From Coffea arabica (Eukaryota > Streptophyta > Magnoliopsida > Gentianales > Rubiaceae), in NCBI RefSeq assembly GCF_036785885.1, contig NC_092312.1, positions 21,656,001 through 21,720,000 of the forward strand: a DNA stretch of 64,000 nucleotides. Direction: 5' to 3'. Shown in pieces: positions 1 to 64,000 of this stretch. Under the pieces are notes generated by a model that was not told the DNA's origin, made no database searches, and saw nothing but the letters and a program-made list of their open reading frames with translations. A program made the translations under genes and the position numbers. Numbering within the stretch: the first letter of the stretch is position 1; each line of letters opens with the position of its first letter.

Positions 1-780
1 AGTGAGGAGAATTGAGTTGATTATGTGGGCATTTTGGGGATCTTTCTCTTTTTTGTGTGATAAAAATGTTAACTTTAAAACTTATCTTTGTTTTCTTGTG
101 CTCTAAGCCTTGGTCTACTTAATCATGGTTGAAGGAGCTAATAGAGAAAGGAAGAAAGAGGACATTATTGACCAATTTATTGTCTTTGGCACTCCACTTT
201 TTGGACAACATTGGAGTGCCAATATCATGGCAGCTTTGTGGGTATTGGCATTTTTGTTGGGATGTGTTGGAGAGGCTATATATTCTCTTTCGGTTTATTT
301 CTTTGGAGGAGGCTGTCTTGAGGAAAATTTAGCCGATTTTATTTATCAGCAACAAGTTTTTTTATGAAGCGTGGATATATTGGAGTGCCTAAACTTTTTA
401 GTGATTCGGTGTTGAGTTTTAGGCAGCTTTGGCTGGACATATTGGAGGAACAGAAGGTTTTAATACTTTACCCTTTCTTCTTAACGTGCTCATTTTGTTA
501 GTCTCTAAGATAGTTCATGGCGCAGTTTTGTCTGACATTGTCATTAAATGAATCAAAATTGAATTTTTTATGTGTTGTTTCGGTAACTTAGCACTTGTGA
601 TTTGAAGAAAGGGAAAGATTGGCAAAAAAGTCAAGATATTTGATTTACTTTTTGAATTCAGTTCAGGTTGTTGAAGTCTGAAACTGTCTGAATTTATAAT
701 TTCCTTTTAATGGTTGTAAGTAGGGTTGGTTTAAATTTTGTGTGACAGTGGAAGCTAAATCTTATGATATGGTCATGCAG
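1..780 (+). other. Intron upstream of the first visible PAT exon
   Basis: There is no convincing exon here. The N-terminal part of this acyltransferase family (first two membrane segments) is not encoded in these bases, so the 5' exons probably lie before the window. The stretch ends in an acceptor (catgcag) at 780. Short ORFs from about 110 show no family resemblance. Confidence 0.55.
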
Positions 781-3700
781 TTGGTGATGCTGTTATGGAG
801 TTATTTTTCGGTTGTTTTCACGGATCCAGGCAGTGTGCCTCCAAATTGGAGGCCTGAATTGGATGAAGAAAGAGGAGATACTGACCCTTTGACGGAATCA
901 GAATTTGGGACAGCATCATCCGACCCTGTCAACCTGAGAGTGAGATATTGTAGAAAGTGCAACCAGTTTAAACCACCTCGGTGCCATCATTGTTCTGTTT
1001 GTAAGTTTTCTTCTGTCAAAGCAAAGTCATTTCCTTGTTTTCTGTTTATTTTTGTGAAGCTGAGTTTTATTGACTTAAATCTGTTAGGTGGGAGGTGTGT
1101 CCTAAAAATGGATCATCATTGTGTATGGGTTGTCAATTGTGTTGGCGCATTAAACTACAAGTATTTCCTTCTTTTCCTGGTAGGTATTTTGATCTCATCA
1201 GATGTTGCCTTAGTCTTAATTAGATTATTTTTCATTGTTTTGGTCTGATGGCAAATCAATTTTTCATTGTTTTGGTCTGATGGCAAATCAAAGAGCTTTG
1301 ACTATCTGATTTCATTTGTTTTCCTCACACTTATTCTTTTATAGTGTCTACTCTTACACCTGAAAATTTCTGATTTGATAAAGTTCCGGCGTGCTTATAC
1401 TGGATCAAGTCTCTTGTTTTTTTGTGATCCACTAAATTCTGGCCCATATGCAACTCTTCGCCTTGGCACCCATCTTATGTTAAGATCCAAGTGTCAGAAA
1501 GGTTTTTTAAATTGCTCAAACACAATTGGTTGAATAAAATTGTGGACCTGATATATTAATTTGGGTTGATGGATTTTAGTTTTCATCTCCCATTTGGCAA
1601 ATTAGTTTTTTATACAAGTCTGGTCCCTCTTTGTCAAATGCATATTGTTGGATGCCAATGTTGATCATTTCAGAAATTTTCCCTAGTTACTGCACCATAA
1701 ACTGGGTGATCCTTCAGAAAATTTTGGATCAGTACTTATTTGTTGTTTTCTTTAAAAAACTGGGCTATCATTTCAGAAATGTCCCCTAGTTACTGTACCT
1801 ATTTGTTGTTATCTTGTTTTGGATTAGTACTTCACACTCGTAGTTGCCGCTTGTTCCCCCATCTAGTTAAATTCAGTGCTAAAAATTGCACTGTGGAACA
1901 CACTAGAACTGCATTTGAAGGTGCTGTATTCCAACCAGCACAATCTGTAGCTGCTGAACCACAAATTGCTAGGGTCACCTGGAACTGTCAGATAGTTAAT
2001 TGTCTCTCTTTATGGATTAAACCACACTAACTGCACTTAGTGTTTCTTGAATGAATTTTAACTGGTGCACATCTCTTGATTTAGAAGGACATGTATATCC
2101 CCAAACTATGGAGACCTGAGTATTATAACCCGAAAATCCATTTCAGCCTTGGTATAAAACTCTGAAATCATATTTGACAATTCATATGCAACCCCAACTG
2201 ATATTCATGTATTTCTTTTTTTTTTTCCTGCCTCCTGGTGGCTGCCACAAGTTACTTTATGTGAATGTAGCCATTGAGCATTAGTCCATGGCTTAAGAAT
2301 CTCATATCCTTTTTGTGATGCAGTTCTACACATTTCTTGAGACCAGTCTTGCGACACTAGCATTGCTACCTCATTTTGTTGCATTCTTCAGTGATGGGGA
2401 GATTGCTGGGACTCCAGGCAATCTTGCTACCACCTTCCTTGCCTTTGGTAAGGTTATGAGCCTTTTTCTGGCAGATTTTCTTCTGTATTCTTTGAAGTAC
2501 CCTTTTTGTATTAACTTTCTCTTCGTAACAGTATTGAACCTTGCATTTGCTCTGAGCGTCTTGGGGTTTCTGATCATGCACATATCCCTGGTGGCAGCTA
2601 ATACCACGACAATTGAGGTCTTTTACTGTTCTTGTTTCTTTTGTTAAATATAAAAGGAATCTTAATCCTTGAATACTTACTATTTTTCCCTCCTTTGTTC
2701 TTTCAGTAAAACATAGTTTTTCCAATCTTTGAGATTTTGAGGGAATTAATTAGTGAAATACTCCTCATTTGTGAAATGGAATTTTTCATGAAGTCATTTT
2801 CTAGTGGTGTGTTGTGTTGATAGAGGAACTGTTTCTGATTACATCCCTCAGCAAGTGAATCAACGTTTTTAAAAGCGATATTTAGCCTATAGATACATGC
2901 CATGGCTCTGGTATAGAAAAAGTTGCTGATGAATTATCTTCTAATTGTTAATTTATTTGTTCAGGCATATGAGAAGAAGACTACTCCAAAGTGGCGGTAT
3001 GATCTGGGTCGAAAGAGAAACTTTGAACAGGTATCAATTACTTGGTAGATTTAAGTAATACCTCTTCTTTTGTATTCCAACAGAAAAATTCTTTGAAATG
3101 GTCTTTTATTTATTTATTTCTTGATTTTAAATCTAAAATGGGACAAACTATGAGATTGCAATTTCAGATGTTAAGACAAAAAGCTTTAGCATCAGTATAT
3201 TTGTACAAAGAGTCGAAGAGAATTTGCATTAGTTACTGCTGTGGTATCTGAAACTTTCACCAATGGCATCTGTTTCCATCTAAACGCTTATATTTCTTTC
3301 TTGCCAAAAACTTCCAAAATTAGCTATTTAGGACCTCCTTCCGCATTGTCCCGTGTACCAATTTTGACCAGTCTTTATAATTTTTGATAGCTGCTAATTG
3401 GACCCACTGCAGTCTTGAAGGAAGAAAAACCAATTCTAGTATTTGCAAATCCTTTTGCATTTTATTCATATATTTACTTGATGAATTGGTTTATGTTACT
3501 TTGACCTTCTGTAATTTTATGGCTGCAAGATGGACCTAATTCTTGGGAGGTATATTCTTATCACTGTTGAAGTACTTCAGAGAAAGGACCTTCTTGTTGG
3601 TGTTTGTGTATCCCGTTATCTTTTGAGTTCCACGCCCTAGTCTCTACTTATCTGCAAGTTGACACTGATGTTCATTTTCCACATCAGAGCCACAGTTGGG

Positions 3701-4547
3701 TTTTTAACTCAAACATGTCCTTTAAGTACACAGTTACGAATGCATAGATTTGTTGAGTGTGCATAATTAAAGTGCTAAGTGGGCTTTCTTAGGTTAATTA
3801 TAATGAATATGAACTCGTTAGGTGCAAAGTTCTGAATGACCAACCCTCTTCTTCTTCCCAGTGATCAAACTTAGTTATCTCAAATTTGATGTTTTCTTGG
3901 GAAAGGTCTAATGCCAATTCCCTAGAATACCAATTAGTAGCCAATTGTCAGTGTATGGCTTCCTACATTCCACTCACTCAATAAAAATTGAGTTTTTTCT
4001 CTCCTGCATTCTGCCTTTTGGAGAATATTCTTGTCATCTTCCTAATGGCTTGGGGAATATAAATTTTTTGAAACGCAGGCAACAAGTGGGTTGGAACTCT
4101 GATTAAGTCTTATGTCATGGAGCTATTGATGTACTGTTGATTTTATCCCTCTAAATCACATTGGACTTTCGTCCCCCACTCGTGTTTTTGTAGGGTGATA
4201 CATGGCTTTCTAGTTTTTGAAATCGAGTTGCATTGCTGGTCTGAACCGTTTGTATTTGATTTTTTGTTTTAAAAACTGAAATATTTCATGGTCGGAGATG
4301 TCTTTGGTTGTATACGAGCTATAGCTACCATGGGCTTTTCTTTCTGCTATATAATGGAATAAGCCTTTGCAGGTTTCTGTGTTTCGCCCTTTTTAACTGT
4401 ATTGGCCTTTGGGTATTCTAGGTTTTTGGGTTGGACAGAAGGTACTGGTTCATCCCAACTTATTCAGAAGAAGATATACGAAGGATACCTGCCCTACAGG
4501 GTCTTGAATATCCGTCGAAACCTGACTTTGATGCCCAAGAATTCTGA
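781..4547 (+). CDS. DHHC-type protein S-acyltransferase (PAT13/PAT14-like), 3' six exons
   Basis: Palmitoyltransferase that moves a fatty acyl group onto cysteines of target proteins at Golgi, endosomal or plasma membranes. I read the CDS as join(781..1000, 1088..1179, 2324..2447, 2532..2617, 2965..3030, 4422..4547), 714 nt or 237 residues, all introns GT-AG and in frame. Visible in order: the [12 protein letters not shown] stretch before the cysteine-rich domain, the [18 protein letters not shown] zinc-binding part, the catalytic DHHC in [12 protein letters not shown], two hydrophobic membrane segments (exon 3 and exon 4), the TTxE motif (NTTTIE), and a C-terminus ending [10 protein letters not shown]. 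The order and wording match Arabidopsis PAT13/PAT14 as I remember them. The gene is cut by the window edge: the start codon and first two membrane helices are missing. The intron 3031-4421 is about 1.4 kb. No defect is seen in the visible part. Confidence 0.93.
1228..1291. repeat. Perfect 32-bp tandem duplication in a PAT intron
   Basis: Two adjacent identical 32-bp copies (1228-1259 and 1260-1291), each ending ggcaaatcaa, lie in the intron between the second and third visible exons. They look like a recent replication-slippage duplication with no evident function. Confidence 0.9.
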
Positions 4548-5723
4548 ACCTTGTTCGACATTTTGTAAGAAAACGGGTTTCTTCCCTAGTCGAAGCTACA
4601 GTGGAGCACCAAAAGCACGATTTTTTCACCCTTTAATTTGCATGGTTATTGATTTGGGACTGGTGCAGCCGTCTGGTGGCAACAACTCGAGGATGATTAA
4701 CCTGGTTGGAGTGGAAGCCCTTGGACCGCACAGGCGAGGATGCCTTGACGATCTGATTTGCTGACACGTGTTGATTAGAACTCTGGGTGGTAGGTTGCAT
4801 ACAGAAAAGATCCCGTTGAGATGGTGGCCATGTTTGATGTTCTTGTAAGCTTTAATTGTAGTTTCACAAAGATGTAGATAGTCTATCTCAGTAGCTAACA
4901 CGTAATGATGGTGTAACCCTTGTGATCACTTGTGTTGGTGCCTGGAGAAATCAATTAGAGGAGAAATGTTTTCTACTCTTTTCATGTATTACGTACGCTA
5001 AATGTCAGGGCCTTCAATATAATCCTAGTTGTCGTTTTAATTTTAAGTTCTGAAGGCGAATGCTGCAAAATGAAAATGTTACTCTTATAGGAAGATGGAG
5101 CTCTGCTCCACGAAAAAACAAGTCATTTTTTCCCCTTCTATCCACGTCTATCTTGGATTGCTATTCTAAAAAGTTTTTATTAAAAAAATTTATATTGAAA
5201 TATAGTGATTTAATATATGTAAGAATCAAATTCAGCTTCGTATATGAATCAAATTCATTTGTAGCCCAAGAAGTTTATGCTTCTAGCTAGGACAAAATGT
5301 TTCACAATTCTTGAATCCTTTTTCGGCATTAATGGCTCGTAGTTATCATGAAATTGGAGCTAGGCATTATGTTTTCAAAAACTGTTATCCTGTTTGGATT
5401 GCAGTTCTTTAGAGCGTTTATTGTTTTGACAGGTTTTATAAAAAATATCTATATATATATATATATTCTGTAAATATATCAAAATTTTTTCCGAAGAACA
5501 CTCAATAAAACTTTTCCCCAAAAGCTGCAATTCAATTGGGAGCGTGAGAATTCCATGCATTAAAGGAACGTTCTGCAGACCAGAAGAAGACATTCTTATT
5601 AATATTTCACTTTTTATTTTGGAGGCTGAAAAACGCAAATACTCCTGTAGAGTAGTACTTAAGTGGCAAAAATTTCAAATCAGTTGAGTGACCCCCCAAA
5701 AATAATAATAATAATAATAATAA
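4548..5723 (+). other. PAT 3' UTR and spacer
   Basis: About 450 bp of transcribed-looking 3' sequence follows the stop, then an AT-rich spacer with a (TA)n run near 5448-5466 and an (ATA)n run at 5700-5723. No gene is seen. Confidence 0.5.
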
Positions 5724-6654
5724 GGGTCAAATGCAAAAAATCCCCCACAAACTATATACCCAGTCGTAGTTTACCCCATAAACTATAATAATAGGCAATT
5801 TGCCCCGTTAAATGATATGTTTGGACAACACTACCCCTACTATCTTAAATCCTTCTTCTTTTTTTTTTTTCTCTATTAGATTTTTTCATTTTTTCCTTTT
5901 ATTTATTTTCTCCATCTCTCGTGGAACTAACCAACGTCTCTCTCTAATGTGAAAAAACTTACATCAAAAATTTTAATATTTTTTAAACTGCTTTTTTAAT
6001 TTGTTTATTTGTTAAATTCATTCTTAATAATTTGTCATAAACTCTTTATTATTACAAAATATATGAAGCTTATATTGTAAAGTGTATTAATCTAGTAATT
6101 CAACAATTTAAGTACCTATAAACTAATTAGGAGTTCACAGTTACTCAACTACTTATAATAAAAGTAACATATTATATATCACATAAAAAAGAAAAGTTAG
6201 CAATTGTTATTTGTAGTAAAATAAAAAATAAGAATAAACAACAATAGTAGTTCATTTTTTTTTTGTTATTGATGCTACTAATAATTGATTAATCAATTTC
6301 TCTATTTTGTTGTTATATATTTGAAAAGTTCATTTTCTTAAATGACATTGACTTCAACATTTGGACAAAAAATCTTGTATTCCATATATTTTTTTTTATA
6401 AAATATTGACATACAAAATTAAGAAATAAACAAATTTTGACTAATCTAGTCTACTTATTTAAACAATGTTTAAAGAAAAAAAGGAAGAATTTAAAAATAA
6501 AATGATAGGGAAAAAAGAAAAATAATAATGCTTAAAATAAAAGGGATAGATTTGCCCAAACATATTATTCAAGGAGGCAAAATGCCTATTATTATAGTTT
6601 ATGGGGTAAACTACAATTGGGTATTTAGTTTGTGGAGTTTTTTACATTTAACCC
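5724..6654. mobile_element. MULE-type MITE with long terminal inverted repeats and 9-bp TSD
   Basis: The left end begins GGGTCAAATGCAAAAAATCC. The right end, read on the other strand, begins GGGTTAAATGTAAAAAACTCC, and the two arms stay alignable for about 130 bp. Both contain the words TAGTTTACCCCATAAACTAT and AATATGTTTGG or close variants. The element is flanked by taataataa on both sides (5715-5723 and 6655-6663), although the left copy lies in an ATA microsatellite, which weakens it as TSD evidence. The 930-bp interior is AT-rich with no transposase. Long inverted repeats plus a 9-bp duplication fit a non-autonomous Mutator-like element. Its right end is only about 90 bp from the TATA box of the MLF gene. 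Confidence 0.82.
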
Positions 6655-6742
6655 TAATAATAATTCAAGAGATGCAAGGAGAACGATCTGGAATTAAAAG
6701 CAAAACACGTGTCATCTCCTGTTTGGTCCCGATAGCCGAGCA

Positions 6743-6756
6743 CCACTATATATATA
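6743..6756 (+). promoter_or_regulatory. Putative TATA box of the first MLF gene
   Basis: An actatatatatatg run lies upstream of a pyrimidine-rich leader (6780-6842). That leader ends in a donor (gaag/gtgaatg at 6843), giving a 5' UTR intron that closes at 7303. Confidence 0.45.
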
Positions 6757-7310
6757 TGCCTTAGGCCGAGGTTCTGAATTCTAGTCTGCTCCCTCCCTTT
6801 CTATCTTTGGATCCATCTCAATTGTATACAAATCGCCTGAAGGTGAATGAAATTCTCTTCTTATTTTATTTAATTTTAGCTCTTCTTCTTCTTCATTTAT
6901 TTTTATTAGCTTTCTGCTTCGTTTTGGACATAGTTATGGCAATGATCGTGTGATTGAACTTTCTTTTAATAGCTACGGAATTGAGCTGTTTGCATGCTTA
7001 ATTTGGTTCAGTTCTTCTTCTTCTTCTGCTCTCTCTCTGTCTCTCTCTCTTTCCGGTTTATTCGTGAATGCATGGTATCCTGTTATTTGTGAACTGTTAT
7101 TCATATCTCTCGATTTATATGTACCCGGTCATCTTCAATATCTTGCAGTTCCTTGGATAATAACTGTGTGTATGTCTCAAGTCATAATTTCTGTCAATTT
7201 AGTTGGAAGAAACTGAGTAGTGGAAATCAGGAGTTTTGATGATTTCTTCATTTTGGGGAGCTTAATTGATCTTTTTTTTTTTTTGCGTTTTTCGATCGTG
7301 CAGGAGCGTA

Positions 7311-9199
7311 ATGTCGGGTATATTTGGAGGGAGAGACCCTTTTGATGACCCCTTCTTTACTCGCCCTTTAGGTGGCTTATTTGGGTCCAAAATGTCTGCT
7401 TCGGCTGCTCCTTCTGGTGATCCAGTGCACAGCAATAGGTTGAAGGCACCGATTATTGAGGAGCTAGATATTGAGGATGATAATATATCTGGAGGAGAGG
7501 AGGATCCAGGGACTGCATCTGCTAATCAAAATCCATTTGTTGAGCACCCTGAGGACCAAATTGATGGTAAAGTTAAAGCCCCTTCACCCAATGATTCTGA
7601 ATTAGTTTAACGGATATTATTTGTCTGTAATCATTTCGATTTGTTGCTATGATTACTGTGGAGGTGTTGCAGATCATCATAAGAGCAAAACTAATAGCAA
7701 GAATAAAGAACTAGTATATAGGTCCGATCGTAATAAGGTGGGAGGAGAACGACCCCAAAAAGGAAGTGTCAGCTTCCAGAAAGTCACTTATGGAGGCATA
7801 AATGGGGCTTACTACACTGCTTCAACAACCCGAAGAACAGGAAATGATGGAGTAAGTAAACTGCCCTATGCCTTCTCATTTCTACACTTCTTCTTCATCA
7901 GAACTTTTGGCAGTTGAGATTTGTTCTGGGTTCTGTAGAAGATCTCATATTAAGGGTTCATTTGGCAATCAGGTGGTGTTGGAAGACAGAAAAGAAGCTG
8001 ATAGTACTACTGGTCAAGCAACCCATCGTATCTCTAAAGGGATCCATGACAAGGTAATGTTATTTTGATGTTCCGACTGATAGTCTTGCAGTTCTTGAAG
8101 GAAGATAAGTTTTTGGTCTCGTGGATTACTTATTGTATTACTTGTCAGAGAGCCGGTTAAATAATAGGGTTATAGGTAATAATGAAGCAATAGTTCTGGA
8201 ATTGATCATGAAGACTATGACGACAATCCATGTCACATACAGATCATATCTTTTGAGCGTTTTTTATATTTGTTGATGCTCAGTGGCTGCATCAAGTGGC
8301 TTGTTTATGACTCTAAGGAAAAGTAATTGAATAGCACTATAGCTTCTTTCATGGTACAGGATGAGTCTTAAGTGTTGTTTTTACTATTTTGACTTGCTTT
8401 TGTTTCTGCGATTTCATTACTTGTTAAGTTAGTCAGATATCTGTTGTTGTTCTCGACTAGTAGATACATATATGATGCTTACAAATATGACAATGGCAGG
8501 TTAAGAGTTATCTGCTTCTAGGTTGATTTCATAGTTCATTTTTCTTATAAACTGTACAATATGTGACTGAGAATTAGTGTGGAAATTGAAGTGTTTTGTC
8601 ACACTTTTTTAGGGTCACTCAGTGACAAGGCAGCTTAATGCTGATGGTGAGGTGGACACAATGCAAACTTTGCATAATTTAGATGAAGGTTTGTTTTCCT
8701 GTATATGTTTGCTCTTCATGTCTATACTTCATCATGCTTGTTGGTTGAGGATCTGTACGCTTCCAATCCCTCTCAGATGAATTAGCGGGTTTCGATCAAA
8801 GTTGGAGAGGTAGTGCTGATATGCATTTACCAGGATGGGATATGCCATTGGACTTTCATTCAAAGCCTGGTGAGTGATGCACATTATTTGACCTGTTCAG
8901 GGCAAGGACTATTCCCATGTATTGTCTCTTTTGCTGCATATAATCAGTTAAAAGGAGAAAACTATAGATGCATCACTATGTCTGGGTGAAAGATTTGTAA
9001 CACCGTGTGAGTGCTGTTTTTTTGTTGCTGTGCATGCTCGAATCATGCAGGTATTGGTGGCAGCCGGCTTACCTCCTGGAGTGGCTGGGGTCAACCAATT
9101 TGGCAGCAGCTCGGTAGAGATGCTAGTTTGAGACCTGGTGCTCAAGCTGATTCAGCTAGAGGAAGACCTAAAAAGACAGTTTCAATTCCAATAGAGTAG
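7311..9199 (+). CDS. Myeloid leukemia factor (MLF) family protein, copy 1
   Basis: Member of the eukaryotic MLF family, small proteins linked in animals to transcription control and protein quality control; the plant role is poorly defined. CDS join(7311..7566, 7673..7851, 7973..8053, 8613..8688, 8777..8869, 9051..9199), 834 nt, 277 residues, all junctions GT-AG and in frame. The start (GGRDPFDDPFF soon after Met) follows an acceptor at 7302-7303 that closes a leader intron. Visible: the N-terminal DPFDDPFF motif, an acidic segment (EELDIEDD), then the MLF core with VTYGGINGAYYTAS, the ISKGIHDKGHSVTRQ segment, TLHNLDEDELAGFDQSW, and a Trp-rich tail (SGWGQPIWQQ). It is a paralogue of the gene at 24820-26683, sharing exon phases and identical exon lengths for three internal exons (81, 76 and 93 nt). 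It lacks the 78-nt exon that copy 2 has before the last exon. It appears intact. Confidence 0.9.
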
Positions 9200-10097
9200 A
9201 TGTGTTGATAATTGGATTTGAGAATTTTGAGTAGTTGGACGGCAAGACGTGGTGCCAATGGGATCATGCCTTCTCTATTGGCCTGTAAGAGTTATAAAAG
9301 CTGAGCCAACCCATGCAACGTTTTCTGAATTACAGCCCGTAAGTTATTTGCTTTGAAGAGTGGGGTTCTGATGCCCAACTGATTGCTTGAATAATCTTGT
9401 TTGCTTTGAGCTATAGTAGCAGATCAAGTGGGAAGTTGGTTTGTTTTTTGGTCTGTGGTCTATGTAAATAGGCAGTGTATTGTCGATGCTTCTTTCACTG
9501 AACGTCAATTTTATCATACTCTGGCATGAAATATCAGGGTTTCCTCAAGTACGGCTATTTAGTACTTGCGCCCTAATTAGTATTAGTCAAGACTCGAGAG
9601 AGAGGTTTGGCTATTATGGTAATTGCCGATTGGGAAAAGTGAAGGCAAACACGGTAACGTTCATTCTGGCAATTCTTTCCATATAATTTGATAGAATGCC
9701 TATAAAAAGAGCCCAAAGGGCCTAAAGATCGATGCGGGTGGCCATTGTTGCTCAACTCTTATTTCTTTTCCTTTTCTTTTTACAAAGTACAAATTATAAA
9801 CAACAGATTCAAGTGTGAAGAAAAAAAAAACTACTGCCATCCATTCGAAAGGGTTGGCGAAAGCAAACAGGAGGATTCAAGAAACCTCGAATCGAACTCT
9901 GAACTAGGATTGGAACTAATTGAAGATGCTGTGCCCACGACAACACGATCAAGCAAACCAGAGAAGCGAGAAGCACATAATGGCCATGCAGTCTGCAGCA
10001 CATCTGGAGAGAGGGAAGTAGATGCTTAGACTGGCTAGCCAAAGAAGCAGCTCAACACCGAGCACTCCAGGGTCCAATGGATGCACCATCACTTAAG
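9200..10097. other. MLF copy 1 3' UTR and spacer
   Basis: About 280 bp look like the 3' UTR of the MLF gene. The rest is unremarkable spacer with only short unsupported ORFs. Confidence 0.5.
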
Positions 10098-10552
10098 AGC
10101 TGTTAATCGAACCGGGTAACTCACGAGTCGAGCTCGATTTGGCTCGCACTCGACTTGGCTCGTATTTCTCAGTAAACGAGTCGGGTTTGAGTTCTACCTG
10201 TACTCGTTTATGAATCGAGACAAGTCGAACTCGGCTCAGGAACTATTCGATAGGCTAGCAATACAAGGGAAGTAGTGATTGCTGTCCTAATTTTTCTTTT
10301 CTCTTCCCTTTTCCATAGCTCGCTAAAGCTTGTTAAACTTGGCTCGTTAAACTCGGCTCGATTTTCAAACTCAAGTTCGAGCTTGAAGCTGAGTTTGGCA
10401 AGTCGATTTCAAATGGCTTTTGAAATTCGAATTACTAATCGAGCAAGTTCGAGTTAATTTGATAAATGTTTGAGTCGAGTGCTCACTCAATAGATGTTTG
10501 AGTCGAGTTCGATCAGCAGGTGTTCGAGCTCGCCTCATCTCGATTAACAGCT
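10098..10552. mobile_element. Putative hAT-like MITE with CTCGA-rich interior
   Basis: The left end AGCTGTTAATCGA (10098-10110) is an exact inverted match to TCGATTAACAGCT (10540-10552). The interior is full of GAGTCGAG and GCTCG words in both orientations, typical of a dispersed plant MITE type whose ends read GCTGTTAA. I could not find a convincing 8-bp duplication, so the family is tentative. A related, more degenerate sequence lies near 57712-58125. Confidence 0.6.
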
Positions 10553-11410
10553 TCCACCAGTAGCTTTTAGATAGCTTTTAGCCCCTTCTCTGTATCCAAA
10601 AAAAAAAAAAAAAAACCACTCATTCTTGGGAAAAGGTCTTACTGTTCACATTTTAAAACTAACGGGACAAAAATGTATAGCATGTTCGGATTGAATTGTA
10701 AGTAAGAAATTCAAAACTTCTTAGAAAAATAAAATTAAGAAAAAGGGTGTTGCCTTGATAACGCTATGTAACTTTGCACATGAGCTCGTATTCAATATTA
10801 CATCTGCATACAAACAAAAGAAAATTATATATATACTACATCTCCATCATAAAAATTGAAAAAATAATTTACCATAAGTATGTGTTCATGAGGTGTTGCA
10901 CCATCGCAGTGCACCCCCTTCATCATAGGTTGTGGGCTGACACTTCATATTCAGCTAACTTCGTGCATTGAATTTTCACGTACGTTAAATGCCTTCCTTG
11001 GAAGGGGGTGAAGTATTTTCAGTTTGGTTTGTTGAACTGAAAAAAATAATACATAAATAACCTTTAAATTAATCAATGTCTTTATATAAATACCATGTTG
11101 AAAGTAAATCCCTTTTTTTTTCCCAAAAACTTATTGTTTATTTTCTAATACAAATTTATTACTGTTTATATCCTTTCTTATTTTACTACATGATTTAACT
11201 AGACCAATAAAAATACTTCTCACGTTTGATTGTTTTAAAATAATTCTTGTAGGAAAGGAGTTCTCTTCAAATTTCAATTACCATTTGTGAGATAAGAATG
11301 GTGATTAAAGTGAGCTTTTTCTTTGTAATCCAAGCAAGGTGTTTATTTACATATTGTGATACCTACTGGATATGTTAGCACACTTAAATTATATATTTAA
11401 TTTTTTATGT

Positions 11411-11452
<42 letters not shown>

Positions 11453-11930
11453 TCATATTTTTATATTCTTGTATTTATATATTTTTCAAATGAACTTCAC
11501 TTTTGTGAAAAAATTAACACAAGATATTTCTTGTTAAGGAGTTCCACTAGGCACTCCATAGTCAAGCCCATTAATAATAATAATAATAATGAAAAAGAAG
11601 GGTAACACACAGGTTTGCCTCAAGAGTTGCCGACCTTTGGGGTTAAATATAGGATTAGGTTTAATTAACTAACTTCAAAAGTTTTGAAAAAAAAAATTTC
11701 GGTCCAAATCCAAGAAACAAATTGTTCTCTCCGAATCAATAAATGGCATGGAGTTTCATAAAATTTGCCACTTAACACATAAATGAAGTCCTTTTTTAAC
11801 TCTTGGCATCATCTGACACTAACGGTTCATTGAGTAAAATTAATCCTTCAACGGTGATAGTGAGTGACAGTGTCGATATGTAGACGACCAATGCTTCCGG
11901 AACCACTCGGCCACACATTTATAGTATAAT
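10553..11930. other. AT-rich spacer with microsatellites
   Basis: It contains an A run at about 10597-10615, a compound (CA)n(TA)n tract at about 11412-11452 and an (ATA)n tract near 11570-11590. No gene is supported. Confidence 0.5.
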
Positions 11931-12527
11931 TGAGGAGGTGATTTTTAGTTGGTAACTAGACCGACCTGGATCAGTCCTCTCTGAGATGAAGTGAGGTGAA
12001 CTCCTGTGTTCGAAGTGAACCTCCTCGTCCGAAGTGTGTGGCGGGGCTTCTCCCCTGATATCACTCCGACGATCAAGTTAGTATGAGAACCAGAATAATG
12101 AGAATGAGTTAATGAACAGTGTATGCTTACTTGTTGGGAGTGTGTCTGGGGTATTTATAGAAGAGAGGTGGTCAAGACGGAAGGCTCATGCTAGCGGGAC
12201 CCACTCTCTGGCATTACGGCTCTGTCTCCTGTCAGGAGGTCTGACTCTGACACTGTAGCCGCCTGGGAGTGATGACGGAGGATATGGTGCAGGTGCCATT
12301 AAGTGCCTCCAGTGCTTTTCAGATAAAGTGCTGGTCCTGGATGATGTCAGGTGGGTTGACATCATCAGCGTGCAGCTGAGGCGGGGGTGCCGAGGTCGGC
12401 TACACAGTATGCTATGGAAACGGCCGAGCCCGAGCTCAGGGATGATGTCCGGGACACGGATGAACTCCGATGAGGGACGAGGTGAGTCCACCTCGGCCAC
12501 TCGGGATGGCCGAGGTGAGCATCCTCA
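11931..12527 (-). repeat. 3' LTR of the Tat element
   Basis: It starts TGAGGAGGTG and ends GCATCCTCA as written on the plus strand. It is nearly identical to the LTR at 21096-21692, with differences seen only at ttttTagttgg/ttttTggttgg and cctgAtatc/cctgGtatc. Its own promoter would read leftward, out of the element. Confidence 0.95.
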
Positions 12528-12528
12528 A

Positions 12529-12541
12529 TAAGCCCCCCAAG
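12529..12541 (-). promoter_or_regulatory. Polypurine tract
   Basis: On the minus strand the sequence cttggggggctta immediately precedes the 3' LTR. This is the expected position of the plus-strand primer. Confidence 0.75.
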
Positions 12542-12833
12542 CCTCGGATGCTCCGAGCAAGGGAGGTGCCGAGGCTTCCTAGTGCTGAAGTCATGAAGAG
12601 TCGAGGCTCCGAAACCGCTCCGGAAGATGCGGGGACTCGACACGTGGACGAGTCAGTTGATAGGACGTGGTCACTGATAACCGTCGCGTCGTGAAGTAGT
12701 GGGACGTTTCGTGCAGAAGGTGTCAGTCGAAAGGACGGGGCATTAATGAGGAGAGAGGGAGGCGTGACGTTTTGAATTCGATCGTGATCGTCTTTTCGTA
12801 TTCTTGCCGCCTCTTCGGATTCTGGCTCTCCTC

Positions 12834-12842
12834 TATAAATAG
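12834..12842 (+). promoter_or_regulatory. TATA box for the antisense gene
   Basis: A tataaatag motif lies in a GC-rich context (cctctataaatagg). It is about 30 bp upstream of a probable start site near 12865 and 177 bp before the chosen ATG at 13019. It faces opposite to gag-pol and is outside the LTR. Confidence 0.65.
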
Positions 12843-13018
12843 GTGGTCCCTTTCACCGCATGGCCCATCACTTTCTTTCTTCGCTTGTGACTTGCAAAAT
12901 TTGTGAGCGTAGCCGAGATCAATCCTGCCAGCCGAGATCACAGCCGAAGTCGTCCACTTCGTCCAGTTCGGTATACAATAGTAAGTATCCCTTTTTCTTC
13001 TTGTCTTGTCTTTCACAT

Positions 13019-15334
13019 ATGGCCAAAACGGCTAAAACCCACAAAGAAACCGTGACCCCGAGCTACCAGACCGAGGTGAGGGCGGATTCTGAGGAAGAAG
13101 CGACGACGTCCAGTTCGGAGGGGTCGGCACAGGGTTCCGAGGAAGGATCGACCGAAGTGAGAGTCGGCGAGGCAGGCTCGGGATTGGAATCGTCCGAGAT
13201 GAGCGAGGGTGGTTCCGAGGTCGAGTACAATACCGAGTTCGGGACCGAGATACCCCATGACGAGGGCGTGCCGGAGCCAGTTGCTCCAGTGGACGTAGCC
13301 AACATCAATTTCGGCCAGATGCCGAAGTTTAGGAGTCGAGTGGGAAGGGATAGGGCCGAGAAGGTGGTAGACAAGTACCCCTTCCGGCCGTGGTATGAAG
13401 TTTTGCCGCCCGAGGTGGATGACACAGCCGCGGAACCCCCCTTTGGCATGGTGGCCGTCTACATTCAACAGCTGGAGGCCGGGCTGAGGATGCCGACGTC
13501 GAGGTTCCTCCGGGACTTACTTCGTCACTTCCAGGTGAGAATCACCCAGCTCACCCCGAATGCGATCCGCATCATTGTGGGGTTTGAGATGCTGTGCCGA
13601 CATCAGGAGGTGACTCCCTCCGTCGATCTCTTCCGCCGATGCTACACCCTCAAGGCGCACGCGACTGATAAGGGATGGTTTTATGTTGGCAACCGGAACA
13701 ATGCCATCCCGAAGTTGGTGATCGGTGCTCCCAGCTCGATCAAGAACTGGAAGCGCGACTACTTCTTCGTGCCCGGAGTGGACTTTCCGAGGGGTTTTTG
13801 GTGGAGGCCAATTAAGGCGAAGGCCGACCCCTCAGCGGGGGATGCCGAAGAGGAGTCCTTCCAGAAACTGATGAAGTCGGGACTTCGGCTATTCAGCCAT
13901 GACTACCCCGAAGCCGTGCTCGTGGATGGGGGGATAAGTCGAGCCGTGATCAATACTACCAAAGCTCCCTTCTTTTCCACTGAAATTGAGAAGCCTTGTA
14001 ATTTTCTTTCATGACTTTTCTTTTCACTTCGGCTAAGGCATATGATAATATTTATTTCTTGTGCAGTGACTAAACTGTCCGACCTCGTCGTCTCTGGCTC
14101 GTCCGAAGTGGCCAAGAGGCAGAAGAGGAAGAGCACTGACGAGACCTCAGCACCTCCGCCAAAGAAGAAGAAGTCACAAGGACCAGCCGCTAAGACCTCG
14201 GCGCCTAAAGGCACTCCCTCCAAGGTTGGCCAGAGCAGCTCGGCCACTGCGGCTACTGGGTCCACCTCGTCTGTACCAGAGGGAGTCCCCCTTGGAGTTG
14301 TTACAAAGGTCACACCTCCTTCTGGCCGAGGCAAGCAGCTGAAGCCTCCAGTTAATCCGGTATCGGGGACCTCGCTATGGAATCGTTTCCATAGCCCCCC
14401 AGTGTTTCCCGGAGACGAGAAGACGCACTCCGGCAATCATTGGTGTCCGAACTGGAAGATTTCGGTCAACGACAGGTGCCAACACCCTCGGGTCGCTCAA
14501 GAGCTAATAATGCACTCCATTCTGCCAAGGGATTTGGAGTTCATGAAGAAGCTGAGCCCGGCCGAGCTGGTTCAAAGTCTGATGGTGACCACGGCTTCCA
14601 CCTCAGCCTTCGCGGCCGAGATGGCACACCGATATTGTGCTCTGGTCGATGAGCAGGACACCGGCAAGCTACAGAATCAGATCTCCAAGTTGGAGAAACA
14701 ACTGGCGGTGTCCGAGTCTGAGAAGGCCGAGCTTGAAAAGCGGCTTAAGGAGGCCGAGGTGAAGGATGAGGAGGCCGTGGCTACTGTCAACAGTCTCAGA
14801 TCGGCTCTTGAAGAAGAGCAGAAGAGGGGGGACGAGGCGAAGAAGTCCCACGAGCAAGCCCTTGACAGTGCTAGAACCTCGGCCGTGGAAACGTTTCGGA
14901 GGTTTGAGGCCTTCACCAGGGATCTCGGCCAACTACTCACGCCGAACTTCATGTTTGGCTTCACATCGGCCATAGATGAGGCTGCAGCTCACCTCTCCTC
15001 CGAAGCCTTGGAGTCCCTGAAAAACCATGCCAGCTACAATGAGGACTCCAAGGAGTTGTGCGACCGGATGGCCGAGAGCCTCCAAGCTGGAAGGAACCTG
15101 ACCGAGGTCCAGGCCGAATTCAACAAATGGCTGTCCGAGCTCGACGAGGTGCTCGAGGAGGTTGAAGAGGAAGAAACTGGAGAGGATGCCGGGGGAGACG
15201 AAGCCGGAGAGGACGAAGTCGGAGGGGACATCGGCAAAGAGCCTGAAGATGAACACCCCGGCGGAAAAGAGGCCGAAGAGGAGGCTGCCCAGGAGGGAGT
15301 CAAGACCGGGGATGCAGCCGATACGGGGGTTTAG
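13019..15334 (+). CDS. Antisense ORF of the Tat element (PF04195-like 'gypsy-type transposon' protein)
   Basis: Intact gene on the strand opposite gag-pol, between pol and the 3' LTR. I read it as join(13019..13997, 14067..15334), 2247 nt, 748 residues; the 69-bp intron has GT-AG ends, and splicing joins two long frames without a stop. The frame stays open upstream to an ATG at 12860, but that ATG is only about 20 bp after the TATA box, so 13019 is preferred. Order: acidic Ser/Glu/Gly-rich N-terminus (to about residue 110); a globular region of about 220 residues (VYIQQLEAGLRMPTSRFL, a conserved-looking KNWKRDYFFV) of the type annotated as 'putative gypsy type transposon'; a Lys-rich basic stretch (PPPKKKKS), possibly a nuclear signal; a long coiled coil (ISKLEKQLAVSESEKAELE and on); and a very acidic Glu/Gly tail. 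Function unknown. No catalytic motif is visible; binding of nucleic acid or Gag is possible but is inference. Confidence 0.85.
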
Positions 15335-15507
15335 GCTTGTAGGCTTCAAGGGGGTGGCCGAGGTGAAGTGTCTAGTAGCACTCCGACTTCGGCCTTGTAT
15401 TTTTTGTAATACTTCTATTGAATGAAAGTCTGTTTCTTTTCATCTCAGCTCTTTAATTCCTTGTTTCTTGCTTTGACTTCATCCCTTGTTTGTCCCCCTT
15501 ATTTTTT

Positions 15508-15513
15508 AATAAA
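15508..15513 (+). terminator. Poly(A) signal of the antisense gene
   Basis: AATAAA lies 174 bp after the antisense stop, within the 274-bp gap that separates the two converging genes of the element. Confidence 0.5.
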
Positions 15514-15608
15514 GAGTGCTGGGCATCATATTGTTGAAAAATAACTAAATGGCTGAAGCCATAACTTGACAAGATAATTGGATGAAATAACTGAATGAAG
15601 TCACAACT

Positions 15609-18600
15609 TCAAGCATAATACAACCTAAGGTTCTCGGCGTGCCAAGACCTCGGCACTAATGAGCCATCTCGGTAACTCAGTTTACAATACCCCTTAGGGT
15701 CAGATTCCACAACTCGGTAGGGGCCTTCCCATTTTGGGCACAGTTTTCCTTGAGGCTCAGCTCGGCTGACTGAGTTTTTTCTGAGAACCAAGTCTCCAGG
15801 GCGGAATCTACGATGTCTGACCCGGGCATTGTAATAGTGTGCCAATGTGTTCTTATAAGAAGCTATCCGGGCGGAGGCGAGGTCCCTTCGTTCTTCGACG
15901 AGGTCGAGGTCCAGCAGCCTCTCTTCGTCGTTCACCTCGGCGGCATAGGCTGCCAGCCGAGGGCTGCGGGTAAGGATCTCAGCCGGGATGACAGCCTCGG
16001 CTCCGTAGGTCAGGGAGAATGGGGTCTCTTGAGTCGCTGACCTCGGCGTGGTCCGATATGACCACAAGACACTGGGGAGTTCCTCCACCCAAGATGACCC
16101 AGCTCGGTGTAGTCGGGTCTTGAGGCCATGCAGGAGAGTCCGGTTGAAGTTTTCTGCTTGACCATTGGCTTGGGGGTGGCCTACCGAAGTGAAGTGTTGT
16201 TTGATGCCGAGGTTCTCGCACCAGGTCTTGAATGGGTTCTCGGCAAATTGTCTCCCATTGTCCGAGATGATGATCTGAGGTATGCCAAAGCGGCAGACAA
16301 TGCATTTCCAAAAGAATTTCTGAATGGCCAGCCCCGAGATGGTGCGAAGTGGCTCGGCCTCGACCCACTTAGTGAAGTAGTCCACAGCCGTCACCAGGAA
16401 GGTATAGCCCCCGACCGCTTTAGGGAAAGGACCTATGATATCTGTCCCCCATTGCTCGAATGGCCAAGGTGAAGTGATGGGGACCATGAAATTTGAGGGC
16501 TGGTGATGCTCGGGTGCGTGGACTTGGCAGGAAGGACAGCCGAGAACGAGGTCCTGGGCGTCTTGCCGAAGTGATGGCCAGAAGTATCCAAGGAGCATAG
16601 TCTTCTTGGCTAACATCCTGTGGCCGACATGAGCTCCGCACAGGCCTTCGTGGATCTCGTGGAGGATATGACGTCCGGCCTCGGGAGTGACACACCTCAG
16701 CCAGGGGCCGAGGTAAGAGCGTTTGTACAATTCTCCATCGCGGAGGGCGTATCGAGCAGCCTTGCGTTGTATCTTCCTCGCCTCGGCCCGGTTTTCGGGA
16801 AGGGTTCCCTGACTCAGGAAAAGGATGATCGGGGTCATCCAATTATCTTCGGAGTGGACGGGGCAGGCCACCTCTTCCACATATCCTGGTTCATTCAGAA
16901 CTTCCACTAAGACCGTCTTGTTGAGGTCCGAGAATGAAGTGGAGGCCAGTCGGGATAGGGCGTCGGCTCGCTTATTCTGGGACCGGGGGATTCTTTGGAT
17001 TTCGAATGACTTGAAGTATGCGGTGAGTTGGTGAACTTTGGAGAGGTACCTTTGCATGGTCTCATCCTTAGCCTCGTATTCACCAAGAACTTGGCGCACA
17101 ACAAGTTGGGAGTCACTGCGGACGTGGACTTGCTGGGCGCCGAGCCTTCGGGCCAACTGGAGTCCAGCAATTAAGGCCTCGTACTCGGCTTCATTATTGG
17201 TGGCTGGGAAGCCAAAGCGGAGGGCGTAGGAGCACACCTCTCCCTGAGGTCCTTCCAGGAGAAGTCCGGCTCCGCTGCCTTCTCCGTTGGAGGATCCATC
17301 GACATACAATGTCCACTGGGGTGAGGAGGATACCTCGGCTAAGGCTGAGGTGGACTCCGGACCTTCCGTGAAGGTGAGCTCGGCAAGGAAGTCAGCCAAA
17401 GCTTGAGCTTTTATGGCGGTGCGTGGCTCGTAGGACAAGTCATATTCTCCCAATTCGACAGCCCACTTGGTGAGGCGACCAGAAGCTTCGGGTCGCACCA
17501 ATATTTGCCGAACGGGCTGGTCAGTCCTGACCGAGATAGGATGGGCTAAGAAATAGGGCTTCAACCGCCGAGCGGCATGGACTAGTCCCAGCACCAGTTT
17601 CTCCACCTGAGTGTATCGAGTCTCCGGCCCGCGAAGAGCGCGGCTGACGTAGTAGATCGGCACTTGGGTGCCCTCATCTCGGATGAGCACAGCGCTGACA
17701 GCCTCGTCGGCTGCAGAGAGGTAGAGGTAGAGCTTCTCCTCGGGCCGAGGTGAAGCGAGAGTGGGCAGGTGGTGCAAGTACTGCTTCAGCTGGTCGAAGG
17801 CAGACTGACACTTCTCAGTCCAGGCGAACTGATCAGACTTCTTCAGCACTTTAAAGAAGGGCAGGGCCTTCTCAGCAGATTGAGACAAAAAGCGGTTCAG
17901 TGCGGCCAGGCGTCCATTCAGTCTTTGGACTTCTCGGAGGTTCCGAGGTGGGGACATATCTTGGATGGCCTTGACTTTGTCGGGGTTGGCCTCGATCCCC
18001 CGATGGGAAACCAGATACCCCAAGAATTTTCCCGAGGTGACGCCGAAGACGCACTTCTTGGGATTCAGCTTCATCCTCGAGTCTCGCAGGACCCCGAAGA
18101 CTTCCCTCAAGTCTAACAGGAAAGATGAAGTGGCGAGACTTTTGACGAGGATGTCATCCACGTAAGCCTCCACATTACGGCCGATCTGATTCTTGAAGAG
18201 CCGGTTGATCAGCCTTTGGTAGGTCGCCCCGGCGTTCTTCAGCCCAAACGGCATGGTGGTGTAGCAATAAACACCTCGATCGGTGTAGAACGCCGTCTTC
18301 TCTTGGTCCTCTTCACTCATTCCTATTTGATGATACCCTTTGAAGGCATCTAGGAAGCACAGGATCTCGTACCCCATCGCCGAGTCGACGAGGGTGTCTA
18401 TCCTCGGGAGGGGATAGCAGTCTTTGGGACAGGCCTTGTTGAGGTCGGTGTAGTCTACACACATTCTCCATCCGCCGGTGTCCTTTCTGACCATGACTGG
18501 GTTGGACAACCAAGTCGGATATTGGATTTCGTGGATCATCTTGGCCGGCAAGAGCTTGTCGACCTCGTCCGATATGGCCTTGCTGCGTTCGGGGCCGAAG

Positions 18601-21056
18601 TGTCTTCGCTTCTGCCGCACAGGTCGGGCCTGTGGGTTAACGTTAAGTTGGTGAGTCATAAGCTCGGGTGGCACTCCGACCACTTCATCTGCGGACCACG
18701 CAAAGATGTCTCGGTGGTCCTTGATCAGGGAGATCACTTCTTCTTTCAGGGGTGAAGGGAGTCCGGCCCCTACTTGGACCACTCGGTCAGGCTTGGCTTC
18801 ATCCAAGACCACTTGTTCCACTTCATCCCCTGGCTCAAGCCTGCTGGGCTCTCCTGCCTTATGAGGGTCGATGCAGTCTATGGAGAGGACAGCCGGCCTC
18901 TTTTCTTCTGACCTCGGCGGGGGCTGAGGTCCGACTGCGGCTTGGATGGTGGCGAGGTAGCATTCTCGGGCGGCGCCCACGTCACTGCTCACCTCAGCCA
19001 CCCCCTCTGGTGTTGGAAATTTGAAGCTTAGGTGGTAGGTAGAATATACGGCTCTCAAGGCATTGAGCGTGGGCCGGCCTATCAGCATGTTGTAAGGAGA
19101 GTCCGCTTTGACCACCGCAAAGCTGACAGGCACAGTTCGGCAACGGGGATGACGCCCGATAGTCACCATTAAATTCACCATGCCTTCCGGGTGGACGACG
19201 TGTCCCCCGAAGCCGACAAGGGGAGTTCTGACCGGAGTGAGTTGGTCCCGGATTAGCTTCAAACTCTCGAAAGTTCGGTAGTACAGGACGTCTACCGAGC
19301 TTCCGGGGTCAACGTAGACCTTCTTGACTATATAATTGTTTGTGAGGACCTCAATCACGAGGGACTCGTGATTGCTGGAGGCAGCGGGGACAGGGTCGCG
19401 GGGACCATAGGTTATGACCTCGGACAGCCTCGAGCTCGGCTCGGCCACATCCATGCCGGCTTGGCGGTAGGTCCGCTTTCGGGAGCTCTGGCTGTCTCCT
19501 CCCGTGGGACCACCTGAGATGGTGTTGATCACCCCGGCAATGTTTGGACCATAGCCTGGTGACCCGTCGCGTGGAGGCCTTTGGTCCCCTTTCTGGTCCT
19601 CAGGACCTCGGCAGTTGAGCTTGGTGTCCCGCCTGTCTTCTCGGCGAGGACCTCGGCTCTCCCGGTGGGAGGCACTTCGTCCGAAGCTTCCATCTTTGCG
19701 GACAAATTGTTTCAAGTGTCCTTGCCGAATTAGATTTTCGATCTCTCGTTTCAGATCGTTGCAGTCTTCGGTCTCGTGCCCAACATCTCGATGGTAGGCA
19801 CAGTAGAGGCTGGAGTTCCTCCTATCTCTTCTTCCAGGGATCTCAGGAGGTGTTCGGCCGAGGTGGTTCTGCCTCATCACAGCCAAGACATGAGATCGGC
19901 TGGAATTGAGCGGTGTTAGCTCAGCGTCCGAGGTGGAAGATCTTCCTCTCACGATCCGGTCAAAGACACTCCGGCGGTCCCGTGGTGGGTTTGAAGTGCC
20001 ACTTGGGCCGGGTTCACCTCGGCCGATGTCTTTCCTTCTCCGGGCATCTTGTCCCGTACGAGAGGCTTGGGCTTCTCGCTTCATGCGATTCACATCTTCA
20101 CTTCGGATTCCCTGGTCCACTCTTTCCCAGAGTTCGTGAAGTGTACGAGGGTAATCCCGATGGATTTCGGTGTTGAAAAGTCCGGCCACCAACCCGTTGG
20201 TAAAGGCCGCGAGAGTTACCTGCTCGTTCTGATCAGGTATTTGCACATTCTCCTCGTTGAACCTCTGAGCATACGAGCGAAGAGACTCGCCCTGACCCTG
20301 TTGAAGGTTCAAGAGATAAGCTGAAGTCTTCGTGATTGGTCGAGACGACACGAAGCGGTGGATGAACCGGTCTATCAGCTCATCCAGGGAGGAAATGCTC
20401 CCTGGTTCCAAACTCCAGAACCACTTCCGGGCAGTCCCATGTAGGAAAATGGGGAAAGCCCGACAAATCACGGCGTCGGGGACGCAGTAGAGTCGGAATG
20501 CGGAGATGAAGGCGCGGAGGTGATCCTCGGGGTCACCTCGGCCGTCATAGGTGTGCAAGTTTGGAAGCTTGAAGTTCGGGGGCACCCTTTCCCCATTGAT
20601 GTCATCTGTGAAGGGCGGAGCCCTCATGTAGTCCGAAGCCAGACCCCCGGGGCGCCGAGGTGGGTCCTCAACTCGCTTTCCTAGCAGTCCCCGGGAAAAC
20701 GCCCGGGAGATGGAAGTTAGCTTAGAAGTCGCCTTGGAGGAGGCGCGCCTGGAGGTACTCCGTGAGAGACGCCCCTCATCGGAGTCTTCACCTGAAGGTG
20801 CCTCAGGGGACTTCGTCGGCCTCCTCTTGGAAGACTCGGCCTTTTCTTTCCCCTGTCTTTTGAGGTACCTTCCTAGCTCCTCAAAAATGGTTGGGTTGTG
20901 TGATACGAACTCGGCCATCTTGGCGATGGCCTCCTCGTTGTTAGGCTGGGTCCTTGGGGACCCTTGCTCTTCAGAGATGCGATCTTGCTGGGCTCCCGAG
21001 GTCTGCCCAGCCCCAGTTGAGGGAACTCGACCACTTCTGGAGCGCGTGGATCTCAT
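15609..21056 (-). CDS. Gag-pol polyprotein of Tat-lineage retrotransposon
   Basis: Single uninterrupted 1815-residue frame. Residue positions are approximate. Gag capsid-like region 150-340 (ARKWFWSLEPGSI); variant zinc knuckle C-x2-H-x4-H-x4-C near 418 (CAYHRDVGHETEDC); aspartic protease with VDPGSS near 582, a DPG form in place of the usual DTG/DSG; reverse transcriptase about 770-1010 with YVDD at 965; first RNase H about 1060-1190; second, archaeal-type RNase H from about 1245 (LYVDGSSN) to 1375; integrase with HHCC zinc finger near 1464-1510 and a D-D-E core at about 1537, 1596 and 1632; C-terminal chromatin-binding-type tail. All expected motifs are present with no stop or frameshift, so the element may be autonomous. 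The ATG lies about 22 bp after the primer-binding site. Codon use is GC-rich compared with the host genes. Confidence 0.97.
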   Translation of the reverse strand: MRSTRSRSGRVPSTGAGQTSGAQQDRISEEQGSPRTQPNNEEAIAKMAEFVSHNPTIFEELGRYLKRQGKEKAESSKRRPTKSPEAPSGEDSDEGRLSRSTSRRASSKATSKLTSISRAFSRGLLGKRVEDPPRRPGGLASDYMRAPPFTDDINGERVPPNFKLPNLHTYDGRGDPEDHLRAFISAFRLYCVPDAVICRAFPIFLHGTARKWFWSLEPGSISSLDELIDRFIHRFVSSRPITKTSAYLLNLQQGQGESLRSYAQRFNEENVQIPDQNEQVTLAAFTNGLVAGLFNTEIHRDYPRTLHELWERVDQGIRSEDVNRMKREAQASRTGQDARRRKDIGRGEPGPSGTSNPPRDRRSVFDRIVRGRSSTSDAELTPLNSSRSHVLAVMRQNHLGRTPPEIPGRRDRRNSSLYCAYHRDVGHETEDCNDLKREIENLIRQGHLKQFVRKDGSFGRSASHRESRGPRREDRRDTKLNCRGPEDQKGDQRPPRDGSPGYGPNIAGVINTISGGPTGGDSQSSRKRTYRQAGMDVAEPSSRLSEVITYGPRDPVPAASSNHESLVIEVLTNNYIVKKVYVDPGSSVDVLYYRTFESLKLIRDQLTPVRTPLVGFGGHVVHPEGMVNLMVTIGRHPRCRTVPVSFAVVKADSPYNMLIGRPTLNALRAVYSTYHLSFKFPTPEGVAEVSSDVGAARECYLATIQAAVGPQPPPRSEEKRPAVLSIDCIDPHKAGEPSRLEPGDEVEQVVLDEAKPDRVVQVGAGLPSPLKEEVISLIKDHRDIFAWSADEVVGVPPELMTHQLNVNPQARPVRQKRRHFGPERSKAISDEVDKLLPAKMIHEIQYPTWLSNPVMVRKDTGGWRMCVDYTDLNKACPKDCYPLPRIDTLVDSAMGYEILCFLDAFKGYHQIGMSEEDQEKTAFYTDRGVYCYTTMPFGLKNAGATYQRLINRLFKNQIGRNVEAYVDDILVKSLATSSFLLDLREVFGVLRDSRMKLNPKKCVFGVTSGKFLGYLVSHRGIEANPDKVKAIQDMSPPRNLREVQRLNGRLAALNRFLSQSAEKALPFFKVLKKSDQFAWTEKCQSAFDQLKQYLHHLPTLASPRPEEKLYLYLSAADEAVSAVLIRDEGTQVPIYYVSRALRGPETRYTQVEKLVLGLVHAARRLKPYFLAHPISVRTDQPVRQILVRPEASGRLTKWAVELGEYDLSYEPRTAIKAQALADFLAELTFTEGPESTSALAEVSSSPQWTLYVDGSSNGEGSGAGLLLEGPQGEVCSYALRFGFPATNNEAEYEALIAGLQLARRLGAQQVHVRSDSQLVVRQVLGEYEAKDETMQRYLSKVHQLTAYFKSFEIQRIPRSQNKRADALSRLASTSFSDLNKTVLVEVLNEPGYVEEVACPVHSEDNWMTPIILFLSQGTLPENRAEARKIQRKAARYALRDGELYKRSYLGPWLRCVTPEAGRHILHEIHEGLCGAHVGHRMLAKKTMLLGYFWPSLRQDAQDLVLGCPSCQVHAPEHHQPSNFMVPITSPWPFEQWGTDIIGPFPKAVGGYTFLVTAVDYFTKWVEAEPLRTISGLAIQKFFWKCIVCRFGIPQIIISDNGRQFAENPFKTWCENLGIKQHFTSVGHPQANGQAENFNRTLLHGLKTRLHRAGSSWVEELPSVLWSYRTTPRSATQETPFSLTYGAEAVIPAEILTRSPRLAAYAAEVNDEERLLDLDLVEERRDLASARIASYKNTLAHYYNARVRHRRFRPGDLVLRKNSVSRAEPQGKLCPKWEGPYRVVESDPKGYCKLSYRDGSLVPRSWHAENLRLYYA

Positions 21057-21077
21057 TTTAGCAATAGTAGTCTCGTT

Positions 21078-21095
21078 CCCACAGACGGCGCCAAT
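21078..21095 (-). promoter_or_regulatory. Primer-binding site
   Basis: On the minus strand, directly after the 5' LTR, the sequence is ATTGGCGCCGTCTGTGGG. The TGGCGCC core is the tRNA-complementary start found in many plant gypsy elements. I did not assign the tRNA. Confidence 0.8.
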
Positions 21096-21692
21096 TGAGG
21101 AGGTGATTTTTGGTTGGTAACTAGACCGACCTGGATCAGTCCTCTCTGAGATGAAGTGAGGTGAACTCCTGTGTTCGAAGTGAACCTCCTCGTCCGAAGT
21201 GTGTGGCGGGGCTTCTCCCCTGGTATCACTCCGACGATCAAGTTAGTATGAGAACCAGAATAATGAGAATGAGTTAATGAACAGTGTATGCTTACTTGTT
21301 GGGAGTGTGTCTGGGGTATTTATAGAAGAGAGGTGGTCAAGACGGAAGGCTCATGCTAGCGGGACCCACTCTCTGGCATTACGGCTCTGTCTCCTGTCAG
21401 GAGGTCTGACTCTGACACTGTAGCCGCCTGGGAGTGATGACGGAGGATATGGTGCAGGTGCCATTAAGTGCCTCCAGTGCTTTTCAGATAAAGTGCTGGT
21501 CCTGGATGATGTCAGGTGGGTTGACATCATCAGCGTGCAGCTGAGGCGGGGGTGCCGAGGTCGGCTACACAGTATGCTATGGAAACGGCCGAGCCCGAGC
21601 TCAGGGATGATGTCCGGGACACGGATGAACTCCGATGAGGGACGAGGTGAGTCCACCTCGGCCACTCGGGATGGCCGAGGTGAGCATCCTCA
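21096..21692 (-). repeat. 5' LTR of the Tat element
   Basis: 597 bp, TG...CA ends within the short inverted repeat TTGAGGA/TCCTCAA. A minus-strand TATA box (ctataaata) lies at 21317-21325 and would drive gag-pol. Confidence 0.95.
21317..21325 (-). promoter_or_regulatory. TATA box of the 5' LTR
   Basis: A ctataaata motif on the minus strand inside the LTR, oriented toward gag-pol. The same motif is present in the 3' LTR at about 12152-12160. Confidence 0.6.
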
Positions 21693-21773
21693 AATACAAT
21701 AAAAGAAACCAACGTATGGAAGTTTGAAGAAGAAAGCGGAGGCAGCAGTAGTACTGCTGCAACCGGATAACTA

Positions 21774-22229
21774 ATGATGCTGCTGCAGCTGCGTCCGCTG
21801 CGCTTCTGCTCTTCTTCTGGTACTATAATTCTTGCCCTGGTTTTTCTGGGGTCACATCTTCTGGGCTGTTGAGAATTTTACTCGGGCCGACCTCCCAGCT
21901 GACTTCGTTTTCGGTGCCGGCTCTTCTGCCTATCAGGTCTGCCCTTCGCTTCGCCACATTGGTACGACGTTTATGTTACTTCATCTGAAAGCCAATGTCG
22001 AAATCTGTGTCATATTCTTGTTACTGCCAATATTCTTGGCTGCCTATGCTGAAAACTCTCCTCAACAGCGGCCAGGCCAATTGACTTTCATAGTCTCTTT
22101 TGATTTTGGGTTGATTTGGCTGCTTGCATTGTGATTTGTAATTGTGATTATACTAATGATCTCAGGTTGAGGGTGCTGTATTTGAAGATGGAAGGACTCC
22201 TAGCATTTGGGACACCTTTGCTCATGCTG
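21774..22229 (+). pseudogene. Beta-glucosidase (GH1) fragment, two exons, frameshifted
   Basis: Remnant of a plant family 1 glycosyl hydrolase. Exon 1 (21774-21936) starts with two Met codons and a hydrophobic signal-peptide-like stretch (TIILALVFLGSHLLG), then hits a stop. The rest of the exon continues in another frame as ENFTRADLPADFVFGAGSS, the conserved GH1 N-terminus, ending AYQ at a GT donor. Exon 2 (22166-22229) encodes VEGAVFEDGRTPSIWDTFAH followed by AG, the next conserved block, with good splice sites. No later exons, and so neither catalytic Glu motif (NEP, ENG), appear downstream; the next 3' sequence is a gene on the other strand. The frameshift and missing exons make it a pseudogene. 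The Tat 5' LTR ends 81 bp upstream of its start codon. Confidence 0.8.
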
Positions 22230-22377
22230 GTCTGGCTTATCGTCACATTTTACTAAACTAGTTGATAGCAGTTCCTGCATTTGCAAGAACAATGAAAGTA
22301 GAAAGAATAGACATAGTCTGCACTACTCAATGTTATTTTACTTTTCCAACCAGGCAAATGACAAAAATTACTGCATA

Positions 22378-23529
22378 TTAAGACTCTATATTGCAATTGC
22401 GAATGCAAATGGCCCATAATTCCAAGGTTTCACAGCCACATAAATAGTGGGACCTCTTATTATTTGCTTGCTTCAAATCAGAATAACTGTGGTTATACTT
22501 AAGAATTGTGTACTTCTTGCTGAGCACTGGCAAAATGTGAAGAAATATGTGATATGTATGCTTTTGTCTAATCTGAACAACAAAGTTTACCAGGGACTTG
22601 AGACCATATAACTTGCTGTCACCTAAGAGATAATGGATAAAGAACATGGTCGAGCACATTGCACGGTCAGGCATGGAATTTTTGACAGCTCTCAAGAATG
22701 AGAGATTCAAGTCTAAGAACGCTGGAGTAGTGGGATCAATATCATGTTTCAGATCCATAAGATTATTAGTTACTGTAGTTATTGATCCCATTCTAACCAA
22801 ATAAATTAAAGCCTGAATTGCTATCCTTAGGGCCGTAATTCCAACATGAGTGAAGAAGTTCTGAATATCTTCCTGAACAACACCATCACTGATATGGAAG
22901 CCAAATTGGAAATCCTTTACCTGAACGAATAATTTTTCAACTCTGTTTCTGAGGGCATGGATTTGTTTGATTTGGTAATCAACTTGCGTCCGCGCCTGAG
23001 CCTGAGCCTGAGCCTGCACCTGTGCACAGGTATGCGACAGAATCCTTGGAATAAATCGCAAGAAGTATATCCAAATAGAATAAGAATGAAGAGCAGGAGA
23101 CAGCAATCCCAAGGTGCAGCTGCCCGAGAGATCATCAAGAACTTGTCCGACTGGTTCCCTGAAAAGCCCAATTGTTCTCTCCCATTTGCAGAGTACATCA
23201 ACCACTCCTAGACAACCGTTCAATGTTTGATCAGAAACAAGAACACCGCCAAAGTCGTTGGCCAAGTTATCTGATACAGCTTCAGTTATGCTGACGAGAA
23301 ATCCGAAGTTACTGACAACGTTGTCTGCATCACTGCACCGTCGAAGGTGAATAAGAAAGGTTGCCAGCAGCCTCCAAGTTTCAAGTTGATCAATGATATG
23401 GTCGGGGTTTAAGGCAGTTGGACGGCCAAGGCCATGTCCCCTTGCTCCATGCCTCCAACCACGGAGCTTCTTCATGGCAGAATCAAGGCGCCGACATATG
23501 GAACTCCAACTCGAAGTGGAAGCCATCAA
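22378..23529 (-). CDS. Single-exon ORF resembling the N-terminal region of an R1-like resistance protein
   Basis: 383-residue open frame, helical and leucine-rich, with no P-loop, NB-ARC or LRR sequence. Phrases such as DLKHDIDPTTPAFLDLNLSF and LKSLVNFVVQIRQKHT recall the N-terminal extension of Solanaceae/Rubiaceae R1-type CC-NB-LRR proteins, but this is memory-based and weak. A (QA)n stretch near residue 170 comes from a GAGCCT hexanucleotide repeat (23000-23025). The last 40 or so residues look like read-through into non-coding sequence. If the family call is right, this is a fragment that has lost the nucleotide-binding and LRR parts. It lies on the opposite strand between the beta-glucosidase fragment and the second MLF gene, with 148 bp between it and the glucosidase exon 2. 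It could instead be an unrelated lineage-specific gene. Confidence 0.45.
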   Translation of the reverse strand: MMASTSSWSSICRRLDSAMKKLRGWRHGARGHGLGRPTALNPDHIIDQLETWRLLATFLIHLRRCSDADNVVSNFGFLVSITEAVSDNLANDFGGVLVSDQTLNGCLGVVDVLCKWERTIGLFREPVGQVLDDLSGSCTLGLLSPALHSYSIWIYFLRFIPRILSHTCAQVQAQAQAQARTQVDYQIKQIHALRNRVEKLFVQVKDFQFGFHISDGVVQEDIQNFFTHVGITALRIAIQALIYLVRMGSITTVTNNLMDLKHDIDPTTPAFLDLNLSFLRAVKNSMPDRAMCSTMFFIHYLLGDSKLYGLKSLVNFVVQIRQKHTYHIFLHILPVLSKKYTILKYNHSYSDLKQANNKRSHYLCGCETLELWAICIRNCNIES

Positions 23530-24042
23530 TCTCCACTAAACTCTCTAGCTACAACACCACAGAAATAATCAGGAATTGATACAACGGAGAATTAGTTGAT
23601 GATGAGGATTAGACAATTAAGATTTCTCTTTCCGACAATCTCACAACGGAACAGACACAAGGAGTAGCATGTGTTAAATTAAGTTGACAGTAGCCTATGG
23701 AGAGTATAAGGAATTAATATATGTGCTAAATAACTTCTCCATTAAAATTTGAGGCAATAAACATGAATGTAGAATTTCGTCGGGTGCAAGCCTTCATTTG
23801 GCCAAAAATATGTGATAGTTGAGGGGAATGTTGGCTTGAATCGCATATGATAATGCCCCCAATTAAATCAAGGTAAAATGGGTTCAATGGTATAAATTAA
23901 AGTAAAATTTGACTTGACAAAAAGTGCACGAGGGTGAAATCGTACACAAATTTTAATCAAGGGGGCGAATTGTAAATAACCTTGTTGGTTTTGTTTCACG
24001 GTCCTCTCGAGTCTCGAAGCTTCATCCCCAGTTTTCTGTTCC
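23530..24042. other. Spacer between R1-like ORF and MLF copy 2
   Basis: No gene or repeat is recognised. It probably holds the divergent upstream regions of the flanking genes. Confidence 0.45.
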
Positions 24043-24049
24043 TATAAAA
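24043..24049 (+). promoter_or_regulatory. Putative TATA box of MLF copy 2
   Basis: A tataaaa motif (cctataaaatgg) stands upstream of a leader that, as in copy 1, appears to be spliced: an acceptor lies at 24787-24788, just before the ATG exon. Confidence 0.5.
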
Positions 24050-24819
24050 TGGCTAAGAGCAATCTGTTTCTCACTATAATCACTCTCCTGAAGAAAAAAC
24101 TTCCTCTGCGCTCTGAGTAGAGGTGCCGTCGCTCCTTCTTCTATTCTGCATTCCGAGTCGAGTTGTTTATTACGTTTTTGCATTCTTCTGGCCGTACTTT
24201 GTCCTAAACTACTATTTTCTCCATTGGGTTCTCTTCATTAATCTCCAAAACGGTTATTGTTAGATTTTCCCCCCTTTTGAATTCCAGTGATTAGTTCATG
24301 AAAATCAGCTGCTTTTGCAGAATTAAATTATGGGTTTCTTTTATCATGAACAGTATCCTGTGAGGGTTAGAAAACTACACCCATTGATGATATAAAATGT
24401 TGTTTTTGGTTCCTAATTTTGGTGGAGTTTCTATCTTGTACGAATACAAAAAGGATTTACGCTTTCAAAATGTAAAAGACTTTGCATTTTTGAATTTTTT
24501 TTTGCTTTCCCTGAGTATGACGTGCAGTTCAGGCACAGAGGGATCAAATGCTCTACTCTAGCTTGTTTGAAAAATGGTGGATGTCTTTTATTGCACACAA
24601 GTGGTTTCCAACAAACAAAAATCTAAATCTTTTGCGTCAATTTATTTTGCAGATAACAAATTGAGAATTGATTTAAGTTAACAAGCGATAGTTTGGTTAT
24701 ATGTTCATTGGTGAGCAATTGTTATTTTGTGTTTAAAGATCAGATTTTTATGAGTTTCTGCTTTGCTCTGTTTTCTTAAGCTTGTCAGGCGACTAGCTTT
24801 TGTTCAATTGCCGACAAGA

Positions 24820-26683
24820 ATGTCAAAACTATTCGGAGGAAAAGATCCATTTGATGACCCCTTTTTCTCTGAGCCATTTGGTGGCTTCTTTGGTGGGAAG
24901 AATCCATTTGCTGACCCGTTTTTCGCTAGCCCCTTTGGTTATCCTCCTGCTTCGCGGAAGCAAATTAGTATTGAGGAAATAAATCCTGATGATGATGATG
25001 ATGGTGCAAACATTTCAAATGCTGGCAAAGAACTGAGCGTTGGGAATCCAAATTATCATGCGAATGGTAAAACATTAAATTAGCATGTCTCAGTTATTAC
25101 GCCTGTTTTGTTGTTCAAGTGTTGACTGCATTTCCTTGTTTGTGAAAATGGCGTGACGTACTTAATAGGTAGTGGAAGTTCTTTTAGTTATCGAAGGGTT
25201 GCATATGGTGATCAGGATGGAATGTACTATACTTGCTCTGAAGGCAGGATGAATGGTGGCGATGGGGTCAGTAATACTTGACTGGATATGTCTAATTTTT
25301 TTTTTTTTTGCTTTTTGATGGTCATTGTCATCCTTCTTATGATGTCTTTGGTGGTGTTGTAGGTGTTTCTTGCGGAAATGAAGGAAGAGGATAAGATAGT
25401 TGGTGAATCACTGCACACAATTTCAAAGGGAATCCATGATAAGGTATGGTCATTGTAGTCTTCTATCTGCCTCTTAGAATGAGATGACGTGAATCCATTA
25501 AATCATAATGGGCAATTCCTAACAAGAGTTCAGCAACAGTTCCTGGCTATTCTTCGAGTTCAAGTTTACCATAACAAATTCTTTCTTGTTAAATGTGCAA
25601 AAATTTCTCTAATACTAGTGTCTGAATGTCTAGCAATGTACCTTTATCTTTAGCAATGTGTCTTTTTTAAGTGTATGTTATATGCCAATGAATGGCAGGT
25701 GTCTTAAATGTGTCTGCATTATTTAATTCTGCTTGTGCAGGGTCATTCGGTCACAAAAAAGAACAGTTCAGATGGTAGAGCGGATTCATTGCAGACTTTA
25801 CATAACTTGCATGAAGGTTTGTTTCCTCTCCAAGGGCTTGTTATCTTAAACTTCTTCATTGCCCTCAAATTATTTTGCTGCTTTTAATTTTTTTTCCCTT
25901 TCATCAGACGAGCTTAAAGGTTTTGAAGAAAATTGGAAAAATAATGCTGACAAGCATTTACCAGGATGGAGCAGTGGGTTCAATAAGCTTGAGAATTCAG
26001 GTAAGTTATTGCTTGTCTAGTTGAGTTTGTTCTGTTTGTTGTAGCTTTAACATATCACAATGCAATCATCTTGATTAAAGCTGGTCATTGTCATATCTTG
26101 TGCTATCAGATGATCTCATAAACTTTGGTAATTTCTAGATATTCAATTATGCACATCGAAATCTGGAAGTGCTTAATTGTAAATTTCATTTCTTGCTTTC
26201 ATGATATTCTCATCCGTTCCATTGTTCATTTGGTTTTTATCTTTGATTACTAAGTTTATGAGATTTCTGTATCATTTCATTCACTCCTCTGTCAATTGAG
26301 TTTACTTCTAGAGTGTTTGTCTTAGTTCATACTTTTATGTTGCACTTGATTTTTTTTTCCCTCAAGCACTTGTATGTTCCAAAGATGTCCATTTATTTGG
26401 CAGATGACGGGGACTCATTCCATGCTTTGAGACAATCAAATTTTGGGAGGTTCATTGATCCAGAGATGTTCAGTGTGATTGGTACTGTTCATTGCATGAA
26501 TAGGCTGAAATTTCCTGTTTAATGAATGCAGGAGCTAACTTGATTGGATGGGATGGATTTCCAACATGGAGCGGCTGGGGTGGTTGGGCTCCTCCATCTA
26601 TAGAGTACTTTGGAGACGCTGGAGCAGCAGAACCAGATGGAGAAGGGAGGAGGAAAAAGGTTGTGCGAGTGAATGTGGAGTAG
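24820..26683 (+). CDS. Myeloid leukemia factor (MLF) family protein, copy 2
   Basis: Paralogue of 7311-9199. CDS join(24820..25066, 25169..25266, 25363..25443, 25741..25816, 25908..26000, 26404..26481, 26532..26683), 825 nt, 274 residues, all GT-AG and in frame. Visible: N-terminal GGKDPFDDPFF, here repeated as KNPFADPFFASPF; an acidic run (PDDDDDG); the MLF core VAYGDQDGMYYTC, ISKGIHDKGHSVTKK, TLHNLHEDELKGFEENW and HLPGWSSG; and a Trp/Gly-rich tail (GWDGFPTWSGWGGW) ending in VRVNVE. Three internal exons have the same lengths as in copy 1. The 78-nt exon 26404-26481 (DDGDSFHALRQSNFGRF) is absent from copy 1, whereas exon 2 is 98 nt here against 179 nt there. The gene appears intact. Start chosen as the first Met after the acceptor and matching the copy 1 start. 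Confidence 0.9.
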
Positions 26684-27033
26684 GGCGTAATGTTCTGGGA
26701 ACATTAGTTTATTACTTTATATTAATCAATGCTTAATGTGTGCTCTGGCTTGAATTTGGCACCTTAATGCTTGTTTTCAGCGTCTTCCACATTGTGAACT
26801 TCTGGATGTCGTCAAATAACTAGTACAAACATGGTTTTTGTCTGGTTGGTTGGGATGAATTTAGGCTCGTCCTTTTCGGGTAAAGGGGCAGAATGGTGTA
26901 ATATATTGTGAAGAGGTTGTAACTCATGTTAAGCTATTTGTGTAATTTCGTAATAAAGAAATAATTATCTTGTATGGGGCTCATGTGAACCATAAATAAA
27001 TATTACATTGCTAAAGTGCTGTTATTGCCGGTG
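26684..27033 (+). other. MLF copy 2 3' UTR
   Basis: About 300 bp of non-coding sequence with an aataaag signal near 26951. Nothing else is seen. Confidence 0.45.
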
Positions 27034-28039
27034 TTGTTAGATCCGGACCGAACCGAACTGACCGGTTCAATCGTGAATCAACTTTCTTTTTGAGTTGATT
27101 GTCAAAAATTAGTGAAAATCATCAAAAATTGCCTAAACCCGTGGTCCGATTCGATGGGTTGATTTGGTTTTCAAATTTTTCTTTCTTGTTTCTCTCAAAC
27201 ATAATTTGAATTACTTAAATTATAACATTTTCATTTACTAATATGAGTATGAAAATGTCATTCATTTTGTGTAAATATCAAAATTATTCACTTTTCTGAA
27301 TAATTTTAAGGTGGTGTTTGGTAAGAGGGTTTTGGAATGAAAAATTGGAATAAATTTTATAATTGTTATTTGGATTATTATTATCGAAATTGACATTTTA
27401 AAATCATATCTAAAAATTTAGAGTTTCCCAATTCCCTAATAATCCAAAGGGTTTTGGATAAAATCCAAATTTGATTCCTATCTAATGTATTGAAAATTAA
27501 GGATGACAATTGGGGCACAGGTCTCGCGGGGGCAATTTTTTTCCTTATCTAGAAATAGTCCCTCTTAGCCGCCCATTATATATATGATTACTAGCTTGGA
27601 TTTGGCCGTGCTACACGCTGGCCTATCCACTAATAATTTTCGCTGTTCATTTTGTCCTCCATTTTGTCCTATGCAAAATCCAGATAATTTTGTGGATGTT
27701 GATAATATATCTGTGGATTTGATATGCTAATTGTGTTTAAAAGACAAAGAGGTAAATAACATTTAAAACAGTGGCAAAGATTATATAAACAAAATCATTC
27801 ACTTTTGACAGCACATGTGCTTTAAGACTGGATCTTCATACATATTAGCACTTGCAATTAAGTTTCATGATCTATGCAGGTGTAAGATAACAAACTAAAC
27901 TATTATTAGCTATCTCATGATCCCTTATTTGTCAAGGACTGAAGCAGTTTCAAAGAAAGTATCAAAGCAATGGACCTAATCAGCTAACAAAAGATTTAAT
28001 AAAAGTAACATAATTAAAGCAGTTTAGGCCTACTTGCCC

Positions 28040-29160
28040 TTAAGCTTCTTTGCTGGACTTATCTTCAATATTCTCAGGCGGATTGCTATCTTCTGGACCT
28101 TCTTTGGTACACTGCTCAGAAATATTGGATGGCTCTTTGGATAGTGTTTCTACTGGTGTAGCTTCATTTTCAGGTAGCCCTTTTGGAAAATCAAGGCTAC
28201 TATTTACTCCACTGCTCCCATATGCATCATTTTTCGTGGAAAAATTGCCTCCAGCAATTTCTTCAAGCACCAACTTAGTGGTTGGTGTGAACTTTTCTTC
28301 CTTTGTTTGTTGTTGTTTTTTTTTTTTTTTTGATATATTGGTGAGGAAGTGCCCACTGCAGAAGAAACTTCGGTGCGATCTGAAAATGTTACAGTAACAG
28401 ATCATCTGCAGTGTAAGCTTTGGACACAATAGTTTAATTTGTCCCTGGTCTTAAAAGTGAGTCTCATAAGCCTTGAGAAAGTAGACAATTATATATTTCT
28501 TCAAGGAACCATTAAGTTCAGTGTCTACTTCAAAGTGCTGCAGGAAAAATTATTTTTTGAGTTGTAGTCAGCTGTTGTTAACTTTTTTGTTATGCATGGA
28601 TATAAAATAGAAAGATATATCACTTACACTTTCTTGTGCCAGTTTATGCTGAAGTGAAGTGAATAGAATCATTTTTTCTGCACCTTCTCAAGATATAGTG
28701 CAATTGATTGTTCCCGAATCATCAGTTAATATGATGGGAATTCGAGCCCTCAAATTCAACAACAGAAATTAACATCAATTTAAATGTAGAAAGAGGATTA
28801 AATTGTAATTAAAGAGCATGAATTGGTAACTTTACCTCATATCAACCTCACTTTGTTGCTTGCAAGAAGGACAACAGATAATCCAATCAATGTTTGCATT
28901 CACTATTCCTGTATTTAGCGTATCCAAAGGCAAGTTTCCCAGTTGCTTGAAGCCAAGCTGTTTTTCTCTGAATCAAATAGATATGAAAGATATCTGAAGC
29001 AAAAATCACAGTTAACAGTAAAAAAGGCAAAATCATAATCGTACCTAAGTTTTTCATCCTTTGCTCAACATGATGAAAGAAAGAACCAACATCTAAAGGG
29101 TTTCTCCTTTCCCTTCTCCCTTTTGTATACATGGTAGGTTTTAGAAACCGTACCATAGAT
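28040..29160 (-). pseudogene. Unrecognised gene-like remnant inside the Harbinger-like element
   Basis: Two minus-strand stretches look more coding-like than their surroundings. One at 28040-28300 encodes an acidic, Ser/Pro/Glu-rich tail (FTPTTKLVLEEIAGGNFS onward, ending DKSSKEA stop). The other at about 29045-29156 encodes a Met-initiated basic stretch (NPLDVGSFFHHVEQRMKN). A run of about 16 T at 28317-28332 (reading as poly-Lys on the minus strand) interrupts the first and shifts the frame relative to upstream SDRTEVSSAVGTSSPIY. I do not recognise the family. It may be a captured host gene fragment or an old element ORF. Confidence 0.3.
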
Positions 29161-29819
29161 CATTAAAAATTGTTTTCTAAAAGAAAACATCACTTCGTAG
29201 CAGGAAAAAAGGAAGAATTCGCTGGTAAATTCAAACCAAGTACAATCTCTAAAAGAAGCTGAATTCTTGGGGCAAATGCAATCACGAGCATGTGGAGGGT
29301 TTTGGTGGTTCTAACCAAGAGAAAGTACAATGCTTTGTTCAGAAAATTGGTAGAACAATGGCATTTTTTGCAGGTTCATATTCGGCTATCCGAGCGGAAG
29401 AAACGGAGAAGAAGAAACTTTTAGTGAGAGGCCTAAAACTGTCCCATATGTTTAGATCAATCGACAAACAGTATCAAACGATTTGCATCGAAACAGAAAA
29501 ATAAGAAGGAAATATTTTCAAACATACAAAAATAGCCCTAAATAGTTAGTAACTATTCAAACAACCACCTTTCACAAAAGGACGCAACTGACTTTTAACA
29601 CTTATTAAAACACAAACAAAGTTAAAAAATAAATGTATTCAATCCATTATTACCAATTGACCCTTAAATAGTAAGCTACTATTGGAATTCTCAATTGTAA
29701 GATCAAGTCCCAAATAGACATTTACCATTCTTTAAGATCCAAATGAATAAAACAAAGTTCCTTCCTCCAATAAGAGCTTGACACTTGGCATTCAATGGAC
29801 AACTCAAGTTGTTCTCTTA

Positions 29820-30480
29820 TCTAGTAGGTAGATATATGCTATATATTATAATTATAATATTTAATTATAAAAATAAATTTTATTATAATATTAGTATAAT
29901 TATATAATAGATTTATAATTATTATATACACATATATATTATCAATATAATTATAATTATATAATATATATTATACATATATTAATATTATACTAATATA
30001 TATCTATAAATATATTATAATATTATAAATATATATTTATAATATATATAATATTATATAATAATATATTTATACTATTTATAAATATATATTATATGTG
30101 TATATAATTATAATATATATGTATCTATAATAATAAATAATAATTATTATTATTATAATTATAGTATATGTGTATTTAATAATATATTATAATTATATTT
30201 AATATCTAATATGTATTTTAATTATATAATATATGGCATAATTATTATTTATATATTATATAATTATAATTATATAATATTTAATTTAATTAGTTACAAA
30301 TTTATAATAATGATATTATTAGTTATATGTATTACATAATGTATATAAGTATATATAATATAATTGATATTATCAATTATATTATTAATTATACATGTTT
30401 ACCAACAAAAATTGTTAATTAGTTATACTAAATTTACTAATATATTTATACTAATACAATTAATTAGTAGAAATTTATTA
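29820..30480. repeat. Extremely AT-rich tract
   Basis: About 660 bp consisting almost entirely of ATAT/TAATTA words with very few G or C. There is no gene. It could be a scaffold-attachment-like region or degenerate microsatellite. Confidence 0.8.
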
Positions 30481-31020
30481 TATCTCATTTTGAAAGAGTC
30501 AATGAACCAAACATCAATTACAGTAATGATATACATTTCTGTTACTGAACCAAACAGATGTATTGGAATGACTGATTCCATTCTAAATCCAGGATGAATG
30601 ATTCAAAATCCGAATTTGATTCCAAAGAATGAACCAAACACCACCTAAATCAAGATGTTTCATCCCTATTATCTTATCAATCTGGCATTAGTGATTCTAA
30701 CGTGCATTAAATTATTTTAATTTAGTTTTTCAAGTAATTTTGAAAAATGGACATATTTTAGTCATGAATTTACATTTTTATATATAATTATTAAGTGTAT
30801 ATTTGATTACAAGTCTAATATTTTTGTAACATTTTGTATGATTGGCTGAATATAACCAAAAACTTAATTTTAATATTTCTGAAACTTATAAAAATATAAA
30901 ATAATTATGACATCATGCTAATATCAGCCTGTTTTTTAGAACGGTCCGACCGATCTGATCAGTTGACCCTGATCCAGCAGTTTAGCCGAGTGGCTATCCG
31001 ATCCGAATTTAACAAAATTG

Positions 31021-32020
31021 GTTATTGTTGTTCTGAGATTGTACAATTAGCAGCGAGTTAAAACTTGTTCAAATGTTGTTACCTTAATTAGAAACGGAGT
31101 ACCTGCCCCTTTTCTGTTCTTTTTTCTTTCTTTGAACAGTTGTTTGTTTATGCTTCCGTGTATGTACATATCTGATGTTTGAAAATTACTTGTCCATGCT
31201 TAAATCTTCTTATATATGTCAAGTATTTTTGTCCCAATTCCCTATTAGGAAGATAAACAGCAATTCTATGCCGCAAAAGTACTTGGGATAAGTTATAGGT
31301 GTTAAAATGGGTGATTCGGGTAGATTTTGGCAAATCATAATTGAATAATGAATATATTACGGTTTTTGGGGAAAAAAATAATTAGATTGTGGGTATAATT
31401 GAGTTAACTCATTTATGAATAAATGAATCAATTCATTTATATCCATTTGTGAATAATGGGTATGGTATATTTAATTATTTAATTATTTGAAATTTTATTT
31501 TTGCTTTTTAAATTTTTCATATGTTGTGAGACAAGAAATAAGGACATTTTATTGTGATTAAATTAGTAAGAAATTTAAATTTATCCTCCTAATACTCACT
31601 AAAAATAAATTGAATTTGAATGTGTAATTATTTTTAAATGGATAATTGGGTGCGTCATTCACTCCTCCTCTGTCCTTAGAATTTGCATCTCGAATGCTCG
31701 AATGCATGCATTATCGGCATTGGGTCATGCCCAACCTACCAGCAAAATATGGATGCTTCTTGCCCGCAGAAATGGTGTAAAAGCTCGAAGCCGCAATTGA
31801 TTTTTTATCGAGTTTATGCCCTGGATATTTGGTTGGATACTGGATGTTTGTCTTCAGTAATTATACAACAATGGGGCTCTGTTTACTGGTTTAGAAACAA
31901 CGTACGGTAGAGTAACACTGGAAGATCATTACGCAGCAGAACTAAGTCTGCGGGGAAAAGCTGTCTATATTATTTCACTTGTAGCTCGGCTCCATCTTCC
32001 AGTGTCCTTGAAATCTATAG
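31021..32020. other. AT-rich spacer before the PPR gene
   Basis: No gene, RNA or clear repeat is recognised. The last 100-200 bp should hold the PPR promoter, but no convincing TATA box is seen. Confidence 0.45.
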
Positions 32021-33652
32021 ATGACTCATGGCAACAGAAAACTTCTGATAACAGGCCTTAAAAATCTACTAGACAAATGCGAAGGCCACGAGAATTTGAT
32101 CAAGCAAATCCACGCTCACTGGACCACCCTTGGCTTCTGCGCTCAAACTCCGAAACATCAACACTTCGCCTGCAAGTTACTAAACGTTTATACAAAACTA
32201 AACAAACCCCTCGAAGCCCACAGGGTGTTTGCTCTAATTCCTGACCCAGACATTGTCTCCTGGACTTCTCTATTCAATCTGTACCTGAAAACTCAACAAC
32301 CCACCGAGGCGTTATCTCTTTTCTCTCACTTGTTGGTCTCTACTTCCCTCAGACCTGATGCGCACTCCGTCTTGGCTGCGCTGTCTGCTTGCGCGCGGAC
32401 GCAAAATTTGGATGCTGGTAAAGCAATGCATGCCATGGTGTATAGACAATTGTCTGAACCGGAAACAATTGTGAGTAATGCTCTGATTGATATGTATAGT
32501 CGGGGTGGAAGAACCCATTTGGCTAGACGTGTGTTTGAGAGTGTGCAATGCAGAGACGTGGCTACTTGGACTAGCTTGCTTAATGGGTTTATTTTTTGTG
32601 GTGATATTGAAGCTGGACGTCAGGTTTTTGATGATATGCCGCAGAGGAATGTGGTTTCTTGGACGGCGATGATAGTTGGCTATGTACGTGTGAAAAATTC
32701 CATTGAGGCGTTGCAGTTGTTTAGGAGAATGAGGGATGGAGGTAGAGAGAATGCTACTACTATTACTATTGTTGCCGTGCTCTCAGGTTGTGCTGATGTT
32801 GGAGCTCTGGATTTTGGGAGGTCTATTCATGGGTATGTTAACAAGATAGCTGGTTTTAGCATGGATGTTGCTGTAAATAATGGATTAATTGATATGTACG
32901 CAAAAAATGGAAACCTTGATTCAGCTGAGAATATATTCATTAGGATGGTAGATAGGGATTTGTTTTCGTGGACAAGTATAATTTCAGGGTTGGCAATTCA
33001 TGGTAGAGGTAAGGATGCACTTGATTTTTTCGATGAGATGGTGGCATCTGGGATGCACCCCAATGAGATTACGTTTCTTTCTGTACTTTCAGCTTGTAAC
33101 CATGCAGGATTGGTTGGTGAGGGACTGAACTTCTTTGAAAGATTGAAAAATTCTCCTAGATTTGAACCCATGATGGAACATTATGGGTGTATGGTAGATC
33201 TTCTTGGTCGAGCAGGATTGCTTGAAGAAGCTGTTGGATTGATTCAGGACATGCCCTTCAAGCCAGATGCTATTATGTGGAGATCATTTCTCAGTTCTTG
33301 TTTAGGACATAATAATTCGGCTTTGGCTGAAATGGCAGCGAAAGAGGTACTTGAACTGGAGCCTGATGATGATGGTGTATGCGTGCTCCTTTGGAACTTG
33401 TATCGCTCTAAAAAAATGTGGCAAGCTGCTTCAAGGATGGAGAGGATGATGAAGGATCAGAAAATAAAGAAAAAACCTGGGTGTAGTTGGGTTGAAGTAA
33501 ATGGTGTTGTTCATGAATTTCTTGCTGAAACTTCATTACCTTCTGTAGCTGGTGATGTATACATTGCTCTACAAGGCATTGCTAGACAATCAAAAATGAA
33601 TAGTGACATTTTCATGCACAAGAAGGATTGTACAGTGACAGAATGCATCTAG
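32021..33652 (+). CDS. PLS-class pentatricopeptide repeat protein, E subgroup
   Basis: Intronless 543-residue frame; a TAG stands immediately before the ATG in frame, which fixes the start. Organelle RNA-binding protein, in this class usually a site-specific C-to-U RNA editing factor in plastids or mitochondria. Visible: PLS repeats across about residues 75-410 (VSWTSLFNLYLK, VSNALIDMYSRGG, VATWTSLLNGF, VVSWTAMIVGYVR, VAVNNGLIDMYAKNG, FSWTSIISGLAIHGRG, HYGCMVDLLGRAG) and a C-terminal E-type region with KKKPGCSWVEVNGVVHEF. There is no DYW deaminase domain, so an editing role would need a partner deaminase. The N-terminus is not strongly typical of a transit peptide, so the compartment is uncertain. 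Intact. I cannot name the orthologue. Confidence 0.92.
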   Translation: MTHGNRKLLITGLKNLLDKCEGHENLIKQIHAHWTTLGFCAQTPKHQHFACKLLNVYTKLNKPLEAHRVFALIPDPDIVSWTSLFNLYLKTQQPTEALSLFSHLLVSTSLRPDAHSVLAALSACARTQNLDAGKAMHAMVYRQLSEPETIVSNALIDMYSRGGRTHLARRVFESVQCRDVATWTSLLNGFIFCGDIEAGRQVFDDMPQRNVVSWTAMIVGYVRVKNSIEALQLFRRMRDGGRENATTITIVAVLSGCADVGALDFGRSIHGYVNKIAGFSMDVAVNNGLIDMYAKNGNLDSAENIFIRMVDRDLFSWTSIISGLAIHGRGKDALDFFDEMVASGMHPNEITFLSVLSACNHAGLVGEGLNFFERLKNSPRFEPMMEHYGCMVDLLGRAGLLEEAVGLIQDMPFKPDAIMWRSFLSSCLGHNNSALAEMAAKEVLELEPDDDGVCVLLWNLYRSKKMWQAASRMERMMKDQKIKKKPGCSWVEVNGVVHEFLAETSLPSVAGDVYIALQGIARQSKMNSDIFMHKKDCTVTECI

Positions 33653-34077
33653 TAGAACGAATATTGACATTTTTAGATAAAAGTTTTTGAAGTGAAGCAT
33701 GGAAGTTCCTGATTGGAGACAGTAAAATTAGCATTTTCAGAATTCAAGGGGACCAAAATGTGGGTTTTCTTGGAATAAGCTCAGTACTGTTTCCTCCATA
33801 CCTTTATTAGCGCCTCGCTGTACTAAATTGGAAAACCTCATCCTTCCACCACTGAAATGAAGGTTCAATTATGGAACTTACCGTCTATGTATTTGTTTTA
33901 TTTTGCTTTTCTTAATGTCTAAACTGTGTCTTGTTAGTCTGGATAATTAATTAGTGCTTCTTTGGTGCCCTTGTAGTGGGTTCTGTTGGACAGGTAGTTG
34001 ATGCCTTGATTCCTTGATGGTCTGGATGGTCAATTCATGCTTCTTTGTTGCCCTTGTGGCATGTGTTCTGCTGGAAA
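33653..34077 (+). other. PPR 3' UTR and spacer
   Basis: Non-coding. It contains a diverged internal duplication (words ttcttt-gtt/g-gcccttgt near 33958-33975 and 34040-34058). Confidence 0.4.
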
Positions 34078-34165
34078 GGTACTTCTTCCAGAAGTGAAGG
34101 AAGCAGATTATATGGATGGTAGTGACGTTAATTGGTGAGTCACTGCATACAGATACAGTTCGGCT
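34078..34165 (+). pseudogene. Relic of an MLF exon
   Basis: After an ag, the sequence gtacttcttccagaagtgaa and the following bases align with the third coding exon of MLF copy 2 (25363-25443): both share ttctt, tgaaggaag, gat, then ttggtga-tcactgca after a 15-20 bp insertion in the relic. It encodes VLLPEVKEAD against VFLAEMKEED in copy 2. In-frame stops and the insertion make it dead. Further weak similarity to the following MLF intron (ggat/ggct-tttctcaagtt near 34255-34270) suggests a larger decayed copy. Confidence 0.6.
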
Positions 34166-35173
34166 GGGAATTTAGAGTTGGATAGTCTTCACGTTGCCTC
34201 ATTGTATCTATTGTCCCAAGAAAATGTTGAGTAATATTTCCTGGTGACCTCCTGGATTTTTCTCAAGTTCCTTATCTTCAGCATAGTTTGCACGTAAATG
34301 CTTCTGAGTCGCACATGTGTGTATTAAAAGCAGAATTTACACGCAGTGTAGCAAACATCATTCAAATGCTTTTCAGGCTGATGACTAAGAACTTGGAATT
34401 TCTTTATTGATGCGCTCGTCTAATATATGTTAATTTAGCTCTTTCCTATGCTCATTTCATGAATGTGACTATGTACCCCTCTGTACCATGACTTCAGCTG
34501 ACATTCAAGGTGCTCGACAGACGCATCCTATAATATAGTGGCGAAACAAGAAATTCCAGTTAACGGAAAAACTACTTGGAAGAGGGAAGCAGCAAGAGTA
34601 CCAAAAGTAAGGAACGACGAATATAGGGAATGACGAAATATAGAAGAAGCAACTTGGAGTACTGGGCGTATAACAAAATCGGAGATTGAACAGGAGACAG
34701 CAAAACAGAGGAATCAACACCATTTGTTGTTTGTGGTTTGGGGAGACGGGGTGCCGGGGTCGGTTGGTTTGTTCGGGTAAAACAAAGGAGGCAACGTGAT
34801 GGACCTTAAGTTTTCGTGCTGGTTGTTGGAGTTTGGGCGAAGAGGAAGCATCTTTACATCTTCCTCCAATATTTAGATTGATCAGAATAGCTTCTGCAGA
34901 ACTGAGAGTGTACTTATGGGTGCCGCTCTTAAGATATGACATTGTTTCAAGTATTATTTGATTTATTCTGAAAACATCTTATTTTGAACCATCACCAGAT
35001 TCTTGATAGTTCACGGGCTTTATTCGTGAAGAAAATAAGCTAGGGAAAAAAAAAAATACTCAAATTGTAGTTTTGAATCGCAGAAGAGCGGACACAAGCA
35101 AATTAGTACTCAAGTGGACTGCAATGGACGGTCCATTTGCACATCTGCACCTTCCTCCCCTTTATTATGATAG
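34166..35173. other. Spacer with no recognised gene
   Basis: Non-coding. Weak ORFs only. Confidence 0.4.
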
Positions 35174-35183
35174 CATGACTAAA

Positions 35184-35517
35184 GGGTTAAAAACAAAAAA
35201 ATCCCTGTAATATACCTAATATATAGGAAAGTCCCCCATGATTTCAAAAAGTATAAAACGATACCACATGTTTTGAATTAAATTATAAAACTGATAGAAT
35301 CGGATAAATTTAATGGAATCCGGTAAGTTTAATAGAAAACATAACTGAATCCGGTAAATTTAATAGCTCAAACCGTCATTTTCATTAAATTTATCGAATT
35401 CTGTTAGTTTACAATTTAGTTCAAAATATAAGATGTCGTTTTGTATGTTTTGAAACTACGAAAAATTTTTCCGTGCATTAGGTATAACACATAACGCTTT
35501 TTTTTTGTTTTTAACCC
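35184..35517. mobile_element. Foldback MULE-type MITE with perfect 10-bp TSD
   Basis: 334 bp with arms GGGTTAAAAACAAAAAAATC at the left and the near-identical reverse complement at the right (gtttttaaccc). The arms pair over about 150 bp each, leaving little loop. The flanks catgactaaa at 35174-35183 and 35518-35527 are identical. No coding capacity. Confidence 0.9.
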
Positions 35518-35527
35518 CATGACTAAA

Positions 35528-36748
35528 ATGTCAAAGATTCTTCAACTTGTAAACAAAAGAGTATTCACGTGGACAACCACATAAACTAAACCAGGATCCA
35601 AGCATGTTGGCTTCTGCCGGAATGAACATGAACATTGCATAACTTGTCGAAGGGGAAACGGTGCCGAAAGTTCATTCACGATCTTTCCATTTTGATGGTA
35701 GTATAAACGCTACGGTTTGCTGAATTCAGAACAGTACAGCTAATATGTGAATATCTTTTTGTGAGATGCATCGAGATCAGAATTTTTTGTGTGTAATAAA
35801 TGTTAAGATTGCTCTTCCGGAAACTAAATGTTTAGACAGCCAACAGTTTTGTACATATGCCTTAGAAGAGTTTAAGACTGCACGAAACCATTAGTGAATT
35901 TTTTTTCTAATCCGAAAATAACAAAGCAGCAATCTTCTTCTTCTTTTTCTTTCTTTTACTTTTTTAAGGAAAGGGGAAAAAACCCTTTTTTGAATGAAAT
36001 CTTGAATGCTTGAAAACCAGTCCCCTATATTGGGTAGGATATTTTAAAAAAATGTTAAAGGTATTAGTTGAAAAAAGAATAGAATATTTCTCAATCTCTG
36101 CTCTCTCTCTCTTTCTCTCTCTCTCTCTTTTTAGATAGTTAATTATGCTTCTATATGTGTACATATTTGTTTCTTGAAACTAGTTTTCCATGCTTAGATG
36201 TTCTTGTACATATTTGTTGCGACCTAGCAAAATCATTAATTAAGTGGAACTATAGTATTATACATGTAAATGGAACGTAAAAGAAAACTTGTGAAGTTTT
36301 TCTTCTGGCTCGGACGGCATGATTTTTGTAAATGCCTTTCCAATTCCAAACAAACCTATACCCAAAAAAAAAAAAAAAAAGGTGAAGAGGTAGAATAAAT
36401 GTTTGCATTGAGTTTAAACAAACCTATACCCATACTATATTTTACTAGGGAATATTAGACAAACAAATAAAATAATTCAACTTAGCCCGGGATCTAATCT
36501 TGCATTGAGTTTTTAAATCTCTTTAAAAGCTACTGCCAGTTGGCATTGCAGAATCTTTCTAAGTAAAACCTTCCTTAGATGCTTGCTTCCCCATGCAAAA
36601 ATAATTAATTACTCTTCACTGCTTATTGTAGCAGGTGTAGAGGTTCATCCCTGTCTCCTTCATGTTCCTTCATATATATATGTGATCCTAGAAGCACCTC
36701 AATTTGTAACAAAACATTACTAAACTAAGTAGAGCTCTAGACAAAGCA
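35528..36748. other. Spacer with CT microsatellite and DUF1442 upstream region
   Basis: It holds a (CT)n tract at about 36099-36130, an A run near 36363-36380 and, near 36672-36682, an atatatatatg stretch that could serve as the TATA region of the following gene. Confidence 0.45.
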
Positions 36749-37494
36749 ATGGCTTCTTGGTCTGCTGAACATGCAACAAAAGCTTATCTCCAAACCCTTA
36801 AGATGGTAAGCCATTTGAAGCTTTGAATTTGTGATGACTTGTAACTTCATTGTCTTTGTATACTTACTAGTGGTCTTTAACATTTCAGGGCAAAAGGGGG
36901 AAGGAGCCTAATGTTTCAGAGTACATTGCAGCCCTTGCTGCAGGCAACAATTCACAACTCATGGTTATGGTTTGTGCAGGCAGTGCCGGATCCACAGCAC
37001 TAGCTTTAGGTGCTGCAGCACGCGAAACCGGCGGCTGCGCAGTCTGTATTTTACCAGGGCTCGAGGAGTTGCACGCTTCAAGAAAAGCTCTAGGATGTTA
37101 TGCTGAATTTATTGGGCTTGTTGTAGGGGATGCACGGTCTTTATTGCTAAATGAATATCAAGATGCCGATTTTGTGCTCGTTGATTGCAAAATGGATGGG
37201 CACGAATCAATTTTACTAGCAGCACAAGAGTGTTTGCATCAGAAGAAAGCATGTCTTGTAGGTTACAACGCCATTCATTGTGAACCATGGATAGATAGTT
37301 TGAAAGCTCATCTGCTACCTATTGGAGGTGGTTTATTGGTGACTAGATTACCATCATCTTCATCATCACCGGCTGAAAAGTTTCGTGGGGCTGGAAAGAA
37401 AGGCAATTGGGTGGTGAAAGTTGACAAAATCACTGGTGAGGAACACGTTTACAGAACCACCTTCCACCACTATCATGACCGAATTGCGGCTTAG
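36749..37494 (+). CDS. DUF1442 family protein, copy 1
   Basis: Two-exon gene, join(36749..36805, 36889..37494), 663 nt, 220 residues. The family (PF07279) is plant-specific and often annotated as methyltransferase-like, but no activity is established that I can cite. Visible: the conserved N-terminus MASWSAEHATKAYLQTLKM on exon 1, then KEPNVSEYIAALAAGNNSQL, a Rossmann-like Gly/Ala-rich segment (VCAGSAGSTALALGAAARET), a conserved ADFVLVDCKMDGHE, GGGLLVTRLP, and the C-terminal KVDKITGEEHVYR. The length and the small first exon are as expected for the family. Intact. A second family member lies on the other strand at 40359-41307. Confidence 0.9.
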
Positions 37495-37899
37495 ATAGCT
37501 TCTTTACAGGTCATCTTTAACGTCGACTGTAAATAGTCCCTGGTGATGATCAAGCAGGAGAGAATGACTCGGGAAATATATTAGAGGATCTCAGAGTCAT
37601 GTAAAACTATCAGCTCCTTTAATTTGATTTCAATCCACGCTTTGATGTTTTTTGACGTTTAATTAATTGCCTACATCAACATTTCATTATGATATTAAGA
37701 CTAATAAGTTTATACCATGTCTGGAATCTTGATGTATCTTTCTTGATAACGCGAAGTTAATGAATAACTATCAGCCATCATGATAGGGTGCGATTTTGTC
37801 ATTTATTTTATTATTAATTTTTTCTAATATCTGACCTGATGTAGATTAATTATTAGATTTTACTCATTTTTCGTAGTTTACATTTATTTTAGGAAATAG
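37495..37899 (+). other. 3' UTR and spacer after DUF1442 copy 1
   Basis: Non-coding, AT-rich; no feature is supported. Confidence 0.4.
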
Positions 37900-39060
37900 A
37901 ATGAAAATACAATAACAAGTGCCAATTTATAGGAAAAAGAAGCCCAAGTCACATAGCTTAGTCCAAGGGCAGTGTTGGCAAAGAAAAAAAGATCTTTTGC
38001 CCTTTATTTTGGAACGGCTAAACCGAAAGGGAGTTGTTCCTTTCCCTTGGGGAGCCGCCGCACAAGGCAAGAGCAGCAGAGGACTGAGGACGGCTGGCTT
38101 CCTTAGCCTTTCGTCCCGTAGCTTAGCTTTCACCTTTGACTTTTCCTTCCTTTGCTTCTTAGTAGTAGTTGCCTCTCGGATGTCAGGAGCCATTGAAGCA
38201 TTGAATTATTTCCCCTGTAGCTTTTTCGTTTGATTTTTCCTTGCGGTCTGTAGTGAATTCCTCCTACCACATAATGGCCGCAACTATCGCTTCAGTTTTG
38301 TATGGGTTTTTCTCATCAATAATAAGTTAAACCCTTTTTTCTAGTCAAGGGACAATGGATGCTTTGGGATGCCTAAAATTGTGCCCTTTTATTTATTGGT
38401 ATCCGCATATTTCCTGATTTCTATACTCACGGTTATTTAATTAATTGATTGTTTTGGATCCGGATAATTAATTAATTTGATAATCTATTATCAATTGGGA
38501 CGTTAAATCCGTAATTGTTTAATTGTCTCAAAATAGTGATAACTGGCATGATTGGGTTTGTGTCAGGGGAATACGCGGGCTAATCTAAAATAACCCTGGT
38601 AGTGCGTTATTTGATTAGAATAGGGCTTCTCTAATACGTAAGGCAATTGGGGAATTAAATTCTACGGGCGTACCTAGGATTATTTCTCAATTAGAGCAGT
38701 GATTAACGGGCGTACCTTAATCACCGACACAGTAAGAAGCGGTTGACTGTCATCGCTTGTTTGGCAGTTATAACCTATTTATTGGTAAATAATTGTAATT
38801 GGCTTTGTGTCGATAATCAATTAGGTGAACCATTGCTGAAGTTATTCCTTAGCTAGACCCTCTGATTTTAGTAAATTGTTATTTAATTTCTAGTTGGCTA
38901 TTTTATTTTTATTATTTTACTTTTAGTTGGATTGCTTAAATTGTCACCCCTGAAATAAAAACACCCCCTTGTCACTGTGAATTTAAAAAGAAACAATTAC
39001 TCCCAGTTCCTGTGAATTCGACCCTGCTTACCACTATCTACAGAAATTAACTTTAGTTTG
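37900..39060. mobile_element. Probable LTR-retrotransposon remnant (LTR-like sequence)
   Basis: The sequence is more GC-rich than its flanks and ends with a stretch (tcctgtgaattcgaccctgc, then ttaccactatctaca) of a kind common near the 3' end of LTRs or leaders of large plant gypsy elements. No coding domains, second LTR or target duplication were found, so the boundaries are approximate and the call is by resemblance. Confidence 0.35.
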
Positions 39061-40358
39061 AACAGGTTTTATTATTGCACAGGCCAACAACCTATCACAT
39101 CAGGACTAATGAAGGGTGTTTTACACGTTGATGTTTGCATACAAGAGGCTTTTTTCAATGGTCTAACTAGGAAAAATTGGTGCCTTATCTCTTTCTTGCT
39201 GTTAGTTAAATTAATTTACTGCACGGTCCCGTCTAGTTGCCAAGCTTGAGAATGACTTTGATTTTCATTCCCAATGTACTGCGTACTTTTCAAAATCAGC
39301 CTTACGTAACACATCAAAGATTAATACCATAACAAGTTGAAAATGCAGCAGAAAAGAAGGAAACGTTATCTTGAGAAATTTTCTATGTCAAGTTGCAAGT
39401 GGTGTAGAGGAGGTAGTTTCTAATGATGCTATTGAGAGAATTGCAAAATAAATAAATCTTGATATTTGGAAATACTCGTTCAAGATGCCAAAGTCTGCGC
39501 ATAGGTAATTGAAGACATTTTATTTTTAGATGTTCTAAAGTTTTATATTAGGCAAAGGCATTTTGAATACAAATTTTAATTAAATTGTTGTACTAATTTT
39601 GCATCAGCAATAAAAGGGTCATTCAGGAATAAAAGTTTTTTTTAGCGTTTTATATGATTTTTATGTAGAGGTGTTGACTTTGCTACGCTGAAACTCACAA
39701 CAGGAAATTAGGTCAAATGTAATATTTAAAACCTTAGGTTCTGCGAGTGAAATGATCAGAAACCTCAAGGGTAGTTTTTGCAACTATGACTAAACAAATT
39801 GTGAATTTGTGAAATTTTCATTTCAGTTTCTAAAATCTTCTCCAATTGAAATTGTGAATTTTGGGAATGAGGTGCAAAAAAAAAACCAATATATAACACT
39901 ACTAAGATCCAATTTACAGTAAACAAAAGATAAAATCTACAGTTTTTGCCATCGAGAATGCAGAGGAAAAGTGGTCTAAATCCATGCATGATATCCATTT
40001 TGTTCCCCATTAAAGTTGTTGAAGTCCAGATCGAAGTCCTCCATCCATGATGGTTCAAAATACTGTACAGCACAGTATATTGTTGCTGTAGATAATTGTG
40101 TTGCATTAATACTGAACCGTGTATGAGTCTGACACACACACACACACATAAAAGTGTTTTAGACGTTCTTAGATGATATTGCTGCATGCGATAGATGCCG
40201 CACGGCAAAGCACAGGGTTTATTACTATCAGAAGCTGTTTCAAGCACCATCACAGTCTCCACCATCTTCTCAAGTGCCTGATCAAGGAAGTTTACATGGA
40301 TATATGATTAAGCCAACTAAATACGACTACTAAGATGATTAAAATCGCCTGTCCTGTC
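39061..40358. other. Spacer between converging DUF1442 genes
   Basis: No gene is supported. An (AC)n tract lies at about 40131-40147. Confidence 0.4.
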
Positions 40359-41307
40359 TTATCTGCGGAAAACATGCTCCTCTCCGGACTGCTGATCCAT
40401 GTGCGTGATCCAACCTTTGGTGACTTTCCCTGAGCATCGTTTTTCACCTGCAACATATGCGACATCAATTCCATTCCCAATTGGCAGATTTCTTGAATTC
40501 ACGACGCTGACCGCACTATCAAGAACCTTATTCCATCTGAACCAGGAAAAGGTCTTTCTACTAGCATTTTTACATACTAAAACTGCACCAAGATGGCTAA
40601 ACTTGGCAAAACTGAAGACCCTGGTAAAATCCTTGCAATGGCCATCAACAACCAGAAAATCAATACCAGTTAGCCTTCCCATCAACTCCTCGGCCTCTCC
40701 AACCATGACTTCCGGTAATGCTATGCCTGCAGGCCTGTTTTGCATGGCGCAAGTATATTCTTGTCTTGACTTTTCATCAGCTACAATGCATACGTGCCTT
40801 CCACCGGAGTGACGAGCGGCGATTGCAAGACCGATGCTATTTTTTGGTGCAGCGCCACCAGTAGTCCACGCTTCGACGATTAGCTTCGCGTTCCATCCAC
40901 CGGCCATTGCAGATATCAACTCTGGAGCGCTGGATTCCATGGAAAGGCCACACTGCAATATTACAAATTAATTATATATATATATATATATATGAAAAAA
41001 AAAAAGACAACATAAATCGCTAATCGTAGTCAAGAATCACGATTCAAGAAACGACTACATGTAGCTAAATTTATTCCTTTTTCCTCCAAATACAGTTGAC
41101 TACTCACCACTGATTCAAAATTACAGCCTGAGCTAATTGAGTTTCGGAAGCTGATCTAAAGTTTTAGAAACTGAGGAAAATATGTAATACATAAAATTGA
41201 ACGGAGTTGACGCTACATTCCATGTCAATACTGTATATATAGCTTACGAATTTCACAGTGTCAATATAAGCTTTTGCTGATATTTCAGGACACCAAATCA
41301 GCTTCAT
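40359..41307 (-). CDS. DUF1442 family protein, copy 2 (diverged)
   Basis: Two-exon gene on the minus strand: complement(join(40359..40952, 41248..41307)), 654 nt, 217 residues. Exon 1 encodes MKLIWCPEISAKAYIDTVKF and ends at a gtaagc donor; exon 2 starts after a tgcag acceptor. Family signs: N-terminal W-C/S-x-E-x-A-x-KAY, SAPELISAMAGGWNAKLIVE, GGRHVCIVADE, a conserved IDFLVVDGHCKDF, and the C-terminal HMDQQSGEEHVFRR, which matches KVDKITGEEHVYR of copy 1. It has diverged clearly from copy 1, so this is an older subfamily member rather than a fresh duplicate. Both genes share the position of the single intron. The (TA)n run at 40975-40993 is in the intron. Confidence 0.88.
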
Positions 41308-41865
41308 CTTTTCTGTCCAGCTTCTTCTTCTTCAATTTTCAGTTAAAATTTGAGAGTTAGGCGAGAAGGGAAAAAGAAAAAAAAAAAAAAAAAAAAAAAG
41401 AGCAAGGGCGGGTTGTACAGGGCAGTTTGTACTTTATATAAAGGTTTGATCAGCTTAACAAAACAAGTAGACGACTTTAGCCATAGATGAGTATGACAAA
41501 TGCCGTCGTCCATTCAAAGATTGTTTTTTAAACGTAATAACCGTTGACATTTTTGCCTGTGGTAACTATTATATATATTAACGGGTGCAATAGCCAACAG
41601 CCAGAATTGGCACCTCGAATGATCAGGGCCAATTACACGACAAAGTCACAAAAGAAGCAGGATGGATATCTTTATTCCGGTCCAAGTGCAAGTTGGGGAC
41701 GAGAAATCTAAACCGTTCATAATGAAGCCAGGTAAATATTGATATCTCCACATTGTCCCATCAACTTTTTTATATTGCAAAAATTTGTCGTATATGAAAA
41801 AAAATTTGTATTAATTGATACGCACCTCAATTGCATTATAAACTTCTTAACTAAATCTTGGACAC
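41308..41865. other. Upstream region of DUF1442 copy 2
   Basis: It contains an A run at about 41378-41399 and a ttatataaag motif near 41435 (tataaag on the plus strand). No gene is seen. Confidence 0.4.
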
Positions 41866-41874
41866 GATCTTTTG

Positions 41875-42257
41875 GCGCAACAGATCTTCTGTCCCACGTC
41901 CTGTGCCACTCTCTGTCCCACTTTTTATTATATTGCTATTTCTCCTTCACAAACATCATGTTTTAATTCCTTTTTATTTCCTTATGATCCAATAACTATT
42001 AATTAAGTAAAAAATAAATACAATAGCTTCAAAAAACTAATATATAATAGAAAATTAAAAAATACAGCAGAAAATTCATAAAAAATCTCATTTTTTATGC
42101 ATTTTGATTTTTTGAGTTTGTTACATTTTGTGTATTACTCAATTAATAGTTATTGGATCATAAGGAATTAAAACATGATGTTTGTGAAGGAGAAATAGCA
42201 ATATAATAAAAAGTGGGACAGAGAGTGACACAGGACGTGGGACAGAAGATCCGTTGC
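41875..42257. mobile_element. Foldback MITE A (9-bp TSD)
   Basis: 383 bp, almost a complete palindrome. The left arm contains gatcttctgtcccacgtcct and the right arm its reverse complement, with the arms nearly identical for about 150 bp (both include cacaaacatcatgttttaat or its complement). The flanks are gatcttttg at 41866-41874 and 42258-42266. MULE-type by TSD length. No coding capacity. Confidence 0.88.
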
Positions 42258-42281
42258 GATCTTTTGGGAACCATTTTATCT

Positions 42282-42659
42282 GCGAAAGATCCCCTATCTC
42301 ACATTCCTATCCCACTCCATGTCTCACTTTTCATTATATTGTCATTTGTGCTTCACAAAACACTTGATTTCATTATTTTTTTTCCTTAACTTCTGATAAA
42401 AAATATCAGGGCAAGAAACAATTTACACCAAACTAAAAAAAAAAAAAAATCTAAGAGAAATACAGAAGATTCATGAATTTTCTATTGTTAATTTTTTCTA
42501 TTATATATATATCATTGTTTTAACCTGTTGTATTTTGCTTTTCACGGCGAGATTCATTATTCGAAGTTAAGGGGAAAAAAAAAGATAAGTGTTTTGTGAA
42601 TCACAAATAACTATACAATAAAAGGTGAGACAGAAAGTGAAAATAGAAAAATCTTTGCA
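42282..42659. mobile_element. Foldback MITE B (10-bp TSD), related to MITE A
   Basis: 378 bp with arms sharing cttcacaaaacactt/aagtgttttgtgaatc and actttctgtctcacctttta/cactccatgtctcactttt. The ends are gcgaaagat and its partner atctttgca. The flanks cattttatct at 42272-42281 and 42660-42669 are identical. It is more diverged than MITE A and lies only 24 bp from it. Confidence 0.8.
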
Positions 42660-42669
42660 CATTTTATCT

Positions 42670-45535
42670 CTATACCACTTGTATTAAAATCAAACTATAC
42701 TCCAATTTGGATTACCAGAGAAATGTGAGAAAATAAAGAAATAATAAGGCTATGTAATGTATTAAAAGCTGAAGTCTAAGTCCACTTACCACTTTTCCTA
42801 CCACCTAGTTTTTCTTGTGCCCCAACAATTTATACAACTGCTTGATGCCCTGATGTATATATTTGAACAACCCTGGTATGATTGCGCTGGGGCACCTTGG
42901 TCTTAAATTCAAATAAAGGACCCTTTCCTAGTTGCAGCCCGTACGGACCTCATACTATGAACATGCTGTACGGCCCCAACAGGGAAGACGACTTTCTTCT
43001 GCGTCTTAGATTTTAAAATCTACAAGTATTTAATGTGAATTTAGGGATGAGTATGTGGGTTAAGTTCTAAGGCATGGACTACATATATGGATCCAAGCAA
43101 AAGTATGCAGGAAATATGATATTTTAATTTTGGGTTGGGTCAAGAAGTCAGCATGACTTTTTAGGTTCTTGTTTAGTTTTCTGATCAAATTTTCCTTCAA
43201 GTTGCAACTGTACAGCAAGAGTCTTGATTAAGACGTAGATGTCAAGAACTCCCTTCTGTCGTAAATTTAGATCTCAATTTCCTGGAAACATGATCAGTTG
43301 GTAATTAAAACGCAAAATTCATCCAGGCATAAAACAGGAGCAATATGACAACAGTAGAGCTTTTCTGCAAAAATTGAATCACGGTAAAAAAAAAAAAAGC
43401 TCTGAGAAAAATATGGACCAAATCAATGCCCCGGGATTATATTAGTCAGTCACTTCATGGACTTGAGAAAAACTACAAATTTGTTGATTACCTTTTTCTT
43501 TTGGATGATTTGCTGGTTAATTGTTGGGTTAGATTCAAGTTGATGAAGCATCAAGCGCCCACTGAATTTTATATAAAAAGTTGTCAACTTATAACATGTC
43601 TGCTTAGACATAACCTCTTGAGCTTATCTTATCAACCCAACAAATAAACAAAATTGAAACTCCTCCTGTTGGAACTGGACTGCTTATTTTATATGATTCT
43701 CTTTCAAGAATCATTGCTTTGATACCCAAAAAACTTTGAAGACCTCAAACATTTGCATCAACTAGTAACAGCCTTTGACAATCAGCATGCATCCAAACCT
43801 GACCTGGTATACTGCATTAAATAATTGCCACCATGTTTTTTAATTTCTGATGGCGTTTTTTTCTCCAACTAAAAGAAAAATCCCAAAATCCCGGTCTCTG
43901 CTCAAGCTTCAAGCTTCGAAGCTGTTAACCACTTAACCAGGTTGTCAAGGAACCAAGCCTTAATGAAAATTTCAGCCTCGATTTAATTAACTAAGGCTCA
44001 ATTTGAAAACGAAAATCATTAGTCGCGCGTTGTCAACTTGAAAGGTGAAAAGCTAGTGATGCAGTGATGGATTTCAACGCTCGTTTCCATCAAAATGCAA
44101 AAGCCAAATGGACATAAAATTGAATCCGTGCAGACCCGGCCCTCTACTTGGGATTCAGTTGTCAAAATTATGCGAAACCCAAATGGACATAAAATCAAAG
44201 CTGTGCATTGATGTTAATTGTGGAAAGTGGGTGTTTTTTGGGGATCAATTGTCATTCCTTTACCGTCGAATGCTTGTTTACTGTTAGTGTTTGGTTAAAA
44301 ATGCTAAGCCGTACGTCAATGAGCAAAATCAAATGATATATAGGTATCTCAAAGAAACACAAGCGCCTGGCAACCACGCCAACAACGTCCTTGATCTGGA
44401 CCGGACATCAACGCTTGAAAAGATGAGGTTATTCAGTTTTAACGTTAGATGTGCTTTGGTACTACGAAACTGTTGAGATTTTTTAGTCCAAGACGGGCGG
44501 ATCCTGTGCTTTACGAAGGTGGCCGGGGAGGGCATTGCCATTCAAACTGCTCAGGACAACATCCTGGCCTTGAACTCCAACTTCTTCCCTATTTTACGAC
44601 GTGGATTGAGGACCATTCGTGTTGCAGATCAGTGTGCAATTGCTAAAGAAGCTTCTCAGTTTGATGGTTGATGGAGAACTCATGAGCTTCTATTGCAATG
44701 ATCATCATCGGCCAAAGACAATAGTATTTGTCAGATTTAGCTCTGGTACCCTGATGGTAATTGATGGAGGACATCTCGTTGAGTCGTCTGATTGTGAACG
44801 ATATCAGTCCTCCATAGACAAGGGTCACAGAAGTATAGACCTAAATGCTAAGAGGTTCCATATGGTGATGTCCTCGTGGCAGTGTGCTCTAGGTAACTAC
44901 TTCACAGTCCAATTTTTAATGTCATGTTTCCTTTTTTTTTTTTTTTTTTTTGGGTGTTCTGAAATAACCAGTCAATTCTAGAGCTAACAGACAATATTAG
45001 TTGATTTCCAATTTTGCCGAATTTACCATGTCAATAGTTTAAATTCAAAAATTACATCTGTAAATTCATCCTATGGAACACAATGATTTACATATCTTTA
45101 TATTAAAAAAAACTACTATATTAGTAGAAAAGATGGAGTATTAAGAAATATAAACTACACAAGCTTTATTATTATATATATGAAACAATTTCATGGTCAG
45201 CTTGTATAGAAACCTCTAAATTACTTAGAAAATGCACGTACATGCACATGCATTAGTGATTATCAATCTAAAATTTCTCTCATGTTTTGAACTTGTATAA
45301 GAAAAACAATTCTTACTAATCACTCAAGGAAAAGTAGTAACATGCTAATTTAACTTGATGATCTTGTATTATGTGTTCATCCTTCCAAGTTTTATTTCGA
45401 TAAGTTACAGTTTAAGACATTAAAGAAGACTCATAAATTTTTTGTCGAAGAGCAAAAAAGGAAAAAAAAAATGAAGCATTTGAGAGTCGAATTAGGTATA
45501 TCACAGCCACCCGTTGCTATCAACTAAACTAGGTC
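42670..45535. other. Long non-coding spacer
   Basis: About 2.9 kb without a supported gene. The segment 44290-44880 has several short open frames in all three plus frames, which could be a very decayed gene, but no family is recognised. It contains a T run of about 20 at 44933-44952. Confidence 0.45.
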
Positions 45536-45669
45536 TTCCCTTAGGTTGGCAGTTCTATTCAATGGCTACCCGTTGAAATGGTTGCCCCCCAGCAGAGGTA
45601 TCCAGCAAGGAGACCCCATCTCACCGTACCTTTTCATCCTATGCATGAAATTCTTATCTCTAAGCATAG

Positions 45670-45903
45670 AACAAGCTTCCTATCCCACATCGAAAGATCG
45701 TGGGATCTTTACTTTGGATTTAAGGTCCACAGGGACCCTGTTCTGTCACCAATTGGCTGAACAGTGATTCTTTGTGAGTCCCTCTTAGATTGTTTTAGGG
45801 CCGATTTTTCGATTAACTCTTGCGTTTGTTTAAATTAGTGATTCTTTGTGGGTTCCCTGCTTTAGGGCCGATTTTTCGACTAACTTCTGCGCTTGTTTCA
45901 ATT
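45670..45903. repeat. Insertion in the LINE with a tandem duplication
   Basis: This stretch interrupts the reverse transcriptase between LSLSIEQ and WEALKIGRNGP. It contains two head-to-tail copies of a 67-74 bp unit (45763-45836 and 45837-45903), both starting agtgattctttgtg and containing tagggccgatttttcga. It also has TCCCACATCG at 45683-45692. The boundaries are approximate and no target duplication was found. Confidence 0.6.
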
Positions 45904-46291
45904 AGTTGGAGACCAGAAAATGGGAAGCTCTCAAAATAGGAAGGAATGGTCCCCTTTTATCCCACTCCACTTTTGCAGACGATATTGTGCTCTTTTCCAA
46001 CTGCTCAGAAGCTTCTATTAGAGGAGTGAAGGATGTCTTTGGCAATTTCAACTTAAGATCTGGATTATTTATTAATCCGAACAAGTCCAGGATTTTTTTT
46101 CTCCAAAATTGTGAGCCCACACTCGAAGGCCCAAATAACTTCCTTCTTGAGGATTGATGAGACTGGAGAACTTGGAAGATGCTTAGGAATTCCCATTGCT
46201 CATTCTAGAATCTCCAGCCAATCCTTTAGCTTCATTTTGGACAAGATTCGGTCTAAACTTAGCTGGTTGGAAAGCTAGTCTCCTTTCTTTT

Positions 46292-46522
46292 GGGAAATGG
46301 GGCAGGAATGGCTGTCTTCCTAAAGGTTCACGGCCACGATGTGGCCTCAAAAATTTGTGCGGTTCAGATTATAGCATGTAACTCGATTTTCACGCCATGT
46401 GTGAGACCCACAAAAAATTATTCTAAAGTTACTCCATGTGTAAAAAAAGTTACGCGATGTGCAAAAAATGTTACGCACTGTTGAAAAATGCACAAACCGA
46501 CACAAACGGTTACTGCCCCTTG
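46292..46522. mobile_element. 231-bp MITE-like insertion in the LINE with 11-bp TSD
   Basis: It is flanked by tcctttctttt at 46281-46291 and 46523-46533. Removing it restores the LINE reading (…SFARRKAVIQQVTLG). The ends carry ggggcag and ctgcccc. Near the right end, three roughly 22-bp repeats start with gttac (46429-46490; variants gttactccatgtg, gttacgcgatgtg, gttacgcactg). No coding capacity. Confidence 0.75.
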
Positions 46523-47176
46523 TCCTTTCTTTTGCTAGAAGGAAAGCAGTCATCCAACAAGTTACCTTGGGCATCTCCTCCTTCTATGCCCAATTGCCCA
46601 TAGCACCCCGCTACCAACTGCAACTTGTGAAGCCATAGATAAAATCCAGCATGACTTCTTACGAGGCTTCACCCCTGAAAAAGAAAATTGCACTTAGTCA
46701 GCTGGGAGCTGTTACTATGCCAACGTGTCAGGGGGAACTTGGTCTACAAAAACCTCTTACGTTAATAAAGTAGCAATGGCAGGTCTTTGTTGGCGATTAA
46801 TGCACACCCAACAGCAACCTTGGAGCCATATTCTACGCCATAGGTATACTAATGAGCCCCAATCCTGGCAACAAAGGAAATTAGCACTTGGAATCCTCAG
46901 TGACATTTTTTCTATGCCAACCCAATGCCACCTATAAAATTGTGCAAGTGTTCTGTTATTATTTACACTTGTATTAAACCAAATCAAGTTGAATTATTAG
47001 AAAATTAAAGTGTAAATAATAACAGGACATTTGGCGCAATATTATAGGTGGCATTGAATTGGCATAGAGAAACATGTCACCGAGGATCCCAAGTGGGAAA
47101 TTAGTGCTATCATCAAGACAAGGTTCCATCAATCAAAAAATGCTTTACCTTAGGAAGGAAGTTTATAATAAAGGGT

Positions 47177-50100
47177 TGGGATAATATTAGATACCTCCCT
47201 TGAAATTTTTTCTAATATCACCTAACACCCCTAAAATTATACAAATATTACTTACTGTGACAGACTCATCTTCCCCTAAGATGTACTCCAAGGGTTAACG
47301 GACTACCTATCCAACTATCATCAGGATTCACTACCCAAAACGATCAACACAACTTCAAAACATCACAACCCAATGTTATATATAATAGAGTCACTATCGA
47401 TTCAAACTAAGAGCACAAGTCAAAGTTTTCAATCTTACATGAGTACATATAAGGTTTACTAATACAAAAGAGTTTAAACAAAACGCCTAAGGTCTAGTAC
47501 TAGTTCAAACTCTTCCCAAAATTACCAACCCAAATCTTCACACTTGAATGTTCAATAAGATACCACAGGGTCATGCAGTCAGAAATAAAACGAAAAAACA
47601 AAATCACATAGATCGGTCATTAAGTTATCAAACAGAAGTAGCAATTTAAAGAGACAAATGAACACCACAACCAACATAGAGTGATTCAGGTAAAAGGATA
47701 TAGTTAGATCTCGAGAGCTAAATTCCCAATCGCAATAGTTTGATCCAAACCCGTTGACACTCCGTCAACATTTAGAGAAGCAGAAACATTGTCTGTGGAT
47801 CACCGCTTTACACCAATTTCTGTCCACCATTCATTCTCTTTACCGGGCCCAAACACCAAACAGTGAAGGTAATATTCGAGTATACCAAATTTCGGAATAA
47901 AATCAGAACTCAGTGAATCAATAACAATTTTCCCACGGCCTGTCAATTTATCTCGACCAAACCTTTGCCAGTTCGATTCGATTAACTAACCAATGAGATT
48001 TGGGCCCAAATTCACAGTGTGGTCATTGGATAGTATGTTCCAAATGACATTCAAATAAAACACAAGTAATAAATTTCAAATGAACAGTAGAACAATCACC
48101 AATCAAGTGGGATCGAGTGTGATAAGGTACACACCCCGTCCAGCCAAGAGTAAATCAAAGTCACGATCAAACAATCATAACTTTCAATCACATAGTAGTT
48201 CACCTAAGTAACAAGTCATATAGGTGGTACACTCACCAGTTCAAAGCAGAACAATGTTAGACGTTTGTTTCCCAGTTATTCTTGTTCACCGACAAACCCT
48301 AAGAGCAATCAAGATAAAAAAATATTATGATCTAACCATCCAAAACTTAGGTGAACCAAGGAAAAATTCAAATATATATTGGGGCAATGATTCAAATATA
48401 ATTTTGGAGTGAAAAGAAAGCATTTAAACCCAAAAAACATGAGCAACCAAAGGAAAAAAATATGAATTTATAACTCATGAAACTCAGCAAAACATACATA
48501 AAATATACACACGACTTTTGAAAGAAAAACGACCAAACTCGAGTTTAAAGTCGGACAAGTACAACTAGAAAACACGCTTGAAACAACCATTACTTTCCTC
48601 CTTATATCATATATGATTTTTGACAAAAATTCAGTTTATGCGTCACAACCAAGGTGGATTTAAGCAACCATAAGTAACATAAGTCCAAACAGACCAAAAA
48701 TCACACCTCTACGCTCACTCTTATTCACTTACATCAAAAGACAGGGAAAAAAAAAACCAGCAGCATCTCCCCTAATTTCTTTAAGTTTCTTCTGCAAATT
48801 CAAAGTTTAACTTCATGGCAAATCAACTTTAATCAAAACCACAAGTTATAAAATATAAGAGGTACTTGTTCTAGACCACAAAATTAACTAAACTCACATA
48901 TAACCATATCAAAACTGAAAAATTGAACCTTAAATTGAAATTTACAAACAAAAGTTGAAAATTCATATATTGAAACCAAAGTACATACAAAAATTGAAAA
49001 TTTCTCATAGCAAAACTGAAATTAGCATTTCCAGACTAGAATTTCTCGATCAATGCTGGAAATTTCGAACTACTTCACAAAATTATGAAATTTTTCATGA
49101 AACCTACCATAATCAAGTTATAAATCCATTCAAGTGTAAAATAAAAGAGAAAATGTAATTTCTTGACATGAATATCTTCAAACCCTAAGGAGAAATGCAA
49201 ACAAGAGTGTTCTTTTCCCCAAATTACTCCACACAAGCTTTCCCTCCTTCCTTGATACAACTTCCTATACGGATTGGATTAGGGTTTTAGGATGAATTTC
49301 TAAAGGAATCAAGTGAGAAATCAAGTTGAAAATTGGAGTTTTTTTTCTCTCTCTTTTCTCTCCTTAGAGGTTCAGCCAAGAGCAAGGTAAGAATGAGAGG
49401 TTTTTGGTTCAAATTTTTAAGATAAAGTCAAAGACTAATCTTGGTCGAGAGAGGTTTAGATCGTCGACAAGTGGCGGCTTAGGGTTTCAAGCTTATCTCT
49501 TTGTCTTTCCTTTGTCTCTAATCACTAATCTATATTGTTTTCCTCTAATTCACTCTTAACACTTCTAATCACATAATCTTTCTTGCCAAATACCTATTTT
49601 TGTCCACCAAATTTATTACACAACTCACTAGTAGGTCTCACTTTCATAATGCACTACAAACTTAACATGTACTAACTTATAGAAGAAAAACAATAAAAAT
49701 ATTGACTCACTTATAAAAGTATCTAAGAAATTAAGGCAAATAAACTAAAGTAAAAGAAAACGTATTTAAAGAAATAAGATAAAATATAAAATAATTTTCA
49801 AATCCTCACAAGTCCTTATACTTACCTCCCATAGTAATTGCAAAAAAACTATATTAACTCTCACTTCAAATATAATTCACATATCAAATAAAAGGAGCTA
49901 AAAATTAAAAAAAGAAAAAAAAAGTCATTTTTTTCTCTTTTTCTTTTCTTCAATATTCTCTCTTACTTATTTTTTTGGATGACTACGCAATTTTCTATTT
50001 GTAAATTATAATAAATTGAAATTGGTTATCTTTTACTATTTATAATTGTGATAGAGTGGGGTATGATTTATTTGCTTATTTTGAATTATTTTTTATAATG

Positions 50101-50485
50101 ATCAGTACAATTCAAAAGTTTGGGCACCAGTTGAGAAGAAGTTGGAAAAAAAAGATAAAGTTCATAAGAAATCAATTTTGAGCATACAAAGTTAAATTGG
50201 TCAACTATATTTCTTTGCAAATATTTTTTAAATATATATTTTTATGGACTATAGTATTATGATGTGGTAGTACTACTAGAAATTATTTTTTAAATGGTAA
50301 TTTTCTTGAAGTAAATAAAGAGATCTAGGAATATTTTTATTTAACAAGTAGAAGGGTAATTTAGGATTTTTAAAATTTTTGTTACACAAATAACGAAAGT
50401 ATGAGAGATAAGTGATATTTTAAAAATTTTAAGGGTGTTAGGTGATATTAAGAGAAATTTCAAGAGAGGTTTCTGATATAATCCC
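47177..50485. mobile_element. MULE-type element inserted in the LINE
   Basis: The ends are GGGATAATATTAGATACCTC and, on the other strand, GGGATTATATCAGAAACCTC. The arms stay alignable for about 75 bp, including TAATATCACCTAACACCC on both sides. Flanks taaagggtt and gaaggggtt form an imperfect 9-bp duplication. Removing it joins LINE coding KGLDELLGMESWPK. Without the solo LTR inside (47256-49820) it is about 740 bp. It is related by its ends to the element at 51919. Confidence 0.75.
47256..49820 (-). mobile_element. Solo LTR (Del/Tekay-like gypsy) nested in the MULE-type element
   Basis: 2565 bp flanked by cttac on both sides (47251-47255 and 49821-49825), the 5-bp duplication expected for an LTR element. 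Read on the minus strand it begins tataaggacttgtgaggatt (canonical TG mutated to TA) and ends gtctgtcaca. Beginning and end resemble large Del/Tekay-type plant LTRs as I remember them. There is no internal coding region, so this is the product of LTR-LTR recombination. The minus-strand interior includes a purine-rich ggagagaaaagagagag leader-like stretch near 49350. Confidence 0.65.
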
Positions 50486-51918
50486 TGAAGGGGTTGGATG
50501 AACTATTGGGAATGGAATCCTGGCCAAAGTTTGGTGGGATGATTTGATGGGCCTAGCCCCTTTAAGACTACTCATCTCGAGGCCTTTTGATGAAAGGAAA
50601 GATAGATTAGTAGTTAACCACTTGATTGGCGAGGGCTCCACTTGGAATCGAAACCAACTATCTTTCATCTTATTAGAGAGGATTGTTCATATAATAAGGG
50701 CTATTCCAAGGTAGCAATGGACTAATATGGAGGATTCCATCCGATAGAAAGCCAATCTTAATGGGTAGTTTGGCCTGAAATCTGGTATCGAGAGACTGTG
50801 CTCTAATAGGGAAAACTTCAGCCAAAGTGATCTTTCTTGGATCTGGAAAGTGAATGCAAGCAATAAAGTCAAGAATTTCCTTTGGCTGGCATGTGGAGAC
50901 AAACTCCCTACCAAAAGTAATCTTCATAGGAGAAATATTCTACAAGAGAAAGCTTGTCCTTCATGCAATCTCACTTATGAAGACATCTTTCATGTTCTTG
51001 GCCATTGTTAGAGAGCAACAATTTTATGGGCTAAATTGTCCCTGCCACACCAATTGTGGCTTATGGAGAACTAGCTCCTTCATAAATGGTTGAAGAGCTC
51101 TTGCTCAAATTCCACAATTTCTCCCTACTACCATTTACCGTGGGCAACTATAATAACCTTTGGTTGTTGGATATTGTGGAAAAAGAGAAATATGCTGCTG
51201 TTTGAGCCACATAACCTTCTCAGAGATTCAGCTAAAGATACATTAGCTACCGTCGCTGAATATCTCAGCATGGGACCTGGCACTAGCAAGACATCTCGTT
51301 CTAAAGAGCTGATCCCTATCTGCCGAGATCCACATCCTCTCAACTCTTTTAAACTGAATACTGATAGGTCCTCCTTGGGAAACCCAGGTCCAACTGAAGC
51401 AGGAAGCATTATGCGGAATCATTTTGGAGAATGGGTTTCAAGCTTCACTAGAAACCTGGGATAGGCCACAAATACAACAGTTGAACTTTGGGTGCTGAGG
51501 AACGGATTGTCCCTAGCAAAATCTCTTTACATCCAGCACTTACATATGGAATTGAATGCAAAAATCTTAGTTGATAAGCTATTTACTAAGAATTGTCAGA
51601 CTCACTTCGCCTCCCCTTTTCTTTCTGATTGCAGGACTATCATGCAGAGCTTTCAAGCCTGTACTATTAGACATGTTTTCCGCAAAGCTAATAGATGTGC
51701 GGACTTTTTGGCAAAATTGGGCACTGAAACTTCTGAAGAATTTATTTTGTACCCCTCCCCCCTATACCCTTGTTTAGGATTTCGAATGATGATGGTAGGG
51801 GACTCTACTTATCCCAGCTTGTAAACTCTTAAGCTTTAATTAATTTCTATCCCTATTCTTACAAAAAAAAAAAAAGTTTATCTGGGGACATAAGTCAAAA
51901 ATTCATGCATATCCTAAA

Positions 51919-53005
51919 GGGATAATTTCAGAAACCTTCCCTGAAATTTTTCACAATTTCACTCACCTTCCTTCAAGTTTGAATAATTATACTAACATCT
52001 GTTTATGTAGTAAAATGACTATAATATCTTTCATTTATAGAAAATTCTACAAAAAAAAAATCTACAACTACAACTAGTTTTTCATTCTAAAACAACGACT
52101 ACCACACAAAATAAATTCTTATTCTCTCTCTTACCTTCTTTTTCCTATTTCTCATAATCCACTAGTTTTACACAACTACCATCTATACAACTATCTAATA
52201 CATCTTGAATCCTCATTATTATGAAAATAGATCCTTCTTTTTTTTTTTGCCTTTTTTTGTCAATATTATTGAATTAAAATTGCTAAATGACAAATTGGCG
52301 AATCAAATTTGTTGTCAAAGTAAATGAAGATGAAAAGGACGGCGGTGATACAGAGTACGGATAAGAAAATAAAAGTGATAGCTAAAAAGGGAACATGAAT
52401 TAAGGAAGGTTACGTTACTATGCCAATTGTGTATAAAGAATTTTGGGATATAAAAATTGCAATCAGATTTGCCAAGAGACATGGAATGTGGCCTCTAGTC
52501 CTGTTTTTGGTTGTTTCATGTTGACATTCCTGGTGGGTTAGATTATTTTAGTATCAATAAGGTTGCAGCCATTTGTATTGAGTTTGGATAGTAGCATTGA
52601 TCAATTCAAACATTGAATTTAGGCAAAAAAAAATTGAGGGTAAAGATTAGGTTGAATGCAAATTTTAATTGTCACAGTTGATTTGCATAGGAAACTATGA
52701 GACGGCAATGGTAGGCTGTCAAAATCGTGAGAATATGAAAATTAACCTGAAGTGGTTTATTAAGTTCGTGAGGGTGATGATTATAACGTTTATAATAGTT
52801 GCAATTCAAAGAAATTTATTAGTGAGCTTTTGCCTATTCTAAGTAATAAAGGGGTATTTTAGGATTTTTTAGAACAAATTTAGCATACTGGGTCTATATT
52901 GTTATTGAAATGCTAATCATAAGAGAGGAAGGTGTAATTTTTTAAACTAAAGGGGAGCCTCCTGCAGTAATCAAAAACCTTAGCGGAGGTTTTTCAAATT
53001 ATCCC
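51919..53005. mobile_element. MULE-type element, related to the one at 47177
   Basis: The left end is GGGATAATTTCAGAAACCTT; the right end on the other strand is GGGATAATTTGAAAAACCTC. The left flank tatcctaaa matches tatactata (7 of 9) once the next element and one copy of its duplication are removed from the right flank. About 1.09 kb, AT-rich, non-coding. Confidence 0.65.
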
Positions 53006-53007
53006 TA

Positions 53008-54457
53008 GGGAATTTCGCCATTTCGTCCCTAAACTTTTACATTAAAACCAATTTCGTCATTTATGATTTTTTTTAGCTAATTTAGTCCTTTGACTATTTT
53101 GAATTCTCCAATGTAGGACTTTTGCGACGGTGACACCACATTTTACATATTCTGTACAACCGGTGATGGGTATATCTATCATTTTAAATTAGATTCTTTA
53201 ATTTAGACGGATCTTTGACCATAGTTCTTCTTCTTCGATGAATTTCACTGAAAATTTCATTTGGATTTATTGGAAACTTGCAGAAACTCTCTCTCACACA
53301 CTCAAATCAAGAAACAAAATCCATGAGAAAAAAATAGAAAACCAAGAACCAAAATGAAAATTGAAGCAAAATTTGAAAGAGAAATCTCTCTCATACACAA
53401 TTTTAAATCTACTCACCGGCAAACTCATTTTGTTTGGTTCTGATTCTTCGATCCTCCATTCATGGTTGCTAGCAAAGACACCACCAATTGTCACTACCGA
53501 TCCACTTTCATCCTTCAACTCTCTCATGACTAGTCATCATTCATTTTTCATCTTGAGTTTCATATGAACTCATAAGAATCTCTCCAAAATCCTTGTGGAA
53601 TCTTAGTTGTAGAGTTGTATACTCCATTTTATTTCCAAGAAAAGAACCAAAAACAGAAAACCAACAAAAACATTGAGGGAATCCAAGGTGCAAGGGGAGC
53701 TCGCTGCTGCTGCCAGCATCAGCATTGCCGGAGTTGCTATCGTCTTGCTAGAACCACCACTACTTACAAATCATCATGACGAAAGCACTGTGAGGTTTCC
53801 ATAATCCTTTTTTTCTTTTAATCTCTAGGTTGAGATGATTTTCTTGGCCTTTGAAATTGCTATCTTTTTCCTGTATGCTTTGTTTTGTAGATGAATGAAA
53901 TTGGACAGTGATACTTGCTGCAATTTCGTTGTTTCTTTTTCACATTTTCTACTTAAATGAGGCTTGACAAGATATTTTTCGACTCAGCCATAGTCAAATT
54001 TCATACAAAAATATTCAATTTTTGTGATGACCTTAATCTGTTTGACAAAATGTCCAAACGAAATGAGTTTGTGAGTAGGTCCGAGAGTATGTTTGAGAGT
54101 CATTTCTCTTTTAAATTTTGCTTCACTTTCCTTATGGTTCTTGATTTTATTTTTTTTGTTTATGATTTGAGTGTGTGTGAGAGAGAGTTTGTGCGAATTT
54201 CTGGTGAATGGAATGAGATTTCCATTGGAGAAGAAGAACAATGGTCAAAGATCCATCTAAATTGAAGAATCTAATTTAAAAGGACAAATATATTCATCAC
54301 CGATTGTACGGAATATGTAAAATATGGTGTCGCCGCTGCAAAAGTCCTACGTTGGAGACTTCAAAATAGTCGAAGTACCAAATTGGCTAAAAAAAAATCA
54401 TAAATAACAAATTTGGTTTTAATGTAAAAATTTATGGACGAAAATGGCTAAATTCCC
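53008..54457. mobile_element. Foldback MULE-type element with very long inverted arms
   Basis: 1450 bp. The ends GGGAATTTCGCCATTTCGTCC and GGGAATTTAGCCATTTTCGTCC face each other, and similarity continues through gttcttcttc (about 240 bp) and on into the interior to about 450 bp per arm (actcaaatca-aaacaaa, gaagcaaaattt-aaagagaaat). The short ORFs at 53294-53527 (-) and 53957-54265 (+) are the same sequence in the two arms (FSFKFCF). Flanks ttatcccta (52999-53007) and ttatcccaa (54458-54466) form an 8/9 duplication made from the end of the preceding element. It ends 271 bp before the CRR4-like gene. Confidence 0.85.
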
Positions 54458-54728
54458 TTATCCCAATACTATAATTAGTATCTCAAATATGGTATACCTT
54501 TTCATCATGGTCCAAGTGGACCAGCAACGGAAACAGAAAAATTTTCCTTATTGGCCCAGCCGATCTGTTTCATTTCCTGGCAATCAATCGGCTCAACTGC
54601 TGAATTGTGACTGAACTCCATCCAGAATAAATAAATAACGGCCGTAAAGACTAAAAAGTGATCTTTGACAGCAGAAGGGAATATCCAGTTTAGAGAGTAA
54701 AAAATCCAAGCTTGAAACATCAACACTG

Positions 54729-56588
54729 ATGACATTGTCTGGAAATTTGCATCAACCATGGATTTCAATACTTCCTTTCTCTCCACAATTCAAAACCCAA
54801 ATGGACATTAATCAAATTCATGCAAAATTACTAACCACTGGCCTCATCAAGAATCTTTACTTGACCCGAAAACTTATCCTCAAATTCTCAAACTCACCAC
54901 ACAAACCCCTGATACAGTTTGCCAAATATCTCTTCTTCTCAAGTCAAGCCTTCGACGACTCACGAAATAAAGCTGACCCATTGATTTGGAATTCAGTAGT
55001 CAAGATCTATTCGCATGGCAGTGACCCTGAGAACGCTTTGAAAGTGTTCGTTTTAATGCTTGAAAGTGGGGTTTTAGTAGATGAGTACTCTCTTTCCTTG
55101 GTGTTAAAAGCGTGTTCCAGAGTGGGTTTGGTTAAAAATGGGATGCAGATACATGGGTTGCTGAAGAAATGCGAATTTGGGTCTGATTTGTTTCTTGGAA
55201 ACTGTTTGATCTCCATGTATGTAAAATGTGGCTGCATAGAGTATGGTCGCCAATTTTTTGACAGAATGGCTGACAAAGACTCTGTTTCGTATAACTCAAT
55301 GATTGATGGGTACGTGAAATGTGGGATGGTAGATTTTGCACGTCAATTATTCCATTCTTTGCCAGCAGGGATGAGGAACTTGATAACTTGGAATACTATG
55401 ATCGGTGGGTTTGTGAAGTTAGGGGATGGTTTTGAGTCGGCGTGGGAGTTGTTTGAGAAAATGCCTGAGAGAGATGTTGTTTCATGGAATATGATGATTG
55501 ATTGTTGCATAAAGAGTGGGAAAATGAGGATGGCCCAAATGTTGTTTGACACCATGCCGAGAAGGGATGTTGCCAGTTGGGCTATTATGATTGACGGTTA
55601 TGCCAAAAGCGGAAGTGTTGATGTTGCTAGAGGCTTCTTTGATGACATGCCAGTAAGGGATGTAATTTCTTGCAATGCAATGATGGCAGGGTACCTAAGG
55701 AACGGTTCTTATGTGGAAGCACTAAAAATGTACCATGATGTGTTGAATAATAGTGATTTTGAACCTGATAAAACTACTTTCTTGATTGCTCTTTCAGCAG
55801 CTGCACATTTGGGCAACATCAATGAGGGGGTTACCATACACAGTCATATGAAGAATAATGGTCTTTTTGCAGCTGGAAAACTTGGTGTTGCTTTGATAGA
55901 CATGTATGCAAAGTGTGGGGACATCGATTGTGCTTTGAGCGTATTTGAGGACATCAAAGAGAAAAGTGTTGATCACTGGAATGCTATGATTGGGGGATTG
56001 GCTATTAATGGCTTGGGTGAGCTAGCTTTTGATATGTTCATGGAGATGGAGAGGCGTTGCATAGAACCAGATGATATCACTTTCATTGCTTTGCTTAATG
56101 CTTGTGGGCATGCTGGCATGCTTAAAGAAGGTATTATCTGCTTTGAAATTCTAAGAAGAGTCCACAACATGGATCCGAAACTCCAACACTATGGGTGTAT
56201 TGTAGACATTCTTAGCCGAGCAGGACATATAGAGGAAGCCAGGACATTTGTCAAGGAAATGCCCATTGAGCCCAATACTGTGATTTTGCGTACTTTATTG
56301 GGTGCATGTAAGAATCATGAAAACCTAAGCACTGGGGAGCCTCTTGCTCAGCATCTAATTGGACTGAATTCCCTTAACTCAAGTTCATACGTCCTTTTGT
56401 CAAATATATATGCTCAACTCGGTTTGTGGGACAGTGTTAGGTGTATCAGGACAATAATGAAAGCAAAGAATGTGAAGAAATTCCCTGGCTGCAGTTGGAT
56501 TGAACTTGAGGGATTAGTTCACGAGTTCTTTGTTGGAGATACATCCCATTTTCAAGTTAAAGAGATTTTTTCTACGTTGAACAGATAG
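54729..56588 (+). CDS. CRR4: PLS-class PPR protein, probable CRR4 orthologue
   Basis: Intronless, 619 residues. In Arabidopsis CRR4 is the plastid PPR protein needed to edit the ndhD start codon (ACG to AUG), and so for the NDH complex. Sequence support: N-terminal DINQIHAKLLTTGLIKNLYL, then LILKFSNSP, DPLIWNSVVKIYSHG, VLVDEYSLSLVLKACSR, KNGMQIHGLLKK, KDSVSYNSMIDGYVKCGMV, MPRRDVASWAIMIDGYAKSG, KLGVALIDMYAKCGDI, KSVDHWNAMIGGLAINGLGE, LQHYGCIVDILSRAGHIE and a C-terminal FPGCSWIELEGLVHEFF. These match Arabidopsis CRR4 in wording and order as I recall it. It ends in an E-type region without DYW, as CRR4 does. Upstream Met choices (54729 or the one about 25 residues later) are open; a plastid signal would be in the first 25-30 residues. 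Intact. Confidence 0.85.
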   Translation: MTLSGNLHQPWISILPFSPQFKTQMDINQIHAKLLTTGLIKNLYLTRKLILKFSNSPHKPLIQFAKYLFFSSQAFDDSRNKADPLIWNSVVKIYSHGSDPENALKVFVLMLESGVLVDEYSLSLVLKACSRVGLVKNGMQIHGLLKKCEFGSDLFLGNCLISMYVKCGCIEYGRQFFDRMADKDSVSYNSMIDGYVKCGMVDFARQLFHSLPAGMRNLITWNTMIGGFVKLGDGFESAWELFEKMPERDVVSWNMMIDCCIKSGKMRMAQMLFDTMPRRDVASWAIMIDGYAKSGSVDVARGFFDDMPVRDVISCNAMMAGYLRNGSYVEALKMYHDVLNNSDFEPDKTTFLIALSAAAHLGNINEGVTIHSHMKNNGLFAAGKLGVALIDMYAKCGDIDCALSVFEDIKEKSVDHWNAMIGGLAINGLGELAFDMFMEMERRCIEPDDITFIALLNACGHAGMLKEGIICFEILRRVHNMDPKLQHYGCIVDILSRAGHIEEARTFVKEMPIEPNTVILRTLLGACKNHENLSTGEPLAQHLIGLNSLNSSSYVLLSNIYAQLGLWDSVRCIRTIMKAKNVKKFPGCSWIELEGLVHEFFVGDTSHFQVKEIFSTLNR

Positions 56589-57711
56589 ATTAGTTGAAGC
56601 TATGAGGCTTTGAAGCCTTGAAATTTCTCGATATCAAAAATGGGAAGCACAATGTGAATAAGTAGATAATTCTGTAGCCATAACAACATATTCTCTGCTT
56701 CCGTCAAGGATATCCACATCCGCTGTTTCTCCTTGATGCCATACAGCAGCTATTTTTTTCTCATCCCAAGTTCATGTACAACATGCAAAGTTCACTTAGT
56801 ATCTTGTAAGTTTATGATGCATCTCGAGAAAGCAATTGCAAGAAATTTCAAGTTACAAAGCTTACTTCAGTTTGTCTTTTAGTTGTTCCATTCTTATTTA
56901 TGAAAAAGAAGAAAAAAAAAAGTAAGGTTGAAAAGACAGTAGGCAGGTTTGTGTTGCTATCTCATAACAGCCATTTTTCATCCAAAAATTATATCATTTT
57001 CGTAATTATATTTTTTTATTATTATTTTTTTAAATACATCAAATCGTTACAGTAATTTTTTTATAAAAAATTTAAAAAAAATACAATCCAAACAAGTTTA
57101 GATGTTACTGGGAAACTTATCCAGTGACAGAAACATCAAAATCGCATTTGTCATATATCTTTGATATTTCAGCAATTTCGAAGAATTATCTTAATAACAT
57201 TCACATGGTCTACAAGTCCGATTCAAGATGTAATGTCTGCCTGCATGCTGCATCATTACGAAACATCAGAAAAGTCAAACTCCACAGCTCCACAGCTAGA
57301 CAACCGGACTACCAATTAGTAGTACACACTGCAAGGCTGTAAAAGGTGATTTTGGGGTGATTGTCCTCTTGCACCCAATTTGTCCACCTACTCGTTGGCC
57401 ATTTCTGCTTGGGGAATGTGTTTTCAACACCATCACGGGATCAAACTTTGGAGGGATAGCAGCACTTGGATTTTACTGCCCGACTGCTAATCAGTGTGTA
57501 GTGCTGAAGTCTGTTGAGGCACATGATGGATGGAGGTTGGTGGGTCCAAAATAAAGGTTGAAAAAGATCATAGCGTGACCTGGAGGAAAGTATAATTGCA
57601 GTAATCTGAGTGGGAAACAGGTGGATAAATGCAAGAAGCTGGCAATGGGTAAAACCCTGACTCGGAATAGTTTAATAGAATCCACTGTTGTTCATAACAT
57701 ACGCGGGCAGT
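56589..57711. other. 3' UTR and spacer
   Basis: Non-coding, no repeat recognised. An A/T-rich stretch lies at 56990-57080. Confidence 0.4.
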
Positions 57712-58125
57712 GCGTTGCAAATTAAATAAGTTACACGACTCAGACCAGCGAGTAACTCGGTTAAATGGTCGGTTTATCGAATTCGAACTACTTGATAAGG
57801 TAAGGTAACTGAGTCAAATTCGAGTAGAAACTATTAAAACTTGATTACTCCTTGATTTTTATCGAATAGTACACTCATAATATAATTTTAAATTATTTAT
57901 TAGTATAAAATTATAAAATTTACTAAAATAGCGAGCTTGAAAACTCAATTAAACTTGATTGAGTTTGATTAACTCATTTTGGTCGAGTTCGAGTAAGGTA
58001 AAATAAGTTCGAACTAGATTTTAAGGAGCTCATAAACTTGATCTCAATCAATTTCAAGCATTTTTATTTAAGTAAAACTTGAGCAGTACACGAGCCAAAC
58101 TCGACATGATAGCAACCCTAGACTA
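57712..58125. repeat. Degenerate CTCGA-rich repeat, related to 10098-10552
   Basis: Words such as gagtaactcgg, tcgaattcgaacta, gttcgagtaaggt and gagccaaactcga in both orientations resemble the interior of the MITE at 10098-10552. It ends near gatagcaaccctag. The boundaries are approximate and there is no target duplication. Confidence 0.4.
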
Positions 58126-58861
58126 GTAACTAATAAATCTACCAAAGAAGATACCCGATGCCAAACCTATAGGATCACATTTTTACAATAATTTCTGAAA
58201 ATTGGGAAAAGACCTCCTTTCTCTACATCTTGCAAGCTTCTTCGATCTCCAGTTCATGAGATATTTTGAACTAATTATGGCACTGAAATTATAAGCTTTT
58301 AGACTCAGAAAACATGTTTTTGTTCCAGAATCTCTGAGAACTTTTAGATTGGACAAATCTACATTAGGTGATTTTCTTTGACAAAAGAGAGAGTTGCTTG
58401 CGCTTGCTAGCGAAAAACAAAATGAAGGGGCACCAAATCATTTGGATTAGAAACTGGACTACGAAAGAACTTCCCCATGACCTAGTCGGTAGTCAGTGAT
58501 TAATCAACTACATGGTTTTGATTGCACTAGGCTTCATACAGTGACTTCTACAAATAAACAGGGCAATTGGGAATACCATACAAATTTTAGGTCATGCTGA
58601 CCATGGATCATTGCCAATTACACAAAGCCCGCCAAGACACAGCCTAAATTACATAATGTGACAAACCAGGGAATACCTTCCCATGCTATCTACGTCCTGA
58701 ATGCTCCTACATGTTACAATCTAATCTAAAGCAGGCTTTGCATTTCAAAACTGTTCTTTGGAGGACAAAGCATACTGAAATAAGATGCCTACTCATCATC
58801 AGTCAGAAGTTAGTGAGCCATCTTGAAATGGTCATACTTGGGTAACCATTGCATATGATGA
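58126..58861. other. Spacer downstream of the receptor-like kinase
   Basis: It probably includes the 3' UTR of the minus-strand kinase gene (58650-58861). Nothing else is recognised. Confidence 0.4.
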
Positions 58862-61800
58862 TCAGGAACTGCAGATTAGTTCATTCAATTGTTGCATCAC
58901 AGTTTCGATGGTAGGCCGATGATTAAGAGCTTCATGGGTGCAAAGCAGAGCAATTTTTCCAAGCTTAACTGCCTCTGATTCTCTGAAGTTCCCTTCAAGA
59001 TTTGTATCAACGAAGTCTTCAGTCCTTCCCAACTCAGCCCCTTGACGATTCAACTGGCTGATTTTACATTTCCCAGAAAGGATCTGGAATATAATCATGC
59101 CAAAGGCATATATGTCACTCTTCTCGGTGCAACGACCTGTAGTGGTATATTCAGGAGCCAAATATCCCATTGCAGCACTGCCCTTAAGGGTTGAATACAC
59201 GATGTCATCAGCCAATAGTTTGTGCAGTCCACAATCTGAGAGCATTGGGTGGTAATGTTGATCAATGAGCACCTTTTCAGCTGATATATTTCTGTGGACT
59301 AGAGCAGGTTTCTTTCCCTGATTCCCATGCAAATACTCAATACCTGGTGAATTAGAAAATCATAATTTAGCACACATAAACATCAACAAGGCATCGAAAT
59401 GGCATTAAAGAGGAATCATACATAATTTCTTTATTCTGCAAATAAAGAAGTGTGATATTATTCTGGATAATTTCTTAGGCCGTCATTCCAGTCATGATAT
59501 GAACCCCTATTCATTTGTTGTCTTGAAGTGTTAATCGTCCCCAGGAATCAACTGCTGCAGAGAATGATAGCAAAAGCACTAACCTCTAGCAATGCCTTTG
59601 ATGATCGACGTTCTGGTAGACCATTCAAGAACCTTGACTTTGCCACCCTTTGTGTCAAGGTATTGCAACAAGTTTCCATTAGGGACGAAGTCATATATGA
59701 GAAAGCACTCTCCCCTGCCTTTTGAACAACAGAAGCCTCTTAATCTCAGGACATTTTCATGTTTCAATGAGGTTAATAAATTTAATCCTTTCAAAAATTC
59801 AGATTCATCAGACTTGCAGCTAGTTTTGGAAATGCACTTTATAGCTACAATGGACCCATCCCACAATATCCCTTTGTAGGTAGCTGAGAAACTACTCTTG
59901 CCCAACAGATTTGTGTCTGAGAAGTGTTGTGTTGCAGACTCCACTTCATCCAGATTGAACATGAAGCTGTCAAATTCTTCCTGTGAGAAACCATGACCAA
60001 TTTGGCGTCTAGCCAATGGATCCCAGCCATGGGAGTATTCCAGACTGATGAGAGGAGAAGCGCTTCTTCTGCACACCTCCTTGACCTGGTCAGTGCTGAG
60101 TCGACTATCTGATGCATCATAAGTACTCCCAATCTTCTGCTTCTGGCGACGGTACCAAAAGAAGGTAAAAACTCCTATTACAGCCACAACTGCAAATAGT
60201 CCAATAAGTCCAACAATAATAGCTGTTTGAGGTCTTCTAGATTGATTCAAGCTGTTTGGCTGGACGTTTGCCGACTCAGGTATAGCTTTAGAAGGAAGAC
60301 GACTTGAACCCGGACCAAATGGTTCAGGTTTATTTGGGTTTATTCCAGAATCAGTGCAGACATTCAAGGTGGAAAACCCAATTCCACATAGGCCTGGGTT
60401 ATTTGCAAACTGAAATCCTTCATTCAGTCTCTTCAAGGCTTCGTTGAGGGGGGAAAGAGAAATCAGGGACGATTGAGTAAATTAGCACACTTGAGAACAC
60501 TAAATTTGGTAAAAAGGATTATGCAGACATAGACTAGGTGAAGCAATTACCTATTGGTACATTTCCAGATAAAGTATTATTTCTGATGTCTAGAAATTCC
60601 AAATTTGGGGAATTAGCCAATTTGACAGGAATGGAACCGAAAAGGCCATTGAAGCTTAAATCCATCCTCGTCAAATTCACTAAGCCCCCAAGACTTGCCG
60701 GAATCGCTCCACTCAACTGATTGTATTGCAGAGCAAGTACGTTGAGCTTCTTTAAAAATCCAAGTTGAGTGGGAATGCTTCCAGTCAACTTGTTGTAACA
60801 GAGTTGCATTACTGCAAACAAAACAAAATTCAGGTAGAATCTAGCGGAGCCTATTCAACAGTTTACCTGCTTTTGCACAGAAAAATGAATTTCAAGCTGA
60901 TCCAAGCGTATTACTTTCTAAAAAGATTCAAGCTCTACTTCAAAAACATCCAGAGCACCTTTTGTTAGTAGAATGTTGCAGCATTAATCCTTCTAAACAT
61001 TGAACCTTTTAAAGTCGTGAAACCTTAAATTACCAAGGGAACTTACAGGAGTGAGAACTTACAGATTCTCTGTGCTAAGAGTTTTCAAAAGTACATGCGG
61101 TCAAATACGCTACATTGAGGAATTTAGTGAGCAAAGAACCAATTTCCATACACCAGAAGAAGTCCAGTAAGAAAGTCAAGCTTCAGATCAAACTAACTGT
61201 TCTAGTGACCATGAAAGCCACCAATTTCTGGAAAGTTCAGAAAGGCATGCAAGCCAAAAGTAACATTGACCACGTAACCGTTTAGTCTCTCCACTCAGCT
61301 CTTTCTTCACCCAAAAACAGAATTGCTCAAAAGATTTAAAAAAAGGAATGGTAATATAGAGGACAAACAACTCAAACAGTTTTATGAAAAATACATGCAA
61401 GAACAGATCTAGTATCCAAGGCTCCAACTTTCTTCAACAAAAACCCAAACCACATCATAAAGATTGCATCTTTATTCTAAAAAGAACCATATCATAAAGA
61501 ATACTTACCTTGAAGACTAGGCATATTTCCCAGCTCAGGAGGTATTTCACCAGTAAGATTATTGACATTTAGGTACAAGTCAGAGAGCTCAGTCAAGTTA
61601 GCTATCTCTTTAGGCACACCTCCGTGAAGCTGATTAAAATGCAGATACAGCCCAGATAAGCTTTTCAGCTGACCAATCTCAGGTGGGATTTTTCCAGCTA
61701 GCCCTTTACCCTGGAGAGAAATATTAAGCACTTGGCCATTTCCATTGCAGGCAATGCCGACAAATGAACCATTGCAGGGGTCAGTGGCATTGGGAGACCA

Positions 61801-61950
61801 AGAGGAGAGAATATGGTCTGATGGGTCTAACCAGACTTTGATGCTCAGAAGAATTGAAAGGGTGGTAGAGTCAGTTTCTGCAGATGCGGTTGTGATGAAG
61901 AGCAGGAAGGTGAAGAAGGAGAAAACAGTTGAAAACGAAGTAAAACCCAT
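58862..61950 (-). CDS. LRR receptor-like kinase, predicted pseudokinase (At5g51560-like)
   Basis: complement(join(58862..59343, 59584..60438, 60551..60811, 61509..61950)), 2040 nt, 679 residues, all GT-AG and in frame. Plasma-membrane receptor-like protein. Order: signal peptide 1-24 (FSFFTFLLFITTASA), LRR N-terminal cap with Cys (DPCNGSFVGIAC), LRRs about 75-235 (LSGLYLHFNQLHGGVPKEI, LNVLALQYNQLSGAIPASL), Cys pair, membrane segment 306-327 (AIIVGLIGLFAVVAVIGVF), juxtamembrane, kinase domain about 400-675. The ATP-binding Lys is kept (VAIK, 435), but the glycine loop is degenerate (LGKSSFSATYKG), the catalytic HRD is HRN (536-538) and DFG is DCG (556-558), so phosphotransfer is unlikely. APE is present (YLAPEY). 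Length and these changes fit Arabidopsis At5g51560 as I remember it, so the loss looks ancestral. The gene appears intact and probably signals through partners. Confidence 0.92.
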
Positions 61951-62057
61951 GTTCTGGATTTGGCCTTTTTTGGGCTTTGGGTGTTTCTTCCTCCTTTGTC
62001 CTTGGTAGCCTGGAAAGTTTCTCTGTTTTTTGGTTCAAAAATGAAGAATGAGACTTG

Positions 62058-62098
62058 AGGGGGAGAAATAAGGGGGGGGGGGGGGGAGAAATAAGGGG
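62058..62098. repeat. G-run cluster in the receptor-kinase leader
   Basis: Runs of 5, 15 and 6 G on the plus strand, separated by agaaataa (the 15-G run is 62072-62086), 110-150 bp upstream of the minus-strand start codon. The transcript would carry the C-rich strand; the opposite strand could form a G-quadruplex. Confidence 0.8.
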
Positions 62099-62099
62099 G

Positions 62100-64000
62100 G
62101 ATGCGTGGGGATGGTTAACCTCTCGGATTAGGTTGGGTCTGTACTCTGTAGGACGTACAGTGGTGGAGTGAATGGCGTGGGGCGGGGATCGCGAAAGTTT
62201 TAGGGTCCCGAGGGAGGACGGGAAATTCGAATATGAGTGGGTTGAAGAGCCGGTAGCCGGTACCCATCTCACGTGAAAACAACAATTATAATTGTCTCCG
62301 TTTATCAAATTGAGCCATTATTAGATGATGACTAAGCAGTCAGTCGACAGTAAAACTGCAAAAGGCTACTTGTAAAACTCGCGTGAGAAAGACAGCTTTT
62401 TTGTGCTGCTGATCTTGGTAGGATATTGTACTGGGTACAAATTTACCAGTTGGAATTGAATGCTGTCATGGTTGTGGTTGCTTGCCCTTTTGATCGCCAT
62501 TGTTACTTCTGATCTTGACAAGAACCCGAGGTGATGGGAACTTCTCAGACTTTATGTGCTTCAATTTTGAATTTCTTGCAAGCATTGAACATGTTTCAGC
62601 CTTGGAAGTTCAATTTTGAGTGCAAACAACTGCTTTCTGGGTCTTGGCTAGTGCTACAGATGTTCATTCATTGTAATGAATCAGGTACACTCAAAACTGC
62701 AACGAGGATTTACTTCTATGACTTTCAAATACGAGTTCATGGTTAAATCAACTTACTAGTAACAAATCTTGCTTAATTGGACGAGTATTTGATTAATAAC
62801 ACAAAAGGTGAATAGTAAATAATGCATATGACCAAATTATAACATCAGCTTCAAGCTCAGGCGAATGTTTACCAAACTGGGAAAAGAGTTCATGGCGAAA
62901 TTAAGCAGCTAGACGCAAACTAGGAGGAAGAATTTTCAACGTAATGACCAAACGACTAGCAAGTGGGAGATTTTATGAAAGCCAGCTGTTTCTGATGTTT
63001 TTCATGGTACAAAATTACGATGGCTGCTCTATGTTGGATCTTTGTGATCAATCTGCAGCAGGATTTCAAGTGTTGAAACGGCAGTAAATGCGTATTCACA
63101 AATTTGAGGTAATAAATGGTGCTCAGTACTTATTTACTCGGACTCTCTAACGCTTGAAGTCGTTAACCCGTGAAGGGTGATGACAGCAGATCCTCCAGTT
63201 CATTTAACAGATGGATGGATACTTGCAGACAGTACATCATTTCAAAATTTATCCTGATCACTTCCAAATGTCAAAAAATGAAATCTCAAGGAAAAAGAGA
63301 AAGCAAAAACACAAAATGAATCAAAGAAAATGCACAATGCTGAAATGCATGGACTTCACAGAGAAGTAAATATTACGAAAATTCCATTAAACCATCGCCT
63401 TCCTGCAGTTAACATTTTAAAGAAACATCCGAAACTGAAAAGAACAAGTTGATGGGAGGTCAGGTAATTTGCAGAAAAGGTTAAAGACAGATCTGTGTAA
63501 TTAGTATGAGATTTACCACAAAGGTTGGCATAATTGACCCAAAACAAATGGTGTTCCTTTCAAAGGCGACAATCATTTGTTCCTTTTTTTCTCAAGGCCC
63601 ACTATCGCAGGGAGCAGAATTTAAGTAGGAATGGCCCCTATCATGGAAGAAGATGATGGGATTAAATTCACAAGCGTCTCAATCAGTTTCAGGAGGCAAT
63701 GCGTTGAAAAGTTCCATGATGAAAAAGCTCCACTCTTTCTTGTTCTCAAGCTATTCAATTCAGCCCATGTGAAGGAATTTTAGTCCGGTCAGAAGTTGCC
63801 CAATTTTATCACTGTTGCGAGGTCGCTTACAGCATATGCAGATTGCCCATGACACTAGTTATTCCTACCATATTATGACCTGATCCATGAATTGTATTGA
63901 AAACGATTGACAGGGAATCCAACTATATCTAAGAGGGAGAATAAATAAGAACAAAAAAAATGTACGAGGCCTTGATCAAATGATACGTAATATCCTGTTA
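62100..64000. other. Non-coding right end of window
   Basis: Promoter region of the receptor-like kinase, then about 1.5 kb with no supported gene, RNA or repeat. The ORF at 62531-62746 has no family resemblance. Confidence 0.45.

Follow-up and report, generated by a model that had tools for sequence, protein, structure and literature searches.

An intron-bearing antisense TRP28 gene and a dispersed short motif in a Retand-lineage retrotransposon of Coffea arabica

We analysed a window of 64,000 nucleotides from Coffea arabica (RefSeq assembly GCF_036785885.1, contig NC_092312.1, positions 21,656,001 to 21,720,000, forward strand), for which a preliminary description had reported an antisense gene inside a young Tat retrotransposon. 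That observation, a two-exon gene on the plus strand (12834-15513) within a retrotransposon, was confirmed. The window also contains PPR genes. The features of the element are as follows, in window coordinates:

11928..12528, minus strand: 3′ LTR, 601 bp, 99.67% identical to 21093-21693
12834..12841, plus strand: TATA box TATAAATA, 306 bp from the inner edge of the 3′ LTR
13019..13997, plus strand: exon 1, residues 1-326 and the first base of codon 327
13457..13654, plus strand: TRP28 (Transposase_28) domain, PF04195, residues 147-212, E 5.5e-18
13998..14066, plus strand: phase-1 GT-AG intron, 69 nt
14067..15334, plus strand: exon 2 with the stop codon
14099..14185, plus strand: NLS-like basic cluster, residues 338-366, early in exon 2
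14648..14947, plus strand: probable coiled coil, residues 521-620
15508..15513, plus strand: AATAAA, possible poly(A) signal, not conserved
15609..21056, minus strand: gag-pol, 1815 codons, one intact frame
21093..21693, minus strand: 5′ LTR, 601 bp
12389..21681, no strand assigned: motif ACCTCGGC / GCCGAGGT, 24 exact sites starting at 12389, 12490, 12509, 14195, 14753, 14876, 15357, 15647, 15934, 16040, 16206, 16707, 17332, 17744, 18911, 19605, 19650, 19857, 20016, 20535, 20654, 21554, 21655 and 21674

The two LTRs, each 601 bp long, differ by two transitions, which bears out the young age claimed for the element; no matching target-site duplication was seen at its edges. Pfam matches in gag-pol follow the order gag, RT, RT_RNaseH, RVT_3 (a second RNaseH-type domain) and integrase, that is, the gypsy order RT-RH-INT with an extra RNaseH, the latter being a feature of the Tat lineage (PMC6317226). 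Judged by this domain order, the extra RNaseH and the PF04195 gene, the host element is a Ty3/gypsy retrotransposon of the Retand lineage; the former label Tat names the right clade and is better narrowed to Retand within it. The region between pol and the 3′ LTR (12529-15608; 3,080 bp), the internal region (8,564 bp) and the LTRs (601 bp) all lie within the Retand ranges of 2,933-6,566, 7,380-12,869 and 315-1,194 bp, respectively (PMC11963269). In flowering plants, 97% of the recently active Retand clusters contain TRP28 (PF04195) ORFs in antisense orientation (PMC11963269), and the gene described here resembles them in its domain, its orientation and its position between pol and the 3′ LTR.

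The TATA box of the antisense gene starts at 12834 on the plus strand (TATAAA); by chance, TATAAATA would be expected 0.0012 times in the 490 nt that precede the ATG. Of 47 copies, 45 have a TATA box 137-203 nt ahead of the ATG; the other two had been fetched with only 181 and 154 nt of upstream sequence. Among 18 further copies, 17 have one at a distance of 144-186 nt. The ATG lies at 13019, with no earlier ATG from 12861 onward, and the spliced frame comprises 748 codons, with the frame and its 69-nt GT-AG intron located as originally described. The longest open run spans 439 codons, whereas 2000 first-order shuffles yielded none longer than 288, and in both exons the proposed frame is precisely the one that scores highest for the codon preference learned from gag-pol. 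The gene runs opposite to gag-pol and converges on it, with a gap of 274 bp between the two stop codons (15335-15608), again in agreement with the description. The AATAAA is present at 15508 but is weaker evidence than had been claimed: its chance expectation in that stretch is 0.19, and the gene does not conserve it, since only 13 of 37 full-length copies have an AATAAA no more than 250 nt from the stop.

Because the intron length is a multiple of three and the unspliced frame is broken by a single TGA, one copy could not exclude that there is no intron at all and that the gene is a continuous frame with a nonsense mutation. The preliminary description had missed the point about the multiple of three. 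In many copies the TGA is replaced by TGG, which leaves a frame of about 790 codons open through the intron; this is what the nonsense reading would lead one to expect, and it also shows that the in-frame stop is not what is kept. The matter was settled by comparing intron lengths and position in relatives. We searched the genome (1.198 Gb, 131 contigs) with the PF04195 profile and scored 150 of 979 candidates, from which copies were picked partly for long open frames, so that decayed copies are under-sampled. This gave 65 distinct copies, all from this genome and including the window, with five places that were fetched twice counted once.

The intron was found at the same phase-1 site in 64 of the 65 copies (the sole miss is L008), its GT-AG ends and position being kept while length and sequence drift. 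Its length is 68, 69 or 70 nt in the first set (48 rows including the five duplicates), 67-71 nt in the second set (n = 20, including L070) and 96 nt in L097. Lengths of 67, 68, 70 and 71 nt would throw exon 2 out of a continuous frame, yet in many copies with such lengths the exons stay aligned. CTAAC-type sequences are the plant branch consensus, and the introns of families at 48-51% exon-1 identity share little beyond their ends and such a branch-like CTAAC. The intron is kept even in L070, at 28% identity over aligned exon 1 (34% in the best segment). In the window, the intron is 30% GC and contains 33 T, whereas among 2111 exon-only windows of 69 nt none is as GC-poor (all at least 46% GC) and none has more than 20 T, an extreme T-richness that also speaks against a mutated exon. 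Intron lengths and position in relatives rule out the nonsense-mutation reading, for which we see next to no chance; comparison of the copies indicates that the intron is real and old, and we are very confident that the antisense gene is spliced. The idea of an ultra-conserved intron was dropped, since its divergence of 0.20 against a dS of 0.47-0.60 is moderate for a short, signal-rich and loosely aligned intron, and exon lengths in multiples of three were discarded as evidence because in-frame alignment forces them.

A pattern spanning the border between exon 1 and the intron had 76 matches in the genome, compared with none for the spliced exon 1-exon 2 junction, a pattern that sees window-like families only and whose lack of matches does not prove rarity. 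From these counts, the gene appears to travel via unspliced sense RNA, which supports the earlier suggestion of passage through the sense genomic RNA. The intron would lie backwards in that RNA and hence would not be removed during copying.

Selection on the protein had previously been deduced from the intactness of the gene, but one young intact copy is a weak argument and a comparison was needed. Summed pairwise dN/dS values among 32 stop-free copies (496 pairs; the sums are not independent) were 0.199 for exon 1 and 0.196 for exon 2. Left out were L004, L006, L008, L010, L012, L045 and L048, whose exons were incompletely covered, and L011, L017, L018, L022 and L040, which contain stops (5 of the 37 full-length copies); the second set of 20 copies served for the intron and did not enter dN/dS. 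Tree-based omega for 16 copies was 0.199 (exon 1) and 0.216 (exon 2), a gain of 231 and 322 log units over a fit at omega = 1; the model has no transition/transversion term, and mosaic copies blur any tree. Shifted frames on the same strand gave dN/dS values of 1.1-1.8 and reverse frames 1.1-2.1, except for one that shares third positions (0.27-0.28). The check proposed in the preliminary description, dN/dS among copies, thus returned about 0.2 in both exons and not the value near 1 that it had set against selection. For RT-RNaseH, dN/dS was 0.057 across the 18 copies in which both regions were available (the window and 17 of the 20 pieces fetched, codons with stops skipped). The antisense protein thus evolves less tightly than the polymerase, though it is clearly constrained. 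Constraint is tightest in residues 1-15, TRP28 and residues 213-270, with pN/pS values of 0.10-0.13, and most relaxed in the acidic tail, at 0.67.

On these substitution patterns, purifying selection almost certainly acts on the antisense protein in both exons. This bears on the possibility that the antisense transcript acts as RNA, for example as dsRNA or a source of siRNA, with an incidental frame. The transcription units are convergent and the idea is discussed in PMC7264820, but an omega of about 0.2 in both exons of the 16-copy tree and the conserved intron position argue that the protein is selected. RNA as the sole product is ruled out by omega, and we give this reading very little weight; an additional action of the RNA is compatible with the data.

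The middle domain had been called PF04195-like, and the profile search bore this out, with 65.4 bits (E 5.5e-18) against a curated cut-off of 26.2; TRP28 was found in all 22 copies scanned. The basic cluster contains 8-10 K/R per 25 residues in 22/22 copies at a pN/pS of 0.19, and because it has the look of an NLS the protein is probably nuclear. The C-terminal half is predicted to be helical. A coiled coil is likely there, with modest support for the long one previously described, as its heptad score was equalled by 16 of 500 shuffles and matches to coiled-coil family profiles were weak. A resemblance to HTH_3 in 8 of 22 copies (best E 0.01, below the cut-off) was rejected as too weak. Searches of the PDB returned best matches of E 0.18 and 0.4 with exon 1, none with an exon-1 profile and none at 0.01 with exon 2 alone; the one chain retrieved with an exon-2 profile (69 residues, E 0.0099) was taken as a chance helix. 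No relatives outside this genome were confirmed in viral contigs or plasmids, and the sole match in a prokaryote contig, L001, was judged a chance peptide in a bacterial protein.

A short motif came up unexpectedly while we were looking for possible target sites. The motif, CANNTCGG, mostly present as ACCTCGGC in this element, occurs about tenfold above chance. Within the internal region (8,564 bp), ACCTCGGC is found 18 times versus about one expected, and across 40 shuffles no 8-mer whatsoever occurred more than 7 times. Its sites lie in the LTRs, where they fall in the first 150 bp of each, in gag-pol and in the antisense gene, and those in the internal region are on both strands (7 plus, 11 minus). 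In gag-pol, all three frames are represented (2, 7 and 5 sites), and the total of 14 stands against 1.40 ± 1.03 in 1000 synonymous shuffles, none of which reached 14, so that neither protein sequence nor codon use explains the motif there; amino-acid or codon use as its cause was ruled out on this ground. The antisense coding sequence by itself has a weak excess (3 versus 1.0 expected; 46 of 1000 shuffles).

Outside the element, ACCTCGGC does not occur in 38 kb of the window. The density of CANNTCGG is 2.1-6.1 per kb in 12 elements versus 0.14-0.19 in three outside stretches; it reaches 4.68 per kb in 20 pieces of the RT region and 4.86 per kb in 60 pieces of the antisense gene. A chromovirus piece (2.2 kb, 42% GC), the sole control from another class, contains no CANNTCGG, whereas pieces of equal size from five TRP28 elements contain 6-11 sites. 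No long tandem array was found in this element with TRF. Genome-wide, CACCTCGGC has 6,291 matches compared with 2,941 for the reversed word. Among the first 100 matches listed, 38 fall in four clusters, two of which adjoin a PF04195 match or hold an exon-intron border match. The largest cluster among the matches listed, on C1, consists of motif-bearing units in tandem, at least over the 651 bases read, and has no similarity to the TRP28 elements compared, so a TRP28 element is not established for every motif cluster.

Motif positions in gag-pol were shared above control words, which have the same letters and spacing, in eight of nine comparisons, all with the window as one partner; in the exception, L096, motif sharing was 0.33 versus 0.38. 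The shared fractions were 8/17 versus 0.12 for control words in L091, 2/10 versus 0.09 in L092, 4/16 versus 0.13 in L093, 8/20 versus 0.11 in L094 and 5/9 versus 0.09 in L090. These five are the most distant gag-pol partners. The motif is thus, quite probably, a feature under selection at the DNA level, judging from the excess and the site comparisons. The C:G ratio at its third base is 99:33 in the window's clade (the window copy WIN, L019, L029, L077, L083 and L027), 36:33 in a clade at 50% identity (L073, L075, L076 and L089) and 8:46 in L070 and L097, counts for which no Fisher's p was used because the copies are related. L070 also has the most divergent pol, and the motif change follows the divergence of the whole element, so that it is not assignable to TRP28 as opposed to another element protein.

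The scaffolding or chromatin/RNA-binding role first suggested for the protein is too vague: the basic patch is the NLS-like cluster kept in 22/22 copies, and the dispersed DNA motif would rather suggest sequence-specific DNA binding. As a whole, the earlier interpretation stands for the TATA box, the conserved intron, PF04195, selection and the passage through sense RNA, and falls short in the vagueness of the role and in the coiled coil. A different function would be that of a Rev-like factor for nuclear export or packaging of the genomic RNA, which binds RNA and not DNA. Retroviral accessory proteins act in this way (PMC7264820), with the CERV protein of Cer1 as an example, but neither the window protein nor the 22 copies matched an RNA-binding family, and an RNA signal would not need a motif on both strands (7 plus, 11 minus). 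We consider such a factor improbable.

As the best explanation, we propose that a TATA promoter belonging to the accessory gene drives its transcription in the direction opposite to gag-pol and that the antisense transcript is spliced to encode a 748-residue protein with TRP28, an NLS and a helical C-terminal half. The protein would enter the nucleus and bind CANNTCGG scattered over the LTRs and gag-pol; selection would keep these sites, and the bound protein would mark the element's own copies. The most likely gain would be an escape from host silencing or an activation of its own LTR, as for VANC. A family-matched preference is expected, with the window family preferring CACNTCGG and the L070 family CAGNTCGG. 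That the TRP28 protein is what reads the motif is close to an even proposition in our view, and the explanation as a whole, from splicing to the gain, falls somewhat further below evens; anti-silencing or LTR activation as the gain, proposed by analogy, is a tentative suggestion that we would sooner doubt than assert. Against the proposal as a whole stand the weak excess in the antisense coding sequence (3 versus 1.0), the one comparison in nine without extra site conservation, the tandem array on C1, which is the largest cluster among the matches listed and is unlike the elements, and a motif control that comes from one other element class as a 2.2-kb piece.

The gene may also be real while the motif is read by something else, such as a host transcription or chromatin factor or an element protein such as integrase, with TRP28 serving another nuclear step, for example import of the pre-integration complex or the choice of integration site. 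The NLS-like cluster fits a nuclear step, a role in the pre-integration complex is proposed in PMC7264820, and the motif change does not single out TRP28 over pol. A host factor, however, would not predict the change of the third base between families, and the sole piece checked of an element that lacks TRP28 (2.2 kb) is without the motif. This division of labour is a serious possibility, although we would not expect it to be the correct one.

For a protein that reads its own motif, as proposed here for TRP28, the closest known case is VANC of the VANDAL DNA transposons, for which binding and demethylation are proven and the motifs are YAGTATTAY (VANC21) and AGTTGTCC/AC (VANC6) (PMC5735166). 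The likeness lies in the proposed working, with an element-encoded nuclear protein and a repeated short, family-specific motif with subfamily variants; the motif found here is likewise short, over-represented and variable by family. VANC, however, acts in DNA transposons and targets mainly non-coding tandem repeats, whereas this element is an LTR retrotransposon whose sites are spread over coding and non-coding sequence and are largely coding, which also counts against the proposed explanation. If the protein binds the motif, this would be a second, unrelated-looking case of element-encoded, sequence-specific self-recognition in plants, and gag-pol would, if this is true, be a rare coding sequence that also carries scattered, selected protein-binding sites. 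Locally lower CG methylation has been described for sunflower Retand elements (PMC12844716) and is suggestive only.

The gene and its kind are already known. What this analysis adds is, most of all, the dispersed motif, with its conserved sites and a third base that depends on the family, and further the intron kept across copies and the constraint measured on the protein. For TRP28, a DNA-binding function is predicted in PMC11963269. Its ORFs were called with ORF Finder, without splicing, and it lists TRP28 and Smc-like ORFs separately; here, in contrast, an intron joins a TRP28 exon to a coiled-coil exon and a motif is added. The 57 TRP28 ORFs and 17 other domains among its 72 annotated antisense ORFs would be consistent with a single two-exon gene, and the searchable text of PMC11963269 never uses the term "intron". 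Passages of PMC6317226, PMC11728184, PMC7730604, PMC3091746 and PMC12844716 make no mention of an intron in antisense TRP28 genes or of such a motif, and PMC7264820 recommends that spliced antisense transcripts be examined. The conserved intron corrects a gene model that ORF scans split in two, and the candidate target motif opens the function of a common antisense gene to a direct binding test. The combined reading, in which a VANC-like self-recognition operates in an LTR retrotransposon, protein and motif have changed together and the "TRP28" and "Smc" ORFs are two exons of one gene, is one that we put forward as a speculation and consider less likely than not.

Two further antisense genes are comparable. 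Grande gene23 of maize, cited in PMC7264820 and PMC11963269, is similar by description: it too lies antisense in the 3′ internal region and has a promoter of its own, and its product is nuclear, as is probable for the protein here. HBZ of HTLV-1 is an antisense-encoded nuclear regulatory protein of a retroelement (PMC11963269, PMC7264820), but the HTLV antisense promoter sits in the 3′ LTR (PMC7264820), whereas the TATA box here is internal, 306 bp from the LTR.

The distance to the window copy of the antisense gene was unequal for exon 1 and exon 2 in the related loci L014, L024-L026, L031, L034, L036, L039 and L043 of the same genome, with dS values of 0.21 (exon 1) and 0.57 (exon 2) for L036 and of 0.57 and 0.29, respectively, for L043. 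Judged from the sequences, these loci look as if subfamilies had recombined inside the antisense gene. Two ORFs lie opposite this gene in the window:

13013-13468, minus strand: 151-codon ORF
13903-14436, minus strand: 177-codon ORF

Because the substitutions fit the plus strand frame, both ORFs look like shadows of the antisense gene.

No matching target-site duplication was found around the two nearly identical LTRs (window positions 11900-11940 and 21680-21720), which may mean that elements have recombined with one another or that a flank has been altered. A further ORF lies beside the element and matched no Pfam family at E 0.01:

22378-23529, minus strand: 383-codon ORF with a TTG start

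Among the PF04195 matches listed for the genome, some were regularly spaced at approximately 9 kb on one strand, and chromovirus-type protease matches showed similar even spacing. The evenly spaced matches, each set on one strand, were as follows:

C8:16207731-16262362: six PF04195 matches, ~9.5 kb apart
C22:42476990-42495196: three PF04195 matches, 9.0 kb apart
C9:52443316-52452596: PF04195 matches, ~9 kb spacing
C14:45987588-46032695, C11:60256773-60302155 and C10:39021355-39039756: further matches, ~9 kb spacing

The matches look as if they belonged to tandem arrays of whole retroelements, in which neighbouring elements perhaps have LTRs in common; the spacing may also stem from an assembly artefact.

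A tandem array of a different kind was located at L099:

C1:4722700-4723350: array with CCACCTCGGCC at its core, unit lengths ~36 and ~80 bp

Similarity of this array to the other loci examined was not found; tandem target arrays of similar appearance have been described for VANC, the anti-silencing proteins of VANDAL transposons. In L075 together with L091, CCGGATCC was a second over-represented word (15 occurrences vs 0.8 expected), and CAGCTCG occurred 12 times vs 1.0 expected.
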